This document shows, piece after piece, positions 1-64,000 of a stretch of 64,000 nucleotides of DNA; positions within the stretch are counted from its first letter, which is position 1, and the number at the start of each line of letters is the position of its first letter. Source of the DNA: a virus. The position numbers and the translations under genes were made by a program. The stretch is from positions 1-64,000 of the IMG/VR virus record IMGVR_UViG_3300017977_000066, one strand, 5' to 3'. A model generated the notes under the pieces. That model ran no database searches. It was given only the letters and a program-made list of their open reading frames with translations, and had not been told where the DNA came from.

Positions 1-195
1 CCTACTACTGCTCAAATTTTAGATAAGTCGATACATGTAGAGGCTAGCTCAGCTTCATATAGTAATGGTACATTAAATACTACTTACCAAAACTACTCTA
101 AACAATCTAGAGCAGTACAACGTAAGTTAACTGCTACTGAACCTAATGTTAATGTAACATCAGACTTAGTAACTAATTTAACTAAAGTTTTATAA
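1..195 (+). CDS. 3' end of unknown protein (partial)
   Basis: The open frame runs from base 1 to a TAA stop at 193-195, giving the last 64 residues of a protein that starts outside the window. The tail is rich in Thr, Asn, Ser and Val and has no cysteine. It has no motif I recognise. The strong hairpin at 197-220 follows the stop directly. A low-charge Thr/Asn/Ser-rich end is common in phage virion proteins, but that is only a guess. Confidence 0.7.
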   Translation, partial: PTTAQILDKSIHVEASSASYSNGTLNTTYQNYSKQSRAVQRKLTATEPNVNVTSDLVTNLTKVL

Positions 196-196
196 T

Positions 197-220
197 ACTA
201 TAGGTCCTAAGACCTATAGT
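197..220 (+). terminator. hairpin after partial gene
   Basis: A perfect 10-bp stem (197-206 with 211-220) with loop CTAA starts two bases after the stop. It is not followed by a T run and the next ribosome binding site (AAGGAAAG) comes at once, so it may be a processing or attenuating hairpin rather than a full terminator. Confidence 0.5.
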
Positions 221-234
221 TACAAGGAAAGACT

Positions 235-510
235 ATGTATAATGAAAACTTAACTGGAACAGATACAACATCTCCAAAATGGGTTTTAGATTTGAAATCT
301 ACAGTTAGACCGTTCTTAACGTATTTATTTACATTACTATACACATATGCATTTATAACTAAAGTAGATATGGAAAGGTTCGGTTCATTAACAAATATCA
401 TGATACTTATAATCGTGTTTTGGTTTGGTGATAGAGTATTAAAAAATTTAGGTGGAGCTGATGTATTAAAAGCCCTACTAACAAAAAGGAAAGAGAATGA
501 AAAATCGTGA
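235..510 (+). CDS. holin-like small membrane protein
   Basis: A 91-residue protein with two clear hydrophobic segments (about residues 27-46 and 52-66), a polar N-terminus and a Lys/Glu-rich C-terminal tail. The second segment ends in the motif FWFGDR. An R-P...FWFG-R arrangement is what I associate with the gene-transfer-agent/3TM holin family, so a role in inner-membrane permeabilisation is plausible. Only two segments are evident here rather than three. The start has a good AAGGAAAG site. The gene overlaps the next one by 14 bases, so the two are cotranscribed. Alternative: a generic membrane protein of unknown function. Confidence 0.6.
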   Translation: MYNENLTGTDTTSPKWVLDLKSTVRPFLTYLFTLLYTYAFITKVDMERFGSLTNIMILIIVFWFGDRVLKNLGGADVLKALLTKRKENEKS

Positions 511-898
511 TGATGTGAATGACTTTAAATATGACTTCAGCCCTACAAAAGAGGGTAGTTTTGGTTTTGAACATAAGATAGAGCCTAAGGTTTTATCTGG
601 TAAGAAAGCTAAGAAGTATAACGATAAAAATACAGTTGTTATCACTGTTAATGGTAGCGATTATAAAGCTGATACTGTTTCTATGTCATATATGACTTCG
701 GTACTTGCTATTGCTAATGGTAAGTTTAACTTAGGGCTTGCTGCTGGTATGGCTGCTGCAGATCTTAAAGCTGCTATATATGACCAAGAGATACCTTGGG
801 CTGATAGATTAGGTAATGCTACTTTTATCAAGATCTCTGATATCCCAGATGCTATAGAAACAGCTATGCATAAAATATCTGCGATAGTTGTAAAATAA
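497..898 (+). CDS. unknown small protein, DUF4376-like C-terminus
   Basis: A 133-residue protein whose ATG lies inside the end of the holin-like gene, behind AAAGGAAAGAG. Residues about 45-130 contain a VNGSDYKAD segment, a helical Ala/Gly-rich middle, then an IPWADRLGNATFIKISDI stretch. This order (short beta hairpin, helix, Trp-containing turn, final helix) resembles the DUF4376 module found at the ends of phage tail-fibre and tail-assembly proteins. The similarity is by eye and weak. The bidirectional terminator at 909-938 ends the operon. Confidence 0.6.
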   Translation: MKNRDDVNDFKYDFSPTKEGSFGFEHKIEPKVLSGKKAKKYNDKNTVVITVNGSDYKADTVSMSYMTSVLAIANGKFNLGLAAGMAAADLKAAIYDQEIPWADRLGNATFIKISDIPDAIETAMHKISAIVVK

Positions 899-908
899 AA
901 AAACATAT

Positions 909-938
909 ATAGTTAGATGGTATATACCATCTAACTAT
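909..938. terminator. bidirectional terminator
   Basis: A 12-bp perfect stem (909-920 with 927-938) with loop TATATA lies between convergent genes. The plus side is followed by a T-rich stretch (TTATTTCATTTTT) and the minus side by a seven-base T run. Confidence 0.85.
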
Positions 939-940
939 AG

Positions 941-1168
941 TTATTTCATTTTTGACTCATATTTTATTTTTATAGCATTAAGTAATAAAGCTTTATCATC
1001 GCTTAGCTTATTTACATAAGACTCTTTTAAGAACCCTATATTATCCATATCATTCTTAGTAATAACTAAGTTCCTGATGATATTTTGTACTTCATCAACA
1101 TACTTTTTTAAAAGACCTTTATTAAAAGCCTCTACATGCTCGCCATATGTCAGTTCTTTATCATCCAT
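941..1168 (-). CDS. unknown small acidic helical protein
   Basis: 75 residues starting at ATG 1168, which has AAAGGAG seven bases upstream. A longer frame from 1189 would overlap nrdB and lacks a ribosome binding site. The protein is mostly charged helix with a repeated Lys/Asp/Asn pattern and no recognised motif. It is the last gene of the nrdA-nrdB transcript, only ten bases behind nrdB. Confidence 0.65.
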   Translation of the reverse strand: MDDKELTYGEHVEAFNKGLLKKYVDEVQNIIRNLVITKNDMDNIGFLKESYVNKLSDDKALLLNAIKIKYESKMK

Positions 1169-1178
1169 AGTATCTCCT

Positions 1179-2294
1179 TTATATGTCATACTCTATAGGA
1201 TCATTACCATAATCAGCTACATTAGCTTCAAAGAAATTACTTCTAGATTTATTAGCATCCTCACCACCTTTTAGATGTGAAGTTAATAATCTATTTAATG
1301 GATCATACTCATGCTTATCGAACATAGGTTCTAGTCTTAAATTCTTACATACACTATTAGCCCTACCTTCTATGAAGATATCTATAGTAGCATCACTGAA
1401 CCCTTCTAAACCTTTAGATGCATATCTAGTCCATGCTTTCTCAGCTTCAACCATCTTACCTATGACATCATAGATGCTGTCTTTTATACGCTCTGGAACT
1501 TGGTTATAGAACTCTTCTGCTAATATCTGTCTGAAGATATGTTTAAACAACTCTACATGAGATAAAGTTTCATCTTTTTGTATCTCGGCTATCATAGCAC
1601 TACTACCAGGAAGATCTCTCTCTAAGCTATGTATAACAACGAAGCCTCCTGGGAATACTAGTTCTTCTAATACTTGATTAGCAGCACATGCCAATAGCAT
1701 ATCCTCGTTACTAGGGCGATACTCTATCTTTAAGATATCATGTTTGATATAATTAAACATAGCATTGATTTTATTAGTAGTATAAGGTTTGTTTAATACC
1801 TCATACATATCTTCAACAGCTTTGTTCTTCTTAGCCAATGCTTCATCATTTTTAGCCATGTCATAAATACGAGATGTATCTTGTGCTATATCCTCTGCCA
1901 TAACAGCATAACTATAACTATGGTTAACCTCTTCCATATCTTGTGTTATAAGACAAGCATTGATGATGGGAGATGTTACATAAGGGTTGATCCTATCTGC
2001 TAACTGGTTAGACTGTATGCTATCATTAGCTATAAGTTGTGCTAGTACTAGATCATAACTTCTTAACTTACGGCTATTTAAGTTCTGATAAGATACTATA
2101 TCTTTACTGATATCTACCTGATTAGGGAACCATGTTCTATCTTTCATTTTTAGATAAATCTCAGTAGCCCAAGCGTGATTGGTTCTATTAAAATCCATAA
2201 CACCCGTAGGGTTACCCCCTAATACTCTTGCATCATTGATACTCTCATTGGACATCTGATTAAATATCTTTTTTCTATTTAACTTCTTTAACAT
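1179..2294 (-). CDS. nrdB: class I ribonucleotide reductase, beta (radical) subunit
   Basis: 371 residues. The protein houses the diiron-tyrosyl radical cofactor that starts ribonucleotide reduction in NrdA. The sequence shows the helix with E-x-x-H-x-x-x-Y (in EEVNHSYSY, around residue 120), which supplies two metal ligands and the radical tyrosine, an upstream Asp (LAQLIANDS), and the later Glu of EELVFPGG. The last ligand pair, usually E-x-x-H, is spelled DETLSH here, with three residues between Glu and His. Start ATG 2294 has AAGGAG overlapping the nrdA stop region, so translation is coupled to nrdA. Confidence 0.93.
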   Translation of the reverse strand: MLKKLNRKKIFNQMSNESINDARVLGGNPTGVMDFNRTNHAWATEIYLKMKDRTWFPNQVDISKDIVSYQNLNSRKLRSYDLVLAQLIANDSIQSNQLADRINPYVTSPIINACLITQDMEEVNHSYSYAVMAEDIAQDTSRIYDMAKNDEALAKKNKAVEDMYEVLNKPYTTNKINAMFNYIKHDILKIEYRPSNEDMLLACAANQVLEELVFPGGFVVIHSLERDLPGSSAMIAEIQKDETLSHVELFKHIFRQILAEEFYNQVPERIKDSIYDVIGKMVEAEKAWTRYASKGLEGFSDATIDIFIEGRANSVCKNLRLEPMFDKHEYDPLNRLLTSHLKGGEDANKSRSNFFEANVADYGNDPIEYDI

Positions 2295-2303
2295 AAAAAC
2301 TCC

Positions 2304-4460
2304 TTAGTTATTACAGCCTACACAGCTTACTTTAAATTCTGTTTTACTATTTTCTTTCTTGTTCTCAGGTGCTCTTGTTCTAAAATAGTAGATAGAAACC
2401 ATGCCTACTTTCCAAGCCTCTATGATCATCTCTTTAACTTTACTAGCTTTAAGTTTAACCTTAGTAGTATCCTCATAGATATTAAAACTAACGGCTTGAT
2501 CTATATGCTTCTGTCTAACACCATTAGCTCTGATAAGTTTCATAGTTTCAGTTTCGAATGGGCTATCGTAATAAGGGAAGTTATTAGCATTAATGTTAGG
2601 CGCTGTTAATGGGAAAGATCCTAATAGATTCTCTTCTGTCCATATCCTATCAAAAGCTTGTTCATGAGAGTTAGTTGTTCCTACGAATAATGCAGATGTA
2701 CTATTAGGTGCTACTGCAAGCCTATAGGCATTTCTTTCACCAGGTATGATGCAAGAACCTTTCTCTATAGCGAGTTCTTTACTAGCTTCCCTACTAGCAG
2801 TATCTATAGCACCCCATATCTTATCTAATAACTCTAGATGCTCATCACTACCATATCTGATAGCAAGGTTAGCCATGAGCTCTGCTTCACCTACAGTTCC
2901 TATACCAGTAGATCTTCTCTCTTTCTGAGTAGTTTCAGATTCTTCACTAGGATACTTAGTGATATCTATACTATTATCTAATCCTCTTTGTAGTAGTTTT
3001 GTATAATATGCTAGTCTAGAGAAGTTCTCTTCAGTCATACCTGTTTTAAATATTCTAGCAAGATTTAGACTTCCTAGATTACATACAGCAGTTTTAGCCG
3101 GAGTAGTAGGTTGTGCTATCTCTGTACAGAGATTTAAAGCTCTGATGATACCTAACTCTTTATGAGGGTTGTTCCTATTGCTATTACCTATATAGTGTAA
3201 GAATGGAACTCCTTCTTTACCCATACTAGGGATGATGTGATTCTTGAATAGATCGTTAACTAAGATAGTTTCTGTAAAATCATTGAATCTATCTGGCTTA
3301 GTTTTGAACTCCTCTTCATATTCTGTATAACGAGCTGTAAATGCTTCGCCATAAAGTTCTTTAAGATCAGGAACATCATAAGGATCAAATAGAGTCATAG
3401 TAGAACCCTCTACCATCCATCGCTCTATGATGAAGTCTTCTATATTTAAAGCTGGGAATAACTCTCTAGCTCTTCTTCTCTCTTCACCATTTTTCTTTTT
3501 AAGATCTATGAAATCTTTCATATCTATATCCCAGGCATGTATGGTTACTGAAAAAGCACCAGGCCTATTCCGTCTTTGGTCTACTGCTATACTGATATCA
3601 TTGTCTACTTTTAAGAACGGTATCTTACCACCAGCAACGCCTTTCTTACCATCTATATAAGAACCTTTACTTCTAACCCAAGACCAATCTTGACCCCATC
3701 CACTACCTAGACTACTTCCAGTAGCTATCTCTGTATACTTATCGAAGATACCAACTATACTATCAGGAATGCTATCTATGAGACATGAAATAGTACTACC
3801 ACCTTTAACCCTACCATAACTATTTATAGGAGTAGCATTTACTATATAGAACTGACTACTAGCATCATAGTACTCTTTAGCCCAATGTAGTTTTTCTTTC
3901 TCATTCTGCATGAGATACATAGCTACTGCCATATGCATGTGCTGTGGTAGCTCTATCTGTTTACCCAAGCCATTCTTTAATAGATATCTAGTTATACATG
4001 TATCGGAACCTACGAAATCAAACAGGTTATCTCTATCACTATCTATGAAACTATCAAGGGCTATCACATCGCCAGCAGTATAGCTCTTATACCAATCTGA
4101 TAAAAGATTCAGTCTACTAGCTTTTTTAATATAATCTTTTAATTTTATTAATTTATAAACATCTCCAGAGACTTTCTTATCTAGATATATATGTTTAATA
4201 CTATGGTATAATCTATAAGTGTTTAATCTAGCAGCAACAAATGTCCAATCAGGTACATCCACATCTATGAGGTCTAGTGCAGTCTTGATAGTTATCTTAC
4301 TTATATCAGATGTACTTATACCGTCTGTCATAGGGATCTTGATGTGTTCATTCAAAATTTCTTTATCTACATTTAACCCATGACAAGCTGGTATTATTTG
4401 TTTGTCAATGTGGTCAAAATTCATGGCTTCTTTTTTACCATTAGCTTTAGTTACTTTCAT
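2304..4460 (-). CDS. nrdA: class I ribonucleotide reductase, alpha (catalytic) subunit
   Basis: 718 residues, the usual length. It reduces ribonucleoside diphosphates to deoxyribonucleotides for phage DNA synthesis. Visible in order: an N-terminal ATP-cone-like stretch (residues 1-85, starting MKVTKANGKKE), the GGSTISC segment with the active-site cysteine near residue 226, the NLCTEIAQ catalytic loop near 442 with the radical Cys and Glu, the partner cysteine in VCNLGSLNLA near 457, the paired radical-transfer tyrosines in YYFRTRA near 690, and a C-terminal shuttle pair CVGC. All key residues are present. It is the first gene of the minus-strand nrdA-nrdB operon and has a TTTGAAC promoter-like element just upstream. 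Confidence 0.95.
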   Translation of the reverse strand: MKVTKANGKKEAMNFDHIDKQIIPACHGLNVDKEILNEHIKIPMTDGISTSDISKITIKTALDLIDVDVPDWTFVAARLNTYRLYHSIKHIYLDKKVSGDVYKLIKLKDYIKKASRLNLLSDWYKSYTAGDVIALDSFIDSDRDNLFDFVGSDTCITRYLLKNGLGKQIELPQHMHMAVAMYLMQNEKEKLHWAKEYYDASSQFYIVNATPINSYGRVKGGSTISCLIDSIPDSIVGIFDKYTEIATGSSLGSGWGQDWSWVRSKGSYIDGKKGVAGGKIPFLKVDNDISIAVDQRRNRPGAFSVTIHAWDIDMKDFIDLKKKNGEERRRARELFPALNIEDFIIERWMVEGSTMTLFDPYDVPDLKELYGEAFTARYTEYEEEFKTKPDRFNDFTETILVNDLFKNHIIPSMGKEGVPFLHYIGNSNRNNPHKELGIIRALNLCTEIAQPTTPAKTAVCNLGSLNLARIFKTGMTEENFSRLAYYTKLLQRGLDNSIDITKYPSEESETTQKERRSTGIGTVGEAELMANLAIRYGSDEHLELLDKIWGAIDTASREASKELAIEKGSCIIPGERNAYRLAVAPNSTSALFVGTTNSHEQAFDRIWTEENLLGSFPLTAPNINANNFPYYDSPFETETMKLIRANGVRQKHIDQAVSFNIYEDTTKVKLKASKVKEMIIEAWKVGMVSIYYFRTRAPENKKENSKTEFKVSCVGCNN

Positions 4461-4481
4461 TCAGTATCTCCTAATTTTTAG

Positions 4482-4487
4482 TTCAAA
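4482..4487 (-). promoter_or_regulatory. class B element for nrdA
   Basis: TTTGAA on the minus strand, followed by CTAAAAATT and then AGGAG before the nrdA start. It shares the nrdA/4554 divergent gap with the plus-strand copy at 4526-4531. Confidence 0.45.
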
Positions 4488-4525
4488 ATAAGTCCGCTTT
4501 TAACAATTAAAACACAAATCATTTA

Positions 4526-4531
4526 TTTGAA
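4526..4531 (+). promoter_or_regulatory. class B element for the 4554 gene
   Basis: TTTGAA followed by an A run and CACCATAAGGA, 28 bases before the GTG start at 4554. Confidence 0.45.
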
Positions 4532-4553
4532 AAAAACACCATAAGGACTACCC

Positions 4554-4943
4554 GTGAAAAATAGTTTAACAGAAGAGATAAAACGAGATTTAACATTCTC
4601 TAAAATAAAGCGTTGGATATCATTAATCATTATGATAGCTATATTTATAGGATACTATATTAGTACCGATCCTGATAATAAATTCATGCAGAACTTACCA
4701 TTTGGAGCTCCTCTTATATTAACACTTAATATATTCGTTATAGCCATCATAGGCATAGTTGTTATAGAGTTCATACCTGACTATTTTGTAGATAAGATAT
4801 ATGGTAAAGAAGAGTTACTTAGATTAGAAGCTATTAAAACACCTGAAGGTGCTGGTACTGCCATGTTAGCTAAATCTGTTAGAATCTTAGCCTATAGTAT
4901 CATACTTGCAGCTAGTATCGTATCTTATAACATTATAGGATAA
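4554..4943 (+). CDS. unknown three-helix membrane protein
   Basis: 129 residues beginning at GTG, behind ATAAGGACTA. Three hydrophobic stretches are visible (about residues 20-37, 51-72 and 107-127), with a charged cytoplasmic-type segment between the second and third that includes a KTPEGAG turn. No family recognised. It sits three bases before the next gene, so the two form an operon. Confidence 0.7.
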   Translation: MKNSLTEEIKRDLTFSKIKRWISLIIMIAIFIGYYISTDPDNKFMQNLPFGAPLILTLNIFVIAIIGIVVIEFIPDYFVDKIYGKEELLRLEAIKTPEGAGTAMLAKSVRILAYSIILAASIVSYNIIG

Positions 4944-4946
4944 TAC

Positions 4947-5954
4947 ATGCTTGCACCAAATTATAATATAGGTATAACTACTTTCACTAACCTCCTATTG
5001 CTATACGGGACTTCGTCATCTGGTAGAGATGATAGGGTTAAGAATCTTTTTGATAGATTAAGTAGGTTCTTAGATAGTACTAACATAACTGAAGATAAGC
5101 TATATCAACTTCTAGTTAGTTTATATAACGATATAGTCATAGATAGGAGAAATAGCTATATATCAGATATAACTAAAAGTAAAGAGTTACTCATGTTCTT
5201 ACCATTAAGAATAAACTTAACTGTATATGAAGATGGTTACGGATATCTATTTGCTAATGAGAAGGCATTTTATATAAATGCCGATCTAGTAGCTATGCTA
5301 AAGGATGATGTCTTAACAAGTTTAAAACCTCTAGGCTATGAGGAGCTAAATAAACTTACTAAGAAGCATTTTAACATATCCACTACTGATGAGTCGTATG
5401 AGTTAAGTTCTAACCTTTTAAGACTATTAGAATGTGGTATACCAACTGAAGACGCTATGTCTCTAGAATCTCATGATGATTACGTTTATATCACTACTAA
5501 TTTACCTATGGAACTACAGGATCTTTTTACTGACCATATAGACAATATACGATATGTTAACTCTACTAAAGATAGTATCATAAACTGGATACCAGATTCA
5601 TTAATTACTGATATCATAAACATTAATTTAACTGATCTAACATATGCTGTTAGTAGGGATGTCTGCAATAGAGTTAAAGCTACTTATAACACATATGGTA
5701 AGAGAGCGGCATACGAGGTATGTCTAAATATCTTAACTAGTACTTGGAGAGATGGCGATCTAACTTATGTTATAAAAGACTTCCCATTTTTAGAAAGTAT
5801 AACTAACATAACTTCTGTTGCTTTTATAAAGACTTTAGCAGTAGGACTAAGGAGTGAAATAAATACTATTCCTTATAGTGAAGATGGTCTTTATTATAAA
5901 GATAAGGTTAAAGTTATAGAAACGATTAAAGAAAAACTTAATATATTAGGTTAG
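4947..5954 (+). CDS. unknown protein, 335 residues
   Basis: A soluble protein with no signal peptide or membrane segment and no motif I recognise. It is rich in Leu, Asn, Asp and Tyr with scattered short helices. It follows the small membrane protein with a three-base gap. Its TAG stop (5952-5954) lies within the left arm of the palindrome at 5943-5972. Its class B-type upstream context suggests late expression, but the function is unknown. Confidence 0.75.
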   Translation: MLAPNYNIGITTFTNLLLLYGTSSSGRDDRVKNLFDRLSRFLDSTNITEDKLYQLLVSLYNDIVIDRRNSYISDITKSKELLMFLPLRINLTVYEDGYGYLFANEKAFYINADLVAMLKDDVLTSLKPLGYEELNKLTKKHFNISTTDESYELSSNLLRLLECGIPTEDAMSLESHDDYVYITTNLPMELQDLFTDHIDNIRYVNSTKDSIINWIPDSLITDIININLTDLTYAVSRDVCNRVKATYNTYGKRAAYEVCLNILTSTWRDGDLTYVIKDFPFLESITNITSVAFIKTLAVGLRSEINTIPYSEDGLYYKDKVKVIETIKEKLNILG

Positions 5955-5972
5955 CCTAGGCTAACCTAATAT
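5943..5972. terminator. bidirectional terminator carrying both stop codons
   Basis: A perfect 30-base palindrome centred at 5957/5958. The TAG of the plus-strand gene and the TAG of the minus-strand gene are both inside its arms, so the two convergent genes share one symmetrical terminator. Confidence 0.8.
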
Positions 5973-6317
5973 AGTTGTTTCTAATTCTAAATTATTTTCT
6001 ATAGATTCGAAGAGATCTAATATCTCTCTTTTAAACGCTTCCTCAGTAAGTCTATGAAGCTTTAGTGTATCTTCTTCATACATACTGGCTCTGAGTAAGC
6101 CTAAAAATGCATCGGTACCGATTGCAGTCATATAGCATAGTCCAGTAGGTCTTTTCATTTCTTTAGGGTACATATGACTATGTCTTATATTAAACTTAGT
6201 TTCTATTTCACTTATAAGCATAACCCTGCTTTTGATTCTTTTATCATTAATAGTTCTTTTACTAAAACTTATATTAAAGATGACTGCCTTAGTATCGTTA
6301 TTTAAAATCACTTTCAT
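5961..6317 (-). CDS. unknown protein, 118 residues
   Basis: The start at 6317 is preceded (minus strand) by TGGAAGTAGCATT, a modest ribosome binding site. The N-terminal half is beta-rich and basic (KRTINDKRIKSR), and the C-terminal part is an acidic helix with a Glu/Leu pattern. No motif recognised. A lone minus-strand gene between plus-strand neighbours. Confidence 0.65.
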   Translation of the reverse strand: MKVILNNDTKAVIFNISFSKRTINDKRIKSRVMLISEIETKFNIRHSHMYPKEMKRPTGLCYMTAIGTDAFLGLLRASMYEEDTLKLHRLTEEAFKREILDLFESIENNLELETTILG

Positions 6318-6385
6318 AATGCTACTTCCATATGTATTTTATTTTATTAGAATGATATTCTAATCAATTAAAAAAAGGATCATAA

Positions 6386-7150
6386 ATGAAATTTATCTTA
6401 TTAATACTATCCATATTTACATTACATGCTGGATGTGATTATAAAACATATATACCAGATAAGGCTAAAGAGCTGTTCCCTATTATAGAAGAAGCTAATG
6501 AGAACATCATACCTAGTATATATACTCCTTGGTATTTTAGTTCTCTCATAGAACATGAGTCTTGTGTACAACTATGTGGTAAAAGTTATTGGGCTAGGAA
6601 ATGTTGGAACCCTACATCTAGGTTAAAAACTTATTGGGATAAAAGTAAGACTAAGAATAGAGAAGAAGGGGCTGGGTTGTTACAGTTAACAAGAGCTTGG
6701 CATAGAGATGGTAGACTTAGACTAGATACCATCAACCATCTAAGAAAAAGATATCCTAAACAGCTACATGAGTTAAACTGGGATAATGTATATGAGAGAC
6801 CTGATCTACAGCTACAAGCAGGGTTATTGTTATGGAGAGATAATGATCACATGCTTAATAAGAACATAACTGGGTATAACAGATTATGGTTCTTAGACTC
6901 TATATATAACGGAGGCTCTAGACTGTTATTAAAAGAGAGAACTAAGTGTAAGCTTATGAAAGGCTGCGACCCTACTATATGGTTCGGTAATGTAGCCGAT
7001 GTTAACTGTAGAGGACATAAAATATTATATGGTAAAAGAACAGCTTGGGATATCAACAGGCACCATGTTAAAGATGTTAAGGCTAGGATGGAGAAATACA
7101 AAGATCTCTATACGGATAAAGAGTATAAAATAATACAACTAGATAAGTAA
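6386..7150 (+). CDS. exported lysozyme-like / lytic transglycosylase (endolysin candidate)
   Basis: 254 residues. The first 15-17 form a signal peptide (MKFILLILSIFTLHA) and the mature part would act on peptidoglycan. Residues 52-60 read SLIEHESC, giving candidate catalytic Glu 56/58. A Cys-rich stretch follows (C60, C64, C73), then EEGAGLLQLTRA at 93-104, which matches the G-x-G/Q-L block of lysozyme-like and SLT folds. A WNPTSRLKT segment between them fits phage muramidases. Cysteine pairs suggest a periplasmic fold stabilised by disulphides. A Cys at 17 follows the signal, but the lipobox is poor. The gene ends in the long hairpin at 7152-7187. Confidence 0.75.
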   Translation: MKFILLILSIFTLHAGCDYKTYIPDKAKELFPIIEEANENIIPSIYTPWYFSSLIEHESCVQLCGKSYWARKCWNPTSRLKTYWDKSKTKNREEGAGLLQLTRAWHRDGRLRLDTINHLRKRYPKQLHELNWDNVYERPDLQLQAGLLLWRDNDHMLNKNITGYNRLWFLDSIYNGGSRLLLKERTKCKLMKGCDPTIWFGNVADVNCRGHKILYGKRTAWDINRHHVKDVKARMEKYKDLYTDKEYKIIQLDK

Positions 7151-7151
7151 G

Positions 7152-7187
7152 CTATATACTAAGTAGGAAAACCTACTTAGTATATAG
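7152..7187 (+). terminator. terminator after the 6386 gene
   Basis: A 16-bp perfect stem (7152-7167 with 7172-7187) and AAAA loop, beginning just after the stop. The downstream sequence is AT-rich. Confidence 0.75.
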
Positions 7188-7220
7188 ATAATTATATTTA
7201 TGTTTCCATATTTTTTCAGT

Positions 7221-7240
7221 TATATATTACTTATGTGAAC
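7221..7240 (+). promoter_or_regulatory. class A promoter (TATATTAC) for the 7270 gene
   Basis: TATATTAC at 7223-7230 followed by TTATGTGAAC and then CTTAGAACTTAAAT. The 54 bases from 7201 recur at 36937-36990 with four differences. About 40 bases separate the motif from the start codon. Confidence 0.7.
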
Positions 7241-7269
7241 TTAGAACTTAAATAAAAAAAGGGGTTATG

Positions 7270-7515
7270 ATGGAATTGTCATTAGGTAAATTAAATATAG
7301 AGGAACAAAAGATCCTCGAGATAATGACTGAAGATACTGATGAAGTAGAATCAGTCGCCAGGAATAAGTGTGTGGAGGTATGCACTTATTACTATACGTG
7401 TGCCATATTGAGTGAAGTCTGTGAAGACTTCACTCCTTACGAGACAATAGCAGTCGACTGCATGTCTATGCAGAAGGATTGTCTTGACTTTCTCCTCAGT
7501 AAGGTACGTGTTTAG
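7270..7515 (+). CDS. small cysteine-rich acidic protein
   Basis: 81 residues from ATG 7270. The adjacent ATG at 7267 is too close to the AAAGGGG site. The protein has six cysteines (in KCVEVC, YTCAI, EVCED, DCMSM, DCLDF), is strongly acidic (many Asp/Glu), and has no signal peptide. The cysteine spacing does not match a zinc ribbon I know. Its position directly behind a strong class A promoter as a single-gene unit is typical of small early phage proteins that bind host factors, but no function can be read from the sequence. Confidence 0.65.
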   Translation: MELSLGKLNIEEQKILEIMTEDTDEVESVARNKCVEVCTYYYTCAILSEVCEDFTPYETIAVDCMSMQKDCLDFLLSKVRV

Positions 7516-7533
7516 TCCGCGTATCTTTATTTT
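7505..7533 (+). terminator. weak terminator after the 7270 gene
   Basis: A 6-bp stem (7505-7510 with 7518-7523, one G-U pair) overlaps the end of the gene and is followed by TCTTTATTTTTTA. Confidence 0.5.
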
Positions 7534-8198
7534 TTAGTTTTACTGTTATAGAATTCTTCATACCACGTATATAAATTATCGTATGTTAGTTTACCATCTT
7601 TAGCTAATTCTTCAGCCATAACGAAGAATGTTTCATTATCTTCTTTACCATCAATAACCTTAACATAGCTACCATCTTTATAGCCATGGTTCTGTCTGAA
7701 TATATTTAATGCATTTTTAACTAGATACATGCTATAGAGTTCAGATACATCCATATCCATCCTAGCTAAGACATTGAAGAATGTCGTGAACTTATCTTTA
7801 TCACTCCTATCGTTACATAACGAGCTCTGCATGATGTGCTCTATAAGAACTAGGATATCAGCACCTCTAATAACAATATCGTCTTTTAAAAGACACTCTT
7901 CTGTAAGTGCGACACAATCATTTAAACTATGATTCTCTAACATAAAAGACATAAGGAAATGAAATATATCCACTATCTCTACTTTAGCATTAGCTATATC
8001 AGGTTTAGCACTGATATCTTTCCAGTGTTTATATGGGAATGATTCTAATAGCTCAGCTGCTTCCATAACTATATATCTTTCCCAGTTAATAACTCTACCC
8101 TCATCAGTAATACCTGACTTCCAATTAGCGCCACAAGTTTTAATGTTTAGTTTATCTTGCAATCTGAACATCTCTTCTAACATCTTTCTATTTTTCAT
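7527..8198 (-). CDS. dimeric dUTPase (all-alpha NTP pyrophosphatase)
   Basis: 223 residues. It hydrolyses dUTP to dUMP, keeping uracil out of DNA and feeding ThyX. The signature of the dimeric all-alpha dUTPase/MazG-like superfamily is clear: E46-A-A-E49, then a KHWK substrate motif (57-60), then E74-x-x-D77 in KVEIVDIFHFLMS. These are the magnesium-binding acidic residues. The family is the one found in Campylobacter and many phages, distinct from trimeric dUTPases. The start overlaps the stop of the RNase H gene as TAATG, so the two are translationally coupled. Confidence 0.9.
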   Translation of the reverse strand: MKNRKMLEEMFRLQDKLNIKTCGANWKSGITDEGRVINWERYIVMEAAELLESFPYKHWKDISAKPDIANAKVEIVDIFHFLMSFMLENHSLNDCVALTEECLLKDDIVIRGADILVLIEHIMQSSLCNDRSDKDKFTTFFNVLARMDMDVSELYSMYLVKNALNIFRQNHGYKDGSYVKVIDGKEDNETFFVMAEELAKDGKLTYDNLYTWYEEFYNSKTKK

Positions 8199-9604
8199 TA
8201 TTTCTTACCTTTTCTTATTTTTTTAATCACTCTGTTACTATAGTAGTTATTAGTATATAATAGACTACCATCATTAGCTATCACTATGGTTTTATAAATA
8301 TACATAGGGCCAGCATCCCTTATCGCTAGTACTACTTTAGGTTCTTTAGACTCTAACTTCTTAAGTAGGTTCCTAGGAGGTAGGTCATATCTAAGCCTTA
8401 TATTTAGTTTAGCATATTCTAGTTTATAACTTAGTTTAAACTTGTCATTAATGATTTCCTTTTTGATGATATTTTTATCTTTATCACTAGTTTCATAGAT
8501 AAGATCTGTTATATCTATATATTGTTCCTTAGTAGGCCCATCTCTTACATATGTATCTACTTCATTCCTAATAACATCCATGTTCCCCATAACTTTTCTA
8601 GAGAGACCAGTTGGGTAAAGTTCTTTAGCTAACTCTACTCCAGTTAAAGTCATAACTGAAACATATGGTTTATATACTATAGTAACTACGTGCTCTCCAT
8701 ATTTTAAATAATCAAAAAGATTCTTCTTATTAGTCATGTTCTGCATGTTAAGTATATAAGGAACATAGAAGTCCTTAAGAGTTTCCCTAACCTTAGTTAT
8801 GATATCTTGTACTAACTGATCTGGTTGTGGTAACTCTAGTACAGTATAGACAACATCATTAACTTTCTTACCTATATCTGACTCTGATTTATAATTAAGT
8901 CCATAATAGACATTATTATCAGCATCGTCTGGATAGAATCTTATTAGCTGTTTAAAATGGAATATGTCTACATCTAGTACAGGAAGTTTCCAGAAATCTA
9001 TACCGCCATCTAATAAATATTCTGCTTGTTCATCATGAGCTAGATATCTTTGCCTACCCATATTAGCTAATAGATCAGCTCTATCATTACCTAGGTTCTC
9101 TGAATGAGCTGGAACCTTACCTATCTTTAAAGAGAAGTGTTGTTTAGCATATAAGAAGTCTTTATATAAAGCATCTACTTCATCTACATTAGCTTTAACA
9201 TCTTCTATAAAGAATGTCTCTTTAAGCATCTTGTTAATGAAGTTTAAGCAATATGTACTATCTGCTAATATAGTAACCTCTTCTACTTCTAGGTCATCTT
9301 TCTCATTAAGTATGACGATAGCTTTATAAGCCTGCTTTATAGCATCTAGTTCAGCTTGGTTATTAGTAGTAGACTCTTTGTTATAGCCATATATCTCATA
9401 CACTCTATAGAGACCAACTTCATTTAACTCTTTATCTTTTTTGATCTCAGGCTTTAATAAATAACCCATATCTGTAAGTCCATATTTAGTGAAGACATTC
9501 TTAGGTTTAACATCTTCATCTAGTATGACTATATGTACACCATACCCAGTATCACCTGAATTATTATTAGCACTACCATCAGTGTAAATTAACGCTTTTC
9601 GCAT
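8198..9604 (-). CDS. RNase HI with long C-terminal extension
   Basis: 468 residues. Residues 1-185 form an RNase HI domain that cleaves the RNA strand of RNA-DNA hybrids: D9 in YTDGSANN, E85 in NNQAELDAI, D115 in LADSTYC and D177 in GNDRADLLA, with the active-site His in PAHSEN. About 280 further residues follow that I cannot assign. They are rich in Lys, Asp and Tyr, without zinc or nucleotide motifs. A likely job is removal of replication primers. First gene of the RNase H-dUTPase operon, with AAAGGAG before ATG 9604. Confidence 0.88.
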   Translation of the reverse strand: MRKALIYTDGSANNNSGDTGYGVHIVILDEDVKPKNVFTKYGLTDMGYLLKPEIKKDKELNEVGLYRVYEIYGYNKESTTNNQAELDAIKQAYKAIVILNEKDDLEVEEVTILADSTYCLNFINKMLKETFFIEDVKANVDEVDALYKDFLYAKQHFSLKIGKVPAHSENLGNDRADLLANMGRQRYLAHDEQAEYLLDGGIDFWKLPVLDVDIFHFKQLIRFYPDDADNNVYYGLNYKSESDIGKKVNDVVYTVLELPQPDQLVQDIITKVRETLKDFYVPYILNMQNMTNKKNLFDYLKYGEHVVTIVYKPYVSVMTLTGVELAKELYPTGLSRKVMGNMDVIRNEVDTYVRDGPTKEQYIDITDLIYETSDKDKNIIKKEIINDKFKLSYKLEYAKLNIRLRYDLPPRNLLKKLESKEPKVVLAIRDAGPMYIYKTIVIANDGSLLYTNNYYSNRVIKKIRKGKK

Positions 9605-9618
9605 AGCAAACTCCTTTC

Positions 9619-9624
9619 ATTCAG
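9619..9624 (-). promoter_or_regulatory. class B element for the RNase H operon
   Basis: CTGAAT core on the minus strand, directly before GAAAGGAG. A variant of the TTTGAA core. Confidence 0.35.
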
Positions 9625-9667
9625 TTAAATGTCTTGACATATAAAAACATTTTTTAAGGAAACCCCC

Positions 9668-10276
9668 ATGAATACCATAACTCCTCCAGTTAATCTAAAA
9701 GGAACATTTAAACTAAAAGCACCTTTAAACACATTAATAAATCCTAATGTAGTATATAGTGTTAGTAAAGTAAGTACAATAACATCACTCATAAATGATG
9801 GTATAAATGTAGAGCAGTTCATATATAAAGATAATGGCTTAACAACAGCTGATTATATAATAGCTCTAGAGAAACAAATATCTATAGTAACACTAATAAC
9901 AGAAGGTGGGTCTGTAACTGATATACCTGCTGACTACATTAGTTATATGCCTCAGATATCAGGTAAGGTTTTTATTAATAAAGCTTTCATTGTCAATGTT
10001 GGGTATGTTCCTAGTGAGTTAGATATAAGCTTCCTTGTTAATGAGTTCAATGACCTAGTTAATACTCAGCTAGGTGTAGAAAACGAAGTTACTATAGAAG
10101 ACATCTCTGGTAAGCTTATACTTAGTAATGATGAATACAATACCTATGAAAACAATAGGGTTGCTAGGATATCTAATAGGGATACTTGTAGGGGTAATTT
10201 AGAGAAAGCTCTAACTTTATTGGCTACGTATAAAGAGAAGATGAGGGTTCTTGTAAATAAGCTAGAGAACATTTGA
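9668..10276 (+). CDS. unknown protein, 202 residues
   Basis: Start ATG behind TTAAGGAAAC. The N-terminal part is Pro/Asn/Leu-rich and beta-like, the C-terminal 40 residues form a helix. No cysteine-based or catalytic motif is visible. The upstream gap contains TTGACATATAAAA rather than either phage promoter class. The end overlaps the next small gene as TGATG. Confidence 0.7.
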   Translation: MNTITPPVNLKGTFKLKAPLNTLINPNVVYSVSKVSTITSLINDGINVEQFIYKDNGLTTADYIIALEKQISIVTLITEGGSVTDIPADYISYMPQISGKVFINKAFIVNVGYVPSELDISFLVNEFNDLVNTQLGVENEVTIEDISGKLILSNDEYNTYENNRVARISNRDTCRGNLEKALTLLATYKEKMRVLVNKLENI

Positions 10277-10374
10277 TGAATAAAGATGTTTGGATGATGA
10301 TTTCCTTATTAGGCTATATAGGTACATCCATATTATTTCAGTTATATATTACTTATAAGATCCTAGTTGATTAA
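10276..10374 (+). CDS. 32-residue membrane micro-protein
   Basis: The ATG overlaps the previous stop (TGATG). One hydrophobic segment spans nearly the whole peptide (ISLLGYIGTSILFQLYITY), with a charged first few residues. It is supported by translational coupling only. Its last codons coincide with a class A promoter motif (10345-10352), so the same bases would encode the end of this peptide and drive the next gene. A fortuitous frame cannot be excluded. Confidence 0.45.
   Translation: MNKDVWMMISLLGYIGTSILFQLYITYKILVD
10343..10362 (+). promoter_or_regulatory. class A promoter for the 10395 gene
   Basis: TATATTAC at 10345-10352 followed by TTATAAGATCCTAG. It lies inside the micro-gene 10276-10374 and about 40 bases before the start at 10395. 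Confidence 0.6.
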
Positions 10375-10394
10375 AATATAATAAGGAGTCAGTT

Positions 10395-10835
10395 ATGACT
10401 ATAAGTAAAGAAGCAGTTGAAGAAGTATTAGGCATGATAGAAGAGCTTGAAGAGGATAGGGAGTTCTTCGCTACAAGATATGAAGACATGGTAGAGGAAG
10501 CCATGTTAAAAAATAAAAAGTTAGCTAAGCTTGAAAAGGAGAACGCATTTCTTAAAGATAGGGCTGCTGAGTCTGATGCTATGTTAAAACTAGTGTTGAA
10601 AAAACTTGATAAGTTATCCAAAGCATTAGAGTCTCATGTGTCTATTAAAGCTGGTAACAAGCTCATGAGTAAACTAGCATTAGTTATAAATGAAAGAGAA
10701 AAGATAACGAAACCCATAACTATGGGTGACTTAACTACTACAGATGCTGGTAAGGCAACCAAACCTAAGTCTGGTGTAGCTAAATTGAAAGAAGACTTAA
10801 AAACAACTTATGGAGATCTAGACAAACTAGTCTAG
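10395..10835 (+). CDS. unknown coiled-coil protein
   Basis: 146 residues behind AAGGAGTCAGTT. Residues about 8-75 are a nearly uninterrupted charged helix with heptad-like Leu spacing, typical of a coiled coil. The remainder is Lys/Thr-rich and probably flexible. No catalytic motif. Single-gene early-type unit between a class A promoter and the terminator at 10812-10840. Confidence 0.7.
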   Translation: MTISKEAVEEVLGMIEELEEDREFFATRYEDMVEEAMLKNKKLAKLEKENAFLKDRAAESDAMLKLVLKKLDKLSKALESHVSIKAGNKLMSKLALVINEREKITKPITMGDLTTTDAGKATKPKSGVAKLKEDLKTTYGDLDKLV

Positions 10836-10840
10836 ACTCC
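10812..10840 (+). terminator. terminator after the coiled-coil gene
   Basis: An 11-bp stem with a single bulged A (12-15 and 17-23 pair with 30-40 of the same block), followed by TATCTTTTTTTTATT. The stop codon lies in the right arm. Confidence 0.85.
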
Positions 10841-10870
10841 TATCTTTTTTTTATTCATTTAGTTTATAAC

Positions 10871-10890
10871 TATATATTACTTATATGAGC
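10871..10890 (+). promoter_or_regulatory. class A promoter for the AAA+ ATPase
   Basis: TATATTAC at 10873-10880 followed by TTATATGAGCCTGG. The ATG inside this motif opens a longer frame that I do not believe is used. Confidence 0.7.
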
Positions 10891-10935
10891 CTGGTGTTTA
10901 TATACTTAGCTTTAATAAATATAACAGGAGTTAGT

Positions 10936-12012
10936 ATGTATCTAACTATACCGCAATACACAGTAGGTGGTGTTTATAGACCTAAAGTAAATCCTATGGA
11001 TAAGACATATGGGTTAGAGTATGTTAGCCCTAGATATCCAGTACCTAGTAAGTTCTATGGTGAGTTAAAGAACTATTTAGATTACTATACCGAAGCATTT
11101 AAAAGACATAAGTATAATGCTGGTTTACTCTTAACAGGGGCTGCTGGTACAGGTAAGACAGATCTAGCTAGAGAGTTATCTAATAGATGTATAACTCAAG
11201 GTTTCAAGATTGTAGAGCTTAACAATGTGAAATATACAGATGACCTCATTACCTTCCTAGATAGTCTAGATAAAGTAGTTCTATTTTTCGATGAGTTCGG
11301 TAAGACTTATAACAACGCACAACAAGAGAAGATGCTTACTATGCTATCTACTACTATAGGTAAAGAGAGGATCGTTATCATAACTGAGAATAATTCTGGT
11401 AGGATAAGTCAGTTCATACGTAACAGACCTAGTAGATCTAGATACTCTAAAGACTTCGGTAAGTTAAGTAAAGAGACTATAAAAGGTCTTGCGGCTGATA
11501 TGACCATACAACCAGAGTTCCTACAGGACTTATTAAGAAGCCATGATAGACTAACTACTTTTACATTCGATCATCTACAAGCCATATTCTCAGAACACGA
11601 GATATTTCCAGAGCTAGATTTTAAAACCATAGTTAGCTATCTTAACTTGGAGTTCATGTCAGGAGTAGAGATCTTGAAGCTTTCTAGTTTACTATATAAG
11701 GATAAAGACATCCCTATAGAGAATGTAGATATAAGACCTAATAGAGTACCTTTAAAGATGGTTGAAACTGGTAGTACTATAGTGTTGATGATAACCATGC
11801 CAGTTGAACAAAAAGATGATGATACTAATGCAAATCAACAACCCCCATCACCTATGAATGGGTTCGGCAGACCTAGAGAAGAAACAGTAAGAATAAATGG
11901 TGATGATCTTAAACTCATGGATGATACTAGTGTGGTATATGAGAAAAAAGACTTGATGGCTGTTTTCAATATCACTTATGGTAAACCAAGTAGTAACGAT
12001 GACTTTTATTAA
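10936..12012 (+). CDS. AAA+ family ATPase
   Basis: 358 residues from ATG 10936, chosen because ACAGGAG lies just upstream and the longer frame begins inside the promoter. Walker A is GAAGTGKT at 68-75, Walker B is LFFDE near 116-120, a sensor-1-like ITENN follows, and the RNRPSRSRY stretch can supply an arginine finger. The last 60 residues contain a Pro/Asn/Gln-rich linker and an acidic end. The protein should be a ring or motor ATPase in the host cytoplasm. The partner is unknown, but the genomic place next to an RNAP subunit and early expression fit a role in replication, transcription or DNA handling. Confidence 0.85.
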   Translation: MYLTIPQYTVGGVYRPKVNPMDKTYGLEYVSPRYPVPSKFYGELKNYLDYYTEAFKRHKYNAGLLLTGAAGTGKTDLARELSNRCITQGFKIVELNNVKYTDDLITFLDSLDKVVLFFDEFGKTYNNAQQEKMLTMLSTTIGKERIVIITENNSGRISQFIRNRPSRSRYSKDFGKLSKETIKGLAADMTIQPEFLQDLLRSHDRLTTFTFDHLQAIFSEHEIFPELDFKTIVSYLNLEFMSGVEILKLSSLLYKDKDIPIENVDIRPNRVPLKMVETGSTIVLMITMPVEQKDDDTNANQQPPSPMNGFGRPREETVRINGDDLKLMDDTSVVYEKKDLMAVFNITYGKPSSNDDFY

Positions 12013-12016
12013 AACT

Positions 12017-12058
12017 AATATAAAGAGAGCTCAGGTTCTCTTTATATTTATTTTTTTC
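12017..12058 (+). terminator. terminator after the AAA+ gene
   Basis: An 11-12 bp stem (12017-12028 with 12037-12048) followed by TATTTTTTTCTC. Confidence 0.9.
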
Positions 12059-12074
12059 TCATATGCTTTTTACT

Positions 12075-12094
12075 TATATATTACTTATGTGAGC
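12075..12094 (+). promoter_or_regulatory. class A promoter for RNAP beta' fragment
   Basis: TATATTAC at 12077-12084 followed by TTATGTGAGCCTAGAGC, the fullest form of the conserved downstream sequence, shared almost exactly with 15518-15542. Confidence 0.7.
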
Positions 12095-12129
12095 CTAGAG
12101 CTTAAATTATAATAACACAAGGAGATCAT

Positions 12130-13566
12130 ATGGCGATCATTCAGAAACTCATAAGCCATGACGACTTATTTTTGCAGTCCACTAATAAGATATTACTTAA
12201 TGATATCAGAGTTACAGATGGGAGCATCAAGGACATGCTGTTCACAACCTTAACGGACGAGATAAGCCTAGTACCAAGTTGTGAGTGTGGTAACTTACAA
12301 GGAGCTTATCTCATAGATAAGACATGTGGTGTATGTCATACCCTAGTAACAGAACCATTCAACAACACTAGTCCCCTATTATGGGTTAAAAGTTTCACAC
12401 CAGAGCTAAAGTTCATCAATCCTAAGTTCTGGCTCATGCTTACAACCATCATATCTACTAAGATAGATGCGTTAAGATGGCTCAGTGATACATCTTATAA
12501 CCCAGGTAATGCTAGCATCACACTTTTAGCCCTCTCAGAGATCATAGGTGGGAGATCCTATATGAATGTTGTTAATAATATAGATAAGATACTAGACTAC
12601 CTATCTAACAACAGTCAGTTCAGAACTCTAGCTAAGTCAGTTAAGCTTTCAGCATTGAAGAGAGTTTATAAACAAGATAAGGATAAAGTATTATCTAGCT
12701 ACTTACCTTTAATAAACAAGAACCTTTTCATTATGGTATCCTCTAAGAAAAGTAACTACTCTTCTATCTTATTAGCAGATATCATAGATCAAGCTTTATT
12801 AGCTGTATCTACAGCTAACGATCAGCATAAGTCTAAGAAGCAGTTGGCTAATAACACAGCTAAGCTTATTAGTATAGGAGCTAATCTCTTTAAGGAGTAT
12901 GTTAAAGAGTCAGTAGGTAGAAAGAATGGTATAGCTAGAAAGAACTTATATGGCTCTAGAGTTAACTTCACATTCAGATGTGTAGCTTCTAGTCTACCTA
13001 GTAGTTATAACTACGATGAAGTTATAGTACCATGGTGTATAGGGATGACTACATTTAGACCCCATGTTCTTAATAAACTATATAAGCTAGGGTTGACTCC
13101 TGAAGAAGCTAGTGCTTTAGTGTTTAACTATACTAATAAATATCATCCTGTTTTAGATAAGATATTGCAAGAGTTAATATCTGAATCTCCTAATGGTTAT
13201 ATACCTATATTAGTAAGTAGGAATCCATCACTAGGTCAGAACTCTATACAGAAACTGAAACTTATCAAGTTCAACACTGAAGTTGATGTACAAACTATAT
13301 TCATTTCTGTTCTCGTAGCCGCTAGTTTCAATTTAGACTTTGATGGCGATGAATGCAACATCAGCTGTCTGCTTGATGCAGATCTAGCTAAAAGAGCAGA
13401 AGTTCTTAAACCACACGTAAACATAGTAGCTATGGATAACTATAAAATAAGTGGTAACCTGAATATGCCTAAGACATCTGTGATAACACTGATGAATTAC
13501 ATGCATAAAGAGGAGCCTATTAATAAAGATTGCCCTATAGCAAATGAACTCAGAAATATGGGGTAG
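12130..13566 (+). CDS. RNA polymerase beta'-type subunit, N-terminal part (probable non-virion RNAP)
   Basis: 478 residues. Cys 51, 53, 66 and 69 (SCECG...CGVC) match the beta' zinc-binding domain. GRKNGIARKNLYGSRVNFT corresponds to the rudder/GKRVDYSGRSV region. NLDFDGDE at 401-408 carries the three catalytic aspartates (D403, D405, D407) that hold the active-site magnesium, with Leu replacing the usual Ala. The chain ends about 70 residues later, so only the N-terminal part of beta' is encoded. In phiKZ-like phages beta' is split over separate genes, which fits. Early-type promoter control argues for the non-virion enzyme that transcribes later genes. The C-terminal partner is not in this window. 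Confidence 0.9.
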   Translation: MAIIQKLISHDDLFLQSTNKILLNDIRVTDGSIKDMLFTTLTDEISLVPSCECGNLQGAYLIDKTCGVCHTLVTEPFNNTSPLLWVKSFTPELKFINPKFWLMLTTIISTKIDALRWLSDTSYNPGNASITLLALSEIIGGRSYMNVVNNIDKILDYLSNNSQFRTLAKSVKLSALKRVYKQDKDKVLSSYLPLINKNLFIMVSSKKSNYSSILLADIIDQALLAVSTANDQHKSKKQLANNTAKLISIGANLFKEYVKESVGRKNGIARKNLYGSRVNFTFRCVASSLPSSYNYDEVIVPWCIGMTTFRPHVLNKLYKLGLTPEEASALVFNYTNKYHPVLDKILQELISESPNGYIPILVSRNPSLGQNSIQKLKLIKFNTEVDVQTIFISVLVAASFNLDFDGDECNISCLLDADLAKRAEVLKPHVNIVAMDNYKISGNLNMPKTSVITLMNYMHKEEPINKDCPIANELRNMG

Positions 13567-13594
13567 GCTAGAGCCTGCTTCATATTATTTTTTT
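13555..13594 (+). terminator. terminator after the beta' fragment
   Basis: An interrupted stem pairs AATATG (13555-13560) with CATATT (13581-13586) and AGGC with GCCT around a TAGA loop, then ATTTTTTT. It includes the last codons and stop. Confidence 0.65.
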
Positions 13595-13663
13595 AACATT
13601 CACTACCATTATATGAAGCTAGAATAAAACATAGCTGAACTTAATTTCGTAAAGGAGGGCATT

Positions 13664-15463
13664 ATGAGTATAGATATATACAAATTACCTGGTAAACAAG
13701 TGGTCGATCTCATGTGGAGGGTTTCTTTAAGTAACTTACATAATAAGAGATTAATTGGTGATGATAATTTTACTCATGCGATAGAAGGTAGATGGTTGTT
13801 ACGCAAGCTCTTTTTAAAAGATGTGTTGCCTAACTATAAAGAAGGTTTTATCTTAGATAGGATAAATGCGACTAAACCTATAGGTCCAGATAATGTTAAG
13901 TGGGTTAAGTTAGAAGATAGTAGACATTCGTTATTACAGAATTATAAACTGCCTACTTTCATACATGATATGGGTAATGTTGTTAATAAGAAGACTAATA
14001 AGGTATTATATAAGGAAGGACTGTATGAGTGTTTCTGTGGTAATAAGTTTAGAGCTTCTATTTATGATATTAATTATGGTAAGATTAAAAGTTGTGGGTG
14101 TTTAAAGAGTTTTCATAATGCTACTAAACATGCGCTATATAGTGTGTATTATGATATACTAAGAAGATGCTACGATGATAGTAGAAAAGATTATAAGCAC
14201 TATGGCGGAAAGGGGATATTGGTATGTGATAGTTGGTTAAGTTTTAGGAACCTCATACATGATATGGGGAATGGTTTTAAACCAGGGTTAAGTATAGATA
14301 GAATAGACGCTAGTAAAGGGTACTGTGTAGATAACTGCAGGTGGGCCACCAAGACCACCCAAGCACGTAATACTAGAGTTTTAAAGATAGGAAACACAAC
14401 AGGTTATAGAGGTGTCTCATACCATAAGGCTAATGGAACTTTTATAGCTGGTATAACTAAAGATGGTAAGAGGGTATATATAGGATCGTATCCAACAGCA
14501 TTAGATGCAGCTAAAGCATATGATAAATATGTGGTAGATAATAATCTAGAGCACACTATAAATGGTGTATACGATGCGACAACTGATTTAGAGGAACATG
14601 CTAAAGAAGCCTCTGAAGAAGGCATTGCATTATTAGAATTCATTTGGAAAGTATGCTATAGTATGGCTACTAGGACTAATAGAGTAGACTCCCCTTATAA
14701 AACTTATGCTATAGATGGCGAATGGTTAGTTAAGAAGAATTTTATAGATGATCTTAAGTATGGATATCAGAAAGGCTATGTAGTAAAACGTATAGACGAT
14801 AGCTTACCTATATCTAAACATAATGTAACATGGATCAAAGAGACTACTATAGATAAGGGTTTGCTAAAAGAGTACCAAGCCCCTATCCTAATGAAAGATC
14901 TACAAGATGGTAAAGGTTTATACCAATGTTTCTGTGGAGAGCATTTTGAAACAAGGATGGGCTCTATTAAACAAAGTAAAGTTAAGAGTTGTGGATGTTT
15001 AAAAACATTTCATGATGTAGCTAAACTGGAACTATACGATACATGGAAGTTCATGATCTTAAGAGCTTATGATAAAGATAGTGCTTATATTAATGAACCA
15101 GTATGTGTTAAATGGTGGGATGCTAGAACCTTTAATAAGGATATGCTACCTACACAAAGAGAAGGTTATACGCTTATACGAATGGATGTGTCTAAAGGAT
15201 TTTGTTTAGATAACTGTATGTGGGGAACCCCTTCTGAAGCAGTGACTGTGAACGGTTCTTTAAGGGCTAATAATACAACAGGCTATAAAGGCGTTACTAA
15301 ACGTAGTAATGGTAAATACCAATCAGGTATAGGTGTGGATGGTAAAAGAATACACTTAGGTAATCATGATACCGCCATCGAAGCTGCTAAAGCATATAAT
15401 GACTATATTATAGAACAAAGCCTTCACTATGCATTAAATATTATACCTGAAGATGAACAATAA
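13664..15463 (+). CDS. HNH/AP2 endonuclease with internal tandem duplication
   Basis: 599 residues behind AAAGGAGGGC. The protein consists of two similar halves (about 1-315 and 320-599). Each half has an N-terminal block ending in VKW/VTW, a CFCG...KSCGCLK zinc-knuckle-like pair, a segment with W/Y-x-I/M-L-R then YGGKGI/VCDSW-type motif and SIDRID...NCRWAT (degenerate in the second half), and an AP2 DNA-binding domain (TGYRGVSYHK / TGYKGVTKRS through the DAAKAY/EAAKAY helix). This composition is that of phage homing-type nucleases. The second half has lost the YGGKG and ID/RID residues, suggesting one active and one DNA-binding-only copy. A degenerate class A signal (ATTATATGAAGCTAG) lies upstream near 13608-13622. 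Confidence 0.85.
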   Translation: MSIDIYKLPGKQVVDLMWRVSLSNLHNKRLIGDDNFTHAIEGRWLLRKLFLKDVLPNYKEGFILDRINATKPIGPDNVKWVKLEDSRHSLLQNYKLPTFIHDMGNVVNKKTNKVLYKEGLYECFCGNKFRASIYDINYGKIKSCGCLKSFHNATKHALYSVYYDILRRCYDDSRKDYKHYGGKGILVCDSWLSFRNLIHDMGNGFKPGLSIDRIDASKGYCVDNCRWATKTTQARNTRVLKIGNTTGYRGVSYHKANGTFIAGITKDGKRVYIGSYPTALDAAKAYDKYVVDNNLEHTINGVYDATTDLEEHAKEASEEGIALLEFIWKVCYSMATRTNRVDSPYKTYAIDGEWLVKKNFIDDLKYGYQKGYVVKRIDDSLPISKHNVTWIKETTIDKGLLKEYQAPILMKDLQDGKGLYQCFCGEHFETRMGSIKQSKVKSCGCLKTFHDVAKLELYDTWKFMILRAYDKDSAYINEPVCVKWWDARTFNKDMLPTQREGYTLIRMDVSKGFCLDNCMWGTPSEAVTVNGSLRANNTTGYKGVTKRSNGKYQSGIGVDGKRIHLGNHDTAIEAAKAYNDYIIEQSLHYALNIIPEDEQ

Positions 15464-15469
15464 TGCATA

Positions 15470-15512
15470 AGATGGGTAACTTAGGTTACCCATCTATGTT
15501 TTCATTTTTTTT
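15470..15512 (+). terminator. terminator after the HNH/AP2 gene
   Basis: An 11-bp perfect stem (15470-15480 with 15485-15495), loop TTAG, then ATGTTTTCATTTTTTTT. Confidence 0.9.
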
Positions 15513-15515
15513 ACT

Positions 15516-15535
15516 TGTATATTACTTATGTGAGC
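15516..15535 (+). promoter_or_regulatory. class A promoter for the repeat-protein gene
   Basis: TATATTAC at 15518-15525 followed by TTATGTGAGCCTAGAGC. Intact although the gene it serves is broken. Confidence 0.7.
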
Positions 15536-15571
15536 CTAGAGCTTAAATTTTAATAACATAAGGAGTACTAT

Positions 15572-16094
15572 ATGGTACTAGCAACAAAAGAAGAAGTATT
15601 CGCTGCTTTAGAAAATACTACTTGGGAAGAGATTTCTGAAGATATGGCGTTATCTGAAGGCTTTATAAGGGAGTTTAAAGATAATGTAGATTGGAATTAT
15701 ATTAGCAGAAATCAGAAGCTATCTGAAAGCTTTATACGAGAATTCGAAGATCATGTGGATTGGGACTGGGTTAGCTGGTTTCAGGAGATGTCTGAGAATT
15801 TTATACGAGAATTCGAAGATCGTGTGGATTAGAAATGCATTAGTAAATATCAGGAGCTAACTAAAGAGTTTATACAAGAATTCAGCTTAGAAGGGTGTGA
15901 AGAAAAGAAAATCGCGTGTTACTGCGGTAAGTATAACAGGATTATATATGGAACACTATCTAATCCAAGCATAATACATATACTGGTGTTTTCATGGTAC
16001 TAAAGATGAAGCAATAGTAGCTGTAAGTAAAAAATACTCTGGTAAAGCTAAAGAAACTTACATAGCTAAAATAGAAAAGTGTTTTAATAAATAA
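15572..16094 (+). pseudogene. decayed repeat-protein gene (LSExFIREF repeats)
   Basis: An intact start (AAGGAGTACT then ATG) opens 86 codons containing about three copies of a 22-residue repeat with the core LSE-x-FIREF-x-D-x-VDW. The frame then meets TAG at 15830-15832, exactly where the repeat needs Trp (VDW), and continues in frame beyond it with KCISKYQELTKEFIQEFS, a further repeat. About 100 bases later a frameshift and a TAA intervene before a typical C-terminal end (GTKDEAIVAVSKKYSGKAK) that stops at 16094. Three lesions therefore separate pieces of one gene. The truncated 86-residue product could still be made. The repeat type occurs in phages and Firmicutes, but its function is unknown to me. 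Confidence 0.75.
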
Positions 16095-16095
16095 C

Positions 16096-16138
16096 TGTAT
16101 AGGATGGTATAAGCCATCCTATACATCTTTTTTTATTG
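16096..16138. terminator. terminator between repeat pseudogene and sbcC-like gene
   Basis: A 12-bp perfect stem (16096-16107 with 16114-16125), loop TATAAG, then TCTTTTTTTATTG on the plus side. The stop of the minus-strand gene lies in the right arm. Confidence 0.85.
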
Positions 16139-18566
16139 TTACTATTTCTTTTTCATTAAAAACACCAGTATAATTTATATTACTATTATCTAATATTAAT
16201 ACATCTGTATGGGTGAATCTTTGAAACATACTCTTATAATGGGAAATCATAAATATTTGCTCGAACTTAGACTTACCTAATTCTTCTATAAACTCATAAG
16301 CCCTAGTCCTATGCTTAGGATCAAAACTTATAGCGAATTCATCTAAGAATAATGGGAAGTCTAGCATATCTAAAAACTCCATAGCCGTTATCTTAAAAGC
16401 CACATCTATGATCTCTCGTATAGCACTACTTCCTTTTATAACATCTGGTATGGGTTCTTTTCTAGTACCTAGTTTTACTGGGAACCTAAATGTGAGGTCA
16501 CCTGACATAGTATCGCATGGCAAGATGTTAATTTCATATGTCCATATGCTATTGATGATTTCATTCATACGTTCTAAAACAGCATTTATAGTAGTGCTTA
16601 TAGAGACACCTATGATGCCTTTATTAGGGGATAAGCGCTCTTCTAATAGCTTAGCTGTTTTTAGTTCTGCCTTATATTTATCTAATTCTTTTATTAAGCC
16701 ATCCCTATGCGAATGTATTTTATTGTATTCTACTAATTTATTATCTATATTAGCTACTTCATGTTTGATTTCATATATGATATTGTTATAATAATCTCTT
16801 AATAACATATCATACTTCTCTCTCTTAACATCTTTTATTTTAGTTATAAATGTTTTAAACTCTTGATAGTATTTAGAAAGTTTATTTTTATCATTTTTAA
16901 TAATTTTATACTTATTAAGCTCATCGGCAATAGACATGGATTGTTTCATAGCTGCGGTTAACTTAACTCCTAACTCTTTTTTAAGCTGTTGCATATAAGC
17001 TAATTTATCTATAGTTACTGAGTTAAGTATGGTTAGTTTCTGTTGTAAGTTATGCAGCTCTTCTATGGCATCAGATACTTCTTGATAATCTGGTAGGGTT
17101 GCATATAAATCGGATATCTTCCTACTTAAAACATGTGTATCTAAAAATGAGTTACTAACTTCTTTTAATTCTTCATATAGAGGCATGAGACTATCGTTAG
17201 TTAATAAGAGTTTAAGCTTGACTATAAGATTTCTTTTAACATCTATAGCATCTAAAGATTTAGTTAACTTGGATAACTCTTGGTCTAATATAGATTTCTT
17301 ATCATAGTTCTTAGCTAGCTCTGACTTTAAAACCAGTAATTTTTGCTCATCGTGATTTGGTTTAAAAATATTAGAACACTTAGGACAAGTGACATCATCA
17401 GCTTCACTGTAAGCTATCTGTTTCTGAAGATCCCTGTCTAATATAGTAATAGTGTGCTCTACATCCATATGCTGTTGCTTAGTAGCTATGAGGTTTTTAT
17501 TAAGATTTTTAATAGTTTCACTAGTTACAGATATACCATCGCTATCTTGTAGATCATTAGCAAGCTCTAGCAGAACACTATGTATGGATACCAGTTCCTT
17601 TACATAAGTCTTAAAATCTTCATATCCTAGCTTAGTAGGATTTATCTCCTTTAATTTTTTACTTATCTTCTCTATATCATTAACTAGCTCTTGCTTATTA
17701 ACATCTGAAGTTAAACCATTATCATTTATATTTTTAAGCTCCTCTTTAATATCATCTATATTTTTATCTAAAGTCTTAAGCTCCAACTCTTTAGTTATGA
17801 TTAGTGTATCTACATTATGCATGATGTCGATATGAGCATCTCTATACTTATGTAAAATCTTAGCGGCAGATGCTTGTTTAAATAAAATATCATCACTTAG
17901 TTCATCTATAGGTGTTGTTATGGGTCTATGGTTTAAGATGTCATCTAGTAAGGATACGAACTGCTCTTTATCTTTCTTTAATACGACTATACGATCTTCG
18001 GTCATATCTTCCAATAATTTATCATCGAAGATTATCTTAGACTGTATCAGTTTTATATAACTAGTAAGATCTTTTATACGGGCTTTTACTTTATTATATT
18101 TGGACATAGCGAAATCATAGTCTATACTAGTTAAGATATCGGTGAACCATCTCTTTCTTTCTCCTACTGACATGTTAGTAAAAGTAGTTGCTGATAACAA
18201 CATATCATGGATATCTTTAGTGATGTTAAAATGCTCACTTATCAATATCTTCTGTGTCTTCATAAGTCCTACTTCGTTAAGCTCGGTTCCATTTACTTTA
18301 AAGCTATGTTTATTAGTATCTCTAACATAACATAACTCATAAGTCTTGTTCCTATGTAGGTATTTAGCTATCCTATACCCAGACTCATCATACTCGTTCT
18401 TAGTATCATCTACATTAGGGATGATCTCTTTTAATAGACTAGACTTACCGGAGCCATTAGAAGCTAAAATAGTCTGCATGTGTTGTTTAGGGAAATAATG
18501 TAAATATCTTATATTAGGTATATATAGCCTAGTGTAGTTCTTTAACTCTAGCTCTTTTAATATCAT
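16119..18566 (-). CDS. SbcC/Rad50-like (T4 gp46-like) recombination ATPase
   Basis: 815 residues from ATG 18566, which has AGAAGGAG before it. An upstream in-frame TTG at 18584 has no ribosome binding site. Walker A is ASNGSGKSS (35-43). Two long coiled-coil arms flank a zinc-hook CPKC near 394. Walker B is FPLFLDEFAISFD near 741, and the C-terminal head ends with IFMISHYKS. This is the architecture of the SMC-like nuclease partner that, with an SbcD/Mre11/gp47 nuclease, processes DNA ends for recombination-dependent replication. At 815 residues it is shorter than bacterial SbcC and nearer to phage gp46. The nuclease partner is not in this window. Confidence 0.9.
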   Translation of the reverse strand: MILKELELKNYTRLYIPNIRYLHYFPKQHMQTILASNGSGKSSLLKEIIPNVDDTKNEYDESGYRIAKYLHRNKTYELCYVRDTNKHSFKVNGTELNEVGLMKTQKILISEHFNITKDIHDMLLSATTFTNMSVGERKRWFTDILTSIDYDFAMSKYNKVKARIKDLTSYIKLIQSKIIFDDKLLEDMTEDRIVVLKKDKEQFVSLLDDILNHRPITTPIDELSDDILFKQASAAKILHKYRDAHIDIMHNVDTLIITKELELKTLDKNIDDIKEELKNINDNGLTSDVNKQELVNDIEKISKKLKEINPTKLGYEDFKTYVKELVSIHSVLLELANDLQDSDGISVTSETIKNLNKNLIATKQQHMDVEHTITILDRDLQKQIAYSEADDVTCPKCSNIFKPNHDEQKLLVLKSELAKNYDKKSILDQELSKLTKSLDAIDVKRNLIVKLKLLLTNDSLMPLYEELKEVSNSFLDTHVLSRKISDLYATLPDYQEVSDAIEELHNLQQKLTILNSVTIDKLAYMQQLKKELGVKLTAAMKQSMSIADELNKYKIIKNDKNKLSKYYQEFKTFITKIKDVKREKYDMLLRDYYNNIIYEIKHEVANIDNKLVEYNKIHSHRDGLIKELDKYKAELKTAKLLEERLSPNKGIIGVSISTTINAVLERMNEIINSIWTYEINILPCDTMSGDLTFRFPVKLGTRKEPIPDVIKGSSAIREIIDVAFKITAMEFLDMLDFPLFLDEFAISFDPKHRTRAYEFIEELGKSKFEQIFMISHYKSMFQRFTHTDVLILDNSNINYTGVFNEKEIVTIKKDV

Positions 18567-18630
18567 AAATGACTCCTTCTGCAACTAAAATATCTAGTGT
18601 AGTAAAGCATATACTCATGCTTATTTCGGT

Positions 18631-18650
18631 TATATATTACTTATATGACC
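18631..18650 (+). promoter_or_regulatory. class A promoter for the DHH phosphoesterase
   Basis: TATATTAC at 18633-18640 followed by TTATATGACC, in the divergent gap with the sbcC-like gene, whose own upstream side has no such motif. Confidence 0.7.
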
Positions 18651-18682
18651 AAATAGGTCTAATAAAAACATAGGAGTCTATA

Positions 18683-19564
18683 ATGGTATATATTATAGCA
18701 CATAAAAATTGTATGGATGGTTTAGCTGCAGCAGCTATAGTTAAAAGATCACGTGAAAGTAACGACCTAGCATGTGAGGTCATATTCTGTAATTATGGTG
18801 AGGAAAATAAGCTTATCATGCATAAGACTTATGAGTTATCTGATACTATCTATTTTGTAGATTTCTCTATAGATAGAGAAGACCTATTAGTACTTGCATC
18901 ACAAGCATTTGAAGTGGTAGTCTTAGATCACCATAAAACAGCTGAAGAGAAACTTGCTGGTATAGAAGAAGAAGCTGATGGTAACTTAGAAGTAGTTTTC
19001 GATATGAATAGATCTGGAGCTACTATAGCATATGACTATTTTCAACCAGGTTATCCTAGATTCTTCTTCGAGTATGTAGAAGATAGAGATCTATGGAAAT
19101 TTGAGCTAGACATGTCTAAAGAAGTAAATGAGGCTCTAAGACTACTAGTAGTACCTAACAACATAGATAGCTTTTGGGAAGCTATTAATAATGGGCATGA
19201 TGAGGGTACTGTTTATGCATTAAAAAATACTGGTAGTATATTAGTACAGAAGATGGATGCTATGGTTATGGGTAAGATAACTAAGGTAAGACCATTAACA
19301 TTACAAGGTCAAGAGTTCATGGCTATCAATGCTACTGAAAATATAAGTGAGCTAGGTAACACTATATGTACTACTTATAATAAACCAGCATTGATGTATT
19401 TCATAACTGAAGATGGTGATGTAGTTTTATCTATGAGATCTATGGATGGTTTACCAGCTGTAAGCTCGGTAGCTACGGCATTAGGAGGAGGAGGTCACAA
19501 GCAAGCTAGTGGAGCTAAGATAACCTTAAAAGACTTACCATTACTACTAGATAGTAAACTTTAA
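18683..19564 (+). CDS. DHH-family phosphoesterase (nanoRNase / pAp phosphatase-like)
   Basis: 293 residues. N-terminal DHH domain: HKNCMDGLAAAA (7-18), VDFS (59-62), LDHHKT (81-86) and a later D...EDRDLW segment, all binding two metal ions. The C-terminal DHHA1 domain has GGGGHKQASGA near residue 265, the substrate-binding loop. The length and arrangement fit small DHH/DHHA1 enzymes that degrade short oligonucleotides, cyclic dinucleotides or pAp, not RecJ, which is encoded separately at 56694. It might clear nanoRNA or blunt cyclic-nucleotide signalling in the host. That second role is inference only. Confidence 0.85.
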   Translation: MVYIIAHKNCMDGLAAAAIVKRSRESNDLACEVIFCNYGEENKLIMHKTYELSDTIYFVDFSIDREDLLVLASQAFEVVVLDHHKTAEEKLAGIEEEADGNLEVVFDMNRSGATIAYDYFQPGYPRFFFEYVEDRDLWKFELDMSKEVNEALRLLVVPNNIDSFWEAINNGHDEGTVYALKNTGSILVQKMDAMVMGKITKVRPLTLQGQEFMAINATENISELGNTICTTYNKPALMYFITEDGDVVLSMRSMDGLPAVSSVATALGGGGHKQASGAKITLKDLPLLLDSKL

Positions 19565-19574
19565 AGGATAAGAC

Positions 19575-19898
19575 ATGAGTAAAACTAAAATAGAACTATT
19601 AAAACTAGCTAGCATGTTCTCACTTACTAGCATACCAGATAGAGATTTTAAGTGGTATTATGATGCAGCATTTAATCACAGTCTAACTGTAGAAGAGATG
19701 GATGTATATGATATCATCTTTAATCACATAACTGATGATAAATGTAGGGATGACATACCTACAACACATGGTCTAAAAGCTGTAGACAAATATTTGGATG
19801 AACATGGTATGCATAATGAAGAAGCGGAGTATATGTGTGATCTAGCTAGGTTAGATGCTTGGATAGTATATGTACTAAATAGAGATGACATAACATAG
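19575..19898 (+). CDS. unknown acidic protein, 107 residues
   Basis: Follows the DHH gene by ten bases with AAAGGATAAGAC before ATG. The protein is acidic, helical and has no recognised motif. The stop lies in the left arm of the terminator at 19888-19918. Confidence 0.65.
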   Translation: MSKTKIELLKLASMFSLTSIPDRDFKWYYDAAFNHSLTVEEMDVYDIIFNHITDDKCRDDIPTTHGLKAVDKYLDEHGMHNEEAEYMCDLARLDAWIVYVLNRDDIT

Positions 19899-19932
19899 GT
19901 CCTTAGCCTATGTTATGTACATTTTCTTTTTT
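19888..19932 (+). terminator. terminator of the DHH operon
   Basis: A 12-bp stem (19888-19899 with 19907-19918) then ACATTTTCTTTTTTTG. Confidence 0.9.
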
Positions 19933-19954
19933 TGTTTCATACTAGCCTCTAGAA

Positions 19955-20124
19955 GCTCTTATTTAAGTTAAGACTAGTATTTGTATAGATATCATATATT
20001 TATATCTTCTAGGTGTCTTAATGTGTCATATAGATACATACAGAACATCTGCCATGAACACAAAGTCAAGAGCAACACCATCACATCTTGGTTAAGATAT
20101 CTGCCATTAAGATACTGTAAGAGC
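19955..20124 (+). ncRNA. putative structured noncoding element, copy 1
   Basis: The last 60 bases (20065-20124) match 46245-46304 at 59 positions. GCTCTTA at 19955-19961 is complementary to TAAGAGC at 20118-20124, and both partners are present in copy 2, so a 170-base domain would be closed by this helix. Inside are a local hairpin ATCTT-GGTT-AAGAT (20085-20098) and a second AAGAGC (20069-20074) that could compete for the same GCTCTT. The domain begins just after the T run of a terminator. Strand and transcription are not known. A protein-binding DNA site is the main alternative. Confidence 0.5.
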
Positions 20125-20594
20125 CTATATCTACTTAAGCTTATAAGCTTAAGTTATTATGGTAATATTACTACTATTATTATATCTCTATCTTCTCTTA
20201 TATTATAGCTTCTATAGTAACTACTATAACTTCTACTTTATAGTAGCTTCTCTAGCTTTATAAGCTAGTATTTTTTTATTACAGCTGGTAACTTCTTTTG
20301 ACGCTCTTATATTAAAAAAAGTATAAGCAAGCCGGTCCCCTAGTATACCCTCTTTTTTCCAGCTAGTGTAGGTTAGTCGTTTCGTCTGAGACTCCACTCT
20401 GGTCCTGCCCTTACATTCCCCTGGAATCCTGTCCAGGCCATCAGTAAGTTCTAGAGTAACTATTACATTACTCATAATATACTAACTGACAAAAATAAAT
20501 ATTTATATCACATAGATAGGACTACTATAGATAACCACATACCTATACAGTACAGTTACATAACCAAACTGCTTTTTCTATATTAGCTAATTGG

Positions 20595-20600
20595 CTTGAA
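20595..20600 (+). promoter_or_regulatory. class B element for the spike operon
   Basis: CTTGAA followed by AATATCATTATCTAAAGGA and the 20628 start. Confidence 0.4.
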
Positions 20601-20627
20601 AATATCATTATCTAAAGGAACTAAAAT

Positions 20628-21107
20628 ATGGAATACCAAGTAGAGCATCCTAGACATAGAAAACTAGAAGAGCATAGCAGAGAAGTACGACTACTCAAGA
20701 ACCAAGCTAACATACTTCATGAAGCTGTCATGAGTCATGTGGAGAATATTTTATCTATAACAGATACCATAAACTCTTACATCACTGATATGGGCATGCT
20801 TAAGTCATACATAAAGCTGATGACTAAGAAACATACTGCTAATAAATATATCATAAAGGATCTTAATAGATGTGTATCTACACTAAGGAAACAATACCCT
20901 AGTGATGATCCTACCGTTAAGTATCTTACTTCTACTATAAGACTAGTAGTAGTTGTTAGTAACATAGTAGCCGCATATTTATCCTATAACAGAGACTTAT
21001 GTGAGTTCGATGTAGATGCTAACAAGAACACATCTGAACACCTATATAAACTAATAAAAAATGAGTTATTTATAAATGACTTCTTAAACAAGGATTTAAC
21101 ATGCTAA
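20628..21107 (+). CDS. unknown helical protein, probable baseplate/tail operon
   Basis: 159 residues behind TCTAAAGGAACT. Mostly alpha-helical with a short hydrophobic stretch (about 105-120, LVVVVSNIVAAYLS) that may be buried or membrane-associated. No recognised motif. First gene of a three-gene unit that ends with the spike protein, so a tail or baseplate role is inferred from context. Confidence 0.65.
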   Translation: MEYQVEHPRHRKLEEHSREVRLLKNQANILHEAVMSHVENILSITDTINSYITDMGMLKSYIKLMTKKHTANKYIIKDLNRCVSTLRKQYPSDDPTVKYLTSTIRLVVVVSNIVAAYLSYNRDLCEFDVDANKNTSEHLYKLIKNELFINDFLNKDLTC

Positions 21108-22114
21108 ACAACACTATAGAAAAAATAAACACTACTACTAGAAATACATTAGGTATGGTTGCCTACCCTATGAGTATATCTACTACTGAGGAGCAAGAGA
21201 GATATGCAGAGTATGAACCTGATTTTAAACCTGGTACTGAGGTTAAGTTCATAGATAATATCTTCTATAAGATAGATATAGCTATACAGTCTGGCATAAA
21301 GTCTATTAATAAGTATTTTCTTAACACTTCTATATTCATAGATGACATGCAGAGTTATGAGACTGTAACACCTAACATCACTGATCTTTATAGACAGAGA
21401 TCTGTACTTACTGACATGATCAAAGACGGTGCATTATTTACATCTATAGCTAATAAGAAAGCCCCTGTATTAGCTGGCTTCGATATTAAGTTAAAAGATG
21501 GTGTTAAGATCATCGCTGATAATGTAGATCTAGTTGCAACTCTAGATGACTACATCAATGAGTTCGATAGTATGTTAGATAGGCTTGTTAATAGTAAGAA
21601 AGATAATATAGATCTTAGGATCAGTAAGAATACTATTAAGGGTATAGAAGCTATAGTAGATACATTAAACAAAGATGTTAGTATGGCTATAAACAAGAAA
21701 ATTATAGTAGATAGAAAACCTGTTAAGAAACTTGTATCCAACTACATGGAACTTAAAGAAGTAGCTGATGAGTTATTAACACATGGTAGTACTCTTAACA
21801 TGGAGACACTAGAGAATACTAATGGTAGTTTAACTATGCTTATAACTAAGCTAGATATAGTTCAGAAGGCTATAGAGAAAGATAAGTTAAAAATGAGTAA
21901 AGATGATTTCGAGAACTTCGTTAACTACATAGGTGCTATGGCTAAATATGTAACAGCAGTTTCTTTTGTTATCTATTTCTATTTACAGCTTGTGAACATG
22001 GCACTAGGTATTATTAAGATAGCTACTTTAAGTAGTGATGATAAGTCTGTTCTTAATACCATCTCTGCCTATATAACTAACACATTTAAAGCTACTGGTA
22101 AACTGTTCGGCTAG
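21101..22114 (+). CDS. unknown virion-type protein, 337 residues
   Basis: The start overlaps the previous gene by seven bases behind AAGGATTT. The N-terminal 200 residues are mixed and Lys/Asp-rich. A hydrophobic segment near 285-312 (AVSFVIYFYLQLVNMALGIIKIA) is the only strong feature. No family recognised. It directly precedes the spike gene, so a baseplate-associated role is a reasonable but unproven guess. Confidence 0.7.
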   Translation: MLNNTIEKINTTTRNTLGMVAYPMSISTTEEQERYAEYEPDFKPGTEVKFIDNIFYKIDIAIQSGIKSINKYFLNTSIFIDDMQSYETVTPNITDLYRQRSVLTDMIKDGALFTSIANKKAPVLAGFDIKLKDGVKIIADNVDLVATLDDYINEFDSMLDRLVNSKKDNIDLRISKNTIKGIEAIVDTLNKDVSMAINKKIIVDRKPVKKLVSNYMELKEVADELLTHGSTLNMETLENTNGSLTMLITKLDIVQKAIEKDKLKMSKDDFENFVNYIGAMAKYVTAVSFVIYFYLQLVNMALGIIKIATLSSDDKSVLNTISAYITNTFKATGKLFG

Positions 22115-22138
22115 AAGACATATGATTAAGGAGGCACT

Positions 22139-23134
22139 ATGACTAATGACCCTAGTGATAACACTGCACAGCTTAATACACTAGACCTTAGTAAGTTACA
22201 TAGGTATAGCTTCGGAGTTGTTGTAGAAGATAATGTAGATAATGAGTTTAAGATAAAAGTGTATCCTGTAGAGAAGCTATATAGTATAGGAGGGGATCTT
22301 AGTAAAGAAGATAAGTGGATACAGAAGAAGATCAAAGAGAGGAAGGTTAAGAAGACTGAAGAGTTCGATCCTCTTTATATTAAGAGTTTAGAGGATATCA
22401 CTATAAATAGAACTAGATATCTATATGCTAACTGGATAAAAGATAACAATCAGATAACCCCCCCTAACGTCTGTAAAGGCGAATATATAACTCTGTATAG
22501 ATATAGTAACAGAGATGAGTACTATTGGTCTGTAGAGCTAACTGACTTAACTCTTAGGAAAGAAGAGCATGTAGTATATACATTTTCAGATAAGTCTACT
22601 TTAGATAAGTCTGAGGATCCTATAGAAGATAGATATACTGTTACATTCTCTCCTAAGAACAAAGAGGTTAAGATACATACTACTGACAAATATGGAGAGT
22701 ATACTAAGTATGATATCACTATCAAAACTGATGATGGTTATATAGAGATACTTGATGGTAAGAAGAACAGTATCAAGCTTGATAGTACTAAAGATATGCT
22801 TCACACACATATGGAAGGTACTACAGCTAAGTATGATATAACTGTACATGGTGATGATGGTTATATAGAAACTAAAGATGATAAAGGTAATAACATCAAG
22901 CTTGACAGTAGTGCTGGAAGCTTGACTACTAACATCCTGAACAATGTAGATATAAAAACTAATTTAGTTAATATAGACTGCTCATCATTCTCGTTAAAAT
23001 CTGATGCTGTTAGCATAACATCATCTGCTACAACATTTAAAGGTGGTACTATCAAACATGATGGCACTAGTATAGATAAGTTACATGAACACACTGGTAA
23101 CTTAGGCATTAATACAAGTCCTCCAGTTAATTAA
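22139..23134 (+). CDS. baseplate central spike protein (gp5/gpV-like beta-helix)
   Basis: 331 residues behind TAAGGAGGC. After an N-terminal OB-like part (to about 150) come two near-copies of a KYDIT...DDGYIE...(I)KLDS beta-strand repeat, then a run of short Ser/Thr/Asn/Val strands typical of the intertwined beta-helix of VgrG/gpV/gp5 spikes. The end reads KLHEHTGNLGINTSPPVN, where H316-x-H318 matches the metal-binding tip of P2-type spikes. The trimer would pierce the outer membrane at injection. I see no lysozyme domain here, but one is present in the 28039-35220 protein. Confidence 0.8.
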   Translation: MTNDPSDNTAQLNTLDLSKLHRYSFGVVVEDNVDNEFKIKVYPVEKLYSIGGDLSKEDKWIQKKIKERKVKKTEEFDPLYIKSLEDITINRTRYLYANWIKDNNQITPPNVCKGEYITLYRYSNRDEYYWSVELTDLTLRKEEHVVYTFSDKSTLDKSEDPIEDRYTVTFSPKNKEVKIHTTDKYGEYTKYDITIKTDDGYIEILDGKKNSIKLDSTKDMLHTHMEGTTAKYDITVHGDDGYIETKDDKGNNIKLDSSAGSLTTNILNNVDIKTNLVNIDCSSFSLKSDAVSITSSATTFKGGTIKHDGTSIDKLHEHTGNLGINTSPPVN

Positions 23135-23146
23135 AAAACAACTATC

Positions 23147-23186
23147 AGATATACTAGAGAAATCTCTAGTATATCTATTTATTATT
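23147..23186. terminator. bidirectional terminator between spike and spanin genes
   Basis: A 14-bp stem (23147-23160 with 23163-23176) between convergent genes, followed by ATTTATTATTTG. It overlaps the last codons of the o-spanin gene. Confidence 0.8.
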
Positions 23187-23474
23187 TGTTATGTTTTTAT
23201 CAAAATCACGTATGGCTTTAAGCTTTAGTTTATACTCACCTACAGCTTTATATAGATTAATTATAAGGACATTATCCATAGTACCTCTATCGATAGGACC
23301 CGCTATTATATAAGCTTCTCTCATAGGAGGCTTAGGTAATATAATATCATCTACTAATAAAGAGTTAGGTATAGGTATATATTCAAGTTTTACTTTCGTT
23401 ACATAAACAGGCTCTTGTTTAAAAGAGCATCCTGTTACTAAGAGTGTGACATATAATAAGATTAAGAATTTCAT
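23175..23474 (-). CDS. outer-membrane spanin lipoprotein (Rz1-like)
   Basis: 99 residues from ATG 23474, behind AGGTGAG. An upstream GTG at 23483 is possible. The signal peptide ends in the lipobox LVTGC, so the mature protein would be an outer-membrane lipoprotein. It then shows the Pro-rich IPIPNSLL...LPKPP stretch characteristic of o-spanins. It lies one base downstream of the i-spanin gene on the same strand. Together they would fuse inner and outer membranes at the end of lysis. Confidence 0.8.
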   Translation of the reverse strand: MKFLILLYVTLLVTGCSFKQEPVYVTKVKLEYIPIPNSLLVDDIILPKPPMREAYIIAGPIDRGTMDNVLIINLYKAVGEYKLKLKAIRDFDKNITNNK

Positions 23475-23475
23475 G

Positions 23476-23982
23476 TTACTCACCTATGTTATTTATTGTG
23501 TTATACATATCATATATAGCATCCATATCTTCAGTACCTATATTTTCATATGTAGTCCTATTAAGTACTATATGACCTTCTTCAGGTTGTTTAGTGGTAG
23601 CTTGTGGCATGACTACAGTAGAACTATGTTTATGCTTGATATTATCATTACTTATCTTAACTAAGATTTTATTAGTCTTAGCTTGTAACTTATTGTAACT
23701 CTCAGCATGATCAGAAGTGATATCATGTGTTACTTTAGCTACCTTATCTTTCTCTTTTAGTAGTTTGTCTTTCTCTACTATAACACTCTGTAAGACATCT
23801 ATATTAGCTCTAGACTTAGCTAGCTTAACTTCTTTACTCTCGAATCCACTATAACCTTTATAAAGGTCTACTAATCTGAACATAAGGATGATAGTTGGTA
23901 TACCTATAACTACAACTATGATCATCCATCCTAATTTAGTTAACTTACCTGATCCTAAGAACATACTTACTATACTTAACAT
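23476..23982 (-). CDS. inner-membrane spanin (Rz-like)
   Basis: 168 residues behind AGGAGTATGAC. A single N-terminal transmembrane segment (about 17-36) is followed by a periplasmic coiled coil (about 50-105, rich in Lys, Glu and Leu heptads) and a flexible tail. This topology, next to a lipoprotein with a Pro-rich stretch, defines a two-component spanin. Assignment rests on architecture and position rather than sequence identity. Confidence 0.75.
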   Translation of the reverse strand: MLSIVSMFLGSGKLTKLGWMIIVVVIGIPTIILMFRLVDLYKGYSGFESKEVKLAKSRANIDVLQSVIVEKDKLLKEKDKVAKVTHDITSDHAESYNKLQAKTNKILVKISNDNIKHKHSSTVVMPQATTKQPEEGHIVLNRTTYENIGTEDMDAIYDMYNTINNIGE

Positions 23983-23983
23983 G

Positions 23984-24121
23984 TCATACTCCTATATATT
24001 TTAATATCATGAATAATGTCAATGCTAACATACCACTAAGATATGTTACACAATGTATTGCTACAAACCAACCTACATCGAGACATAATACTGTCTTTAT
24101 TTTTTCTTTTAAAAAATTCAT
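23984..24121 (-). CDS. 45-residue membrane micro-protein
   Basis: ATG 24121 is preceded by AAAAGGAAAGAC. The peptide has a charged N-terminus (MNFLKEKIK), then a hydrophobic region from about residue 10 to 42 that can form one long or two short helices. The stop is one base before the i-spanin start. Position between a resolvase gene and spanins suggests a lysis-related (holin or antiholin) or merely operon-filling membrane peptide. Confidence 0.55.
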   Translation of the reverse strand: MNFLKEKIKTVLCLDVGWFVAIHCVTYLSGMLALTLFMILKYIGV

Positions 24122-24136
24122 GTCTTTCCTTTTATT

Positions 24137-24652
24137 TTAGATTAGTAATAACTCTGGCCATGACCTTACATTTAGTAGATGAACATAACCTATAAGGTAA
24201 GCATCTATCTCATGCTCGGATTCAGTTCCTTTTAAGAACCGTTTCAACTCTGGTATGTTGTTTATAGCTGAGAACATATCATTCTTATCAGCATTACCTG
24301 TACTAACAACAGCTTTTATACTCTTAGGGGGATAAGAGAACAACCCAGAGGTATTATTGTACTCTATGAAGGCTTTCCTTATCATGAATATAGCATTAGC
24401 TATAGGACCATAAGCTTGTGGTCTGAACCTATTAATGAAACCAGCTTCATGTATGTACTGCATGGGCATGACATCAGCTATAACCCTCTTTAAGATATCA
24501 TATAGTTTATAGAGTCTGAACTCTAAAGGAACATCGGGACTTATGGTTATAGTAAATGAAGTTACATCTTTTATATCTAATGTAATATCATCTATGTCTA
24601 ATATAGCTACTCCACATGTCATGGTTCCCGGATCTATACTGATGAACTTCAT
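24137..24652 (-). CDS. RuvC-like Holliday-junction resolvase
   Basis: 171 residues, the normal RuvC size. Acidic catalytic residues lie in the expected places: D7 in ISIDPGT, E69 in YIHEAGF, and the EHEIDAYLIGYVH segment (146-158) with E146/E148 and D150. The enzyme would cut branched DNA before packaging. Start ATG 24652 follows AAAGGAG. It sits in a minus-strand operon behind two unknown virion-type genes. Confidence 0.88.
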   Translation of the reverse strand: MKFISIDPGTMTCGVAILDIDDITLDIKDVTSFTITISPDVPLEFRLYKLYDILKRVIADVMPMQYIHEAGFINRFRPQAYGPIANAIFMIRKAFIEYNNTSGLFSYPPKSIKAVVSTGNADKNDMFSAINNIPELKRFLKGTESEHEIDAYLIGYVHLLNVRSWPELLLI

Positions 24653-24661
24653 GCAACTCCT

Positions 24662-25477
24662 TTATACAGTTAAGATATCCATACCACCTAGGTCTATATG
24701 AAATCTTAAGTGTTCGTTTGTTATAGCATCATCTATAGAGATATTAGTATCTAAGAAATAAGCTATCTGTGCAGCGTAACACTCTTCACTACCATCTTCA
24801 GATACGTCTATGATGCTATTACATATGCCTAATTCAGTTATAAGTATACTACTTCCATATAACACATCCATAGCATGTTTTATCTCTAATACCTCATCTA
24901 TGGTTAAGAAGACTTCTACTTTTAAGAAATCAGTAACATACTCATTTTCTTCATTAGCTATATCGATACCAGTTGTTACTACTGGAGTTGGGTTAAGAAA
25001 TGTAGCATCATTAGTATTAAGCCTACTAACATTAGTATATTCTTCTTTTAAACTACTATAGATTAGGATATCGTCTTTATAATCTATACCAGAAAGATCA
25101 TAACCATAGCAAGCCAGATACTCTATACCATCTATAATGATATTCTTTCTTAATCTAGCTTTTGCAGATGGGGGTGTATTAGTAACTTCACTTACAGGTC
25201 TTAGATAAAATGGTAAGTGGTTAAACAATGCTGCATCTATAGGTCTATGTTTACTACGAGTAAGATTAAGTCTACTAGTAGCAGTATCATCTGCAGCCAC
25301 GCCTATAGTTAAGAGATTAACAACTGGATATTCTGGTAACACATCCATAGTCTTAACAACTTCTATACCGAACTTCTCATTAAGAGTGGTATTATCTAAT
25401 ACCCTATATGGCACACCTATGGCTTTAGCGTTTTGAAGCTTAATATTGTATATAGTATTTATTCCATTAAATAACAT
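24662..25477 (-). CDS. unknown protein, probable virion component
   Basis: 271 residues whose start overlaps the previous stop (TAATG) behind GAGGAGGAC. Beta-rich, no membrane segment or catalytic motif, with many Asn, Thr and Asp. Placement between an unknown gene and RuvC under class B control is like a structural gene, but that is contextual only. Confidence 0.65.
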   Translation of the reverse strand: MLFNGINTIYNIKLQNAKAIGVPYRVLDNTTLNEKFGIEVVKTMDVLPEYPVVNLLTIGVAADDTATSRLNLTRSKHRPIDAALFNHLPFYLRPVSEVTNTPPSAKARLRKNIIIDGIEYLACYGYDLSGIDYKDDILIYSSLKEEYTNVSRLNTNDATFLNPTPVVTTGIDIANEENEYVTDFLKVEVFLTIDEVLEIKHAMDVLYGSSILITELGICNSIIDVSEDGSEECYAAQIAYFLDTNISIDDAITNEHLRFHIDLGGMDILTV

Positions 25478-25896
25478 TAGTCCTCCTCATCTTCATTAAG
25501 AATATCTTTTAACTCGATCTCTTCTTTTTCAACACTGTTCTCACCAGGCACTATATCGTCAGGTATGAACTTGTCATCTATGTTTATATCAGCTACAAGT
25601 TTACCAGATGTTTGTCGTTCACTAAGTTTCTTAAAGATACTAGCCATGTTAGCAGCATTCTCTGCATTAGATTCACTCTCAGCATGTTTAAGTCTCTTAT
25701 CTACTAAACCTAGTACCTGGTCATCCAGAGAGTTAAGCACTTCATTAATGACTCTTATCTCTCCACCTTTAGTAGGTAGTCCGTTATTATACTGTATGAA
25801 CTCGTCTACCATGTCCTCTCTTAGCTTCCTTGTTTTAAAAATTATTCTCTGTTCTTCCGTTAGTAAGATACTATACGGGTTTATTATATCAGCCAT
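25477..25896 (-). CDS. unknown acidic helical protein, 139 residues
   Basis: The start follows AAAAGGACC. Helical in the middle, with a strongly acidic C-terminus (the last 25 residues are mostly Glu and Asp). It could be a small adaptor or scaffold protein. No recognised motif. First gene of the minus-strand operon ending with the spanins. Confidence 0.65.
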   Translation of the reverse strand: MADIINPYSILLTEEQRIIFKTRKLREDMVDEFIQYNNGLPTKGGEIRVINEVLNSLDDQVLGLVDKRLKHAESESNAENAANMASIFKKLSERQTSGKLVADINIDDKFIPDDIVPGENSVEKEEIELKDILNEDEED

Positions 25897-25914
25897 ATCA
25901 GGTCCTTTTATTTT

Positions 25915-25920
25915 TTCAAA
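25915..25920 (-). promoter_or_regulatory. class B element for the 25896 operon
   Basis: TTTGAA on the minus strand followed by AAAATAAAAGGACC. Confidence 0.45.
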
Positions 25921-25966
25921 TTAACTAGTCCTAGCCATGCCTTATATTAATTTAGACAAAATTCTC

Positions 25967-25972
25967 ATTGAA
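25967..25972 (+). promoter_or_regulatory. class B-like element for the 26000 gene
   Basis: ATTGAA followed by TGAGCTATATGAATAAAAGGAG. The spacing to the ribosome binding site is longer than usual. Confidence 0.3.
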
Positions 25973-25999
25973 TGAGCTATATGAATAAAAGGAGTATAT

Positions 26000-26458
26000 A
26001 TGTTTACAAAAATAAAAATGTATTTTAAGAGTTTAACATCTGTAGACATATATAGAGATGATATGGACCTCTATAGGGTAATAAAAGAACTTAAGCTTAG
26101 GTTCCGAGACATAGACCCTATGGCAAGTAAGCTACTATATACTAAAATAGTAACAGTAGATAAGAACATACTTAAATACATAGTTAGCTGTCATAATTTT
26201 CTGTTAAATGAGAAGAACAGCATACCAGACATACTTTATATTAATAACCACAGTACTAACTACCTAGTAGACTTTTTAAAAGATGATGATGGTAAGATAC
26301 TATTAAACAGTAACATCTACTTATTAGAGCTATTAGATAAGCTAGAGAGTCTATATGGTATGTACGAGTTACAACCAGATAGGAAACTTAAGAGTTATAT
26401 CATACATGTACTAAACATATATAGAGATATATATAAGGAATATGTTAATGACTCATAG
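26000..26458 (+). CDS. unknown helical protein, 152 residues
   Basis: Behind AAAAGGAGTATAT. Rich in Leu, Tyr, Asp and Lys, largely helical, no motif recognised. It is a single-gene unit divergent from the structural minus-strand operon, followed directly by a class A promoter. Confidence 0.65.
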   Translation: MFTKIKMYFKSLTSVDIYRDDMDLYRVIKELKLRFRDIDPMASKLLYTKIVTVDKNILKYIVSCHNFLLNEKNSIPDILYINNHSTNYLVDFLKDDDGKILLNSNIYLLELLDKLESLYGMYELQPDRKLKSYIIHVLNIYRDIYKEYVNDS

Positions 26459-26468
26459 ATATCTTAGT

Positions 26469-26488
26469 CTTATATTACTAATATGAAC
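26469..26488 (+). promoter_or_regulatory. class A promoter for the 26606-27990 operon
   Basis: TATATTAC at 26471-26478 followed by TAATATGAACC. A five-codon frame (26540-26557) with its own ACAGGAG sits between this promoter and the first gene. Confidence 0.65.
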
Positions 26489-26605
26489 CATGGTGTTTTA
26501 TTACATATGGACTAAATAAAAAAAAAACAGGAGTTGAACATGAAAATCATGGCTTAGTGTAACACCAATACAATAAACAGAACATTAACTTTAAGGAAAA
26601 AATAG

Positions 26606-26944
26606 ATGAAAAAAAAAGAAGGCGCTCCTATAACAGATGAGGGTAGTATGCTCGCCAACTTCTTTAGTAAGATACTATTCGATACAGGTAAGATAAACTC
26701 TTATAGAAGGTATGTAAATAGCTATATAAGAAGAGGTGGTAAGAAGACCAAATCACAGATAAACAAATTGGTTATAGATGACAGTATAAGCTGGAAGAGT
26801 TTTGTATTTCTGATATTCGAGATACTACATGTGAGTAAGTTAACTATAACTATAAAATTAGAGTATCCAAATGAGGATGCTACTGACCATACCATGACAT
26901 TCGATGCACCATCTGCAGATGTTAACGAAAAGAAAAAAGGATAA
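26606..26944 (+). CDS. unknown basic protein, 112 residues
   Basis: Begins with a Lys run (MKKKEG) behind AAGGAAAAAATAG. Basic N-terminal two thirds and an acidic C-terminal third. No motif recognised. First of three closely spaced genes. Confidence 0.6.
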   Translation: MKKKEGAPITDEGSMLANFFSKILFDTGKINSYRRYVNSYIRRGGKKTKSQINKLVIDDSISWKSFVFLIFEILHVSKLTITIKLEYPNEDATDHTMTFDAPSADVNEKKKG

Positions 26945-26947
26945 CCC

Positions 26948-27337
26948 GTGGAACCACTAGATATAAAAAACGATATGAAACACTGTATAACAGATGATGC
27001 TACTAAATCTAATATAAACAAACTGTCAGATCTTAACCCGACTAGCTTCTTCTCACACAAGACACAAGATTTTGTGAAAGAGACTTTAACAGATGCATCT
27101 AACGATTATGGTGTATTAAATGCTCTAGCTAAATCTATAGCTGTTTTAGAGTATAATAGTAAGATGGCGGATGTTAGAAAAATAGTTAAAACATACATGC
27201 ATGAGATAGGAAGCATCACTTCTAACTACTTCACTAAAAATGTCAGATCTGTATTCATGAAAGAAGATAAAGATGTTGAAGTTGATGACGTTAATATGCT
27301 TATAGCTTACATAGCTATATTTGATATCAAGTTTTAG
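26948..27337 (+). CDS. unknown protein, 129 residues
   Basis: Starts at GTG three bases after the previous stop, behind AAAGGATAACC. Helical, Asp/Lys-rich, without recognised motifs. Confidence 0.6.
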   Translation: MEPLDIKNDMKHCITDDATKSNINKLSDLNPTSFFSHKTQDFVKETLTDASNDYGVLNALAKSIAVLEYNSKMADVRKIVKTYMHEIGSITSNYFTKNVRSVFMKEDKDVEVDDVNMLIAYIAIFDIKF

Positions 27338-27345
27338 GAGCTACA

Positions 27346-27990
27346 GTGAATAATATCATAAACATTTCATCATTCGAGCCTGAGGGTAGTATAGGGTTAC
27401 TATTACACCCTAACACACATACAGATTTTAAAACTATCTTAGGACCACTCTACTCTATGAGTAACGGTATGTTCTTTATGAATAGTAGTGTATTCAAGAT
27501 CAACTGGTTGAATCAACCTTTAGATAATGATAAGTTTAAAATTATAAGAAAGAATAAGAAACGTAATGTTCCTAACTACTGGGAACTAGTTAAGCTTATG
27601 TTAGCAGATAGACTACTGCAAGATAAAGCTCTTCTAGTTAAGTTAGCTAAAGAGTTTCCTGAGGATATAGAAGGTACTGTATTTAACCCTGTACTTAAGA
27701 TTAAGAGAGGTGTCCTTACTGAGGTTATCACTAATGATAAACTCTATATCTATGGCATCATACTTAGTAGACTGGTACAGCACATAGTAACACTACTTAG
27801 ATCCGGAGAAATAGAAGATTATGAACATCTTACTGATGCTGAATATAAACTTCTTGTTACTAGCATAAAAGAGTATGTGTGGGATGATATCATAAGTCGT
27901 GTTGATAACAACATCCTAGCTGCTATAAATGACGATATGGATAACGATACACTTAAGAGAGAGTTCATGTCCATAGGAACTAAAAAATAA
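27346..27990 (+). CDS. unknown protein, 214 residues
   Basis: Starts at GTG behind TAGGAGCTACA, so three consecutive genes here include two GTG starts. Mixed alpha/beta, with a basic KKRNVPNYWEL stretch near residue 67. No family recognised. Confidence 0.65.
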   Translation: MNNIINISSFEPEGSIGLLLHPNTHTDFKTILGPLYSMSNGMFFMNSSVFKINWLNQPLDNDKFKIIRKNKKRNVPNYWELVKLMLADRLLQDKALLVKLAKEFPEDIEGTVFNPVLKIKRGVLTEVITNDKLYIYGIILSRLVQHIVTLLRSGEIEDYEHLTDAEYKLLVTSIKEYVWDDIISRVDNNILAAINDDMDNDTLKREFMSIGTKK

Positions 27991-27993
27991 TAT

Positions 27994-28042
27994 AACAGTA
28001 GCTAGTTAAAACTAGCTACTGTTGTTACTTTCTTTTTTTTAA
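27994..28042. terminator. terminator between 27990 gene and giant tail gene
   Basis: A 14-bp stem (27994-28007 with 28010-28023) then GTTACTTTCTTTTTTTT on the plus side. The neighbouring genes are convergent. Confidence 0.9.
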
Positions 28043-31000
28043 AAATTAGCTACACCATGACTTACTATAGGTTTTGTAGCTGGGGTTCTATTAGCTTGTT
28101 GATGATGTTGGTTGTTATCACTTAATGCTGATAGTATAGACTTGTTAAGTTCTACTAACTCACCCATCTTATTATTAGTATCAGCATGCACATGTAAGGA
28201 CTTAGCAAGTATGTTTTGTGAAGCTTTATGTGTATCATGCATCTCAGCAAGTTCTTTCTTATTATCTAGATGTTTAGTATCTATACTAACATTAGGGATA
28301 TGTACATCGTTACCTTTAGTAGATGGTTTACTAGTAGTACCATGTCTGCTAGTAGAAGTATTAGTACTAGCTATAGATGTATTACCACTTCCCATATCGT
28401 CTAGCTCTGTTAAAGTACTATGACCTGTTATACTAGATATAGTATTTCTATCATTGTTAACATCTGCTTCTATATCAGCTTTAGGAGCATTAGCTATATC
28501 ATCAGCGATACGAGTAGCCCTATGACCAACTTGACTAGCCCATTTTGATTTTAATAGTTCAGCACCTGCTTCAGTATACTCACCTTTAGCTATATTATTA
28601 AGAGACTTTTTGAATCCTAATAAGCCTTTAGGTCCTAAGTTAAATCCCATGTTGATAAGATCTCTCTGAATTACCTCAGGTTGATTATCTAACCAAGGGA
28701 GTTTACTATAAAGAGTCTTAGCAGTTTTATTAACATCATGGGCTAGTATCTTATAAGACTCAGGAGTTGTTATAACATCAGTATCTCTACCTATGATCTT
28801 CTTAAGAGGAACTCCTCCTTTAGCTTTATCTAATAAATGCCCAACACCGATGGTATCGTAACCTAGACTATCTTTATAAACTCTATTAACATTACCTTCA
28901 TCATCTACAAGGTTCTTGAGTAATAACCCTTTATTAAAACCTTTGTCTACTTTTATCTCACCTAGTATATCTTTACTAGTTATAGGTTTAGCTGGTTTAC
29001 TATAGATGTTATTAACAGACTTCTTAGTTATAAGATCATCAGAGCTTAAACTGCCTTTATAGTTACTGTTATTGGCAGATCTATGACCACTGTAGTCATC
29101 GTGACCAGGATGCCTACCAGTCATCTTCTGTACTTCTTTATTAATAGTAGATTCAGGGATGTCTGGTTTAATAGGGACACCATTATCATCTACTGGAACA
29201 TCATCACTATTGAATACATCAAAACCTATAACAGCTTTAGAGACAGCTGATTTAAAAGGCATGCCATCGTACATATATTTAACAACATGATAAGCATCAT
29301 ATGCTAACATAGACCATCCTACGAATGGTACGAATCTACTAGCTATCTTACCTAAGAGTTTTGCAGCGCCTTTCACACCTAGTTTCTTAATAAGGATAAC
29401 TTTTATTCTACTTAGCATAGCTTTTATAGCGCCACGTTTAGCTTTTTTAACTACTGTCTTCTTAGCTGCTTCTTTAACGACTTTCTTACCAGCAACTTTA
29501 GTCACGGCTTTAACGCCATACTTAGCACCTTTATAAGCTAGCTTAGTAGCACCTATACCAGCTTTTATAACATGCTTACCACCTAGTTTATAAGCAGCGC
29601 CAGCAGCTAATGCAGTAACACCAGCAGCACCTGCTAAACCTCCGTCACTAGTCATAGAGTCTTCTTTAGATGTTGTAGTAGAAGTAACATCTATACCCAT
29701 ACGTTTATTATACTCAACAGTCTCTTTTTTATCAGGGGCTATGGAACCTAAGCCCGGTATATGAGATAGTGCTGATCTTAAACTAAAACTAAGATTGCTA
29801 GGTAGGTGTTTAATATAGTCAAATCCTGTTTCTAAGCCATCCCATACTTTCTTAATATAGTGTCCTATAGTCTTAAATCCATTTATAGTAGATTTAACAA
29901 AAGTACTTGCTTGTTCAGGAGTTATACCTAATAATCCCAATATAGCAGTTCCGGCTAATAGTATATTAGTAGGAGTTAACCATGATGAGGCTTTCTTAAG
30001 TACATTTTTACCTTTACCAAGTAGTGCTTTCATTTTACCAGATGGTTTCTTACCATAGAGTTTCTTTAACCTATCTTGTTCATTACCATCTCTATCACCA
30101 TCACCATCTTTATCTAACTTGGAAGCTTCTTTAGCTTCTTCCTTGGCTTGGGCTTCTTCTTCATTCTCTTTAGCTATATTACTACTAGTGACCTCAAAAA
30201 GTTTCTTAGTATTAGCAGCTATGGCTTCTAGAGGATTTTTACTAGTGAATGAACTAAAATCTATAACACCAGTTGCACTAGCATTGTTATCGGTAGTTTC
30301 TTTTTTCTTATGGTCGAAGATGGTATCTACGCCTGAGAACTTGTAAGCTCCTTTTAAACCTAGCCCACCAACAGTCTTAGCAGCACTCCAAGCGCCTTTA
30401 TAAGTGGGCTTGATTACTTTACTAGTTAACATCATACCTTTAACATAAGCACCACCAGTAGCATTTAAAACTTTACCTATATCTAACCCAGGTCTAGTAT
30501 TCTCTTTTAACCAAGCTGTCCATTTCTCTTTCTCTTCAGGCGTCTCTAGTTGTTCTAATACTTCTTTAGCTTTTAGATCACCATTAGCCCAAGCTGTATA
30601 AAGATCTCTTCTAACAGGAGGATTGATCTTAGCTAGTGCTTTATTCTTGATTCTTTTAAGACTTTTACTAGCCATACCAAAAGCCATACCACTTCCTAAC
30701 CCGATGGTATCTTTAGCTATACCACCTAACTCAGGATAGAGAGATTTAACACCATTAGATACAGCTTTCATGGAACCAAAATAAGATTTACCAGCGAACT
30801 TAGCAAGATCTATAGCATTAGGGAGATGTAACTTACCATCTTTATCCATGATAAGTTCTTTACCATTCTTACCGATAACTTTCATCTCGTCCATGGTTAA
30901 CTTACCAGCTGTTTTAAAAGCTCTACCAACTCTTTTAGTTTGGTTTATGGCATACTTACCTATCTTAGTATTAGCTAATTTATTAACCATGTCTTTAACT

Positions 31001-34000
31001 GGCTTAGGTATAAGACCAGATAGTTTACTCTTCATTTTACCTACTAGCGAAGTAGGTTTACCATCTTCATTTTCAGAGCCCTCTTCTAGGGCTTTTTCCT
31101 GTACTTCTTCTATAGCTTCTTCATGTAGTTTAGTTACATTCTCTAAGAACTTATCATCTTCATTAAGCTTCTTCCATAAATTACCAGTAGGATCCATAGC
31201 TAGAAATGTCTTCTTATAAAGAGACTTAGCTTTACTATAATCTTCTGGCATAGGTAAGTTACCTAACAATGATTTCATAACCTTATCGAAGCCTTGTTCT
31301 TCTACTAACTTCTCGAACTCTTCAGAGTTCTTGATGATACTATCGGAAGCACCTTTACTACCTGATGTGAACATAGATTTAACTTCACCATACCATTTAG
31401 AAGTCTTCTCTTCTATAGCCTTAAGCTTAGGATTATTATCTAATGCAGCCTTCATACTGAAGTTACCATTTTCATCTTTAAGATCTTTTAAAGTTTCACT
31501 GTCTTTCAAACCTAGCATCTGGTCAGATATAAAAGACATACTATTAGCATATGCATCTGTTATAGACTTACTTAACTCTGGAAATTTCTTACTAACTCTC
31601 TCCAAGTTCTTGCTGAAGCTAGTGCTTACTTCCTCGAATGATTTAGGCATAGTTTTAGCTATGCCTTCTAATCCAGTTTTTAAGCTATCTACAAGGACTC
31701 CTACATCCTCACTGATATCATCTTTGAACTTAGACAGTTTCTCTCTGTTAGGTATAGCTAACTTGTTCTCGAAAGCTTGTTGTGGACTTAGCCTATTTAG
31801 ATGTTCACCATCAGCAGTGAACTTGAGATCCTTAGCAGTCTGCTTAGTAAATAACCCTTTAGTAGTTTTAGCTATATTAGAAGCAGCTCGACCTTCTTCA
31901 CTATTCTTAGCTTGTTCTAGTTTCTTCTTAGCTTGTTCTCCAATATCTTTAGCTTTCTTAGAGATGCCTAGCTCCTCGTCTAACTTTTTAGCCCCGTCTA
32001 TAAGTTTCTTTTTGTCTGGCATAACGAACTTAGTTTCGTATGCATTCTGAGGTGCTAGTTTATTTAGTCCTTTGTTATCTGTACTATAGCTAAAGTTCCT
32101 GAGTTTCTTATCAGTAACCAGGTCTTTAACACCTTTAGATACATCCTCCATCTTCTCTGTTAAGTTATATTTATTATCTAGCTCTTTAGCTTTCTCAGTA
32201 ACAGTATCTATACCTGTAGTAAGTTTGTTCTCTATCTTATTTAGTATTTCTTTACCAGTATCGGTATTTTCTTTAAAATCTTTAAGGTAAGTAGATTCAC
32301 CCTTGTAGTCTATATTTTTAATCCTATTAAAGTATTCATCTTTATAATCTTCTATATTACCTACTGCGAAGTCTATTTTACCATGTTTCTTAACCATATC
32401 TATATATGCATTAGCATTATCAGGTTCCTCTATGGCAGCCCTTTCCATCATAGTCATAAATGTCTGTGGGTCTCTATTAAAGAACATACTGGCACCATTA
32501 GCGGCTAATACTTCTTTAAATTTAGGATCACTATAGTTATCATTATAGATTTTAAATACCTTAGGAGCAACTCTACTATTTATTTCTTGTTCTTCTTTAA
32601 AATAGCCATTCGCTAGTCCTTTTTCCGAGTCTAACATAGATGGGGGTGGGTTTAAAGGTATACCTCTTTTAAGGTGTGCAGCTTCATGTCTGATGGTCTG
32701 GTCATCCATGGTGTTTTTAGCTATGCCATTTTTAGCTACTTTTCTGAACATATCTGTCCTCAGCATGACAGGATTTACCCCTTCTTCATTACCCTGTAAT
32801 AAAGCAGCTGCTCCCATAGTTTTTGGCATGGCACTAGCTTCATAAAATCTCACTGGTAGACCATCTACTATTTTATCTACATAGTTGTCTTCTTTACCGC
32901 CAAGCCCTCCTATTAGTTGGGCTATAGGGGTCTTACCACCTGCAGATATTTTTACATTAGATAAAAGGTTTTCTAATTTCTTTAAAACATCAGTTCTGAT
33001 GGTATTAGAATCTTTATCTTCTTTGTTTTTCTTATCCGCGATTTTAGTTTTTATTATGGGTCCAGTACTCTCACTAGCTAAAGCAACAGGATCTTCTGGA
33101 AGTAACGTTGAAGTAGATGTCCTAGGTTTTAAGTTAGCTAATCCGGCAACTATACCTCGTTTCGCACTAGTTTTCTTTTGTCTTACTTGACCTTTTTTCC
33201 TATTAGCACTGGTAACTCTCTTCCTAGGTTTAGACTGTTCAGGTTTTTCTTCGGCTTCTTCTACTTTCTTATTAAATTTCTCTTCGATATGCTTTAAAGC
33301 AACATTTTTATTAGTCTTAAGAACAGTCGTACCATTAGTTCTAGATAGATCACCTTTATCAAAGACACCAGAGTCTTCTAGCATACTAGGCCCACCAGCT
33401 AGTGATGATTCTTGTATGATGTCTCCGTAGCTAGCTAACTCTCTATCTTCTATACTATTAACTACCCTAAAGAACTCATTTATCTTATCTATATTTTCAG
33501 CACTATTATTTTTATTTAATTTATTAAGATGCTTCTCTATCTTCTCTTTAAGCTCTTTATCTTGTATGGTTTTTAAGAAGCCATTCTTAACTAAATAAGC
33601 TGGTACTAAAGACTTACCTGTTCCTATATAAGCTAATAGGGCCTGCATGATAACAGATTTAACTTCAGGCTTAGGATTCTTCTTACCTATGATGATCTCA
33701 AAGATGATATCGTTATCTAAAGCATCTGCTAATCGTTTACCTTTCTCTTCTACTTTCTTTTTAAACTCTTTTTTAAGTTTAGTTTCACTAGTAAAAGTAT
33801 TCTTCCTAAAATCAAAGACTTGCTTATCTTCACCACTTACAGTCTTAGAGCCTTTTCTTATAGTAGATAGTTCTCCAAGCATCTTGCTTAGTAGACCTGG
33901 TATGATTACTTCTACAGTCTTAACGAATTTATTATCTATAAAAGCTGCTTCATTAAGCTCTGAGGTCTTAGATACATCTATAGTATTTTTAGACTTATCA

Positions 34001-35220
34001 TTCTCTAATAAGTCATAAGCTACTTTTAAAGATTTTAGTTTAACTTTATCTACCCTAGTTGTATCTTTATCATCTTTAGCTTCTATCTCATCTATCTCAC
34101 GTTTGATAGCTTCTCTAGGATCTAATGTTAAGTTATTAAGCTCTCCTAATCTCTTACCAGATTCTCCTTTACCAGCAATACCGCTTACTATCTTATCAGA
34201 AGCTTTCTTAGTTATAGATTCTATAAGACCATCTACACCTATACTCATAAGCATAGCATTTCTAGAAGTACCGAACTCCTCGCCCATAGCCAGCATGTTG
34301 TCCATATCTTCCATACCAGCCATACTAGATACGAATGAAGATACTTTATCATTAACAAGGCGATTCATGTTTTTAGTTACTTTATCGAAAGTACTAGTAG
34401 ACTTTATGAGATTACCAACACCATCAGCAGCTTTCTTCATCATCTGTTGTTTTACGAAATCTGAAGACCTAGTCTTAACAAAATCAGGTAAGCCAGTATT
34501 CTTAACGATAGCTTCCATCTGAGTAGTTCTTATCTCACTATCTCTATGTAATAGATTATAAAGTTTTACTAGTGTGTAAGTCTGCTTCATTTGGAGTTCT
34601 AGATTTTTCTTGTAATAAGTATTATCAAGATCCATTTTTAACTCTACTTGTTTCTGAGAGTTACTAGCTATGATACCTAATATTTCATTACTTTCTTTAG
34701 CAGCTATTTCAGTAGCTTGTGCAGCTACATTTTGTTGTGCAGCTATCTTATCACCAGCTATGCCTAATAGCCCCGATACTTCAGAGTGTATCTTCTCGTC
34801 CTCAGTAGGTTCTCTTTCACTACCACTAGATTCATTCTCTTCGCTTAACCAATCTCTAACACTGTTGATACCACCAGTCATGCTGTCTGGTAAATAGTTA
34901 GATAAAACCCCTAATCCTGCAGAAGCAGCTTTTTTAACACTACCTACTTTTTCAGAAGCATTGTCTAGGATATTATCTACAGCATATTCAGCATCACCTA
35001 GCCTATCACCTATATCCCCTGGTAAAGCATTGAACATACTTTTCTTAAAAGATTTAGCTATATTTTCACTAGTTACAGCATCATCGAGAGCAGCTTTAAC
35101 ATCGCCAACAACACCAGTACTGGGTTTACCATCGTTAGCCATGGGATCTTCCATACCGATGTCTCCACCCCCTTCTAACATCTTGTCTATGTCATCCATA
35201 TCATCGAACTCATCGGCCAT
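28039..35220 (-). CDS. giant tail-associated protein with HEAAH motif, EF-hand and T4-type lysozyme domain
   Basis: 2393 residues from ATG 35220, chosen because CAAGGAG lies just upstream. A longer frame from 35262 lacks one. Long helical Lys/Glu-rich arms resemble a tape-measure protein. Near residue 840 is IRHEAAHLKRG, a zinc-metallopeptidase-type HExxH with a possible third ligand in KEEQE about 30 residues on. Near 1707 is DKDGDGDRDGNE, an EF-hand calcium loop. Hydrophobic stretches occur near 1753, 1865 and 1965. Residues about 2095-2240 form a T4-lysozyme (GH24) domain with Glu in LVDDEGN, then KDSLGYDTIGVGH. Such a protein would set tail length and digest peptidoglycan during injection. 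The protease role is inferred from the motif only. Confidence 0.85.
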   Translation of the reverse strand: MADEFDDMDDIDKMLEGGGDIGMEDPMANDGKPSTGVVGDVKAALDDAVTSENIAKSFKKSMFNALPGDIGDRLGDAEYAVDNILDNASEKVGSVKKAASAGLGVLSNYLPDSMTGGINSVRDWLSEENESSGSEREPTEDEKIHSEVSGLLGIAGDKIAAQQNVAAQATEIAAKESNEILGIIASNSQKQVELKMDLDNTYYKKNLELQMKQTYTLVKLYNLLHRDSEIRTTQMEAIVKNTGLPDFVKTRSSDFVKQQMMKKAADGVGNLIKSTSTFDKVTKNMNRLVNDKVSSFVSSMAGMEDMDNMLAMGEEFGTSRNAMLMSIGVDGLIESITKKASDKIVSGIAGKGESGKRLGELNNLTLDPREAIKREIDEIEAKDDKDTTRVDKVKLKSLKVAYDLLENDKSKNTIDVSKTSELNEAAFIDNKFVKTVEVIIPGLLSKMLGELSTIRKGSKTVSGEDKQVFDFRKNTFTSETKLKKEFKKKVEEKGKRLADALDNDIIFEIIIGKKNPKPEVKSVIMQALLAYIGTGKSLVPAYLVKNGFLKTIQDKELKEKIEKHLNKLNKNNSAENIDKINEFFRVVNSIEDRELASYGDIIQESSLAGGPSMLEDSGVFDKGDLSRTNGTTVLKTNKNVALKHIEEKFNKKVEEAEEKPEQSKPRKRVTSANRKKGQVRQKKTSAKRGIVAGLANLKPRTSTSTLLPEDPVALASESTGPIIKTKIADKKNKEDKDSNTIRTDVLKKLENLLSNVKISAGGKTPIAQLIGGLGGKEDNYVDKIVDGLPVRFYEASAMPKTMGAAALLQGNEEGVNPVMLRTDMFRKVAKNGIAKNTMDDQTIRHEAAHLKRGIPLNPPPSMLDSEKGLANGYFKEEQEINSRVAPKVFKIYNDNYSDPKFKEVLAANGASMFFNRDPQTFMTMMERAAIEEPDNANAYIDMVKKHGKIDFAVGNIEDYKDEYFNRIKNIDYKGESTYLKDFKENTDTGKEILNKIENKLTTGIDTVTEKAKELDNKYNLTEKMEDVSKGVKDLVTDKKLRNFSYSTDNKGLNKLAPQNAYETKFVMPDKKKLIDGAKKLDEELGISKKAKDIGEQAKKKLEQAKNSEEGRAASNIAKTTKGLFTKQTAKDLKFTADGEHLNRLSPQQAFENKLAIPNREKLSKFKDDISEDVGVLVDSLKTGLEGIAKTMPKSFEEVSTSFSKNLERVSKKFPELSKSITDAYANSMSFISDQMLGLKDSETLKDLKDENGNFSMKAALDNNPKLKAIEEKTSKWYGEVKSMFTSGSKGASDSIIKNSEEFEKLVEEQGFDKVMKSLLGNLPMPEDYSKAKSLYKKTFLAMDPTGNLWKKLNEDDKFLENVTKLHEEAIEEVQEKALEEGSENEDGKPTSLVGKMKSKLSGLIPKPVKDMVNKLANTKIGKYAINQTKRVGRAFKTAGKLTMDEMKVIGKNGKELIMDKDGKLHLPNAIDLAKFAGKSYFGSMKAVSNGVKSLYPELGGIAKDTIGLGSGMAFGMASKSLKRIKNKALAKINPPVRRDLYTAWANGDLKAKEVLEQLETPEEKEKWTAWLKENTRPGLDIGKVLNATGGAYVKGMMLTSKVIKPTYKGAWSAAKTVGGLGLKGAYKFSGVDTIFDHKKKETTDNNASATGVIDFSSFTSKNPLEAIAANTKKLFEVTSSNIAKENEEEAQAKEEAKEASKLDKDGDGDRDGNEQDRLKKLYGKKPSGKMKALLGKGKNVLKKASSWLTPTNILLAGTAILGLLGITPEQASTFVKSTINGFKTIGHYIKKVWDGLETGFDYIKHLPSNLSFSLRSALSHIPGLGSIAPDKKETVEYNKRMGIDVTSTTTSKEDSMTSDGGLAGAAGVTALAAGAAYKLGGKHVIKAGIGATKLAYKGAKYGVKAVTKVAGKKVVKEAAKKTVVKKAKRGAIKAMLSRIKVILIKKLGVKGAAKLLGKIASRFVPFVGWSMLAYDAYHVVKYMYDGMPFKSAVSKAVIGFDVFNSDDVPVDDNGVPIKPDIPESTINKEVQKMTGRHPGHDDYSGHRSANNSNYKGSLSSDDLITKKSVNNIYSKPAKPITSKDILGEIKVDKGFNKGLLLKNLVDDEGNVNRVYKDSLGYDTIGVGHLLDKAKGGVPLKKIIGRDTDVITTPESYKILAHDVNKTAKTLYSKLPWLDNQPEVIQRDLINMGFNLGPKGLLGFKKSLNNIAKGEYTEAGAELLKSKWASQVGHRATRIADDIANAPKADIEADVNNDRNTISSITGHSTLTELDDMGSGNTSIASTNTSTSRHGTTSKPSTKGNDVHIPNVSIDTKHLDNKKELAEMHDTHKASQNILAKSLHVHADTNNKMGELVELNKSILSALSDNNQHHQQANRTPATKPIVSHGVANF

Positions 35221-35256
35221 AGCATACTCCTTGTTTTTATATACGAACAATAAATC

Positions 35257-35262
35257 GTTCAA
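35257..35262 (-). promoter_or_regulatory. class B element for the giant tail gene
   Basis: TTGAAC on the minus strand, 37 bases before the chosen start at 35220. Confidence 0.4.
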
Positions 35263-35273
35263 CCCATCTTTTA

Positions 35274-35280
35274 CTTGAAA
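35274..35280 (+). promoter_or_regulatory. class B element for the 35301 RNAP gene
   Basis: CTTGAAA followed by TCAAGCATGAGGAAC. It shares the short divergent gap with the copy for the giant tail gene. Confidence 0.4.
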
Positions 35281-35300
35281 TCAAGCATGAGGAACACATA

Positions 35301-36911
35301 ATGAATAAACCTATAGACCCATTAGACATATCACTTCTAGTTATAACAAATAAGATCCTATCAGCTTTATCAGAGATAAGTAGTGCTGATATATATGAGA
35401 TAAATACTACAGAGTTCAAGAAAGACGGTCTTTTTTCTAATGATATATTCGGCATGCCTGGGAGTAAAGAGCGTATTAAGAACTTTGCTTATATAGATCT
35501 TTATGTAAAAGTATTGCACCCTAGGATATATAAAGAGCTTGTTAAACTATCTAGTTTCTATGGTAAGATACTGCAAGGTAAAGCTTATGCAGTTTTCGAT
35601 GAAAAAGAGAAAGATTTTGTATTATCTACAGAAGCTGAAGGTAAAACAGGTTTTAATTTCTTTATTAGACATCTTCCAGATATTAAGTTTAAACAAACAA
35701 ACTCTGAATCTAGGAAATTTAAGATAGAGTTCATCAAGAAGTATCCTATTAATGAGATACTCATAGATAAATACTTAGTACTACCAGCTGGATTAAGAGA
35801 CTACTCTATAACTGAATCTGGTAAACCTCTAGAGCATGAAATAAATGCCTTATACAGGACTGTACTAAGAGTAGCCACATCTGCTAAACAGTTCAGAGAT
35901 GATACTTCTAGTAACGATTATATTAACTCTGTTAGACTAAGAGTTCAGAAAGCTATCAATGAGGTCTATGAGTACATAGAAGAGCTACTTAATGGTAAAG
36001 GTGGTTATATACAAGATAAGTGGACTAAACGTACTGTTACATATGGTACTAGGAATGTTATCACCGCTAGCCCTAAAGTAGTCACGGATCTTAAAGATAA
36101 GAATAAGCCTAGAGCTACTAATATAGAAGTTGGTGTATTGCAGACCGCTAAAGGCATATTGCCAGCAACTATATTCTTATTAAGAACTAACTTCCTATTC
36201 GATATCTTCGATCCTGAGTCTACTAAAGCTAGGTTAATAAATCCTAAGACTCTTAAGAGAGAACTAGTAGATATAAGTGAGAAAGCTAGAAGTAGTTGGG
36301 TTAGCGATGATGGGTTAGAGAATACTATCACTAAGCTTAAGCAACCAGAGATAGCACTTAGTGAGATAAAAATAGATAACAAATATCTATTACTTATAGA
36401 AGAGAAAGGTGATGCTATAAGAGTCATAGATGATATATATAAATACCCTGGTATAGATAAAGATAACTTAAGACCTATAACATATATAGAGTTAGTATAC
36501 CTAGCATTGTTTAACCATATGAAAGAACATCCTGCTTATGTAACTCGTTATCCTATCACAGGGTTAGGTTCTATTAATATCGTAGAGCCTTATCTAAAGT
36601 CTACCATAGATAGTACTCGTAAAGAAGTATATCTAAGAGGAGCTTCTGAACCTATAATAGCTGAAGAGTATCCAGACTTAACATCTCAGGTATATACTGG
36701 GTTAGGGTTAGGAACTATATTTCTAGCACCTATGGGAGCTGACTTCGATGGCGATAAGGTTTCATTAAGTTTTCTTTTAGAGAAAGAATCTGTAGATGAA
36801 CTACAAGATTATATTAATACTAAGAAATACTTTTTAAGTCCTGAAGGAGAATTGATATTCAGTGTTAGTACTAATGTTAATGAAATAGTTATGAAAGATT
36901 TCACAGAGTAA
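35301..36911 (+). CDS. RNA polymerase beta'-type subunit, N-terminal part (probable virion RNAP)
   Basis: 536 residues. The conserved clamp/active-centre region is visible: VRLRVQKAINEVYEYIEEL, then KWTKRTVTYGTRNVITASP (equivalent of the GKRVDYSGRSVI segment), and GADFDGDKVSL near 479-489 with the three catalytic aspartates. No CxC...CxxC zinc site is present, unlike the 12130 homologue. It ends 50 residues after the catalytic loop, so it is again only the N-terminal part of beta'. Late-type class B control, and a position between the tail-lysozyme gene and the beta gene, argue that it belongs to the enzyme packaged in the virion. Confidence 0.88.
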   Translation: MNKPIDPLDISLLVITNKILSALSEISSADIYEINTTEFKKDGLFSNDIFGMPGSKERIKNFAYIDLYVKVLHPRIYKELVKLSSFYGKILQGKAYAVFDEKEKDFVLSTEAEGKTGFNFFIRHLPDIKFKQTNSESRKFKIEFIKKYPINEILIDKYLVLPAGLRDYSITESGKPLEHEINALYRTVLRVATSAKQFRDDTSSNDYINSVRLRVQKAINEVYEYIEELLNGKGGYIQDKWTKRTVTYGTRNVITASPKVVTDLKDKNKPRATNIEVGVLQTAKGILPATIFLLRTNFLFDIFDPESTKARLINPKTLKRELVDISEKARSSWVSDDGLENTITKLKQPEIALSEIKIDNKYLLLIEEKGDAIRVIDDIYKYPGIDKDNLRPITYIELVYLALFNHMKEHPAYVTRYPITGLGSINIVEPYLKSTIDSTRKEVYLRGASEPIIAEEYPDLTSQVYTGLGLGTIFLAPMGADFDGDKVSLSFLLEKESVDELQDYINTKKYFLSPEGELIFSVSTNVNEIVMKDFTE

Positions 36912-36956
36912 CATGAGTTCGGTATATCCGAGCTTGTGTCTCCATATTTTTTCAGT

Positions 36957-36976
36957 CATATATTACTTACATGAAC
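36957..36976 (+). promoter_or_regulatory. class A promoter for the 37011-37441 unit
   Basis: TATATTAC at 36959-36966 followed by TTACATGAACTTAGAAC, within the longer repeat shared with 7201-7254. Confidence 0.7.
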
Positions 36977-37010
36977 TTAGAACTTAAATATTAAATAAAA
37001 GGAGTCAGTT

Positions 37011-37136
37011 ATGACTAAATTACAATTCAAAGTTTTTACTACGTACCTACGTGGTAACGGATACGATTTAAGTAAAATGAGTGTGGGGCAGTATGGTGTC
37101 CTATATAACAGTTACAGAAAAACAAGGAGGATATAA
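37011..37136 (+). CDS. unknown 41-residue basic peptide
   Basis: ATG 37011 has AAAAGGAGTCAGTT in front, identical to the leader of the 10395 gene. Basic and Tyr-rich (ends YRKTRRI). The stop overlaps the next start as TAATG and contains that gene's AAGGAGG site, which supports translation. Function unknown. Confidence 0.6.
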   Translation: MTKLQFKVFTTYLRGNGYDLSKMSVGQYGVLYNSYRKTRRI

Positions 37137-37441
37137 TGTTAAGTGTTGGAATAAGGGAGTTAGACATACATAATGTCGGTATGCCTGCAATTACAGACGA
37201 CACACTTTTAGTAGGCTTAACTGAAGCCACTATTCGTAGTCACTTAGAAAGAATAGAGGCTGACTGTATAATGGAGTCTAGACTAGACATAGAGAACCAC
37301 GTTAATTTCGAAGTTTTTGAAGAAGCATTTAAAAGTGCCCCTTCATTAGGTGCGACTAAAGAAGAGTGGGATGAGTATGTGGCTTATCCTACATTAAAAA
37401 ACTTTAGACGGATTAGGAAACTATATTGGATAGGGTTTTAA
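37136..37441 (+). CDS. unknown acidic protein, 101 residues
   Basis: Translationally coupled to the preceding 41-residue peptide and behind AAGGAGG. Acidic helical middle, aromatic C-terminus (LYWIGF). No recognised family. Confidence 0.65.
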   Translation: MLSVGIRELDIHNVGMPAITDDTLLVGLTEATIRSHLERIEADCIMESRLDIENHVNFEVFEEAFKSAPSLGATKEEWDEYVAYPTLKNFRRIRKLYWIGF

Positions 37442-37460
37442 TCCCTATTCTTTTTTTATT
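37430..37460 (+). terminator. terminator after the 37136 gene
   Basis: A 6-bp stem (37430-37435 with 37443-37448) around the stop codon, then TCTTTTTTTATTT. Confidence 0.75.
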
Positions 37461-37478
37461 TGCCCACATCTTTTTTTC

Positions 37479-37484
37479 TTTGAA
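37479..37484 (+). promoter_or_regulatory. class B element for RNAP beta
   Basis: A T-rich run then TTTGAA and AATACCCATAAGGAA, a model example of the class. Confidence 0.5.
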
Positions 37485-37505
37485 AATACCCATAAGGAAT
37501 ACGAT

Positions 37506-40500
37506 ATGTCATTAACACAAGAAAAGTTTTACTATAAATTTGGAATAAGAAAACCTATACAGTTGTTAGAGCCACAAGTTTTAAGTTTAGATACTATACT
37601 ACTACCTATGTATAGTGTCATACATATGCTTAATGTGGATGATGGCTATTACCCATCTAGGAAACAGCCCATCTTAAAAAATGTGTCTGATGCTATCATA
37701 TATAACAGACTTAACTATGAGCCAGTACTTCATAAAGCTACTGAGCTAGCTATGAAAGAGAGAAATCTTGTTAGTGGCATTAATAAGTCACATCTTGATT
37801 TCACTACCTACACTAGATCTAGATTTAACCATATCCTGTCTACTAAGAGAGCCAAGTTAAAAAATACAGTTCCTTTATTCACTTATAAATACATACATAA
37901 ATATTATAGATATCCAGAGTCTCTATTATCTAAGATTTATAAATTTGAAAATAAATACTCTACCATAGTTAACGATATTATTAACATGGAGAATACATTT
38001 AAAGCCATGGAAATAAAAGACGATAGCTTCAAGCAGTACCTTATAGTAGAGACTCCTAAGATACTATATGACTATAATATCATAACCAGATATCTAGATA
38101 AGGATAAGGATGCTGCTTACTTAAAGCTTTTCCATAACGAAACTTATATGCTTATGTTAGAGCTCTTTAAGCTACTAAATAGTGAGACTTCTGAAGATTC
38201 AATATTATCAGGATTAGCTAAACTCTCACATGTAGATATCATGTTTAAACAAGGTTCAGCTGGTGTTATAGTTAACCTTAAAACTCTACTAAGCTTTAAT
38301 AAAGATATGGGTGAGACTGGTATGTTCACTAATAGTACACTATGTAGGAGTATCATCAAGCTCTTTAATATACTACAGACTTCAGTTGGTATGCTAGAAG
38401 AGGAAGTAGTGCCTCTTAGTAAAGAAGAACTACTTAAGAACTTTAAGAACCCAGATGAAATAGTTGATACTACTGATGTTATCTCCGATGTTAATGTAGC
38501 TATGAAGATAGCTGAAACTGATAACATGCCTATAGAGGATACGGTATTAGTAGAGAGCTTAGAATTTAAAAATAAATATGATAAACAAGCAACGCTAGAA
38601 GATATCTCTGAAGCTAAGTCTATAGAAGATGTTGCATTAGCTAACCTTAACGAGCTTAATGAGAATAATAAGCTAGATAAGAAGAAACTTGAGAAGCTTT
38701 CTTCTATAGTAAAAGATACTCTTAATAAACCGTCTCCTTTTAAAGATGGTACTAAGATAAAAGATAACCTTACTGTAGATAAAGCTGATATAGATATAAC
38801 AGAACAAGAGACTAGATTACCAGATGTAAATGTTGTCTTTAATAAAGAGGAGCTTCATGATCCTATAACTATTAAGACTAAGAAGTATATGAAGGAAGCT
38901 TTTAAGAAAGATATGGTATCTAGCATCATGGGCATACAAGGTACAGGCATGATAGTAGAAGATATAGAGATCATACCGCATGATGATACCCTAGGTGACT
39001 ATGATGAATATGCTATAAAAGTAAATGACTTAGGTAAGACAGCAGGTAGTACTGTTAAACTTATGATACCTAGAGTTAATGATAAGGGCGTATTCACTAT
39101 CTCTAATAATGAGTATTTACTAAGGAATCAAAAAGCTGATGCTATCTTAAAGAAGATCAAGTTCAACCGTGTATCATTAAGTACAGCTTATGGTAAACTC
39201 TTTGTAGATAAGGCTCCGTTTAAAAAACTAGATAGAGGGTATAGTCTTAGGAAAGAACTGTTAAAGTTAAATGAAGATGAAATCATCTCTAATCTATCAG
39301 CTGGTTCTATAAGTGTATATGGAGAAGAGTTACCTAAAGATTATACTTTATTTGGTAGATATGTAAAAGCTTTTAAACATAAGAGTTACTACTTTAACTT
39401 TAACTTCGATAAGAGGAAAGAGCTTATAACTACTAAAGATCTTAAACTAGAGACTATAGAGCATAATAAGAAATACATATTATGCGGGCATGCTTCTAAA
39501 GATCTGTTAGTTATGGATGAGGATAATATAATCTATAGCTATAATGGTAAGTATACTAAGCTAGGTACCATATTTGATTTAGTTCCTATAAACACAACTT
39601 CTCTTAAGAAAGAGTATAGCATGGTTAAGATATTTAAAAGCTATGTTCCAGTAGCTTATCTTTTAACTTACTATATGGGACTTAAGAATGTGCTTAAAAC
39701 TCTTAAAATAAAGTATGAAGTATTAGATGGTAATAAGAGAGTAGAAGTAGATGATAAGACTATAGTAGTTAAATTAGATGGTTCTACTTTAATTTTATAT
39801 CCTAATAACGAAACTGACTCTATGATACTTAATGGATTTAATAATGATATTAAGATCATGAAGCAGATGACTTTCGATATGCTTAACCATAAAGACCAAG
39901 CTATGTTCATCTTTAAAGAGATGAAACTTAATCTCGTATCGGTAACAGAGATAAAAGCCTTAGAGACTCTCTTCATAGATCCTGTATCTAGATCTACATT
40001 AGAGCTTACTGATGAACCTACTACTTTTGTTGGTCTGTTAGTTAGGGCTGCTGAGATGTTAGTGGATGATAACTATAAACATCCTAATAGCTTCAAAGGG
40101 TTTGTTATTAAAGGCTATGATAGGATACCTCAGTTAGTTTATAAAACATTAGTATCAGCAGTTAAGAAGAAGATAAGTGGTGATAGTTTTGGTAGGGGTA
40201 AGATGGTAGTAGATCCATATGATGTATGGAGGAGTCTTAATGAAGATAGCTCTGGAGTATTAGTAGATGACTTAAACCCTATAGCGGATCTAAAACAGAG
40301 TGAAGATACTACACTATTAGGTGCTGGTGGTAGAAGTAAAGAATCTTTAGTTGGTAAAGATAGAGCCATGCATGAAGATGATGTTGGTATCATGAGTGAA
40401 TCTTCTAAAGATAGTAGTGATGTAGGTATAACAGCTTATCTTTCTGCTAACCCTAAATTTGCTAATGCTAGAGGTACTAAGAATGAAGATGGTAAACTTA

Positions 40501-41651
40501 ACTGGAGTAATGTTTTAAGTACATCAGCTATGCTAGTGCCATTCGCAACTGCAGATGATCCTAAGAGGGTTCTGTATATGAATATACAAAATAGTCATCT
40601 TGTTCCCATAGATAACGCTGAAGTATATCCAGTAAGAACTGGTTATGAAGCTGTAGTTCCTTATAAAGTAGGTTCTAAATATGTAGTAGCTGCTGAAGAT
40701 GATGGAGTTGTAACTAGAGTAACTAAAAACTCTGTAACTATACAATATAAAAAACTAGGTAAGAAGACTTATACTTTTAAAGACTGGACTTCTAAAGAGG
40801 AGTCTAATAGCTCGTTCATGCATAGGATGGCCACTAGTCTTAAAGAGAAAGATAAGTTAGTTAAAGATGATATCGTCTATTATGATATTTCATTCTTCGA
40901 TACAGATATGTTTAATAGAAGAAGAATTGTATATAGGGCTAGTACTAATGCCATGGTAGGCTTAATGGAAACTAGTGAAACTGATGAAGATTCGCTTATG
41001 GTAAGTGAGAAACTTGCTGAAGCTAGTTCTATAACACACGTTAAGATAAGAGACCTTACATTAGATAACACTGAATCTATTAAAGGTGTTCTAGATATGG
41101 GCATTAAAGTTACTCCTACTGATCCTCTATTTATGATAACGACTGGACTTAATGAAGATGGTGTTATGAGTGAAGAGACTCTAGATCTTTTACAAGGATT
41201 CGTTAAGAGTACTCCTAAAGCTAAGTATAAAGGTAAACTCATTAAGCTTAAAGTCTATTATAATTGCGAACCTAAAGAGCTTAGTAGAAGTCTTAAGAAA
41301 CTAGTAGCTACTAGTGAACCTTATATGGAAGGTAAGTCAGGAAGAGTTAGTAGTGGATATAGTATAAACGGTAAACCTCTTGGCGAGGGTAAAGTACATA
41401 TAAAATTCTACATAGAGATCAACTCTGGGTTACATGTAGCAGATAAGGGTATCATATCAGCACAGCTAAAGTCTACCGTAGCTAGTATATATAAAGATCC
41501 TATACTATCTGACGATGGTACTGAAATAGATGCTTTATTTAGTCTTAAAGGTATATATGCTCGTATCGTCAATAGTGCTTATAACATGGGTACTACTGCA
41601 TCCGTACTTAAGAAGATAACTGATAATGCTGTAGATATTTATTTTAAATAG
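37506..41651 (+). CDS. RNA polymerase beta-type subunit (probable virion RNAP)
   Basis: 1381 residues. The first 430 residues are not recognisable. From about 520 the chain reads IPRVNDKGVFTISNNEYLL, matching the beta segment that contains IP...KG-x-F-I-NG-x-E. Near 1307 GLHVADKGIISAQL matches the beta GRHGNKG active-site lysine motif, and the following GTEIDALFSLKGIYARIVNS corresponds to the GTPVDIVLNPLGVPSRMN segment, so the C-terminal half of beta is present in the same chain. The protein thus holds most of beta in one polypeptide and stops before the final clamp region. Class B control and the neighbouring beta' gene suggest the virion RNAP. Confidence 0.85.
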   Translation: MSLTQEKFYYKFGIRKPIQLLEPQVLSLDTILLPMYSVIHMLNVDDGYYPSRKQPILKNVSDAIIYNRLNYEPVLHKATELAMKERNLVSGINKSHLDFTTYTRSRFNHILSTKRAKLKNTVPLFTYKYIHKYYRYPESLLSKIYKFENKYSTIVNDIINMENTFKAMEIKDDSFKQYLIVETPKILYDYNIITRYLDKDKDAAYLKLFHNETYMLMLELFKLLNSETSEDSILSGLAKLSHVDIMFKQGSAGVIVNLKTLLSFNKDMGETGMFTNSTLCRSIIKLFNILQTSVGMLEEEVVPLSKEELLKNFKNPDEIVDTTDVISDVNVAMKIAETDNMPIEDTVLVESLEFKNKYDKQATLEDISEAKSIEDVALANLNELNENNKLDKKKLEKLSSIVKDTLNKPSPFKDGTKIKDNLTVDKADIDITEQETRLPDVNVVFNKEELHDPITIKTKKYMKEAFKKDMVSSIMGIQGTGMIVEDIEIIPHDDTLGDYDEYAIKVNDLGKTAGSTVKLMIPRVNDKGVFTISNNEYLLRNQKADAILKKIKFNRVSLSTAYGKLFVDKAPFKKLDRGYSLRKELLKLNEDEIISNLSAGSISVYGEELPKDYTLFGRYVKAFKHKSYYFNFNFDKRKELITTKDLKLETIEHNKKYILCGHASKDLLVMDEDNIIYSYNGKYTKLGTIFDLVPINTTSLKKEYSMVKIFKSYVPVAYLLTYYMGLKNVLKTLKIKYEVLDGNKRVEVDDKTIVVKLDGSTLILYPNNETDSMILNGFNNDIKIMKQMTFDMLNHKDQAMFIFKEMKLNLVSVTEIKALETLFIDPVSRSTLELTDEPTTFVGLLVRAAEMLVDDNYKHPNSFKGFVIKGYDRIPQLVYKTLVSAVKKKISGDSFGRGKMVVDPYDVWRSLNEDSSGVLVDDLNPIADLKQSEDTTLLGAGGRSKESLVGKDRAMHEDDVGIMSESSKDSSDVGITAYLSANPKFANARGTKNEDGKLNWSNVLSTSAMLVPFATADDPKRVLYMNIQNSHLVPIDNAEVYPVRTGYEAVVPYKVGSKYVVAAEDDGVVTRVTKNSVTIQYKKLGKKTYTFKDWTSKEESNSSFMHRMATSLKEKDKLVKDDIVYYDISFFDTDMFNRRRIVYRASTNAMVGLMETSETDEDSLMVSEKLAEASSITHVKIRDLTLDNTESIKGVLDMGIKVTPTDPLFMITTGLNEDGVMSEETLDLLQGFVKSTPKAKYKGKLIKLKVYYNCEPKELSRSLKKLVATSEPYMEGKSGRVSSGYSINGKPLGEGKVHIKFYIEINSGLHVADKGIISAQLKSTVASIYKDPILSDDGTEIDALFSLKGIYARIVNSAYNMGTTASVLKKITDNAVDIYFK

Positions 41652-41695
41652 AACTTAGAATCTAGACTCAGGCTTAGTTTCTAAATAATCTCACA

Positions 41696-41715
41696 TATAT
41701 ATTACTAATATGCCA
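41696..41715 (+). promoter_or_regulatory. class A promoter for the 41748 gene
   Basis: TATATTAC at 41698-41705 followed by TAATATGCC. Confidence 0.65.
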
Positions 41716-41747
41716 TAACAGGTAAATAAATATAACAGGAGTTCATG

Positions 41748-42038
41748 ATGAACGAAAAAACACTAGATGCGTTAGCAACAATAGCTAAAGAAATTTTAAG
41801 TATTAACGAGATGCTTAAGAAAGCTAGTATAGATGTGAGTAATATAGGTGACTATGATATCTTAGATGATGTTAATCGGTTAGCAGAGGATGTAGATGTA
41901 GTTAAAACATTGCTAGGCTATTTTAAAGAGGAAGATATCAGACTAGCATTAGCTAATAGCGAGCTCTCTTTCGACGCTATGACTGATATCGATGATGTTT
42001 TAGATCTTCTAAAAACAGAACCGTTTAAAAGCTTATAG
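41748..42038 (+). CDS. unknown acidic helical protein, 96 residues
   Basis: Two in-frame ATGs (41745 and 41748). The second gives the better six-base spacing from AGGAG. Very acidic (many Asp), helical, no motif. Single-gene class A unit. Confidence 0.6.
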   Translation: MNEKTLDALATIAKEILSINEMLKKASIDVSNIGDYDILDDVNRLAEDVDVVKTLLGYFKEEDIRLALANSELSFDAMTDIDDVLDLLKTEPFKSL

Positions 42039-42074
42039 GGTTATATCCCCTATAGGCATATTTATTTTTTTCTT
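42034..42074 (+). terminator. terminator after the 41748 gene
   Basis: A 7-bp stem (42034-42040 with 42048-42054), then GGCATATTTATTTTTTTC. Confidence 0.8.
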
Positions 42075-42097
42075 TATATGCCGTGTATGTGACATAT

Positions 42098-42103
42098 TTT
42101 GAA
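42098..42103 (+). promoter_or_regulatory. class B element for the 42133 gene
   Basis: TTTGAA followed by an A-rich run and CATAAAGGA. Confidence 0.5.
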
Positions 42104-42132
42104 AATTAAAAAACAAACATAAAGGATAGGTA

Positions 42133-43587
42133 ATGATTCTCAGAAAAGAAAATGATGTCATGGCTACTAAACTAATAAACATAGCTAATGCTATCATACG
42201 TAAGGTTAGTAATGACAATATAGACAAGTCATACGCGGCTAACCGTATACAGATCGTTGGAGAGGCTATCTTAAGTAATAGATATAAGCTTATGTACCAA
42301 GAAGCCCTTGCCGCTCATAAAGATGTAAAAGGTTTTATCAGGCCTTTAAACAACAGTTGGGTTAACTTAATCTCTAACTCTAGTAATGAGTCTTTCGATA
42401 AATTTGGTATCTCACAGTTTAATAATGAAGTTCTTGAGAACATCTCTAAGAGAATTTCTTTAGAGATAGATACTTATAAAAATAACTACTCGTTCATGGC
42501 TAAGAATTATAACACTTATCTAGAAGATATGCTCAAGACTCTAGAGAAAGAACCTATCGTAGAGAATAGCTTTGCTGTACAGCTTATTAAAGAAGTTGAC
42601 CTTGCAGACATCTTAGATGAAAAAAGCTGGTTGAATAAATCTCTTAATGAAACAGATACTGGTATCTTACCTACTAATATGTCTAACAGCATCTATGAAG
42701 TTAAGAATGACTTAGAAGTAAAACTCTTAGCTGATGAAGCGTTTAAAGCTCTTGGCGATGATACTATAGCTACTATGAATAATTTACTTGCTAGTACTAG
42801 TGTTGGTAGCTTTAAATCTAGACTTTCTGATCTCAGAATCAAAGACATCAATGCTGCAGTTGGTTTAGTTATTATATTTAGAGATAAACTATTATCTGCT
42901 AATAAAGGTGAGGCTGAATACAGTAACATAGATGCTGCTCTTAACTATGTGATAGATACATATAAGAGAATCAAGAACCAGTATACGGTAAGCCTTAGAA
43001 ACAAGTTAGTAGTATCTGCTATAGAAGTTAAAGAAGATAAGTATATCGTATATGCTATAGAAGATAACTTCAGTGAGTATATGAGTAGTTCTAATGGTAG
43101 CATGAAGACTATCTTAGGTGCTATCTTTACAGAGTTCAATGTTTATGAAAATAATATTCCTAATATGTTCAAACCCCTTTATATTAAGAATGATGACTTA
43201 ATAGTTAACAAGCCCTCTTATGACTCATTAAGAAACTCTATACAAAATGCTTATATCCTTAAGAACAGAAACGAAGCCGCTAGCTCTTTAAGAGCGTATT
43301 ACCTTATAGCTTTAGATAGAGTCATGAGTTATAAAGATGATACTATCAGAGCAGAAGCTGAAGCTTATATCAACGGCTGTAAGATATCTGACCTATATGA
43401 TACTTATAACACAACTATGTATATCGTAGAGAACTTCATCTCTAGTAATACTAACTTCAAGATCTTCGCTGAAGGGGTTAGAGAAGCTAAAGAGTTATTA
43501 GATACAGATGATGTTAAACCATTAGCTGGTTATGCTACATTAAGACTTATCTTATTATACTTAATAGGACAAACTGAAATAGCTTAA
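42133..43587 (+). CDS. unknown protein, probable virion component
   Basis: 484 residues from ATG 42133 behind AAAGGATAGG. Another Met at residue 10 lacks a good site. Predominantly helical and Asn/Leu/Lys/Asp-rich, without cysteine clusters or nucleotide-binding motifs. Class B control and size are those of a structural gene. The family is not recognised. Confidence 0.7.
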   Translation: MILRKENDVMATKLINIANAIIRKVSNDNIDKSYAANRIQIVGEAILSNRYKLMYQEALAAHKDVKGFIRPLNNSWVNLISNSSNESFDKFGISQFNNEVLENISKRISLEIDTYKNNYSFMAKNYNTYLEDMLKTLEKEPIVENSFAVQLIKEVDLADILDEKSWLNKSLNETDTGILPTNMSNSIYEVKNDLEVKLLADEAFKALGDDTIATMNNLLASTSVGSFKSRLSDLRIKDINAAVGLVIIFRDKLLSANKGEAEYSNIDAALNYVIDTYKRIKNQYTVSLRNKLVVSAIEVKEDKYIVYAIEDNFSEYMSSSNGSMKTILGAIFTEFNVYENNIPNMFKPLYIKNDDLIVNKPSYDSLRNSIQNAYILKNRNEAASSLRAYYLIALDRVMSYKDDTIRAEAEAYINGCKISDLYDTYNTTMYIVENFISSNTNFKIFAEGVREAKELLDTDDVKPLAGYATLRLILLYLIGQTEIA

Positions 43588-43594
43588 AAGCAAA

Positions 43595-43631
43595 CATATA
43601 CTACTAGGAATATTATTCCTAGTAGTATATG
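43595..43631. terminator. long hairpin after the 42133 gene
   Basis: A 16-bp perfect stem (43595-43610 with 43616-43631), loop TATTA. No T run follows on either side, so it may act with Rho or as an mRNA stabiliser. Confidence 0.6.
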
Positions 43632-43792
43632 AAATTTGTTCAACCATGAGTTATGATGTAGTTATAAAAGGATGTCATAGTTTTTTATAGATACAGTTTA
43701 AGGAGTGAGAAAATATAAACTAAAATCAGGTATAGATGATTTTAAAGAGGTTTTTTAACTACATGGTCATTATAAGTATATATAGATAAAAA
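43632..43792. other. gene remnants between convergent genes
   Basis: About 160 bases hold a 14-codon frame (from 43647, ending in TAG) and, after an AAGGAG, a short KYKLKSGIDDFKEVF-encoding frame. These look like fragments of a lost small gene rather than functional genes. Confidence 0.35.
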
Positions 43793-44527
43793 TTAACTCC
43801 TTATGATCTTCTCTAAGTCAGTGGCTTCTTTACCAGGACCATTTACTATAGAACTTACTATACCATCTTTCATATAACTTCCAGCTATCTTAGATAGTGT
43901 AGATTTAAATGTATACCAAATATCCATAAGACCTATATATCTAGCTTTAGTATTAATCTTATCAGCTTCAGTATTGATAGCATTCCTATAAGAGATCTTG
44001 ATATCTTTTTGAGTTCTAGTTATGATAGAAGTTAATATCTCGAATACCAATGGATCCTTACCAACAGAAGTAGCCGTATACTCAGGTATGTTGTTAAACA
44101 ACTCGAATACATCTTCATACTCTAGATACCAAGGGATCTTACCTTGTATAACGAAGTATTCAAATACATGATAAACCATGTTACCATTCTTAACGTACTT
44201 TAAGTCATCTATAATAAGATCACCTTCATCCATGACTACCTTCTGATAAAGCACATCCCCTATCATAACCTCTTCTGTACTAGAAGGGCTAACCTTGATC
44301 TTACAAGGTAGATTTAATACGGCATACTCATCTTTATTATTACATATAGCCATACATGCTAAAAGTGTAGAGGTAACATCTATAACAGCTAGGTTCTTAT
44401 CTAGGAACTTATCTGGGAATAAATAATACAACTCTTCTTTAGCTGTAACATTATTACCTTTAGTAATTGTATACTTATCCATAAATTTAGGATTTCTTTT
44501 AAACTTAGTTATGTCTAAACTTTCCAT
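43793..44527 (-). CDS. unknown protein, 244 residues
   Basis: Behind ATAAGGAATCATT. Mixed alpha/beta with a helical C-terminus, no membrane segment, one Cys pair region (ACMAIC). No family recognised. Single minus-strand gene with a class B element, so probably late. Confidence 0.65.
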   Translation of the reverse strand: MESLDITKFKRNPKFMDKYTITKGNNVTAKEELYYLFPDKFLDKNLAVIDVTSTLLACMAICNNKDEYAVLNLPCKIKVSPSSTEEVMIGDVLYQKVVMDEGDLIIDDLKYVKNGNMVYHVFEYFVIQGKIPWYLEYEDVFELFNNIPEYTATSVGKDPLVFEILTSIITRTQKDIKISYRNAINTEADKINTKARYIGLMDIWYTFKSTLSKIAGSYMKDGIVSSIVNGPGKEATDLEKIIRS

Positions 44528-44547
44528 TATGATTCCTTATTGATTTA

Positions 44548-44553
44548 TTCAAA
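44548..44553 (-). promoter_or_regulatory. class B element for the 43793 gene
   Basis: TTTGAA on the minus strand followed by TAAATCAATAAGGAATC. Confidence 0.45.
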
Positions 44554-44601
44554 ACAACTAGGCATTAAGATATCATATATGAGTCTCCATATAAATATAG
44601 C

Positions 44602-44621
44602 CTTATATTACTTATATGCCT
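44602..44621 (+). promoter_or_regulatory. class A promoter for the 44657 operon
   Basis: TATATTAC at 44604-44611 followed by TTATATGCC, preceded by the GTCTCCATAT prefix seen before other class A sites. Confidence 0.65.
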
Positions 44622-44656
44622 TAACAAGGTAAATAAAAAAACATAGGAGGGCTTGT

Positions 44657-45262
44657 ATGGCTTTTGGAGATTTAATTTTAAATAGGGTTTTATTGCCTAA
44701 TGAAATAAATGGGAGAGTGTTGGTTTCAGATATAAAGAAACTAGTAGATGACTATTTTGGAGATTCTGAGTATGCCTTACGGACACCATTGGATCCTGAT
44801 GACCCATATAGTAAAAAGGCGTTCGTGCCTATAGTAAATGTTATGAAGTTAGCATGGGTACATGCTGAACAGAGATTCTTACCCATAGATGTTGCTAATG
44901 TATGTGATAGAGAGTTATATATTTTAGATGGTATATGCTACCGTGGTACTACTGCGATAACTACTGACGAGTATAACGATTACATTATTAAATATAATAA
45001 CCAACCAGCTAAACAAGAAGATGTTGAAAAAACGGTTGATGAAGTCATGGGTACTGATGAAGAAACTTTAGAACCAGTAACTAAGATAGAAGCTGGTTGG
45101 GTACATGCTGAACAAGAGTTCCAATCTGTAGATATTAACGACCTAGATGGAAATGAACTCTATATCCTTAATAGCGGATATTATCATGGTAGTAAGAAAA
45201 TACCCATGAATGAATATATAGAGCTATCTAAGGATAAAAAACATCCTATAAAAACAAAGTAA
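44657..45262 (+). CDS. protein with two WVHAEQ repeats
   Basis: 201 residues behind ATAGGAGGG. Two copies of a ~45-residue unit are visible (about 72-118 and 150-195). Both share WVHAEQ-x-F, a D(I/V) segment, ELYIL, a GxxYxG turn and an acidic EY end. The N-terminal 70 residues and the linker are acidic. The unit reads like a small beta domain but I do not recognise a family. Followed closely by two more small unknown genes. Confidence 0.65.
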   Translation: MAFGDLILNRVLLPNEINGRVLVSDIKKLVDDYFGDSEYALRTPLDPDDPYSKKAFVPIVNVMKLAWVHAEQRFLPIDVANVCDRELYILDGICYRGTTAITTDEYNDYIIKYNNQPAKQEDVEKTVDEVMGTDEETLEPVTKIEAGWVHAEQEFQSVDINDLDGNELYILNSGYYHGSKKIPMNEYIELSKDKKHPIKTK

Positions 45263-45268
45263 GTTAAC

Positions 45269-45535
45269 ATGCTAACTAGAGCAGAACTACTATCTAGTAG
45301 TTCCAATATAGATGAGTATGAGAATATATTTGTTTATAAACAAAAGGTATGGAAATATAGACCTGTACCTACAGAACATCTGAGACAGAAGTTTAAGAAG
45401 TCTGCTAAGGTAAATAAGAAGCTTATTAATATTAAGTTCTTAACATATACAGATTTCATTTATGCTTTAAACACTAAGCTAACAGATGATGCTAAATATG
45501 TCATCAAACATAGCAATCTAGCTATGTATTTTTAG
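45269..45535 (+). CDS. unknown small protein, paralogue of the 46969 product
   Basis: 88 residues. The C-terminal part (TDFIYALNTKLTDDAKYVI) matches IDFIHDLNTTITDNAKDVI in the 46969 product, so the two are diverged copies. Basic, Tyr/Lys-rich N-terminus. The ribosome binding site is weak. Confidence 0.6.
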   Translation: MLTRAELLSSSSNIDEYENIFVYKQKVWKYRPVPTEHLRQKFKKSAKVNKKLINIKFLTYTDFIYALNTKLTDDAKYVIKHSNLAMYF

Positions 45536-45550
45536 ATATGGGATTATGAT

Positions 45551-45757
45551 ATGCTTAAACAAAGATTCGCTTGGTTACCAACTAAAGTTTGGAACATGCG
45601 TAATAAGGATTACCGATACAATTACATATGGCTAGCTTGGTATTACGAAGATACTTATGTACACACATGTACGTTTTATAAACTAACTGATACATGCGAC
45701 CCAGAGGTGCCTTTGCAGGCTAGTAAAAGATTCACTACTAGAAACAACATCTGGTAA
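45551..45757 (+). CDS. unknown small aromatic protein, 68 residues
   Basis: Very rich in Trp and Tyr (6 Trp, 8 Tyr), with two Cys near the middle. Behind GGGATTATG. No recognised family. Last gene of the class A unit starting at 44657. Confidence 0.55.
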   Translation: MLKQRFAWLPTKVWNMRNKDYRYNYIWLAWYYEDTYVHTCTFYKLTDTCDPEVPLQASKRFTTRNNIW

Positions 45758-46057
45758 TACAATAACAGCAGAGTGTTATGGGGATAGAAGCAAAAGGAAC
45801 ATATGATGGTCTAGTGAATACGATGCTAGTTGAATAGTGTATAGACCAGACTTTTAACTTAGATAGAGTAAGACAACATCTAGATAAGTAGTTGTAACAC
45901 ATATGGATAATAAGCTGGTATTTTTAATATCAGACACAAATAAGGAAAACAATATGAAGATTAACAATAGCGTATATAGAAGTATAAGATGCTAAAAAAA
46001 TAAATGAAAAGATCATAGCTATATCTGTAGAAGCTAATGGTATATGGTGACAACCTT

Positions 46058-46103
46058 TATAGGACAAGCAACTAAGCCTGTCCTATATACCTATTTTTTC
46101 TTT
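46058..46103 (+). terminator. terminator before structured element copy 2
   Basis: A 9-bp stem (46058-46066 with 46079-46087), then TACCTATTTTTTCTTTT. Confidence 0.85.
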
Positions 46104-46124
46104 TCTCTCATATAAGCCTCAGAA

Positions 46125-46304
46125 GCTCTTATCTCCATCAACCCTAACATTCATACTCATATATCATATCTAGCTCTTCTACATACCTTATACACATCAT
46201 AACACATATGTATCACCATAACACGAATCGCACAGTCATATACTGTCAAGAGCAACACCATCATATCTTGGTTAAGATATCTGCCATTAAGATACTGTAA
46301 GAGC
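46125..46304 (+). ncRNA. putative structured noncoding element, copy 2
   Basis: 46245-46304 repeats 20065-20124 with one change (T for C). GCTCTTA at 46125-46131 can pair with TAAGAGC at 46298-46304, enclosing 180 bases whose interior is otherwise diverged from copy 1. An AGCCTC...AGAAGCTCTTAT lead (46115-46132) is also shared. As in copy 1 it starts just after a terminator T run and is followed by a CTTAAGC hairpin whose loop differs between copies. That pattern of conserved pairing with variable loops is what a structured RNA shows. Function unknown. Confidence 0.5.
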
Positions 46305-46822
46305 TACTATCTACTTAAGCTTTATCAGCTTAAGTTACTGTTATAGTATCTCTATAATATCTCTATATGGTAATATTATTACTACTATTATATCTCTATC
46401 TTCTACTAGAGATACTAGCTAAAATTGCTAATATATAAGCTATAAAGGCTTCTTAAGCTTTATCAGCTTAAGATTTTAATTTTTATTAAAATCAGGTAAT
46501 TAGAAGACTAGGATAAAATTATCCTAGTATCCTATTAAATTGAAAATAAATAAATAAATAAATATAAGAGGCTTCGCCTCTTATATAATTATATTTTAGC
46601 TAGTGCTGCTCCTATCCTTCCTCCACCTTTGGGGTTCCGGTCGGGGTTCACGAGTCTCACTTCGTTCGGGTCCTCTGGCTCATACCTATGTCCCCCCATC
46701 AGCTGTCTGACTAACTATCTGATGGTATAGTCACATTAATAATATTATTACTATAGTCATTATATACTAACATATAAAATAATATATCCTATATTAGTAA
46801 CTAGTATCATAACTAGTATAAC

Positions 46823-46842
46823 CTTATATTACTTATATGAGA
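46823..46842 (+). promoter_or_regulatory. class A promoter for the 46886-48356 operon
   Basis: TATATTAC at 46825-46832 followed by TTATATGAGACTAGAGC. Confidence 0.7.
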
Positions 46843-46885
46843 CTAGAGCTATACTCTAACTCTAATACAACAACAGGATAAGACA

Positions 46886-46966
46886 ATGGAAACACTAGTA
46901 CCAATAATAGCATCACTTACTATAATAAGCATAGCAGTCATGTTAGTAATAACGGCAAGGAATTAA
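46886..46966 (+). CDS. 26-residue membrane micro-protein
   Basis: ATG 46886 follows ACAGGATAAGAC, directly downstream of a class A promoter. The peptide is almost entirely one hydrophobic helix (LVPIIASLTIISIAVMLVI) ending ARN. The stop is two bases before the next start. Good leader spacing and operon position support translation. Confidence 0.55.
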   Translation: METLVPIIASLTIISIAVMLVITARN

Positions 46967-46968
46967 AT

Positions 46969-47229
46969 ATGAAAGATAATGATTACTATTATATATACAG
47001 AGATCTACTAGGTAGATACAACACTGCTACTAGTCCTAGGTTCATAGCAGCACATAAATCTTGTGTGGCTATACCTAAAGATATGGTAAAGTATAAATAT
47101 GCTAAGATAATAGATTTCATACATGACCTTAATACTACCATAACAGATAATGCTAAAGATGTCATCATGCATACGGATCTAGTAGACCTAGTTCCATATA
47201 GTACATACAGGGATGATAACGATGTGTGA
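46969..47229 (+). CDS. unknown small protein, paralogue of the 45269 product
   Basis: 86 residues, Tyr-rich N-terminus (DNDYYYIYRDLL). The C-terminal IDFIHDLNTTITDNAKDVI shares its pattern with the 45269 product. It overlaps the dCMP deaminase start. No recognised family. Confidence 0.6.
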   Translation: MKDNDYYYIYRDLLGRYNTATSPRFIAAHKSCVAIPKDMVKYKYAKIIDFIHDLNTTITDNAKDVIMHTDLVDLVPYSTYRDDNDV

Positions 47230-47767
47230 GAAGTACGATAAGGTTATGATGGATACGGCTATATTATGGTCTAAACAATCATACTGTAGGAGAAGACAAG
47301 TTGGTTCTGTTATAGCTAAAGATAACAGGATCGTATCCATAGGTTATAATGGAACTACAAAAGGTAGTAGTAATGACTGTGAAGAACATGTTATAGAGTG
47401 TGCTAGCTGTGGTAAGAAACATAATATAGATCATATGTTCGATGAGTATGAAGATGTACATCAGGTAACATGTGAATGTGGTACTACACATAACTACAGT
47501 GATGTTTATCTGCATGAATATGAAGAAGAGTTCTTAGCTACTAAAGATGAGACTTTACATGCTGAACAGAATGCCATAGTATATGCTGCTAAGTATGGTA
47601 TACCCATAACTGGTACAATACTCTATGTTACAACATCACCATGTATCACTTGTGCTAAGCTCATAGTACAGTCTGGTATAAGTAGAGTAGTGTATAAAGA
47701 AGCTTATAAAAATGAAGATGGTATAGCCTTACTACTCAGACATGATATAGAAGTAAGTAAGGTTTGA
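47222..47767 (+). CDS. dCMP deaminase
   Basis: 181 residues from ATG 47222 (CAGGG nine bases upstream). An ATG at 47213 is too close to that site. It deaminates dCMP to dUMP, supplying ThyX. H113-A-E115 and the SPCITC motif with C141 and C144 form the catalytic zinc site and proton shuttle. Between residues 55 and 105 it carries an inserted pair CASC (60-63) and CEC (84-86), which looks like a second zinc-binding ribbon. It works in one pathway with dUTPase (7527), ThyX (52173) and NrdAB. Confidence 0.9.
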   Translation: MCEKYDKVMMDTAILWSKQSYCRRRQVGSVIAKDNRIVSIGYNGTTKGSSNDCEEHVIECASCGKKHNIDHMFDEYEDVHQVTCECGTTHNYSDVYLHEYEEEFLATKDETLHAEQNAIVYAAKYGIPITGTILYVTTSPCITCAKLIVQSGISRVVYKEAYKNEDGIALLLRHDIEVSKV

Positions 47768-47783
47768 TATAATAGGAGTAGAC

Positions 47784-48356
47784 ATGAAGAAGATGATATG
47801 GATGATAGGTATCTTAGCTATGGTGGTAACAACATCATACGCTAAGAGTAACAATAAAAGTTTAGTAAAATATGATAAGGCTCTTGTTAGTAAGTATCTT
47901 AATGAACTGGAGCATTATAGTGCTAATCAGTTAGATATCATGGAGTTTGTGTATCAGGCAAGTAGATCAGACGATCTTAGCTATACGATGGCTGCTGTAT
48001 GTATGGAGGAGTCTACTGCTGGTAAGTATATTTTTAACTTAACTGGAGATTATGGTATAGTAGGTATTAATATAAAATCTTATATGAGGAATAATCGTAT
48101 AAAAGTTAACTTGTATTCTAAAGTAGCATTAGCTACTAAACTAATGCGTAATGACGCATACGCGTTACATATAGGTTTAACACTTATGAAATACTGGGTA
48201 AAAAGATATAAGGGTGACTATGTTAAAGCATGGGGCTCTTATAATGGCGGTACTATACCTAATTACTACTATGCTAATAGGATATATAATCGTATAAAAG
48301 CTATCAAGATTTTTAATCTTAAGCATCCTTATATGTTTGATAGTATTTTAGACTAG
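47784..48356 (+). CDS. exported lytic-transglycosylase-like protein
   Basis: 190 residues behind ATAGGAGTAGAC. Signal peptide 1-20 (cleavage after SYA). Candidate catalytic Glu 75/76 in AVCMEESTAGKY. A GDYGIVGINI block follows, and the SLT-type end AWGSYNGGTIPNYYYANRIYNRI is clear. The fold would cleave peptidoglycan from the periplasmic side. This is the second exported muralytic enzyme in the window besides 6386-7150. Cotranscribed with dCMP deaminase. Confidence 0.8.
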   Translation: MKKMIWMIGILAMVVTTSYAKSNNKSLVKYDKALVSKYLNELEHYSANQLDIMEFVYQASRSDDLSYTMAAVCMEESTAGKYIFNLTGDYGIVGINIKSYMRNNRIKVNLYSKVALATKLMRNDAYALHIGLTLMKYWVKRYKGDYVKAWGSYNGGTIPNYYYANRIYNRIKAIKIFNLKHPYMFDSILD

Positions 48357-48386
48357 GCTATGGTAACCCATAGCTTTTTTTCTTTT
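48357..48386 (+). terminator. terminator after the 47784 gene
   Basis: A 7-bp stem (48357-48363 with 48368-48374) then TTTTTTTCTTTT. Confidence 0.85.
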
Positions 48387-48389
48387 GAA
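48384..48389 (+). promoter_or_regulatory. class B element for the HNH-protease unit
   Basis: TTTGAA then TTAAATATAAAGGAAAAC. It sits within the T run of the preceding terminator. Confidence 0.45.
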
Positions 48390-48409
48390 TTAAATATAAA
48401 GGAAAACTT

Positions 48410-48739
48410 ATGAGCTATTCTAAGAGTAAGCAACATTGGCGACATAGTAAAGAGTATCGTATCTGGAGAACTACTGTTATAAGAAGAGACAAAGTTTGTC
48501 AGATATGCGGCAGTAGACAAGGGAGAGAAGCACACCATATGAACTCAGCTTCATATTTCCCAGATGAGCATTTTGATATTAAAAATGGTGTTACATTATG
48601 TAGCGATTGTCATACTCAGTTCCATTGTAACTTTAAGAGAAGTTTTAGACAGAAGTGTACCAAGTATGATTTTGAAAACTTTAGAACATTAGTTTACTAT
48701 CTTAAGGATAAGTTTTCTAACCATGAGATGAATAAATAA
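48410..48739 (+). CDS. HNH endonuclease
   Basis: 109 residues behind AAAGGAAAAC. Contains a CQICG zinc pair, EAHHMNSAS with the catalytic histidines, NGVTLCSDCHTQFH with the second CxxC and the metal-binding His. This is a compact HNH nuclease of the McrA/phage type. Its place directly ahead of the prohead protease, near the terminase, fits HNH proteins that assist phage DNA packaging. A free-standing homing enzyme is the alternative. Confidence 0.85.
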   Translation: MSYSKSKQHWRHSKEYRIWRTTVIRRDKVCQICGSRQGREAHHMNSASYFPDEHFDIKNGVTLCSDCHTQFHCNFKRSFRQKCTKYDFENFRTLVYYLKDKFSNHEMNK

Positions 48740-48755
48740 AATAAAGGATGATAAA

Positions 48756-49514
48756 GTGGCAGATGTAATTTTAGAAAGTAAAAAAGCTAACTCTGGTAAG
48801 AGTGGTATAGTAGTAGATGAGAATGGTTACCACAAGATGGTATTTGGAGCTTTAAATGCGTATAACTCTAATGGTGTATTCTATAGAGTAGATGATATTA
48901 ACAGACTAACTGGTCCTAAGAGTATAGTTGGTGAGAGAATATCTAATGGTGTATTAAAAGCAGAAGTTAACCATCCAGACTTCACAGGGCTATCTGGTAA
49001 TGCATTATTAAGCAAGATCCTTACTATAGATCTTAATAACGTATGTGGGCATATTAAAGGTATCGAGTTCATAGATACTAAAACATATGAGCCAGGTTGG
49101 TCTGGATATCCTATTTATAGAGTAGAAGGTTGGGTTAAACCATCTGGTGCTAAAGCAGAGGTCTTGAAGTCAGCTTTAGAGAACCCTGATGAGAATGTTC
49201 CTTTCAGTATCAGAAGTGCCGTTATAGAGAAACGCATAGGTGCTACTATGGTTCGTAATGTACTAGAGATATCTACTTGGGACTTCGTTTTTGAGAACGG
49301 TGTTAAAGGTGCTACGTCATGGGCGGCTAGTGGTATAGAGAATAGTAATCATGTACAAGATGACTCTGGAGTACTATGTTTAAATGGTTCTTGTATCCCT
49401 AAACTAAAAGAGTTAGTGTCTAGTGGTACTGAACATCAAGAAGATGTAGAGAAAATACTACAAGGTCTAGAAGAGAAAGAGAAAGCTGAGAAGCCTATCT
49501 TATATAACTGGTAA
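48756..49514 (+). CDS. prohead maturation protease (T4 gp21-like)
   Basis: 252 residues starting at GTG behind ATAAAGGATG. The S77/gp21-type pattern is visible: AEVNHPDF with the catalytic His 73, a CGHIKGIEFIDT segment, then the catalytic Ser in VPFSIRSAV (S151). The last 50 residues are acidic and probably processed. The enzyme would trim scaffold and other head proteins after assembly. Sits behind an HNH gene and ahead of the terminase region, a head-morphogenesis neighbourhood. Confidence 0.8.
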   Translation: MADVILESKKANSGKSGIVVDENGYHKMVFGALNAYNSNGVFYRVDDINRLTGPKSIVGERISNGVLKAEVNHPDFTGLSGNALLSKILTIDLNNVCGHIKGIEFIDTKTYEPGWSGYPIYRVEGWVKPSGAKAEVLKSALENPDENVPFSIRSAVIEKRIGATMVRNVLEISTWDFVFENGVKGATSWAASGIENSNHVQDDSGVLCLNGSCIPKLKELVSSGTEHQEDVEKILQGLEEKEKAEKPILYNW

Positions 49515-49597
49515 TATCTAAAAGCATGTGGATGTATCTCCATATGTTTTTATTACATATTATTTTTTAATGAAAAAAAAACAACAAGGAAGGTAAA

Positions 49598-49876
49598 GTG
49601 GGTAAAGAAAAACAAGAAACATATGAAGTTAAGTATGCTATAGGTAACTATCTCATAACTTGTAAGTACACTATGAAGGTTAGAACTCTTATAGTAATCA
49701 AAGCTGAAATAAATAAGATAAGTAGTGAACATGGTAAAAAGATATTTTCAGAAATATTCAACTTTGAAGATGTTAAACATACACTACTTAAGCATGCTGT
49801 TGCTAATGGTATGGAACCAATGAAGTTAAGAGTATCACCTATAGCTAAAGCTGCTATAGAAACTTATAAAAGATAA
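49598..49876 (+). CDS. unknown basic protein, 92 residues
   Basis: GTG start behind CAAGGAAGG. Begins with a beta-rich stretch and ends with a Lys/Ala helix. No motif recognised. A degenerate class A-like sequence (TCTCCATATGTTTTTATTACATATTAT region, 49538-49563) precedes it. Confidence 0.55.
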   Translation: MGKEKQETYEVKYAIGNYLITCKYTMKVRTLIVIKAEINKISSEHGKKIFSEIFNFEDVKHTLLKHAVANGMEPMKLRVSPIAKAAIETYKR

Positions 49877-49878
49877 CC

Positions 49879-49920
49879 ATACATAGGATACAAAAGTATC
49901 CTATGTATATATTCTATTTA
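49879..49920. terminator. terminator between the 49598 gene and terminase
   Basis: A 13-bp perfect stem (49879-49891 with 49896-49908), loop AAAA, between convergent genes, followed by ATATTCTATTTATTT. Confidence 0.85.
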
Positions 49921-52056
49921 TTTATTATGTAACTTTTTTATTTTAGTTACTATCTTAATATTATCCAATAAGGCATCTATGGAGAAGTTCTTGATGATAC
50001 TAGGATCTATCTTCTCTTTCAGCGCTTGTATCCTATTAAACAGCTGTGAGCCTACCATGACATTAGTAGTTATCTTAAGTCTATTGCTAAGGGATTCTAT
50101 AGAGCTCTTTATCCTCTTCTGTTCCTCTACTTTCTTCTTATCTATCTTATCATCATTCTCATTAAGCAGTTCATTATCAACAACCATACTTAATACATTC
50201 TCAGTCTTGATACCATAGAGTTTCTTATTCTTACTATAAGATAGGAACCACATACTTAACAATGATGCTATGACCATATCATCATGCCCATTAGCAGCGT
50301 GATCTATCCTGTTGTTAACTATCCTTAACCCAGATAGCTGATTGATAAGCTCTGGATCATTAGTCTTATCAGCAGTATATCTTATCATAGATCTGAATAC
50401 ATTACCATATAGTAAACTCCTACTAGTCTCACCAGCACCTGAAGTAGCAAAACCAAATAGTTTCTTATATTTATTTAGTATCTCTATGGTTATAGATTTA
50501 GTCTTAACTGTATATGGTAATACTTCTTTATATTTTATAGTATCTTGTATAACCCAGTTAAATATCCTCTTAAATGGGTTCATACCTTTTATTAGCATGA
50601 TCCTGAACATATTATCCATGATAGCCATAGCAGATGATCTTCTCTCTGGTACTAGTATGCTATTAGGGAACTCCTCTAATAACTCTACTAGAAAATCTGC
50701 ATAAGTGGCTAGGTTGGTTTCATTAACATTAGCAGCCCCTACTATAGCACCTGTAGTAACATCTCTTATAGTAAGACCTATACCATCATTCTCACCTCCC
50801 AGCGCATCAGAAGTATCAAGTCCTATGATAATGAAGCCATGTTTCTTTAACTGGTTTAATTCTTTATTGTTAACATACCATTTTAAGACATATCCATATT
50901 TACTTATAAATGGATTAAATTCTGTTTTCTTAGAAGCTACTATAACTTCTAATAGTTTCTTAGGTATCGGACTAGAAGTATTACCAACCATCCATTTTAA
51001 TAAGAACTCATTCTCAGCACTCTCACCATCTACCATAGCGACTTCCATACGCTTCCTGATCCACTCATCTGGGAAACCTAGCTGTCTATGACTGAACTCC
51101 AATAACATAACTTTGAACTTACCACTATTCTTCCTAACTATCTCCATGATGGTATCTTCATCTTTTACATCATAATACTTCTCATTGAACCTTAGCGCTG
51201 AGTTATATACCTCATATGCAAAAGCTCCTTCTTCAGAGTTAAGTTTACCAGGAGTAGTAGCGAATGATGTGAAGTAAGCTTGGTTCTCTTCTTTAGCTTG
51301 TTCTCTAGCAGCTGTAGTAGAAGATAATAAAACAGGTAGTGTTATCTTTAGGTTGTATAGATAAGCTAACTCGTCTATGACCCATACAGGTTTAGTATCA
51401 CCTCTTCCTAGGTTATCAGCAGCCTTTTTATCTTTCTGTGCTACTACTAGTGTTATAGCATTATTAAGATTCTTAACTGTTATCCTTTCAGAGTTCTTAA
51501 GATCTTTTTTACCTAGTAATCTTAGAAAGCCTGGCAATGTTTCAAGTTGGTCTTTTATATCTAAAGAAGTCTTGATCCTTAGTTTATCATCTTTTGTTAA
51601 TACACCAGCATTGATATGGCTTGCTTTTATACCAGTAGTATAAGTTAGCATAGAAGTTAAGTTCAAACTTTTACCTGTCTGACGAGGTTGTATGAGATAA
51701 GATGTTATGTGATTTAGTGTTAGCCATATGTAAGCTATATTGGCTCTATTAGCTCTAAGCATGATAGGTGTGCTACCAGATGTTGGTGGTATCCTAAATA
51801 CCTCTCTAAAAAAATACCAAGGATTAAGGTAACACTCGACAGCTATAGCTTCCTGCTGTTCAGAAGTTAAGCCCTCACTATAGGGGTCTACACCTTGTAA
51901 CTCAGGATTTAGTAAAGATAACATAAATGCATGGTTCTCTACATTCATAGACTTTAGTAATCCAGCTACTCTTAGGAAGCTCTTGTTATTTGTTTTAGTG
52001 TCTATGATGGCACCAAAGTTCTCTTCCTTAACCCAGTCAGTTTTAAATAATATCAT
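49918..52056 (-). CDS. large terminase subunit
   Basis: 712 residues. ATPase part: QPRQTGKS (123-130) as Walker A and VWVIDELAY (224-232) as Walker B with D228/E229. Nuclease part: IIGLDTSD (D414), VPERRSS (E471) and DHAANGHDDMV near 605 provide the acidic metal ligands of the RNase H-like fold. It packages the genome into proheads. The C-terminal 100 residues are basic and helical. Length and two-domain order are standard. No small terminase is recognisable nearby. Confidence 0.92.
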   Translation of the reverse strand: MILFKTDWVKEENFGAIIDTKTNNKSFLRVAGLLKSMNVENHAFMLSLLNPELQGVDPYSEGLTSEQQEAIAVECYLNPWYFFREVFRIPPTSGSTPIMLRANRANIAYIWLTLNHITSYLIQPRQTGKSLNLTSMLTYTTGIKASHINAGVLTKDDKLRIKTSLDIKDQLETLPGFLRLLGKKDLKNSERITVKNLNNAITLVVAQKDKKAADNLGRGDTKPVWVIDELAYLYNLKITLPVLLSSTTAAREQAKEENQAYFTSFATTPGKLNSEEGAFAYEVYNSALRFNEKYYDVKDEDTIMEIVRKNSGKFKVMLLEFSHRQLGFPDEWIRKRMEVAMVDGESAENEFLLKWMVGNTSSPIPKKLLEVIVASKKTEFNPFISKYGYVLKWYVNNKELNQLKKHGFIIIGLDTSDALGGENDGIGLTIRDVTTGAIVGAANVNETNLATYADFLVELLEEFPNSILVPERRSSAMAIMDNMFRIMLIKGMNPFKRIFNWVIQDTIKYKEVLPYTVKTKSITIEILNKYKKLFGFATSGAGETSRSLLYGNVFRSMIRYTADKTNDPELINQLSGLRIVNNRIDHAANGHDDMVIASLLSMWFLSYSKNKKLYGIKTENVLSMVVDNELLNENDDKIDKKKVEEQKRIKSSIESLSNRLKITTNVMVGSQLFNRIQALKEKIDPSIIKNFSIDALLDNIKIVTKIKKLHNK

Positions 52057-52172
52057 TAATATTCCTTATAACCTTCTTATCTCTAAGATGGCTTTTTATC
52101 ATGTTATATAAGGCTGCCATATACTTTATAAGCTACATAGGTTTAAATGAATATATTATTAAGGATGTAAGA

Positions 52173-53132
52173 ATGAATATTAATAAGAATAATGTGGAGT
52201 TAATATACATAACACCATTATGGGTAGCTGATATGGCTATAGGTGTTTGTTGGGATAAACAAAAGCCAGTATGTGATATTAAGAGGATGGATAGAATAGC
52301 TAATAAATTTAAACATAGAAGTACTATAGAACACATACACATTATATTTACTACGCACGACTACGCGATAGCTTCAGTATTTAGGGATAATAATTTCTCT
52401 ATAGCAACACCTACCAATGGCACATGGGTTATAACTACTAACATGAGAGCTTTGGGAGATATGAGATTTACGGATATAGATTATGAGGCATTACTACCAG
52501 AAGAGTATCTTTTTCTAGTAACTAACAAGCCATATGAAGTTATGGGACTTAACACCCCATCCCCTAGTATACATATCAAAGATAATTATGGTACTACTAT
52601 AAATTTACTTTCTGATAGTCACCATACCTATACAACAGCTTCTAAAGAAAATGCTTCTTTTAACTTCCATATAAAAGGATGTAGTAGGGCTGTTCTTCAA
52701 GAACTAGCTAGACATAGATCAGCTAACCTTAGTGTTAAGAGTAGTAGATACACACTTAATGAACTTAAGCACGAGAAGCAGTTTAAATTTCTATTCTTAA
52801 TAACTAAAGAACAGAAAGCTAGGGCTAACGAGTATTTAGTCTTTACTGGTCATGATGATGTTGATAGAGCAGCTATATTAGCATTAGAGAACCTAAGGCG
52901 ACTTGTTAATTCTGGTAAGAGCATAGATAAGATTAAGACAGCCATGCCTGAGGCTTATAGGACAGAATTAGTACTCTCTTTTACATACAGTGGGTTAGCT
53001 AACTTTTTACAGCTTAGATTAAACGATTCGGCTTGGTATCAGATACGATCATTAGCTAGACATATTACTACTATACTACCATTGCCTATATTAGAAGATA
53101 TGGGTAGAGATATAAAAATACCATTAGTATAA
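52173..53132 (+). CDS. thyX: flavin-dependent thymidylate synthase ThyX
   Basis: 319 residues from ATG 52173 (AAGGATGT upstream). The longer frame from 52101 has no such site. It methylates dUMP to dTMP with FAD. RHR-x7-S is present at 180-190 in ELARHRSANLSVKSSRYT. The first half of the family signature (HRSTIEHI, 48-55) is separated from the second (FHIKGCSRAVLQ, from 165) by about 105 inserted residues, which includes NGTWVITTNMRAL. The second half, through ALENLRRL, KTAMPEAYRT and LANFLQLRL, follows the Helicobacter/Campylobacter ThyX pattern. A decayed fragment of the same gene type lies right behind it. Confidence 0.88.
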   Translation: MNINKNNVELIYITPLWVADMAIGVCWDKQKPVCDIKRMDRIANKFKHRSTIEHIHIIFTTHDYAIASVFRDNNFSIATPTNGTWVITTNMRALGDMRFTDIDYEALLPEEYLFLVTNKPYEVMGLNTPSPSIHIKDNYGTTINLLSDSHHTYTTASKENASFNFHIKGCSRAVLQELARHRSANLSVKSSRYTLNELKHEKQFKFLFLITKEQKARANEYLVFTGHDDVDRAAILALENLRRLVNSGKSIDKIKTAMPEAYRTELVLSFTYSGLANFLQLRLNDSAWYQIRSLARHITTILPLPILEDMGRDIKIPLV

Positions 53133-53147
53133 TAGTAGATAAAAAAC

Positions 53148-53550
53148 AGTGTAGTTAATTTTTATATAAAAGGGCGTAGCAGAGTAATACTACAAGAGTT
53201 GGCTAGACACATGTCTGGTAATTTTAGTGTTAAGAGTAGCAGGTATACATTAAAAAGAGCTTAAAGGAGAGTGGTCATTTAACATTAGATTCAGTAGAGT
53301 CTAAGGGACTTTCTGATGTCCAGTTAGATAACATATCGCTAGTTATAAAAGCATGGTCTGAAAAAGCCATTAGATCTATATTTGTAGATGAAGTACTTAT
53401 AGGTAAGACTAGTTATGGTATTACTAAGGAATTAAGAAAACGTTTGCAGCTAGATAAGGTCGATCACACATATAGTCCTATCGACTATATAGGCTACATG
53501 GATGGTCATAGTCAGAGAAAGGATAGCTTAATACTATCCTTTCTCTTTTT
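53148..53550 (+). pseudogene. thyX remnant and downstream gene fragments
   Basis: An open stretch at about 53155-53263 encodes FYIKGRSRVILQELARHMSG then FSVKSSRYTLKRA before TAA, matching residues 165-200 of the intact ThyX, with the catalytic Arg of RHR changed to Met and one extra A shifting the frame after SRYTLK. In the next frame, LKELKGEWSFNI continues the family pattern. From 53271 on, a third open stretch (VQLDNISLVIKAWSEKAIRS...) is not ThyX-like. There is no start codon with a ribosome binding site. The array reads as a broken duplicate plus an unrelated fragment. Confidence 0.7.
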
Positions 53551-53555
53551 TTACT
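53514..53555. terminator. terminator between thyX remnant and tail operon
   Basis: A 13-bp perfect stem (53514-53526 with 53534-53546) then TTTTTTTAC, shared by convergent units. Confidence 0.9.
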
Positions 53556-54201
53556 TAAAAATATTAGTTATATCATCAGCAGTAAAAGTATCTGGTAATG
53601 CTTTAAATGCATATATGGCTTTTCTAGCATCTAGAAAATCATTATTTACTATATAGTACTTAGTCTTAACTCTAAAAGCTTCTATCAATGAGTTAGATGC
53701 CCTTGTCTTGGTGTTAGATGCATCAGAAAGTTGTATGATAAGACTAGCCAAGTCATCCACACTAAGTCCTACTAATGTTGCTTCTGTAGATAGCTCATCT
53801 TTATAAGAAACATTATCAGCTTTATAAGCTTTTGCCATAGCTGCTTTTTGGCTATATCTATCTATCTGTAAAGTAGTAACATTCTGACCAGCTAGAAAGT
53901 TAAGTACTTCTTGTGTTTTAAAATCACACACATTCTGTAACTCTGTAAATAAAGCTAGTTTCTCCTCTGCCACATCTTCTTCATATTTAGCATTAGTTCT
54001 ATATTCATCAACAACTATAACATTATTAGCATCATACTTATAAAAAACTTCACTAGCATTTATACTAGTAGTAGGTAGATCTTCTTCAGCTACTATAATA
54101 AAACTATTATAATCATTATTGTTAACACCTATGAATAAATCCTCATTAGCTATGTTTATCTTAACTCTATAAAGAAGAGTATCTTTTACCCTAAAAACCA
54201 T
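53551..54201 (-). CDS. unknown tail-fibre-operon protein, 216 residues
   Basis: Behind ATAAGGATTATGAT. N-terminal 60 residues are beta-rich (FRVKDTLLYRVKINI...), the rest is a long helix. This arrangement resembles chaperone or attachment-linked proteins found next to phage tail fibres, but no family is recognised. Last gene of the operon starting at 56223. Confidence 0.65.
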   Translation of the reverse strand: MVFRVKDTLLYRVKINIANEDLFIGVNNNDYNSFIIVAEEDLPTTSINASEVFYKYDANNVIVVDEYRTNAKYEEDVAEEKLALFTELQNVCDFKTQEVLNFLAGQNVTTLQIDRYSQKAAMAKAYKADNVSYKDELSTEATLVGLSVDDLASLIIQLSDASNTKTRASNSLIEAFRVKTKYYIVNNDFLDARKAIYAFKALPDTFTADDITNIFK

Positions 54202-54211
54202 ATCATAATCC

Positions 54212-55012
54212 TTATTCGTTAGCTAATTGCCGAGCCTCGGCATCAGTTAAAGCTCTGTTAAATATATGTAGTACATCTATAGAACCAAACTTCCTATAAC
54301 CACTATCGGCACCCCACCCAAATATATTAAGGTCAGTATTTTTTATTATAGCATTACCAGGAGTCTGACTAGAATCTCTCTGGCTAAGAGTTTGTGGTTG
54401 ACCATCTACCCATATCTTATTGTTAGTATAATCTCCCTCATGCATCTCCATAACTAAGTGTATGAAATTATTTTGTGTTATGGGGTTATCTATACCATAA
54501 AGATCGCCATTAGCAGTATTAAAACCTAACTTACCACCAGTTAAGTATATGTCATATAGATCGAACCCAAGAGGCATAACCGATGATGTACCTGACCATT
54601 TAGCAAAAAAAGAGAATGTTATAACATCTTTATCGTAGTTAAGAGGTATAGATATATGTGAACTATTATTCCTAGACTTAACAGCTTGACCATGCACCCC
54701 ATTAACCCATCTTACTGCATCTGTTATAGTACCATCATAAATACCACCAACATCATTAGCATCTCCATCAAATAGGAATGTGGCTACACCACTACCATCC
54801 CCAAATGGATCTAGTGAGTCTGGTACTGGCATAATTCTGGTACCCAATTGACCTTGCCAAACATTCTTATCAGTAGTACCATCTATAGATAGAAATAACT
54901 CACCTGTAGTTATATTCTCCCATATAGTGCCTTCTGATAGGTTAGTTGTGGTAGTGGGATTATCGTCACTCTTAATAACACCTTTTATGTTTCTTAAGCT
55001 AAACTTATCCAT
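54212..55012 (-). CDS. LamG/concanavalin-like tail fibre or receptor-binding protein
   Basis: 266 residues from ATG 55012, overlapping the previous stop as TGATG. A GTG one codon earlier is possible. Residues 1-70 contain a short collar with the GTIWENITTGELF...WQ motif typical of phage fibre linkers. From about 75 the pattern ATFLFDGDANDVGG, VITFSFFAKW, NNFIHLVMEMHEGDYTN and FGSIDVLHIFNRALTDAEA is a clear LamG/laminin-G-like jelly roll ending in the AL-T-EA-Q/R-LA helix. It should bind a surface glycan of the host. Confidence 0.82.
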   Translation of the reverse strand: MDKFSLRNIKGVIKSDDNPTTTTNLSEGTIWENITTGELFLSIDGTTDKNVWQGQLGTRIMPVPDSLDPFGDGSGVATFLFDGDANDVGGIYDGTITDAVRWVNGVHGQAVKSRNNSSHISIPLNYDKDVITFSFFAKWSGTSSVMPLGFDLYDIYLTGGKLGFNTANGDLYGIDNPITQNNFIHLVMEMHEGDYTNNKIWVDGQPQTLSQRDSSQTPGNAIIKNTDLNIFGWGADSGYRKFGSIDVLHIFNRALTDAEARQLANE

Positions 55013-56223
55013 CACTTCAGACTCCTTATAAATACATATACTATATATGCTAATATATAGCTAGATACCAACCACTTAGTTTTTATCTTTGTATGTTTTA
55101 ATACTAATTTCTTAATTTCTTTTTTAACCTCTACTATATCCTCATTATTAACCTTACTACTGGAGAAGTAATACCTAACAGCAGTTATAGCTTTAGGTAT
55201 ATTCTCTCTCTTCTCTATATTCAGATTGATTTTAGATAGGTAGGTATAGCTTATCAGTAATACCTTCTCTACTATAGCTTCTACTTCTTTAACTTCTACC
55301 TTGTCTACATCAGATACATTCTTTAATATACTATGGAACTCATCGAACTTTATCTTGTTATAGAGACTTATAACTATGAGTATGGTATCCCTATCTATGA
55401 AGTCATTACTATTAGTAGCTATAGACTTCATGTTACCTATGATCTTATAGATGTTAATATCACTATCTTTGAGCTGTACTGTATTATTTTCGCCACCTAT
55501 AAAAGTAGCTTTATCTTGCTGTATGATATCATCATTTTCTATGACGTCTATTAGCATGCCGTAGATAACTTTTATCTGCTCTCTTATATTAGTCTGTATA
55601 TTAGACAATGCATCTAAACTATCTTTAGTGTTATAGCTCTTGATCCTACTATTAATAGGTACTGATTTATCTAAACACATATTAGTTCTATGTAAGAATA
55701 CATCTTGCCAGCTACCTAGTCGTTTTATTAAGAATTTATTACTTAGCTTATTATATACACTACTAGCTATGTGTTCAGGAACATAGTAGCTAAAATACCT
55801 AGTATGTAAAGAAGTGAACATCCTATACTGTATTATAAGACATACTTCAATCATACCAGCTTCTCTTTCATCTCTATTCAAAGATTTAGATATGCTATAG
55901 CTATGTGCTATATAAAGTAATGTCTGGTATATGATGTTACTACCTATGTTAAAGTTTTTCTCTACTCCTTTAACCCTATAGATCTCTTTCTGTAGATCTT
56001 CATAGTCGCTCATACCCAATGTCTCATTCATCAGCATGCCATCATCTCGCTTAGAGAACTTGATAGGATATACACCTAGTAGGTGCGAACCTAAGAAGTC
56101 TAGATAGTTATCATCTTTAGTACTCCAAGAGAGTCTGAAATTTTTTAATTTCTTAGTTAGTTTAATACTTGGTTCTATGCCATTTACATTCTTATTAAAA
56201 AACTTTTTAATATCGTTATACAT
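55012..56223 (-). CDS. unknown protein with C-terminal membrane anchor, 403 residues
   Basis: Behind TAAGGAAATAGC. Mostly helical and Lys/Asn/Ile-rich. The final 20 residues contain a single hydrophobic helix (WLVSSYILAYIVYVFI) followed by RSLK, so the protein may be tail-anchored. First gene of the operon that includes the LamG protein, hence possibly tail-associated, but an unrelated role is just as possible. Confidence 0.65.
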   Translation of the reverse strand: MYNDIKKFFNKNVNGIEPSIKLTKKLKNFRLSWSTKDDNYLDFLGSHLLGVYPIKFSKRDDGMLMNETLGMSDYEDLQKEIYRVKGVEKNFNIGSNIIYQTLLYIAHSYSISKSLNRDEREAGMIEVCLIIQYRMFTSLHTRYFSYYVPEHIASSVYNKLSNKFLIKRLGSWQDVFLHRTNMCLDKSVPINSRIKSYNTKDSLDALSNIQTNIREQIKVIYGMLIDVIENDDIIQQDKATFIGGENNTVQLKDSDINIYKIIGNMKSIATNSNDFIDRDTILIVISLYNKIKFDEFHSILKNVSDVDKVEVKEVEAIVEKVLLISYTYLSKINLNIEKRENIPKAITAVRYYFSSSKVNNEDIVEVKKEIKKLVLKHTKIKTKWLVSSYILAYIVYVFIRSLK

Positions 56224-56243
56224 GCTATTTCCTTATGTATCTT

Positions 56244-56250
56244 TATTCAA
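56244..56250 (-). promoter_or_regulatory. class B element for the tail-fibre operon
   Basis: TTGAAT on the minus strand followed by AAAGATACATAAGGAAAT. Confidence 0.4.
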
Positions 56251-56275
56251 TTTAGTTATTCATTTGTTTTATGAC

Positions 56276-56295
56276 TTTATATTACTAATATGAGT
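56276..56295 (+). promoter_or_regulatory. class A promoter for the recJ operon
   Basis: TATATTAC at 56278-56285 followed by TAATATGAGTCTAAG. Confidence 0.7.
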
Positions 56296-56341
56296 CTAAG
56301 TCGTTAATGTCTTAGCTTAAATAATAATATAGGAGACAGGT

Positions 56342-56677
56342 ATGCAAGAGCATAAGATAGTCATAAACGACACAGAAGTAGTAGTACGTAATTTACAAAA
56401 CATAACAGGTGAGTTAGTATCGTCTCTATTATTTAGCATCAGTAATGAGCTAATATCTGATGTTGTTTATACTAGAAGTAAGAACGTCTTGAAGTTTAAA
56501 TTCGATATGAGTCTGGATGATAAGACTAAAGCAATTATTAAAAACATAGTTAGTGAAAAATTAAATGATTTCGCTACAAGCAAGGTAATGGTTCAAGTTG
56601 CATGTACTAAAACTACTAATGCATATACATTATCAGATGAGGAACGGAAGCAGTACAAGTTATTGATGAAGTCGTAA
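56342..56677 (+). CDS. unknown small protein, 111 residues
   Basis: Behind TAGGAGACAGG. Beta-then-helix pattern, basic C-terminus, no recognised motif. First gene of the class A operon leading to recJ. Confidence 0.6.
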   Translation: MQEHKIVINDTEVVVRNLQNITGELVSSLLFSISNELISDVVYTRSKNVLKFKFDMSLDDKTKAIIKNIVSEKLNDFATSKVMVQVACTKTTNAYTLSDEERKQYKLLMKS

Positions 56678-56693
56678 TATAAGGAAAGAAAAA

Positions 56694-58529
56694 ATGATAG
56701 AAACTAAAAATGGGAGTAGACTGACTTTTGATGACATAAAAAAAGATCTTTTAAAAGATAACATACGTATCATGGAGCCTAGTAAAGAGTTGTTAGGCAT
56801 GGCTAAAACTACCTATAAGTCCAGGATGCAACAAAGTATCCTAGCTAACAGATATAAAGATACTGAAGAGTTAGATAAGAACTTAAAATATACACTAGAT
56901 GATATACTAAGTAAAGAGTTTATAGAGCAACATCTTCCTATCATCAAGACCAGTACTGAGTTATTGGTAAATGCTATAAATGCTAATGAGCATATAGTAG
57001 TAGTAAGTGATTATGATGTAGATGGTGTCACAAGTGGTGCTATATTGTACTATTTATTCCATGATCTTTTCAAGTATGAGAATGTAGAATATATTATCAA
57101 CAAGAGAGATTTTGGTAACGGTATCAATAAGACCATCACTAAGAGACTTATCGAGTACAATAAAGTTAAGAAGATAGGGTTGTTCATAACTAGTGATGCT
57201 GGTAGTCATGATGAAGAGTCTTATAAGGTACTTAAAGAAGAGACAGACATGAAGATCATCGTTACAGATCACCACCTCTTCTCTGAAGATGAGTTCCCTA
57301 ATAGTGCAGATGCATTAGTTAACCCACAAAGATATGATAATGATTTTAAATATCTAACTGGTACACATATAGCATACTACACACTACTACATGCATACTT
57401 GACTATGCATGATGTTATAACAGAGGAAGCTAAAAAAGTTATCTACTATAAACTCTTATATGTAGGTATGACAGTCATATCTGATTGTATGGATCTTAAA
57501 CACTATATAAACAGAAAAGTTGTTAAATATATGCTAGTAGAACTTAATCGTAAAGATATAGAACATGATCCTTTCTGGGCTTATATTATTAAAGAGATAA
57601 GTAATGGATATCTTATAACAGAAACCACATTAAGCTATAATGTTATCTCTATGCTTAACTCTCCAGGTAGGATATCTAATCCTAGGATATCATTCGAGTT
57701 ATTAACATCTGGTAATGCTGATGTAGCTGAACAGTACCATAAAGATATCTCTGTTATCAATAATACTAGAAAAGATAAACAGAAGAAAGCTTTTAAATCT
57801 ACTAAGAAAGAAGAGTTCTCTGATGGTGCTATAAAGGTAATGGTTATTGATGACATAAATGGCATACAAGGCATCGTTGCTAATAATGTTATGTATGAAG
57901 ATAACTTTAAAGCTGTTATAGTTTTCAGTAAAGTAAGTTTACCTACTGGGGAAGTATATATAGGTTCTGGTAGATCTCAGGATGAAAACATTAATCTAAA
58001 AGAAATACTAGATGGTGTTAATGATGCTACTGATATCATGATCTCTTATGGTGGGCATGAGAAAGCAGTAGGAGTGAAGATACTTCCTGATCTTAAGAAG
58101 TTTTATACTACCTTTAAAGCAGAGGTAGATAAGCATGAGGTTAAGAAAATAGAATACACTGATGTAGAAGATTATATATTCAGTGTTAAGAAGATCATAA
58201 CTAATATGGCTGATATTGATAGCATGTCACCTTACGGCATAGGCTTCCCTTTACCAACGTTCGCAGGAGACTTCAGTATCGTATCGTATAGGATATACCA
58301 AAACAATGGTTATTACCTTAGCCTTAAAGTTAATGTTGGTACTAACGATACTGCTATCATGTCAGCATTCTACCATGTGAAGTCTAGTGAGATAGAAGAG
58401 TTCTCTGATGACTTAAAGTACCAAAAGAATATTAGGATGGTATTTACATTAGATGTAAATACTTTTAGAATGTATAATCGTATACAAATAAATGTTAAAG
58501 AGTTAATATTTAAAAAGGACAATAAATGA
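56694..58529 (+). CDS. recJ: RecJ-like single-stranded DNA exonuclease
   Basis: 611 residues, within the RecJ range. DHH domain: SDYDVDGVTSGA (105-116), an ITSDAGSHDE segment (165-174), TDHHLFSEDEFPN (191-203) and VNPQR (209-213), which hold the two manganese ions. The DHHA1 part has SYGGHEKAVGVKI near residue 460. The enzyme degrades single strands 5' to 3' in recombination and repair. It is distinct from the small DHH enzyme at 18683. The stop overlaps the next start as ATGA. Confidence 0.92.
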   Translation: MIETKNGSRLTFDDIKKDLLKDNIRIMEPSKELLGMAKTTYKSRMQQSILANRYKDTEELDKNLKYTLDDILSKEFIEQHLPIIKTSTELLVNAINANEHIVVVSDYDVDGVTSGAILYYLFHDLFKYENVEYIINKRDFGNGINKTITKRLIEYNKVKKIGLFITSDAGSHDEESYKVLKEETDMKIIVTDHHLFSEDEFPNSADALVNPQRYDNDFKYLTGTHIAYYTLLHAYLTMHDVITEEAKKVIYYKLLYVGMTVISDCMDLKHYINRKVVKYMLVELNRKDIEHDPFWAYIIKEISNGYLITETTLSYNVISMLNSPGRISNPRISFELLTSGNADVAEQYHKDISVINNTRKDKQKKAFKSTKKEEFSDGAIKVMVIDDINGIQGIVANNVMYEDNFKAVIVFSKVSLPTGEVYIGSGRSQDENINLKEILDGVNDATDIMISYGGHEKAVGVKILPDLKKFYTTFKAEVDKHEVKKIEYTDVEDYIFSVKKIITNMADIDSMSPYGIGFPLPTFAGDFSIVSYRIYQNNGYYLSLKVNVGTNDTAIMSAFYHVKSSEIEEFSDDLKYQKNIRMVFTLDVNTFRMYNRIQINVKELIFKKDNK

Positions 58530-58900
58530 AATTATCGGATATAGAAAATATTAGAGAGGTATTATTTAAAATAGATACTGAGCATGATTTTGCAGCTTAT
58601 GAGGAGCATAGTAGTGCCTCATTAGCCAACCACCTGTTATCATATGCTAACAAGGATACCATGGATGACATGTTTGATGAATTCGATGTGGAATATAAAG
58701 ATATGGTGCTACTATCCTTATTTACAGAAAGTGAGGTTATTTCAATATCGTTAGATGGTAAGATGGGTACCCTTAAGCTTTTTAATGGTAGCATCGTACT
58801 TAACATGGATGGTAAGACTACATTTATAGCTCTAACTAACAAAGATAGAACTAACTCTTTAATGGACGTTATTAATGATGTAGTAATTAAACTACATTAA
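58526..58900 (+). CDS. unknown acidic protein, 124 residues
   Basis: Coupled to recJ by ATGA overlap. Acidic, mixed alpha/beta, no recognised motif. Coupling suggests a partner role in DNA metabolism, but nothing in the sequence specifies it. Confidence 0.65.
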   Translation: MKLSDIENIREVLFKIDTEHDFAAYEEHSSASLANHLLSYANKDTMDDMFDEFDVEYKDMVLLSLFTESEVISISLDGKMGTLKLFNGSIVLNMDGKTTFIALTNKDRTNSLMDVINDVVIKLH

Positions 58901-58927
58901 AAAAAAAGACAATAGGATTTTATATTC

Positions 58928-59179
58928 ATGTGTGATAATATTATTACAAAAGAAGATAGAAAAGAGTTCAAAAACCATATACGAAAGTTCGTTAGTTACC
59001 TTATAAACTATGAGGGGTTTAGAGCTGGTTCTATAGCTAGAGCCATAGGACAAAATAAAGCTTTTAATATAGCTAGTTTAGACTTTGGTTATAAGAAAGC
59101 CGTAGAGATTAAAAAAGCATATATAAACAATTATAATGCTTGGATAGATAAAGAGGAAAATAAATGTGGTATTTCGTAA
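58928..59179 (+). CDS. unknown small helical protein, 83 residues
   Basis: Behind ATAGGAT. Basic, helical, with a NYEGFRAGSIARAIGQNKAF stretch that could form a helix-turn-helix. That is only a visual impression. It overlaps the next gene by 16 bases. Confidence 0.6.
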   Translation: MCDNIITKEDRKEFKNHIRKFVSYLINYEGFRAGSIARAIGQNKAFNIASLDFGYKKAVEIKKAYINNYNAWIDKEENKCGIS

Positions 59180-59430
59180 TAGGCGTGATAATAGCAGCTA
59201 TCTTGGTCTCTAAAGGTGTTAGAGATTTCAATGATGATACTAGGATGGGCTGGGTTAAGAGTGAGTTAACACTAGGATCGTTATTAACATTTCTAATGGA
59301 AACCAATATTATGTTATTAGTAGCTATTTTTATGTCCATAGCGATATGGCCTATAATAGTAGTACTTTACTTATTATATTGTTTAGCATTATTAGTTAAC
59401 AAGATTAAGCTTAAATATAAAAACAGATAG
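59164..59430 (+). CDS. small membrane protein, 88 residues
   Basis: N-terminal hydrophobic helix (2-18), a polar loop, then one or two further hydrophobic segments (about 37-82) and a basic tail (KIKLKYKNR). Behind AAGAGGAAAATAA inside the previous gene. Topology like a small phage inner-membrane protein. No family recognised. Confidence 0.65.
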   Translation: MWYFVIGVIIAAILVSKGVRDFNDDTRMGWVKSELTLGSLLTFLMETNIMLLVAIFMSIAIWPIIVVLYLLYCLALLVNKIKLKYKNR

Positions 59431-59465
59431 CGGGTATATACTCGTTGTCTCTTTTCTTTTTTTGA
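59425..59465 (+). terminator. terminator after the recJ operon
   Basis: A 10-bp stem with several G-U pairs (59425-59434 with 59441-59450), loop TATATA, then CTTTTCTTTTTTTG. Confidence 0.7.
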
Positions 59466-59466
59466 A
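59461..59466 (+). promoter_or_regulatory. class B element for the metallopeptidase gene
   Basis: A T run then TTTGAA and TATAAAAAAATAAGGA. Confidence 0.5.
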
Positions 59467-59488
59467 TATAAAAAAATAAGGACACATT

Positions 59489-61513
59489 ATGATAAAAGCA
59501 GGTATAGAAACATTAATAAGGCCACAACTTAATGATGAGGTCATAACTCATATAGAAACTTTCTTCGGTAAGCTACATAAACTCTGTACGCAATTCTATA
59601 TTAAAGACATTATAACACCTAGTGAGTTCAATACTTCTTTTACTAAACTACAAGAGGAGTTCGATACTATCATCTATAATAGATTTAATTTCCATATCAC
59701 TATGAAACCATACTCTACATTTGCTATATTACCTATCTTTAATCAAGACCTAAAAGTAACTAAACCTTTGTCAATTACTAAAGATATTAAGAAAGCTTTA
59801 AAACAGATAAAAGAGTTTTCCTACTATATAGAAGATAATGAAGTTCTTATAGATACTAAGAATGCTAAGTTCCATAACTTCAAAGATACGTGGGTCATGA
59901 CATATCTCATAGACCCTGAGATGATACCATTGCTAACGGCTAGAGACTTCACCGTTATAACACTACATGAGATAGGGCATGTATTCACTCTTATAGAGAT
60001 GTATAGTAATACTACTAGACAAACAGCTAGTTTATCAAAAGCTTTATTATCCATAGATCCATATGGCGAACTATGTAAGTACATAGGCATCAGTAAGAAA
60101 GATAAAGATAATACTAAAGATGTTAGCCTATTGTTATATGATAAAGTAGATGATGATATGGAAAAAGTATTCTTAGCCTATGGTAGAGATGATGTAGATA
60201 CTGATTCTGAATATGAAGCAGATGATTTCGTTTCTAAGTTCGGGTTAAGTGGTGACCTTACTACTACACTTGTTAAGCTAACAGATGCTGAAAAGTTAGG
60301 TCTATCTAGAGCCCCAATATTATTTTTAACCATGACTACATTAGACAACTTAGCCTTCTTAATCTTGGCTGTACTTTTAGTGGATCTGCCTTTAGCCATC
60401 TCTTTAGTGGTAATAAGTATGTTAGTAAAGATAACTGTTTTCATATTTGATATAACTAATGTAACTAAAAATAGGAATCCATCTGGTGATGAACATGGTG
60501 ATTTTGGTACTAGAGTAGAACATCTTAGAGCTGGTATCATATCTGTTATAAGAACTACATCTTTAGATACTAAAGAGAAGAAACGGCTATTAAAACAACT
60601 AGATGCTATAGATAATAAGATAGATATCATCAATAAGAGTATATACAACTCCATACTAGGCTCTCTAGTTAACGATCTACTTAAACCTAACCTTAATATA
60701 CGGGATGAGCTTTCAAGTCTCTTATCGTCTCTTATAGACAATGAGCTTTATGTAAGTCAGGCAAGATTCGGAGTTGGAGTTGAAAATAGATTAGCAGCTA
60801 TAAAACCAAATGTCTTCATAACTAAAGATTCTTTATTCTCTAACTGGTTAGTTAATATCTTTAATAACACTGAAGATAAAATATTCTCTACACTAAATGA
60901 GCTATTGGATAAGTATGGGTTATACGTGGAATATAAAGATGGTTCATTAACAGTAAGATCTTTCAATGACTTAACAATATCTACTGGTATATCTACTATA
61001 GCCTTTATCCCTGTAGAGACAAGTGAAACTATCATAACACTAACACTAGATGCCGTTAAGCTAAATTATCTTCTAGCTAATGATAAAATAACAGTATACG
61101 ATATACAGAAGATACAACTTACAGATACTAAGTTCCTATATCTGGTAGAAGTAGAGAGATGCAAACATATAAGCTATAAGAGTGAGCTTGGTGAACAACT
61201 AAATAAACTTGTAGATGATATGGATGCTGCTGTTACTAGACATAGAGAAGAGTATGGTAGTTCTACAGCTGCTGTGCAGTTAGACATCATGTTAGCATCA
61301 GATGTCCCTAACCTAGACTTATTAAAAACAGACCTTATGTTAGCTAGATCTACTATAGATGGGTTACCTAATACAGCAGCTATAAATCTAGATCTACATA
61401 TGGGTAACATCATGCTTAATAAAACAGGTAGAATTGTTATAACAGATCCTATATACTATAGTGCTGGTTTAGCTAGTAAAGTTTCTAATGATATAGATAT
61501 AGATAACTTATAA
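59489..61513 (+). CDS. M48-like metallopeptidase fused to kinase-like C-terminal motif
   Basis: 674 residues behind ATAAGGACAC. H160-E161-I-G-H164 in ITLHEIGHVF is a zinc HExxH, and SEYEADDF at 240-247 fits the E-x-x-A-D third-ligand motif of M48/Ste24-type peptidases. Residues about 286-320 form a hydrophobic double segment (LAFLILAVLLVDLPLAISLVV and the following one), so it may be membrane-bound as M48 enzymes are. The last 45 residues read LDLHMGNIMLN and then IVITDP, which resembles the H-x-G-N and D-x-D/N loop of aminoglycoside/protein-kinase-like folds, but the N-terminal kinase lobe is not evident. Late-type control. A virion or maturation protease is possible. Confidence 0.75.
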   Translation: MIKAGIETLIRPQLNDEVITHIETFFGKLHKLCTQFYIKDIITPSEFNTSFTKLQEEFDTIIYNRFNFHITMKPYSTFAILPIFNQDLKVTKPLSITKDIKKALKQIKEFSYYIEDNEVLIDTKNAKFHNFKDTWVMTYLIDPEMIPLLTARDFTVITLHEIGHVFTLIEMYSNTTRQTASLSKALLSIDPYGELCKYIGISKKDKDNTKDVSLLLYDKVDDDMEKVFLAYGRDDVDTDSEYEADDFVSKFGLSGDLTTTLVKLTDAEKLGLSRAPILFLTMTTLDNLAFLILAVLLVDLPLAISLVVISMLVKITVFIFDITNVTKNRNPSGDEHGDFGTRVEHLRAGIISVIRTTSLDTKEKKRLLKQLDAIDNKIDIINKSIYNSILGSLVNDLLKPNLNIRDELSSLLSSLIDNELYVSQARFGVGVENRLAAIKPNVFITKDSLFSNWLVNIFNNTEDKIFSTLNELLDKYGLYVEYKDGSLTVRSFNDLTISTGISTIAFIPVETSETIITLTLDAVKLNYLLANDKITVYDIQKIQLTDTKFLYLVEVERCKHISYKSELGEQLNKLVDDMDAAVTRHREEYGSSTAAVQLDIMLASDVPNLDLLKTDLMLARSTIDGLPNTAAINLDLHMGNIMLNKTGRIVITDPIYYSAGLASKVSNDIDIDNL

Positions 61514-61518
61514 CACAT

Positions 61519-61556
61519 ACTAGCAGGTAGTTTTGCCTGCTAGTAATTTTTTTATT
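61519..61556 (+). terminator. terminator after the metallopeptidase gene
   Basis: A 9-bp stem (61519-61527 with 61536-61544), then AATTTTTTTATT. Confidence 0.85.
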
Positions 61557-61602
61557 AATTATGCTGATATAAAAAACATAACGATGAGAAGGATTTATCA
61601 AT

Positions 61603-62073
61603 ATGAAAAATATAACTATAGCTTTTAAAAAGATCAGAGAAGACTCTGATTTAATAAGTAAAATCATAGGTTGGAAACAAGGCACTAAGTATAGCCATGT
61701 TGAGATAGGATTTGAAGTTAAACCTAGTGTATATAACTCACTAGTGGCGTTACCAGTAGATTCAGGTATATATTTAGAAGAGAAGATGTATTTCCATGAT
61801 AAATGGGATACCATGCAACTAGAAGTTACAGATAAACAATATGCATTAGCTATGCATATAGTGGATGGTTATGTTGGTAAGAGATACGATAAACTTGGCA
61901 TAGCAGGATTTGTATTACCAGTAAGAGACGAAGAGGGTGCGTGGTTCTGTAGTGAAGCTGTAGCTAATGTATTAAAATGCTTAGGCCATAAAGACATGTT
62001 CTATGTAGAACCTTCTAGAGTAGGTATTAAAAGACTATTAGAGATATTGGATTTTGAAAATAATAAAAAGTAG
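61603..62073 (+). CDS. permuted NlpC/P60 (YiiX-type) cysteine hydrolase
   Basis: 156 residues behind GAGAAGGAT. The circularly permuted papain-like order is visible: H32 in KYSHVEIGF comes first, then GKRYDKLGIAGF, then the nucleophile C116 in AWFCSEAVAN. Such enzymes cleave peptide or amide bonds, often in cell-wall peptides or in lipids. It has no signal peptide, so a virion-borne or cytoplasmic role is more likely than secretion. Single gene, ending ahead of the phuZ promoter. Confidence 0.8.
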   Translation: MKNITIAFKKIREDSDLISKIIGWKQGTKYSHVEIGFEVKPSVYNSLVALPVDSGIYLEEKMYFHDKWDTMQLEVTDKQYALAMHIVDGYVGKRYDKLGIAGFVLPVRDEEGAWFCSEAVANVLKCLGHKDMFYVEPSRVGIKRLLEILDFENNKK

Positions 62074-62093
62074 ATAACCATAGAGATTATGAC

Positions 62094-62113
62094 TTTATAT
62101 TACTAATATGAGC
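62094..62113 (+). promoter_or_regulatory. class A promoter for the phuZ-like gene
   Basis: TATATTAC at 62096-62103 followed by TAATATGAGCCTAGAGC. Confidence 0.7.
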
Positions 62114-62154
62114 CTAGAGCTTAAAATAAATTAAATAAACATAAGGAGCTACAC

Positions 62155-63198
62155 ATGACAGGTGTACTACATTTAATAGCTACTGGAGGTTGCGGTATCA
62201 ATCTCTTAGCCGATATAAAACCAGAGCTAGAGAAATTAGGAGGATCTTTCGCTAAGATCAAATATAGTTACATAGATACTACAGATAAGACCATACAAGC
62301 TCACGCTGATCTAGCTGAAGATTTTACTCTTATCAAAAGCAAAAGAGCTAGTGTTGACTCTATAGATGGTATGGGCGGAGAGAGAGCTTCCAAAGAAGCT
62401 ACTATGGATATTAATGCCAACATCAAAGAGTATGTAGATAAACTAACTAATGATGCTCATGTATACTATGTAGTCATATCTTCTGGTTCAGGTGCAAGTG
62501 GTAGTCTTATATCACCACTGCTAACTAAAGAGCTTTTAGCTAAAGGTTGTAATACAGTAGTAACACTTGTTGGTGATAGTAGTAACCTATTAGGTTTACA
62601 TAATACTATTAACACTATCTCTACATTCCAATCTATAGTTAGTGTAAAGAAAGGTAGAAAGAATCCAAGTGCTGCTTCTTTACCTATGATATATTATAGC
62701 AATACTGTAGATGGTAATACAACCCCATCTACTGAAAAAGCTGTTAACGATAGAGTATTTAAGATGTTATCTATCTTAGCTATGTATACTTCTGGTTCTA
62801 TACAAAATATAGATAATACAGATATGGGATTGTTCTTTAGAGCATCTAACTATAAATCTGTGGATGTTGATCCAGGTTTATATACACTAGGTGTGGCTAT
62901 AGGTAGTCTTGATGATAAATTAACAGTTATGGCCAGAACAGTTATAAGTGAAGATGAGTCTGTAGATGTTAAGATACCATTAGTACATAACAAGATAGGT
63001 ATAGCTGCTGATGACTTTAAAGAGTATTTTAAAGAGCTTCCTCTATACCTACTTTTAAGAACTGGTATCATGAATGTTGAAGTTAGAAAGCTTAAAGAGA
63101 CATTAGATAGTATGGAAGAGAAGCGCCATACTAACTATGAAGACATCGAGTCTTTAGATAGATCTGAACTAGATGATGATCTAGGAGTAGTAGTTTAA
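62155..63198 (+). CDS. phuZ: PhuZ-like phage tubulin
   Basis: 347 residues behind ATAAGGAGC. The N-terminal GTP loop ATGGCGINL (9-17) matches the tubulin/FtsZ first loop. YYVVISSGSGASGSLISPLL (104-123) is in the place of the GGGTGSG signature but reads SSGSGASGS. It is followed by NTVVTLVGDSSN and NTINTISTFQSI, patterns shared with PhuZ of 201phi2-1/phiKZ. The acidic tail (last 15 residues with DDD) is where PhuZ and tubulins carry filament-stabilising contacts. PhuZ forms the spindle that centres the phage nucleus and carries capsids. Early-type promoter. A divergent FtsZ-fold protein with another role is the alternative. Confidence 0.82.
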   Translation: MTGVLHLIATGGCGINLLADIKPELEKLGGSFAKIKYSYIDTTDKTIQAHADLAEDFTLIKSKRASVDSIDGMGGERASKEATMDINANIKEYVDKLTNDAHVYYVVISSGSGASGSLISPLLTKELLAKGCNTVVTLVGDSSNLLGLHNTINTISTFQSIVSVKKGRKNPSAASLPMIYYSNTVDGNTTPSTEKAVNDRVFKMLSILAMYTSGSIQNIDNTDMGLFFRASNYKSVDVDPGLYTLGVAIGSLDDKLTVMARTVISEDESVDVKIPLVHNKIGIAADDFKEYFKELPLYLLLRTGIMNVEVRKLKETLDSMEEKRHTNYEDIESLDRSELDDDLGVVV

Positions 63199-63207
63199 TA
63201 TATAGGT

Positions 63208-63249
63208 AGGTGAAGCATAGGCTTCATCTGCTTAGTTTTCATTTCTTTT
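63208..63249 (+). terminator. terminator after the phuZ-like gene
   Basis: A 9-bp stem with one G-U pair (63208-63216 with 63221-63229), then GCTTAGTTTTCATTTCTTTTTT. Confidence 0.8.
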
Positions 63250-63254
63250 TTAGC

Positions 63255-63274
63255 TATATATTACTTATACGAGA
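63255..63274 (+). promoter_or_regulatory. class A promoter for the 63372 operon
   Basis: TATATTAC at 63257-63264 followed by TTATACGAGACTAAG. A 13-codon frame (63320-63361) with AGGAGG in front lies before the first real gene and may be a leader peptide. Confidence 0.65.
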
Positions 63275-63319
63275 CTAAGATTATTTAATTAGCTCTAATT
63301 TAAAAAACAGGAGGCTAGG

Positions 63320-63361
63320 ATGCCGTTATATACCATTTATTACATGGTTTTAATAAAATGA
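63320..63361 (+). CDS. possible 13-residue leader peptide
   Basis: A short ATG frame (MPLYTIYYMVLIK) with a good CAGGAGG site, stop ten bases before the next gene's start. Translation is plausible from the ribosome binding site only. It may simply couple initiation at 63372. Confidence 0.3.
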   Translation: MPLYTIYYMVLIK

Positions 63362-63371
63362 AAGGATCAGT

Positions 63372-63656
63372 ATGGTTAAGAAGTATAGAGCATATGCTAT
63401 ACTCGTTAGATGTGATAAGCCACCTACTAAAGTAGATGTAGTTAGAAGCATGTACAAGTTACAGCTAGCTATTGATTTCGATAGATACAAACACATGCTT
63501 TATGGTCACTATCAGAGAGAGTCTACTGATATAAAGGTTTACGATCTCCTACTTAAGATATTCCAACTAGAGGAGCAGGTAGTACTTACTAATATAAGTA
63601 TTATTAATAAGGTAGTGAGGGTTGAGTTTATTTCACATAAGGAAGAAGTAATATGA
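63372..63656 (+). CDS. unknown basic protein, 94 residues
   Basis: Behind AAAGGATCAG. Basic, mixed alpha/beta, no recognised motif. The stop overlaps the next start as ATGA. Confidence 0.6.
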   Translation: MVKKYRAYAILVRCDKPPTKVDVVRSMYKLQLAIDFDRYKHMLYGHYQRESTDIKVYDLLLKIFQLEEQVVLTNISIINKVVRVEFISHKEEVI

Positions 63657-64000
63657 ATGTAAAGTTATTAGAAGATGGTATGATTTTGAACACTAATAAG
63701 TTTAAGATAACCTCTGTTATGGTATTAGATATACATAAATACCCGTATCTAAAAGAGTTTAATGATTCACTTAGAGAGCTAAAGTATGGTAGTGAAGCTA
63801 TATATAGTAGGGATAGTGTATTACCACTAGTTAAGTTCGGAGAGTATATAGAGGTAAATGGCTACCAAAGGTATATCCATAGCTTAGATGATTTTATTGA
63901 GTCTATTAAAGATAGTAAAACAACAATAACTCTTAATGGCATAAAATTTAATAAATCTATGGTAAGGTATATGGGTAATCTTTTAAGTACTACACCTCCA
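63653..64000 (+). CDS. 5' part of unknown protein (partial)
   Basis: ATG 63653 overlaps the previous TGA and has AAGGAAGAAG upstream. The frame stays open for 116 codons to the window edge. Lys/Asn/Tyr/Leu-rich, beta-helical mixture without recognised motif. Confidence 0.6.
   Translation, partial: MNVKLLEDGMILNTNKFKITSVMVLDIHKYPYLKEFNDSLRELKYGSEAIYSRDSVLPLVKFGEYIEVNGYQRYIHSLDDFIESIKDSKTTITLNGIKFNKSMVRYMGNLLSTTPP

Follow-up and report, generated by a model that had tools for sequence, protein, structure and literature searches.

Two intergenic loci of this phage are composite noncoding elements, and our data suggest that each may encode two convergent small RNAs, which would be made during infection and act in trans as regulatory or protein-binding molecules. 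We consider this reading about evenly poised between right and wrong. The first-pass annotation had drawn attention to a match at 59 of 60 bases between 20065-20124 and 46245-46304, which we confirmed and which extends to 78 nt at 95%. This 60-base block occurs in exactly two copies, in the same orientation and 26 kb apart, in the whole source record of 154,896 bases (33% GC), whose first 64 kb are the stretch of DNA analysed here (the window). The block is, however, only one island within a locus of approximately 560-680 bases per copy. Beyond the + strand unit that contains it lies a GC-rich unit on the minus strand, which in copy 1 carries a 55-nt motif with compensatory base pairs. Comparison of its homologs gives good support for classing this motif as a previously unlisted RNA motif family of the phiKZ-related clade.

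The virus belongs to the phiKZ-related jumbo phages, among which it forms a distinct branch, and it encodes a multisubunit RNA polymerase of its own. The window encodes pieces of the RNA polymerase beta and beta-prime subunits, ribonucleotide reductase, SbcC and other jumbo-phage proteins, and at 28039-41651 a transglycosylase is followed by two RNA polymerase genes, as in phiPA3, FLC6 and KpLz-2_45. Identity of its proteins to those of cultured phages is at most 37%; by profiles of the polymerase and other proteins, its nearest relatives are G002 (50% at the amino acid level), G035 (55%), G039, G041, G037 and G036. These records are metagenomic contigs and may be incomplete. In the nearest relatives, the genes that flank copy 1 (16119-18584 and 22139-23134) are adjacent or nearly so, and the same is true of the genes that flank copy 2 (43793-44527 and 48756-49514) in the relatives where both were found. 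Thus, both copies sit in blocks particular to this virus, that is, in lineage-specific insertions. Both also fall within its longest series of genes that have no homolog in the relatives, counting ORFs of which some lie inside copy 1 and are probably spurious.

Several other features of these genomes were recorded along the way. Two small paralogous genes (45269-45535 and 46969-47229; 88 and 86 aa, E 4e-8) lie on either side of the copy 2 locus. A 100-base repeat (73%) at 52660-53254 lies within and right behind the gene of the Thy1-type thymidylate synthase, which points to tandem duplication of part of this gene. Allowing up to one mismatch, the record contains 27 sites of the phiKZ-type early promoter TATATTACTTATATGA(GCCTA); every one is on the + strand (for example at 10873, 12077, 18633 and 46825), and a short 5-prime stem-loop, of which GACCAAATAGGTC is an example, often comes after them. 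A second promoter-like class, a T-rich stretch followed by TTTGAAWA some 33-35 nt before the start codon, is found upstream of genes that lack the early motif (4554, 37506, 48410, 59489 and others in the window). Three relatives have in common a GTTGCGATCACTGCTATCTAGTTACGAGARCCGTAGCGACC-like GC-rich noncoding island (G041 97500-97200, minus; G002 15600-15300, minus; G039 124485-124720, +), the G041 copy of which has no Rfam match at E up to 1.

Along the + strand, conservation between the two loci is a mosaic. The first conserved part is a 5-prime block around AGAAGCTCTTAT; a diverged arm separates it from the 60-base core, which is followed by a hairpin, a 39-base block, another diverged stretch and a terminator-like hairpin, the last at the same relative place in both copies. 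The 5-prime block (TCATACTAGCCTCTAGAAGCTCTTATTT, 19937-19964, in copy 1, with no other match as good elsewhere in the genome; TCATATAAGCCTCAGAAGCTCTTATCT, 46108-46134, in copy 2) holds the sequence GCTCTTA at 19955-19961 and 46125-46131, and the near-invariant core ends in TAAGAGC at 20118-20124 and 46298-46304. These are the two arms of the closing helix described by the annotation, and they are present where it had placed them. The arm between the conserved blocks is another matter: in copy 2 (46136-46240) it is nearly free of G, with 5 in the 105 nt of its + strand, where the copy 1 arm (19966-20060) has 14 in 95 nt, and the two arms align no better than shuffled sequences do (p = 0.11). 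Downstream of the core, the adjoining CTTAAGC/GCTTAAG hairpins were found in both copies (20134-20153 and 46314-46334), followed by the 39-nt block, which is 95% identical between 20158-20196 and 46366-46404.

This + strand unit is bracketed by terminators. In total, 3 and 4 terminator-like hairpins were found in the two loci, compared with the 0.3 expected from shuffles. Both copies indeed open behind a terminator on the + strand: in copy 1 it belongs to the upstream + gene and consists of a 13-bp hairpin and a T run (19888-19930), while in copy 2 the hairpin TATAGGACA/TGTCCTATA with its T run (46058-46104) was read directly from the sequence. In both loci a second + strand terminator comes 320-390 nt after that of the upstream gene, formed by CTAGCTTTATAAGCTAG and a T run in copy 1 (20252-20276) and by TCTTAAGCTTTATCAGCTTAAGA and a T-rich tail in copy 2 (46451-46485), and we propose these as the 3-prime ends of the unit. 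In AR9, a phiKZ-related phage, strong termination was observed at predicted terminators (PMC5312081); since such predictions have been shown to work there, the second terminator implies a separate + transcript. This transcript would start shortly behind the upstream terminator, stop at an intrinsic terminator of its own, measure approximately 345-385 nt and contain the closing helix, the core of 60 bases and the CTTAAGC hairpin. The early promoter TATATTACTTATATGA does not precede the unit.

The claim that no reading frame explains the conservation was borne out. In copy 1, one + frame is open through the block (19981-20208, with a TTG start), and in copy 2 the same frame has no start codon. 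Because the copies have no start in common and the sole substitution in the block is nonsynonymous, coding does not explain why the block is conserved. Minus-strand mini-ORFs that start in the core (MVLLLT...) were dropped, as they have no Shine-Dalgarno sequence and diverge at once. Regarding structure, the closing domain is more stable than its dinucleotide shuffles on the + strand in both copies (z -2.45 and -2.71) and not on the minus strand (z -0.42 and -0.86). The core alone has no local structure on either strand (z about +0.4), and consensus folding of the two full copies gives z values of -4.0 and -3.2 on the two strands, which are too similar to decide between them. The closing helix is identical in both copies and so gives no covariation evidence; nor does the + unit as a whole, as its core has no relatives. 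The internal AAGAGC, which had been proposed to compete for GCTCTT, is present at 20068-20073 and 46248-46253, and two alternative folds are therefore possible by sequence; comparison does not support them, as the copies are identical at the bases involved and cannot discriminate. From the terminators, the mosaic conservation and these moderate folding scores we infer a + strand RNA, for which the core, conserved in sequence and not in local structure, would serve as the recognition surface.

No noncoding patches of the genome are richer in GC than the two islands noted after the copies, which reach 51% GC at 20331-20460 and 53% at 46591-46725, against 33% for the genome. Both are C-rich on the + strand, and we propose that each encodes a structured RNA on the minus strand. 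Upstream of them, in the minus sense, lie the promoter-like motifs GTTAGTATATTATGA (20472-20486) and GTTAGTATATAATGA (46757-46771). These correspond to the 15-base motif GTTAGTATATWATGA, which has exactly two matches in 155 kb, one per copy, where 0.01 exact matches would be expected. At the opposite end, an 11-bp hairpin with a T-rich tail on the minus strand (46562-46586) is the proposed terminator in copy 2, and the corresponding end in copy 1 is a weaker hairpin with a T7 run near 20313-20319, also on the minus strand. The RNA would thus start behind GTTAGTATATWATGA, extend over approximately 150-200 nt and end at a terminator facing the + unit. Aligned directly with each other, the two islands do no better than shuffles (p = 0.42). 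Moreover, the covariance model of the motif described below scores 3.9 bits on the copy 2 island, at the expected place and strand, which is not significant, so that a homology between the two islands would have its support in the promoter-like motif and in short colinear words.

The copy 1 island contains the 55-nt motif, at 20402-20456 on the minus strand. When the GC-rich noncoding islands of the relatives were listed, its minus strand was seen to resemble two islands of G037. The same two were the sole matches (E 0.004 and 0.027) when a profile built from just the copy 1 island was run against 12 related genomes. A covariance model built from the three sequences then found a fourth member at 82791-82842 of G036 (E 0.0075), an island that had been listed as GC-rich and noncoding before the model search. 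The consensus consists of ACUGAUGR, a 6-bp stem with the loop CAGSAU, and RGAAUGUA; in copy 1 and one of the G037 members (G037b), an outer helix (CUUAC/GUAAG and CUAC/GUAG) encloses the UGAUGR/RGAAU internal loop. Across the four sequences, which come from three phages with two of them from the G037 genome, all 24 of 24 stem cells pair, and four of the six stem pairs have changes on both sides. None of 500 shuffles reached the pairing or the covariation score of the motif, and sliding the partners abolishes the score. Searched across IMG/VR, a degenerate pattern of the motif was found only in these phages and in one coding chance match; the motif is absent from 40 further jumbo-phage records and has no Rfam match. 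Weak matches in G023, G020 and G015 were rejected, as they lie inside or at the end of genes. The other G037 member (G037a) lies less than 1 kb from the homolog of gene 22139, a gene that in this virus is close to copy 1, but neither the interval nor the orientation is the same; as a shared context this is suggestive only.

The annotation had left two options, a family of phage noncoding RNAs or a paired DNA site. The former is now better supported, mainly by the GC-rich island on the opposite strand and not by the domain it had described, whose core is without relatives. As for the latter, it is conceivable, if unlikely, that the loci are paired sites for replication, partition, packaging or recombination, with proteins binding to the AAGAGC repeats, the palindromes and the AT-rich blocks. 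What keeps this explanation in consideration is that the core is conserved by sequence and has no local fold; in addition, TAAGAGC/GCTCTTA sites are concentrated in the two loci (5 of 36 in the genome), and the copies share their orientation across 26 kb and occupy lineage-specific insertions. However, the terminators that bracket the + unit in both copies speak against a DNA site. The GC-rich islands, which stand out in an AT-rich genome, and the covarying hairpin, whose loop is conserved, fit RNA better, and neither locus is marked by a skew switch.

A different arrangement of transcripts, which we regard as improbable, would be one long minus-strand RNA of 560-680 nt that extends from GTTAGTATATWATGA across the GC-rich domain and on into the core, similar to the large ornate RNAs of other phages. 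Both copies keep the order and orientation of island and core, the whole copy 2 element folds well on the minus strand (z -5.0), and the GC skew of the loci is negative on the + strand, opposite to that of + strand genes. Yet island and core are kept apart by the minus-strand terminator-like hairpin of copy 2 and by the T7 run of copy 1. Moreover, the closing domain lacks stability on this strand (z of only about -0.4 and -0.9), and Rfam detects neither GOLLD nor ROOL.

We searched for relatives of the conserved core. Exact-pattern scans of IMG/VR with two pieces of 19-20 bases returned only a near-identical contig and a coding chance match (L004), and the second piece found nothing in GTDB genomes. 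Similarly, blastn searches of plasmids were empty and those of phages produced no meaningful match, and a profile of both copies gave nothing significant against twelve related phages. The 60-base core therefore looks private to this virus. Rfam had no match in the window at the gathering threshold; at E up to 1 both loci gave sub-threshold chance matches only, and a G037 copy gave no match. We also discarded a match to a CRISPR repeat at 20209-20236, which was sub-threshold.

The absence of the core from every relative outside this virus would be expected if the loci were a chance or recent duplication, or decaying remnants, with no present function. We give this little credence. A recent plain duplication would diverge evenly, and here divergence is strongly uneven, with the core at 98%, the second block at 95%, an arm that cannot be significantly aligned, and hairpins that are kept; selection on the conserved parts fits this mosaic better, and either selection on those parts or their gene conversion can be inferred. 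Furthermore, both loci are intact in the near-identical contig, where the only difference over the 11.6 kb around copy 2 is an inversion (TTC to GAA) of the loop of the 11-bp hairpin, at 46573-46575. As only the loop is inverted, the palindrome itself is shown to be intact. It is also scarcely credible that the GC-rich islands encode very short minus-strand peptides from the ATG inside CTGATG, since this frame, although present with 17-36 codons in four of five sequences, never has a Shine-Dalgarno-like sequence, stops after two codons in G036, and at stem pair 3 differs between copy 1 and G037a in a way that alters both amino acids (TGG to AGG, CAG to CTG) and keeps the RNA pair.

How would two convergent small RNAs compare with those described so far? 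In phiKZ, Grad-seq has identified noncoding RNAs of approximately 100 nt in the PHIKZ298 3-prime region and of 180 nt in the p40 5-prime UTR, and both of these structured RNAs were detected on Northern blots (PMC8545117). They resemble the RNAs proposed here in being small, structured and intergenic, in having two stem-loops and an intrinsic terminator, and in coming from a phage with the same type of RNA polymerases; in contrast, they are single UTR-derived loci, while ours are a diverged, terminator-bracketed pair with a facing GC-rich unit. The large ornate GOLLD and ROOL RNAs (PMC12286853) are likewise phage-encoded and noncoding, and would be similar in total length if the locus were one RNA, but they often lie near tRNA islands, and the present window has no tRNA. 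Neither copy matches their Rfam models. The covarying motif has CUGAUGA beside a hairpin, as in the hammerhead core; however, GAAU or GAUA stands in place of GAAA after the stem, and the folds predict a two-way internal loop instead of a three-way junction. For these reasons, and because Rfam gives no match, we rejected the hammerhead ribozyme. Finally, the group I introns of the clade are also duplicated, structured and noncoding, but they split genes, examples being those in the RNA polymerase genes of G002 and the one at 126036-126581 of G000, whereas the present loci are intergenic; with similarity to these introns at chance level only, they were discarded as an explanation.

Some further observations concern the repeats and introns of the relatives themselves. 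Group I intron-like sequences (AAGATATAGTC, GTTCAACGACT) interrupt RNA polymerase and other genes, in L012 (the G000 interval above), in G002 at 9453-9984 and 37544-41250, and several times in G037, G028 and G014; Rfam at the gathering threshold did not flag those of G002. The distant relative G001 has a two-copy intergenic element, upstream of co-oriented genes, at 50502-50605 and 127646-127542 (L022 10502-10605 and L026 7542-7646), and its hairpin is compensated between the copies (GGCTTATATATAC/GTATATATAAGCC versus GGCCTGTATATAC/GTATATACAGGCC). This element contains a promoter-like core and is not homologous to our loci, and we do not take it as a parallel. In other relatives, the two-copy noncoding repeats could be identified as promoters, terminators or group I introns.

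Taken further, the model of two convergent RNAs leads to a conjecture that we think doubtful: that the clade as a whole has a two-gene RNA module, present in two copies per genome, in which a GC-rich ACUGAUGR-stem-RGAAUGUA RNA faces an RNA with an invariant 60-nt core, both acting in trans during infection, for example by binding a phage RNA polymerase or a protein of the phage nucleus. Jumbo phages with multisubunit RNA polymerases have so far yielded few noncoding RNAs, and almost none of these is conserved from one phage to another. The covarying motif, found in three phages, provides a concrete handle on such RNAs, through model searches of new genomes, Northern blots and knock-down with antisense oligomers, a method that is already effective in phiKZ (PMC12571901). 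A convergent arrangement, if real, would also show how these phages place RNA genes between their operons.
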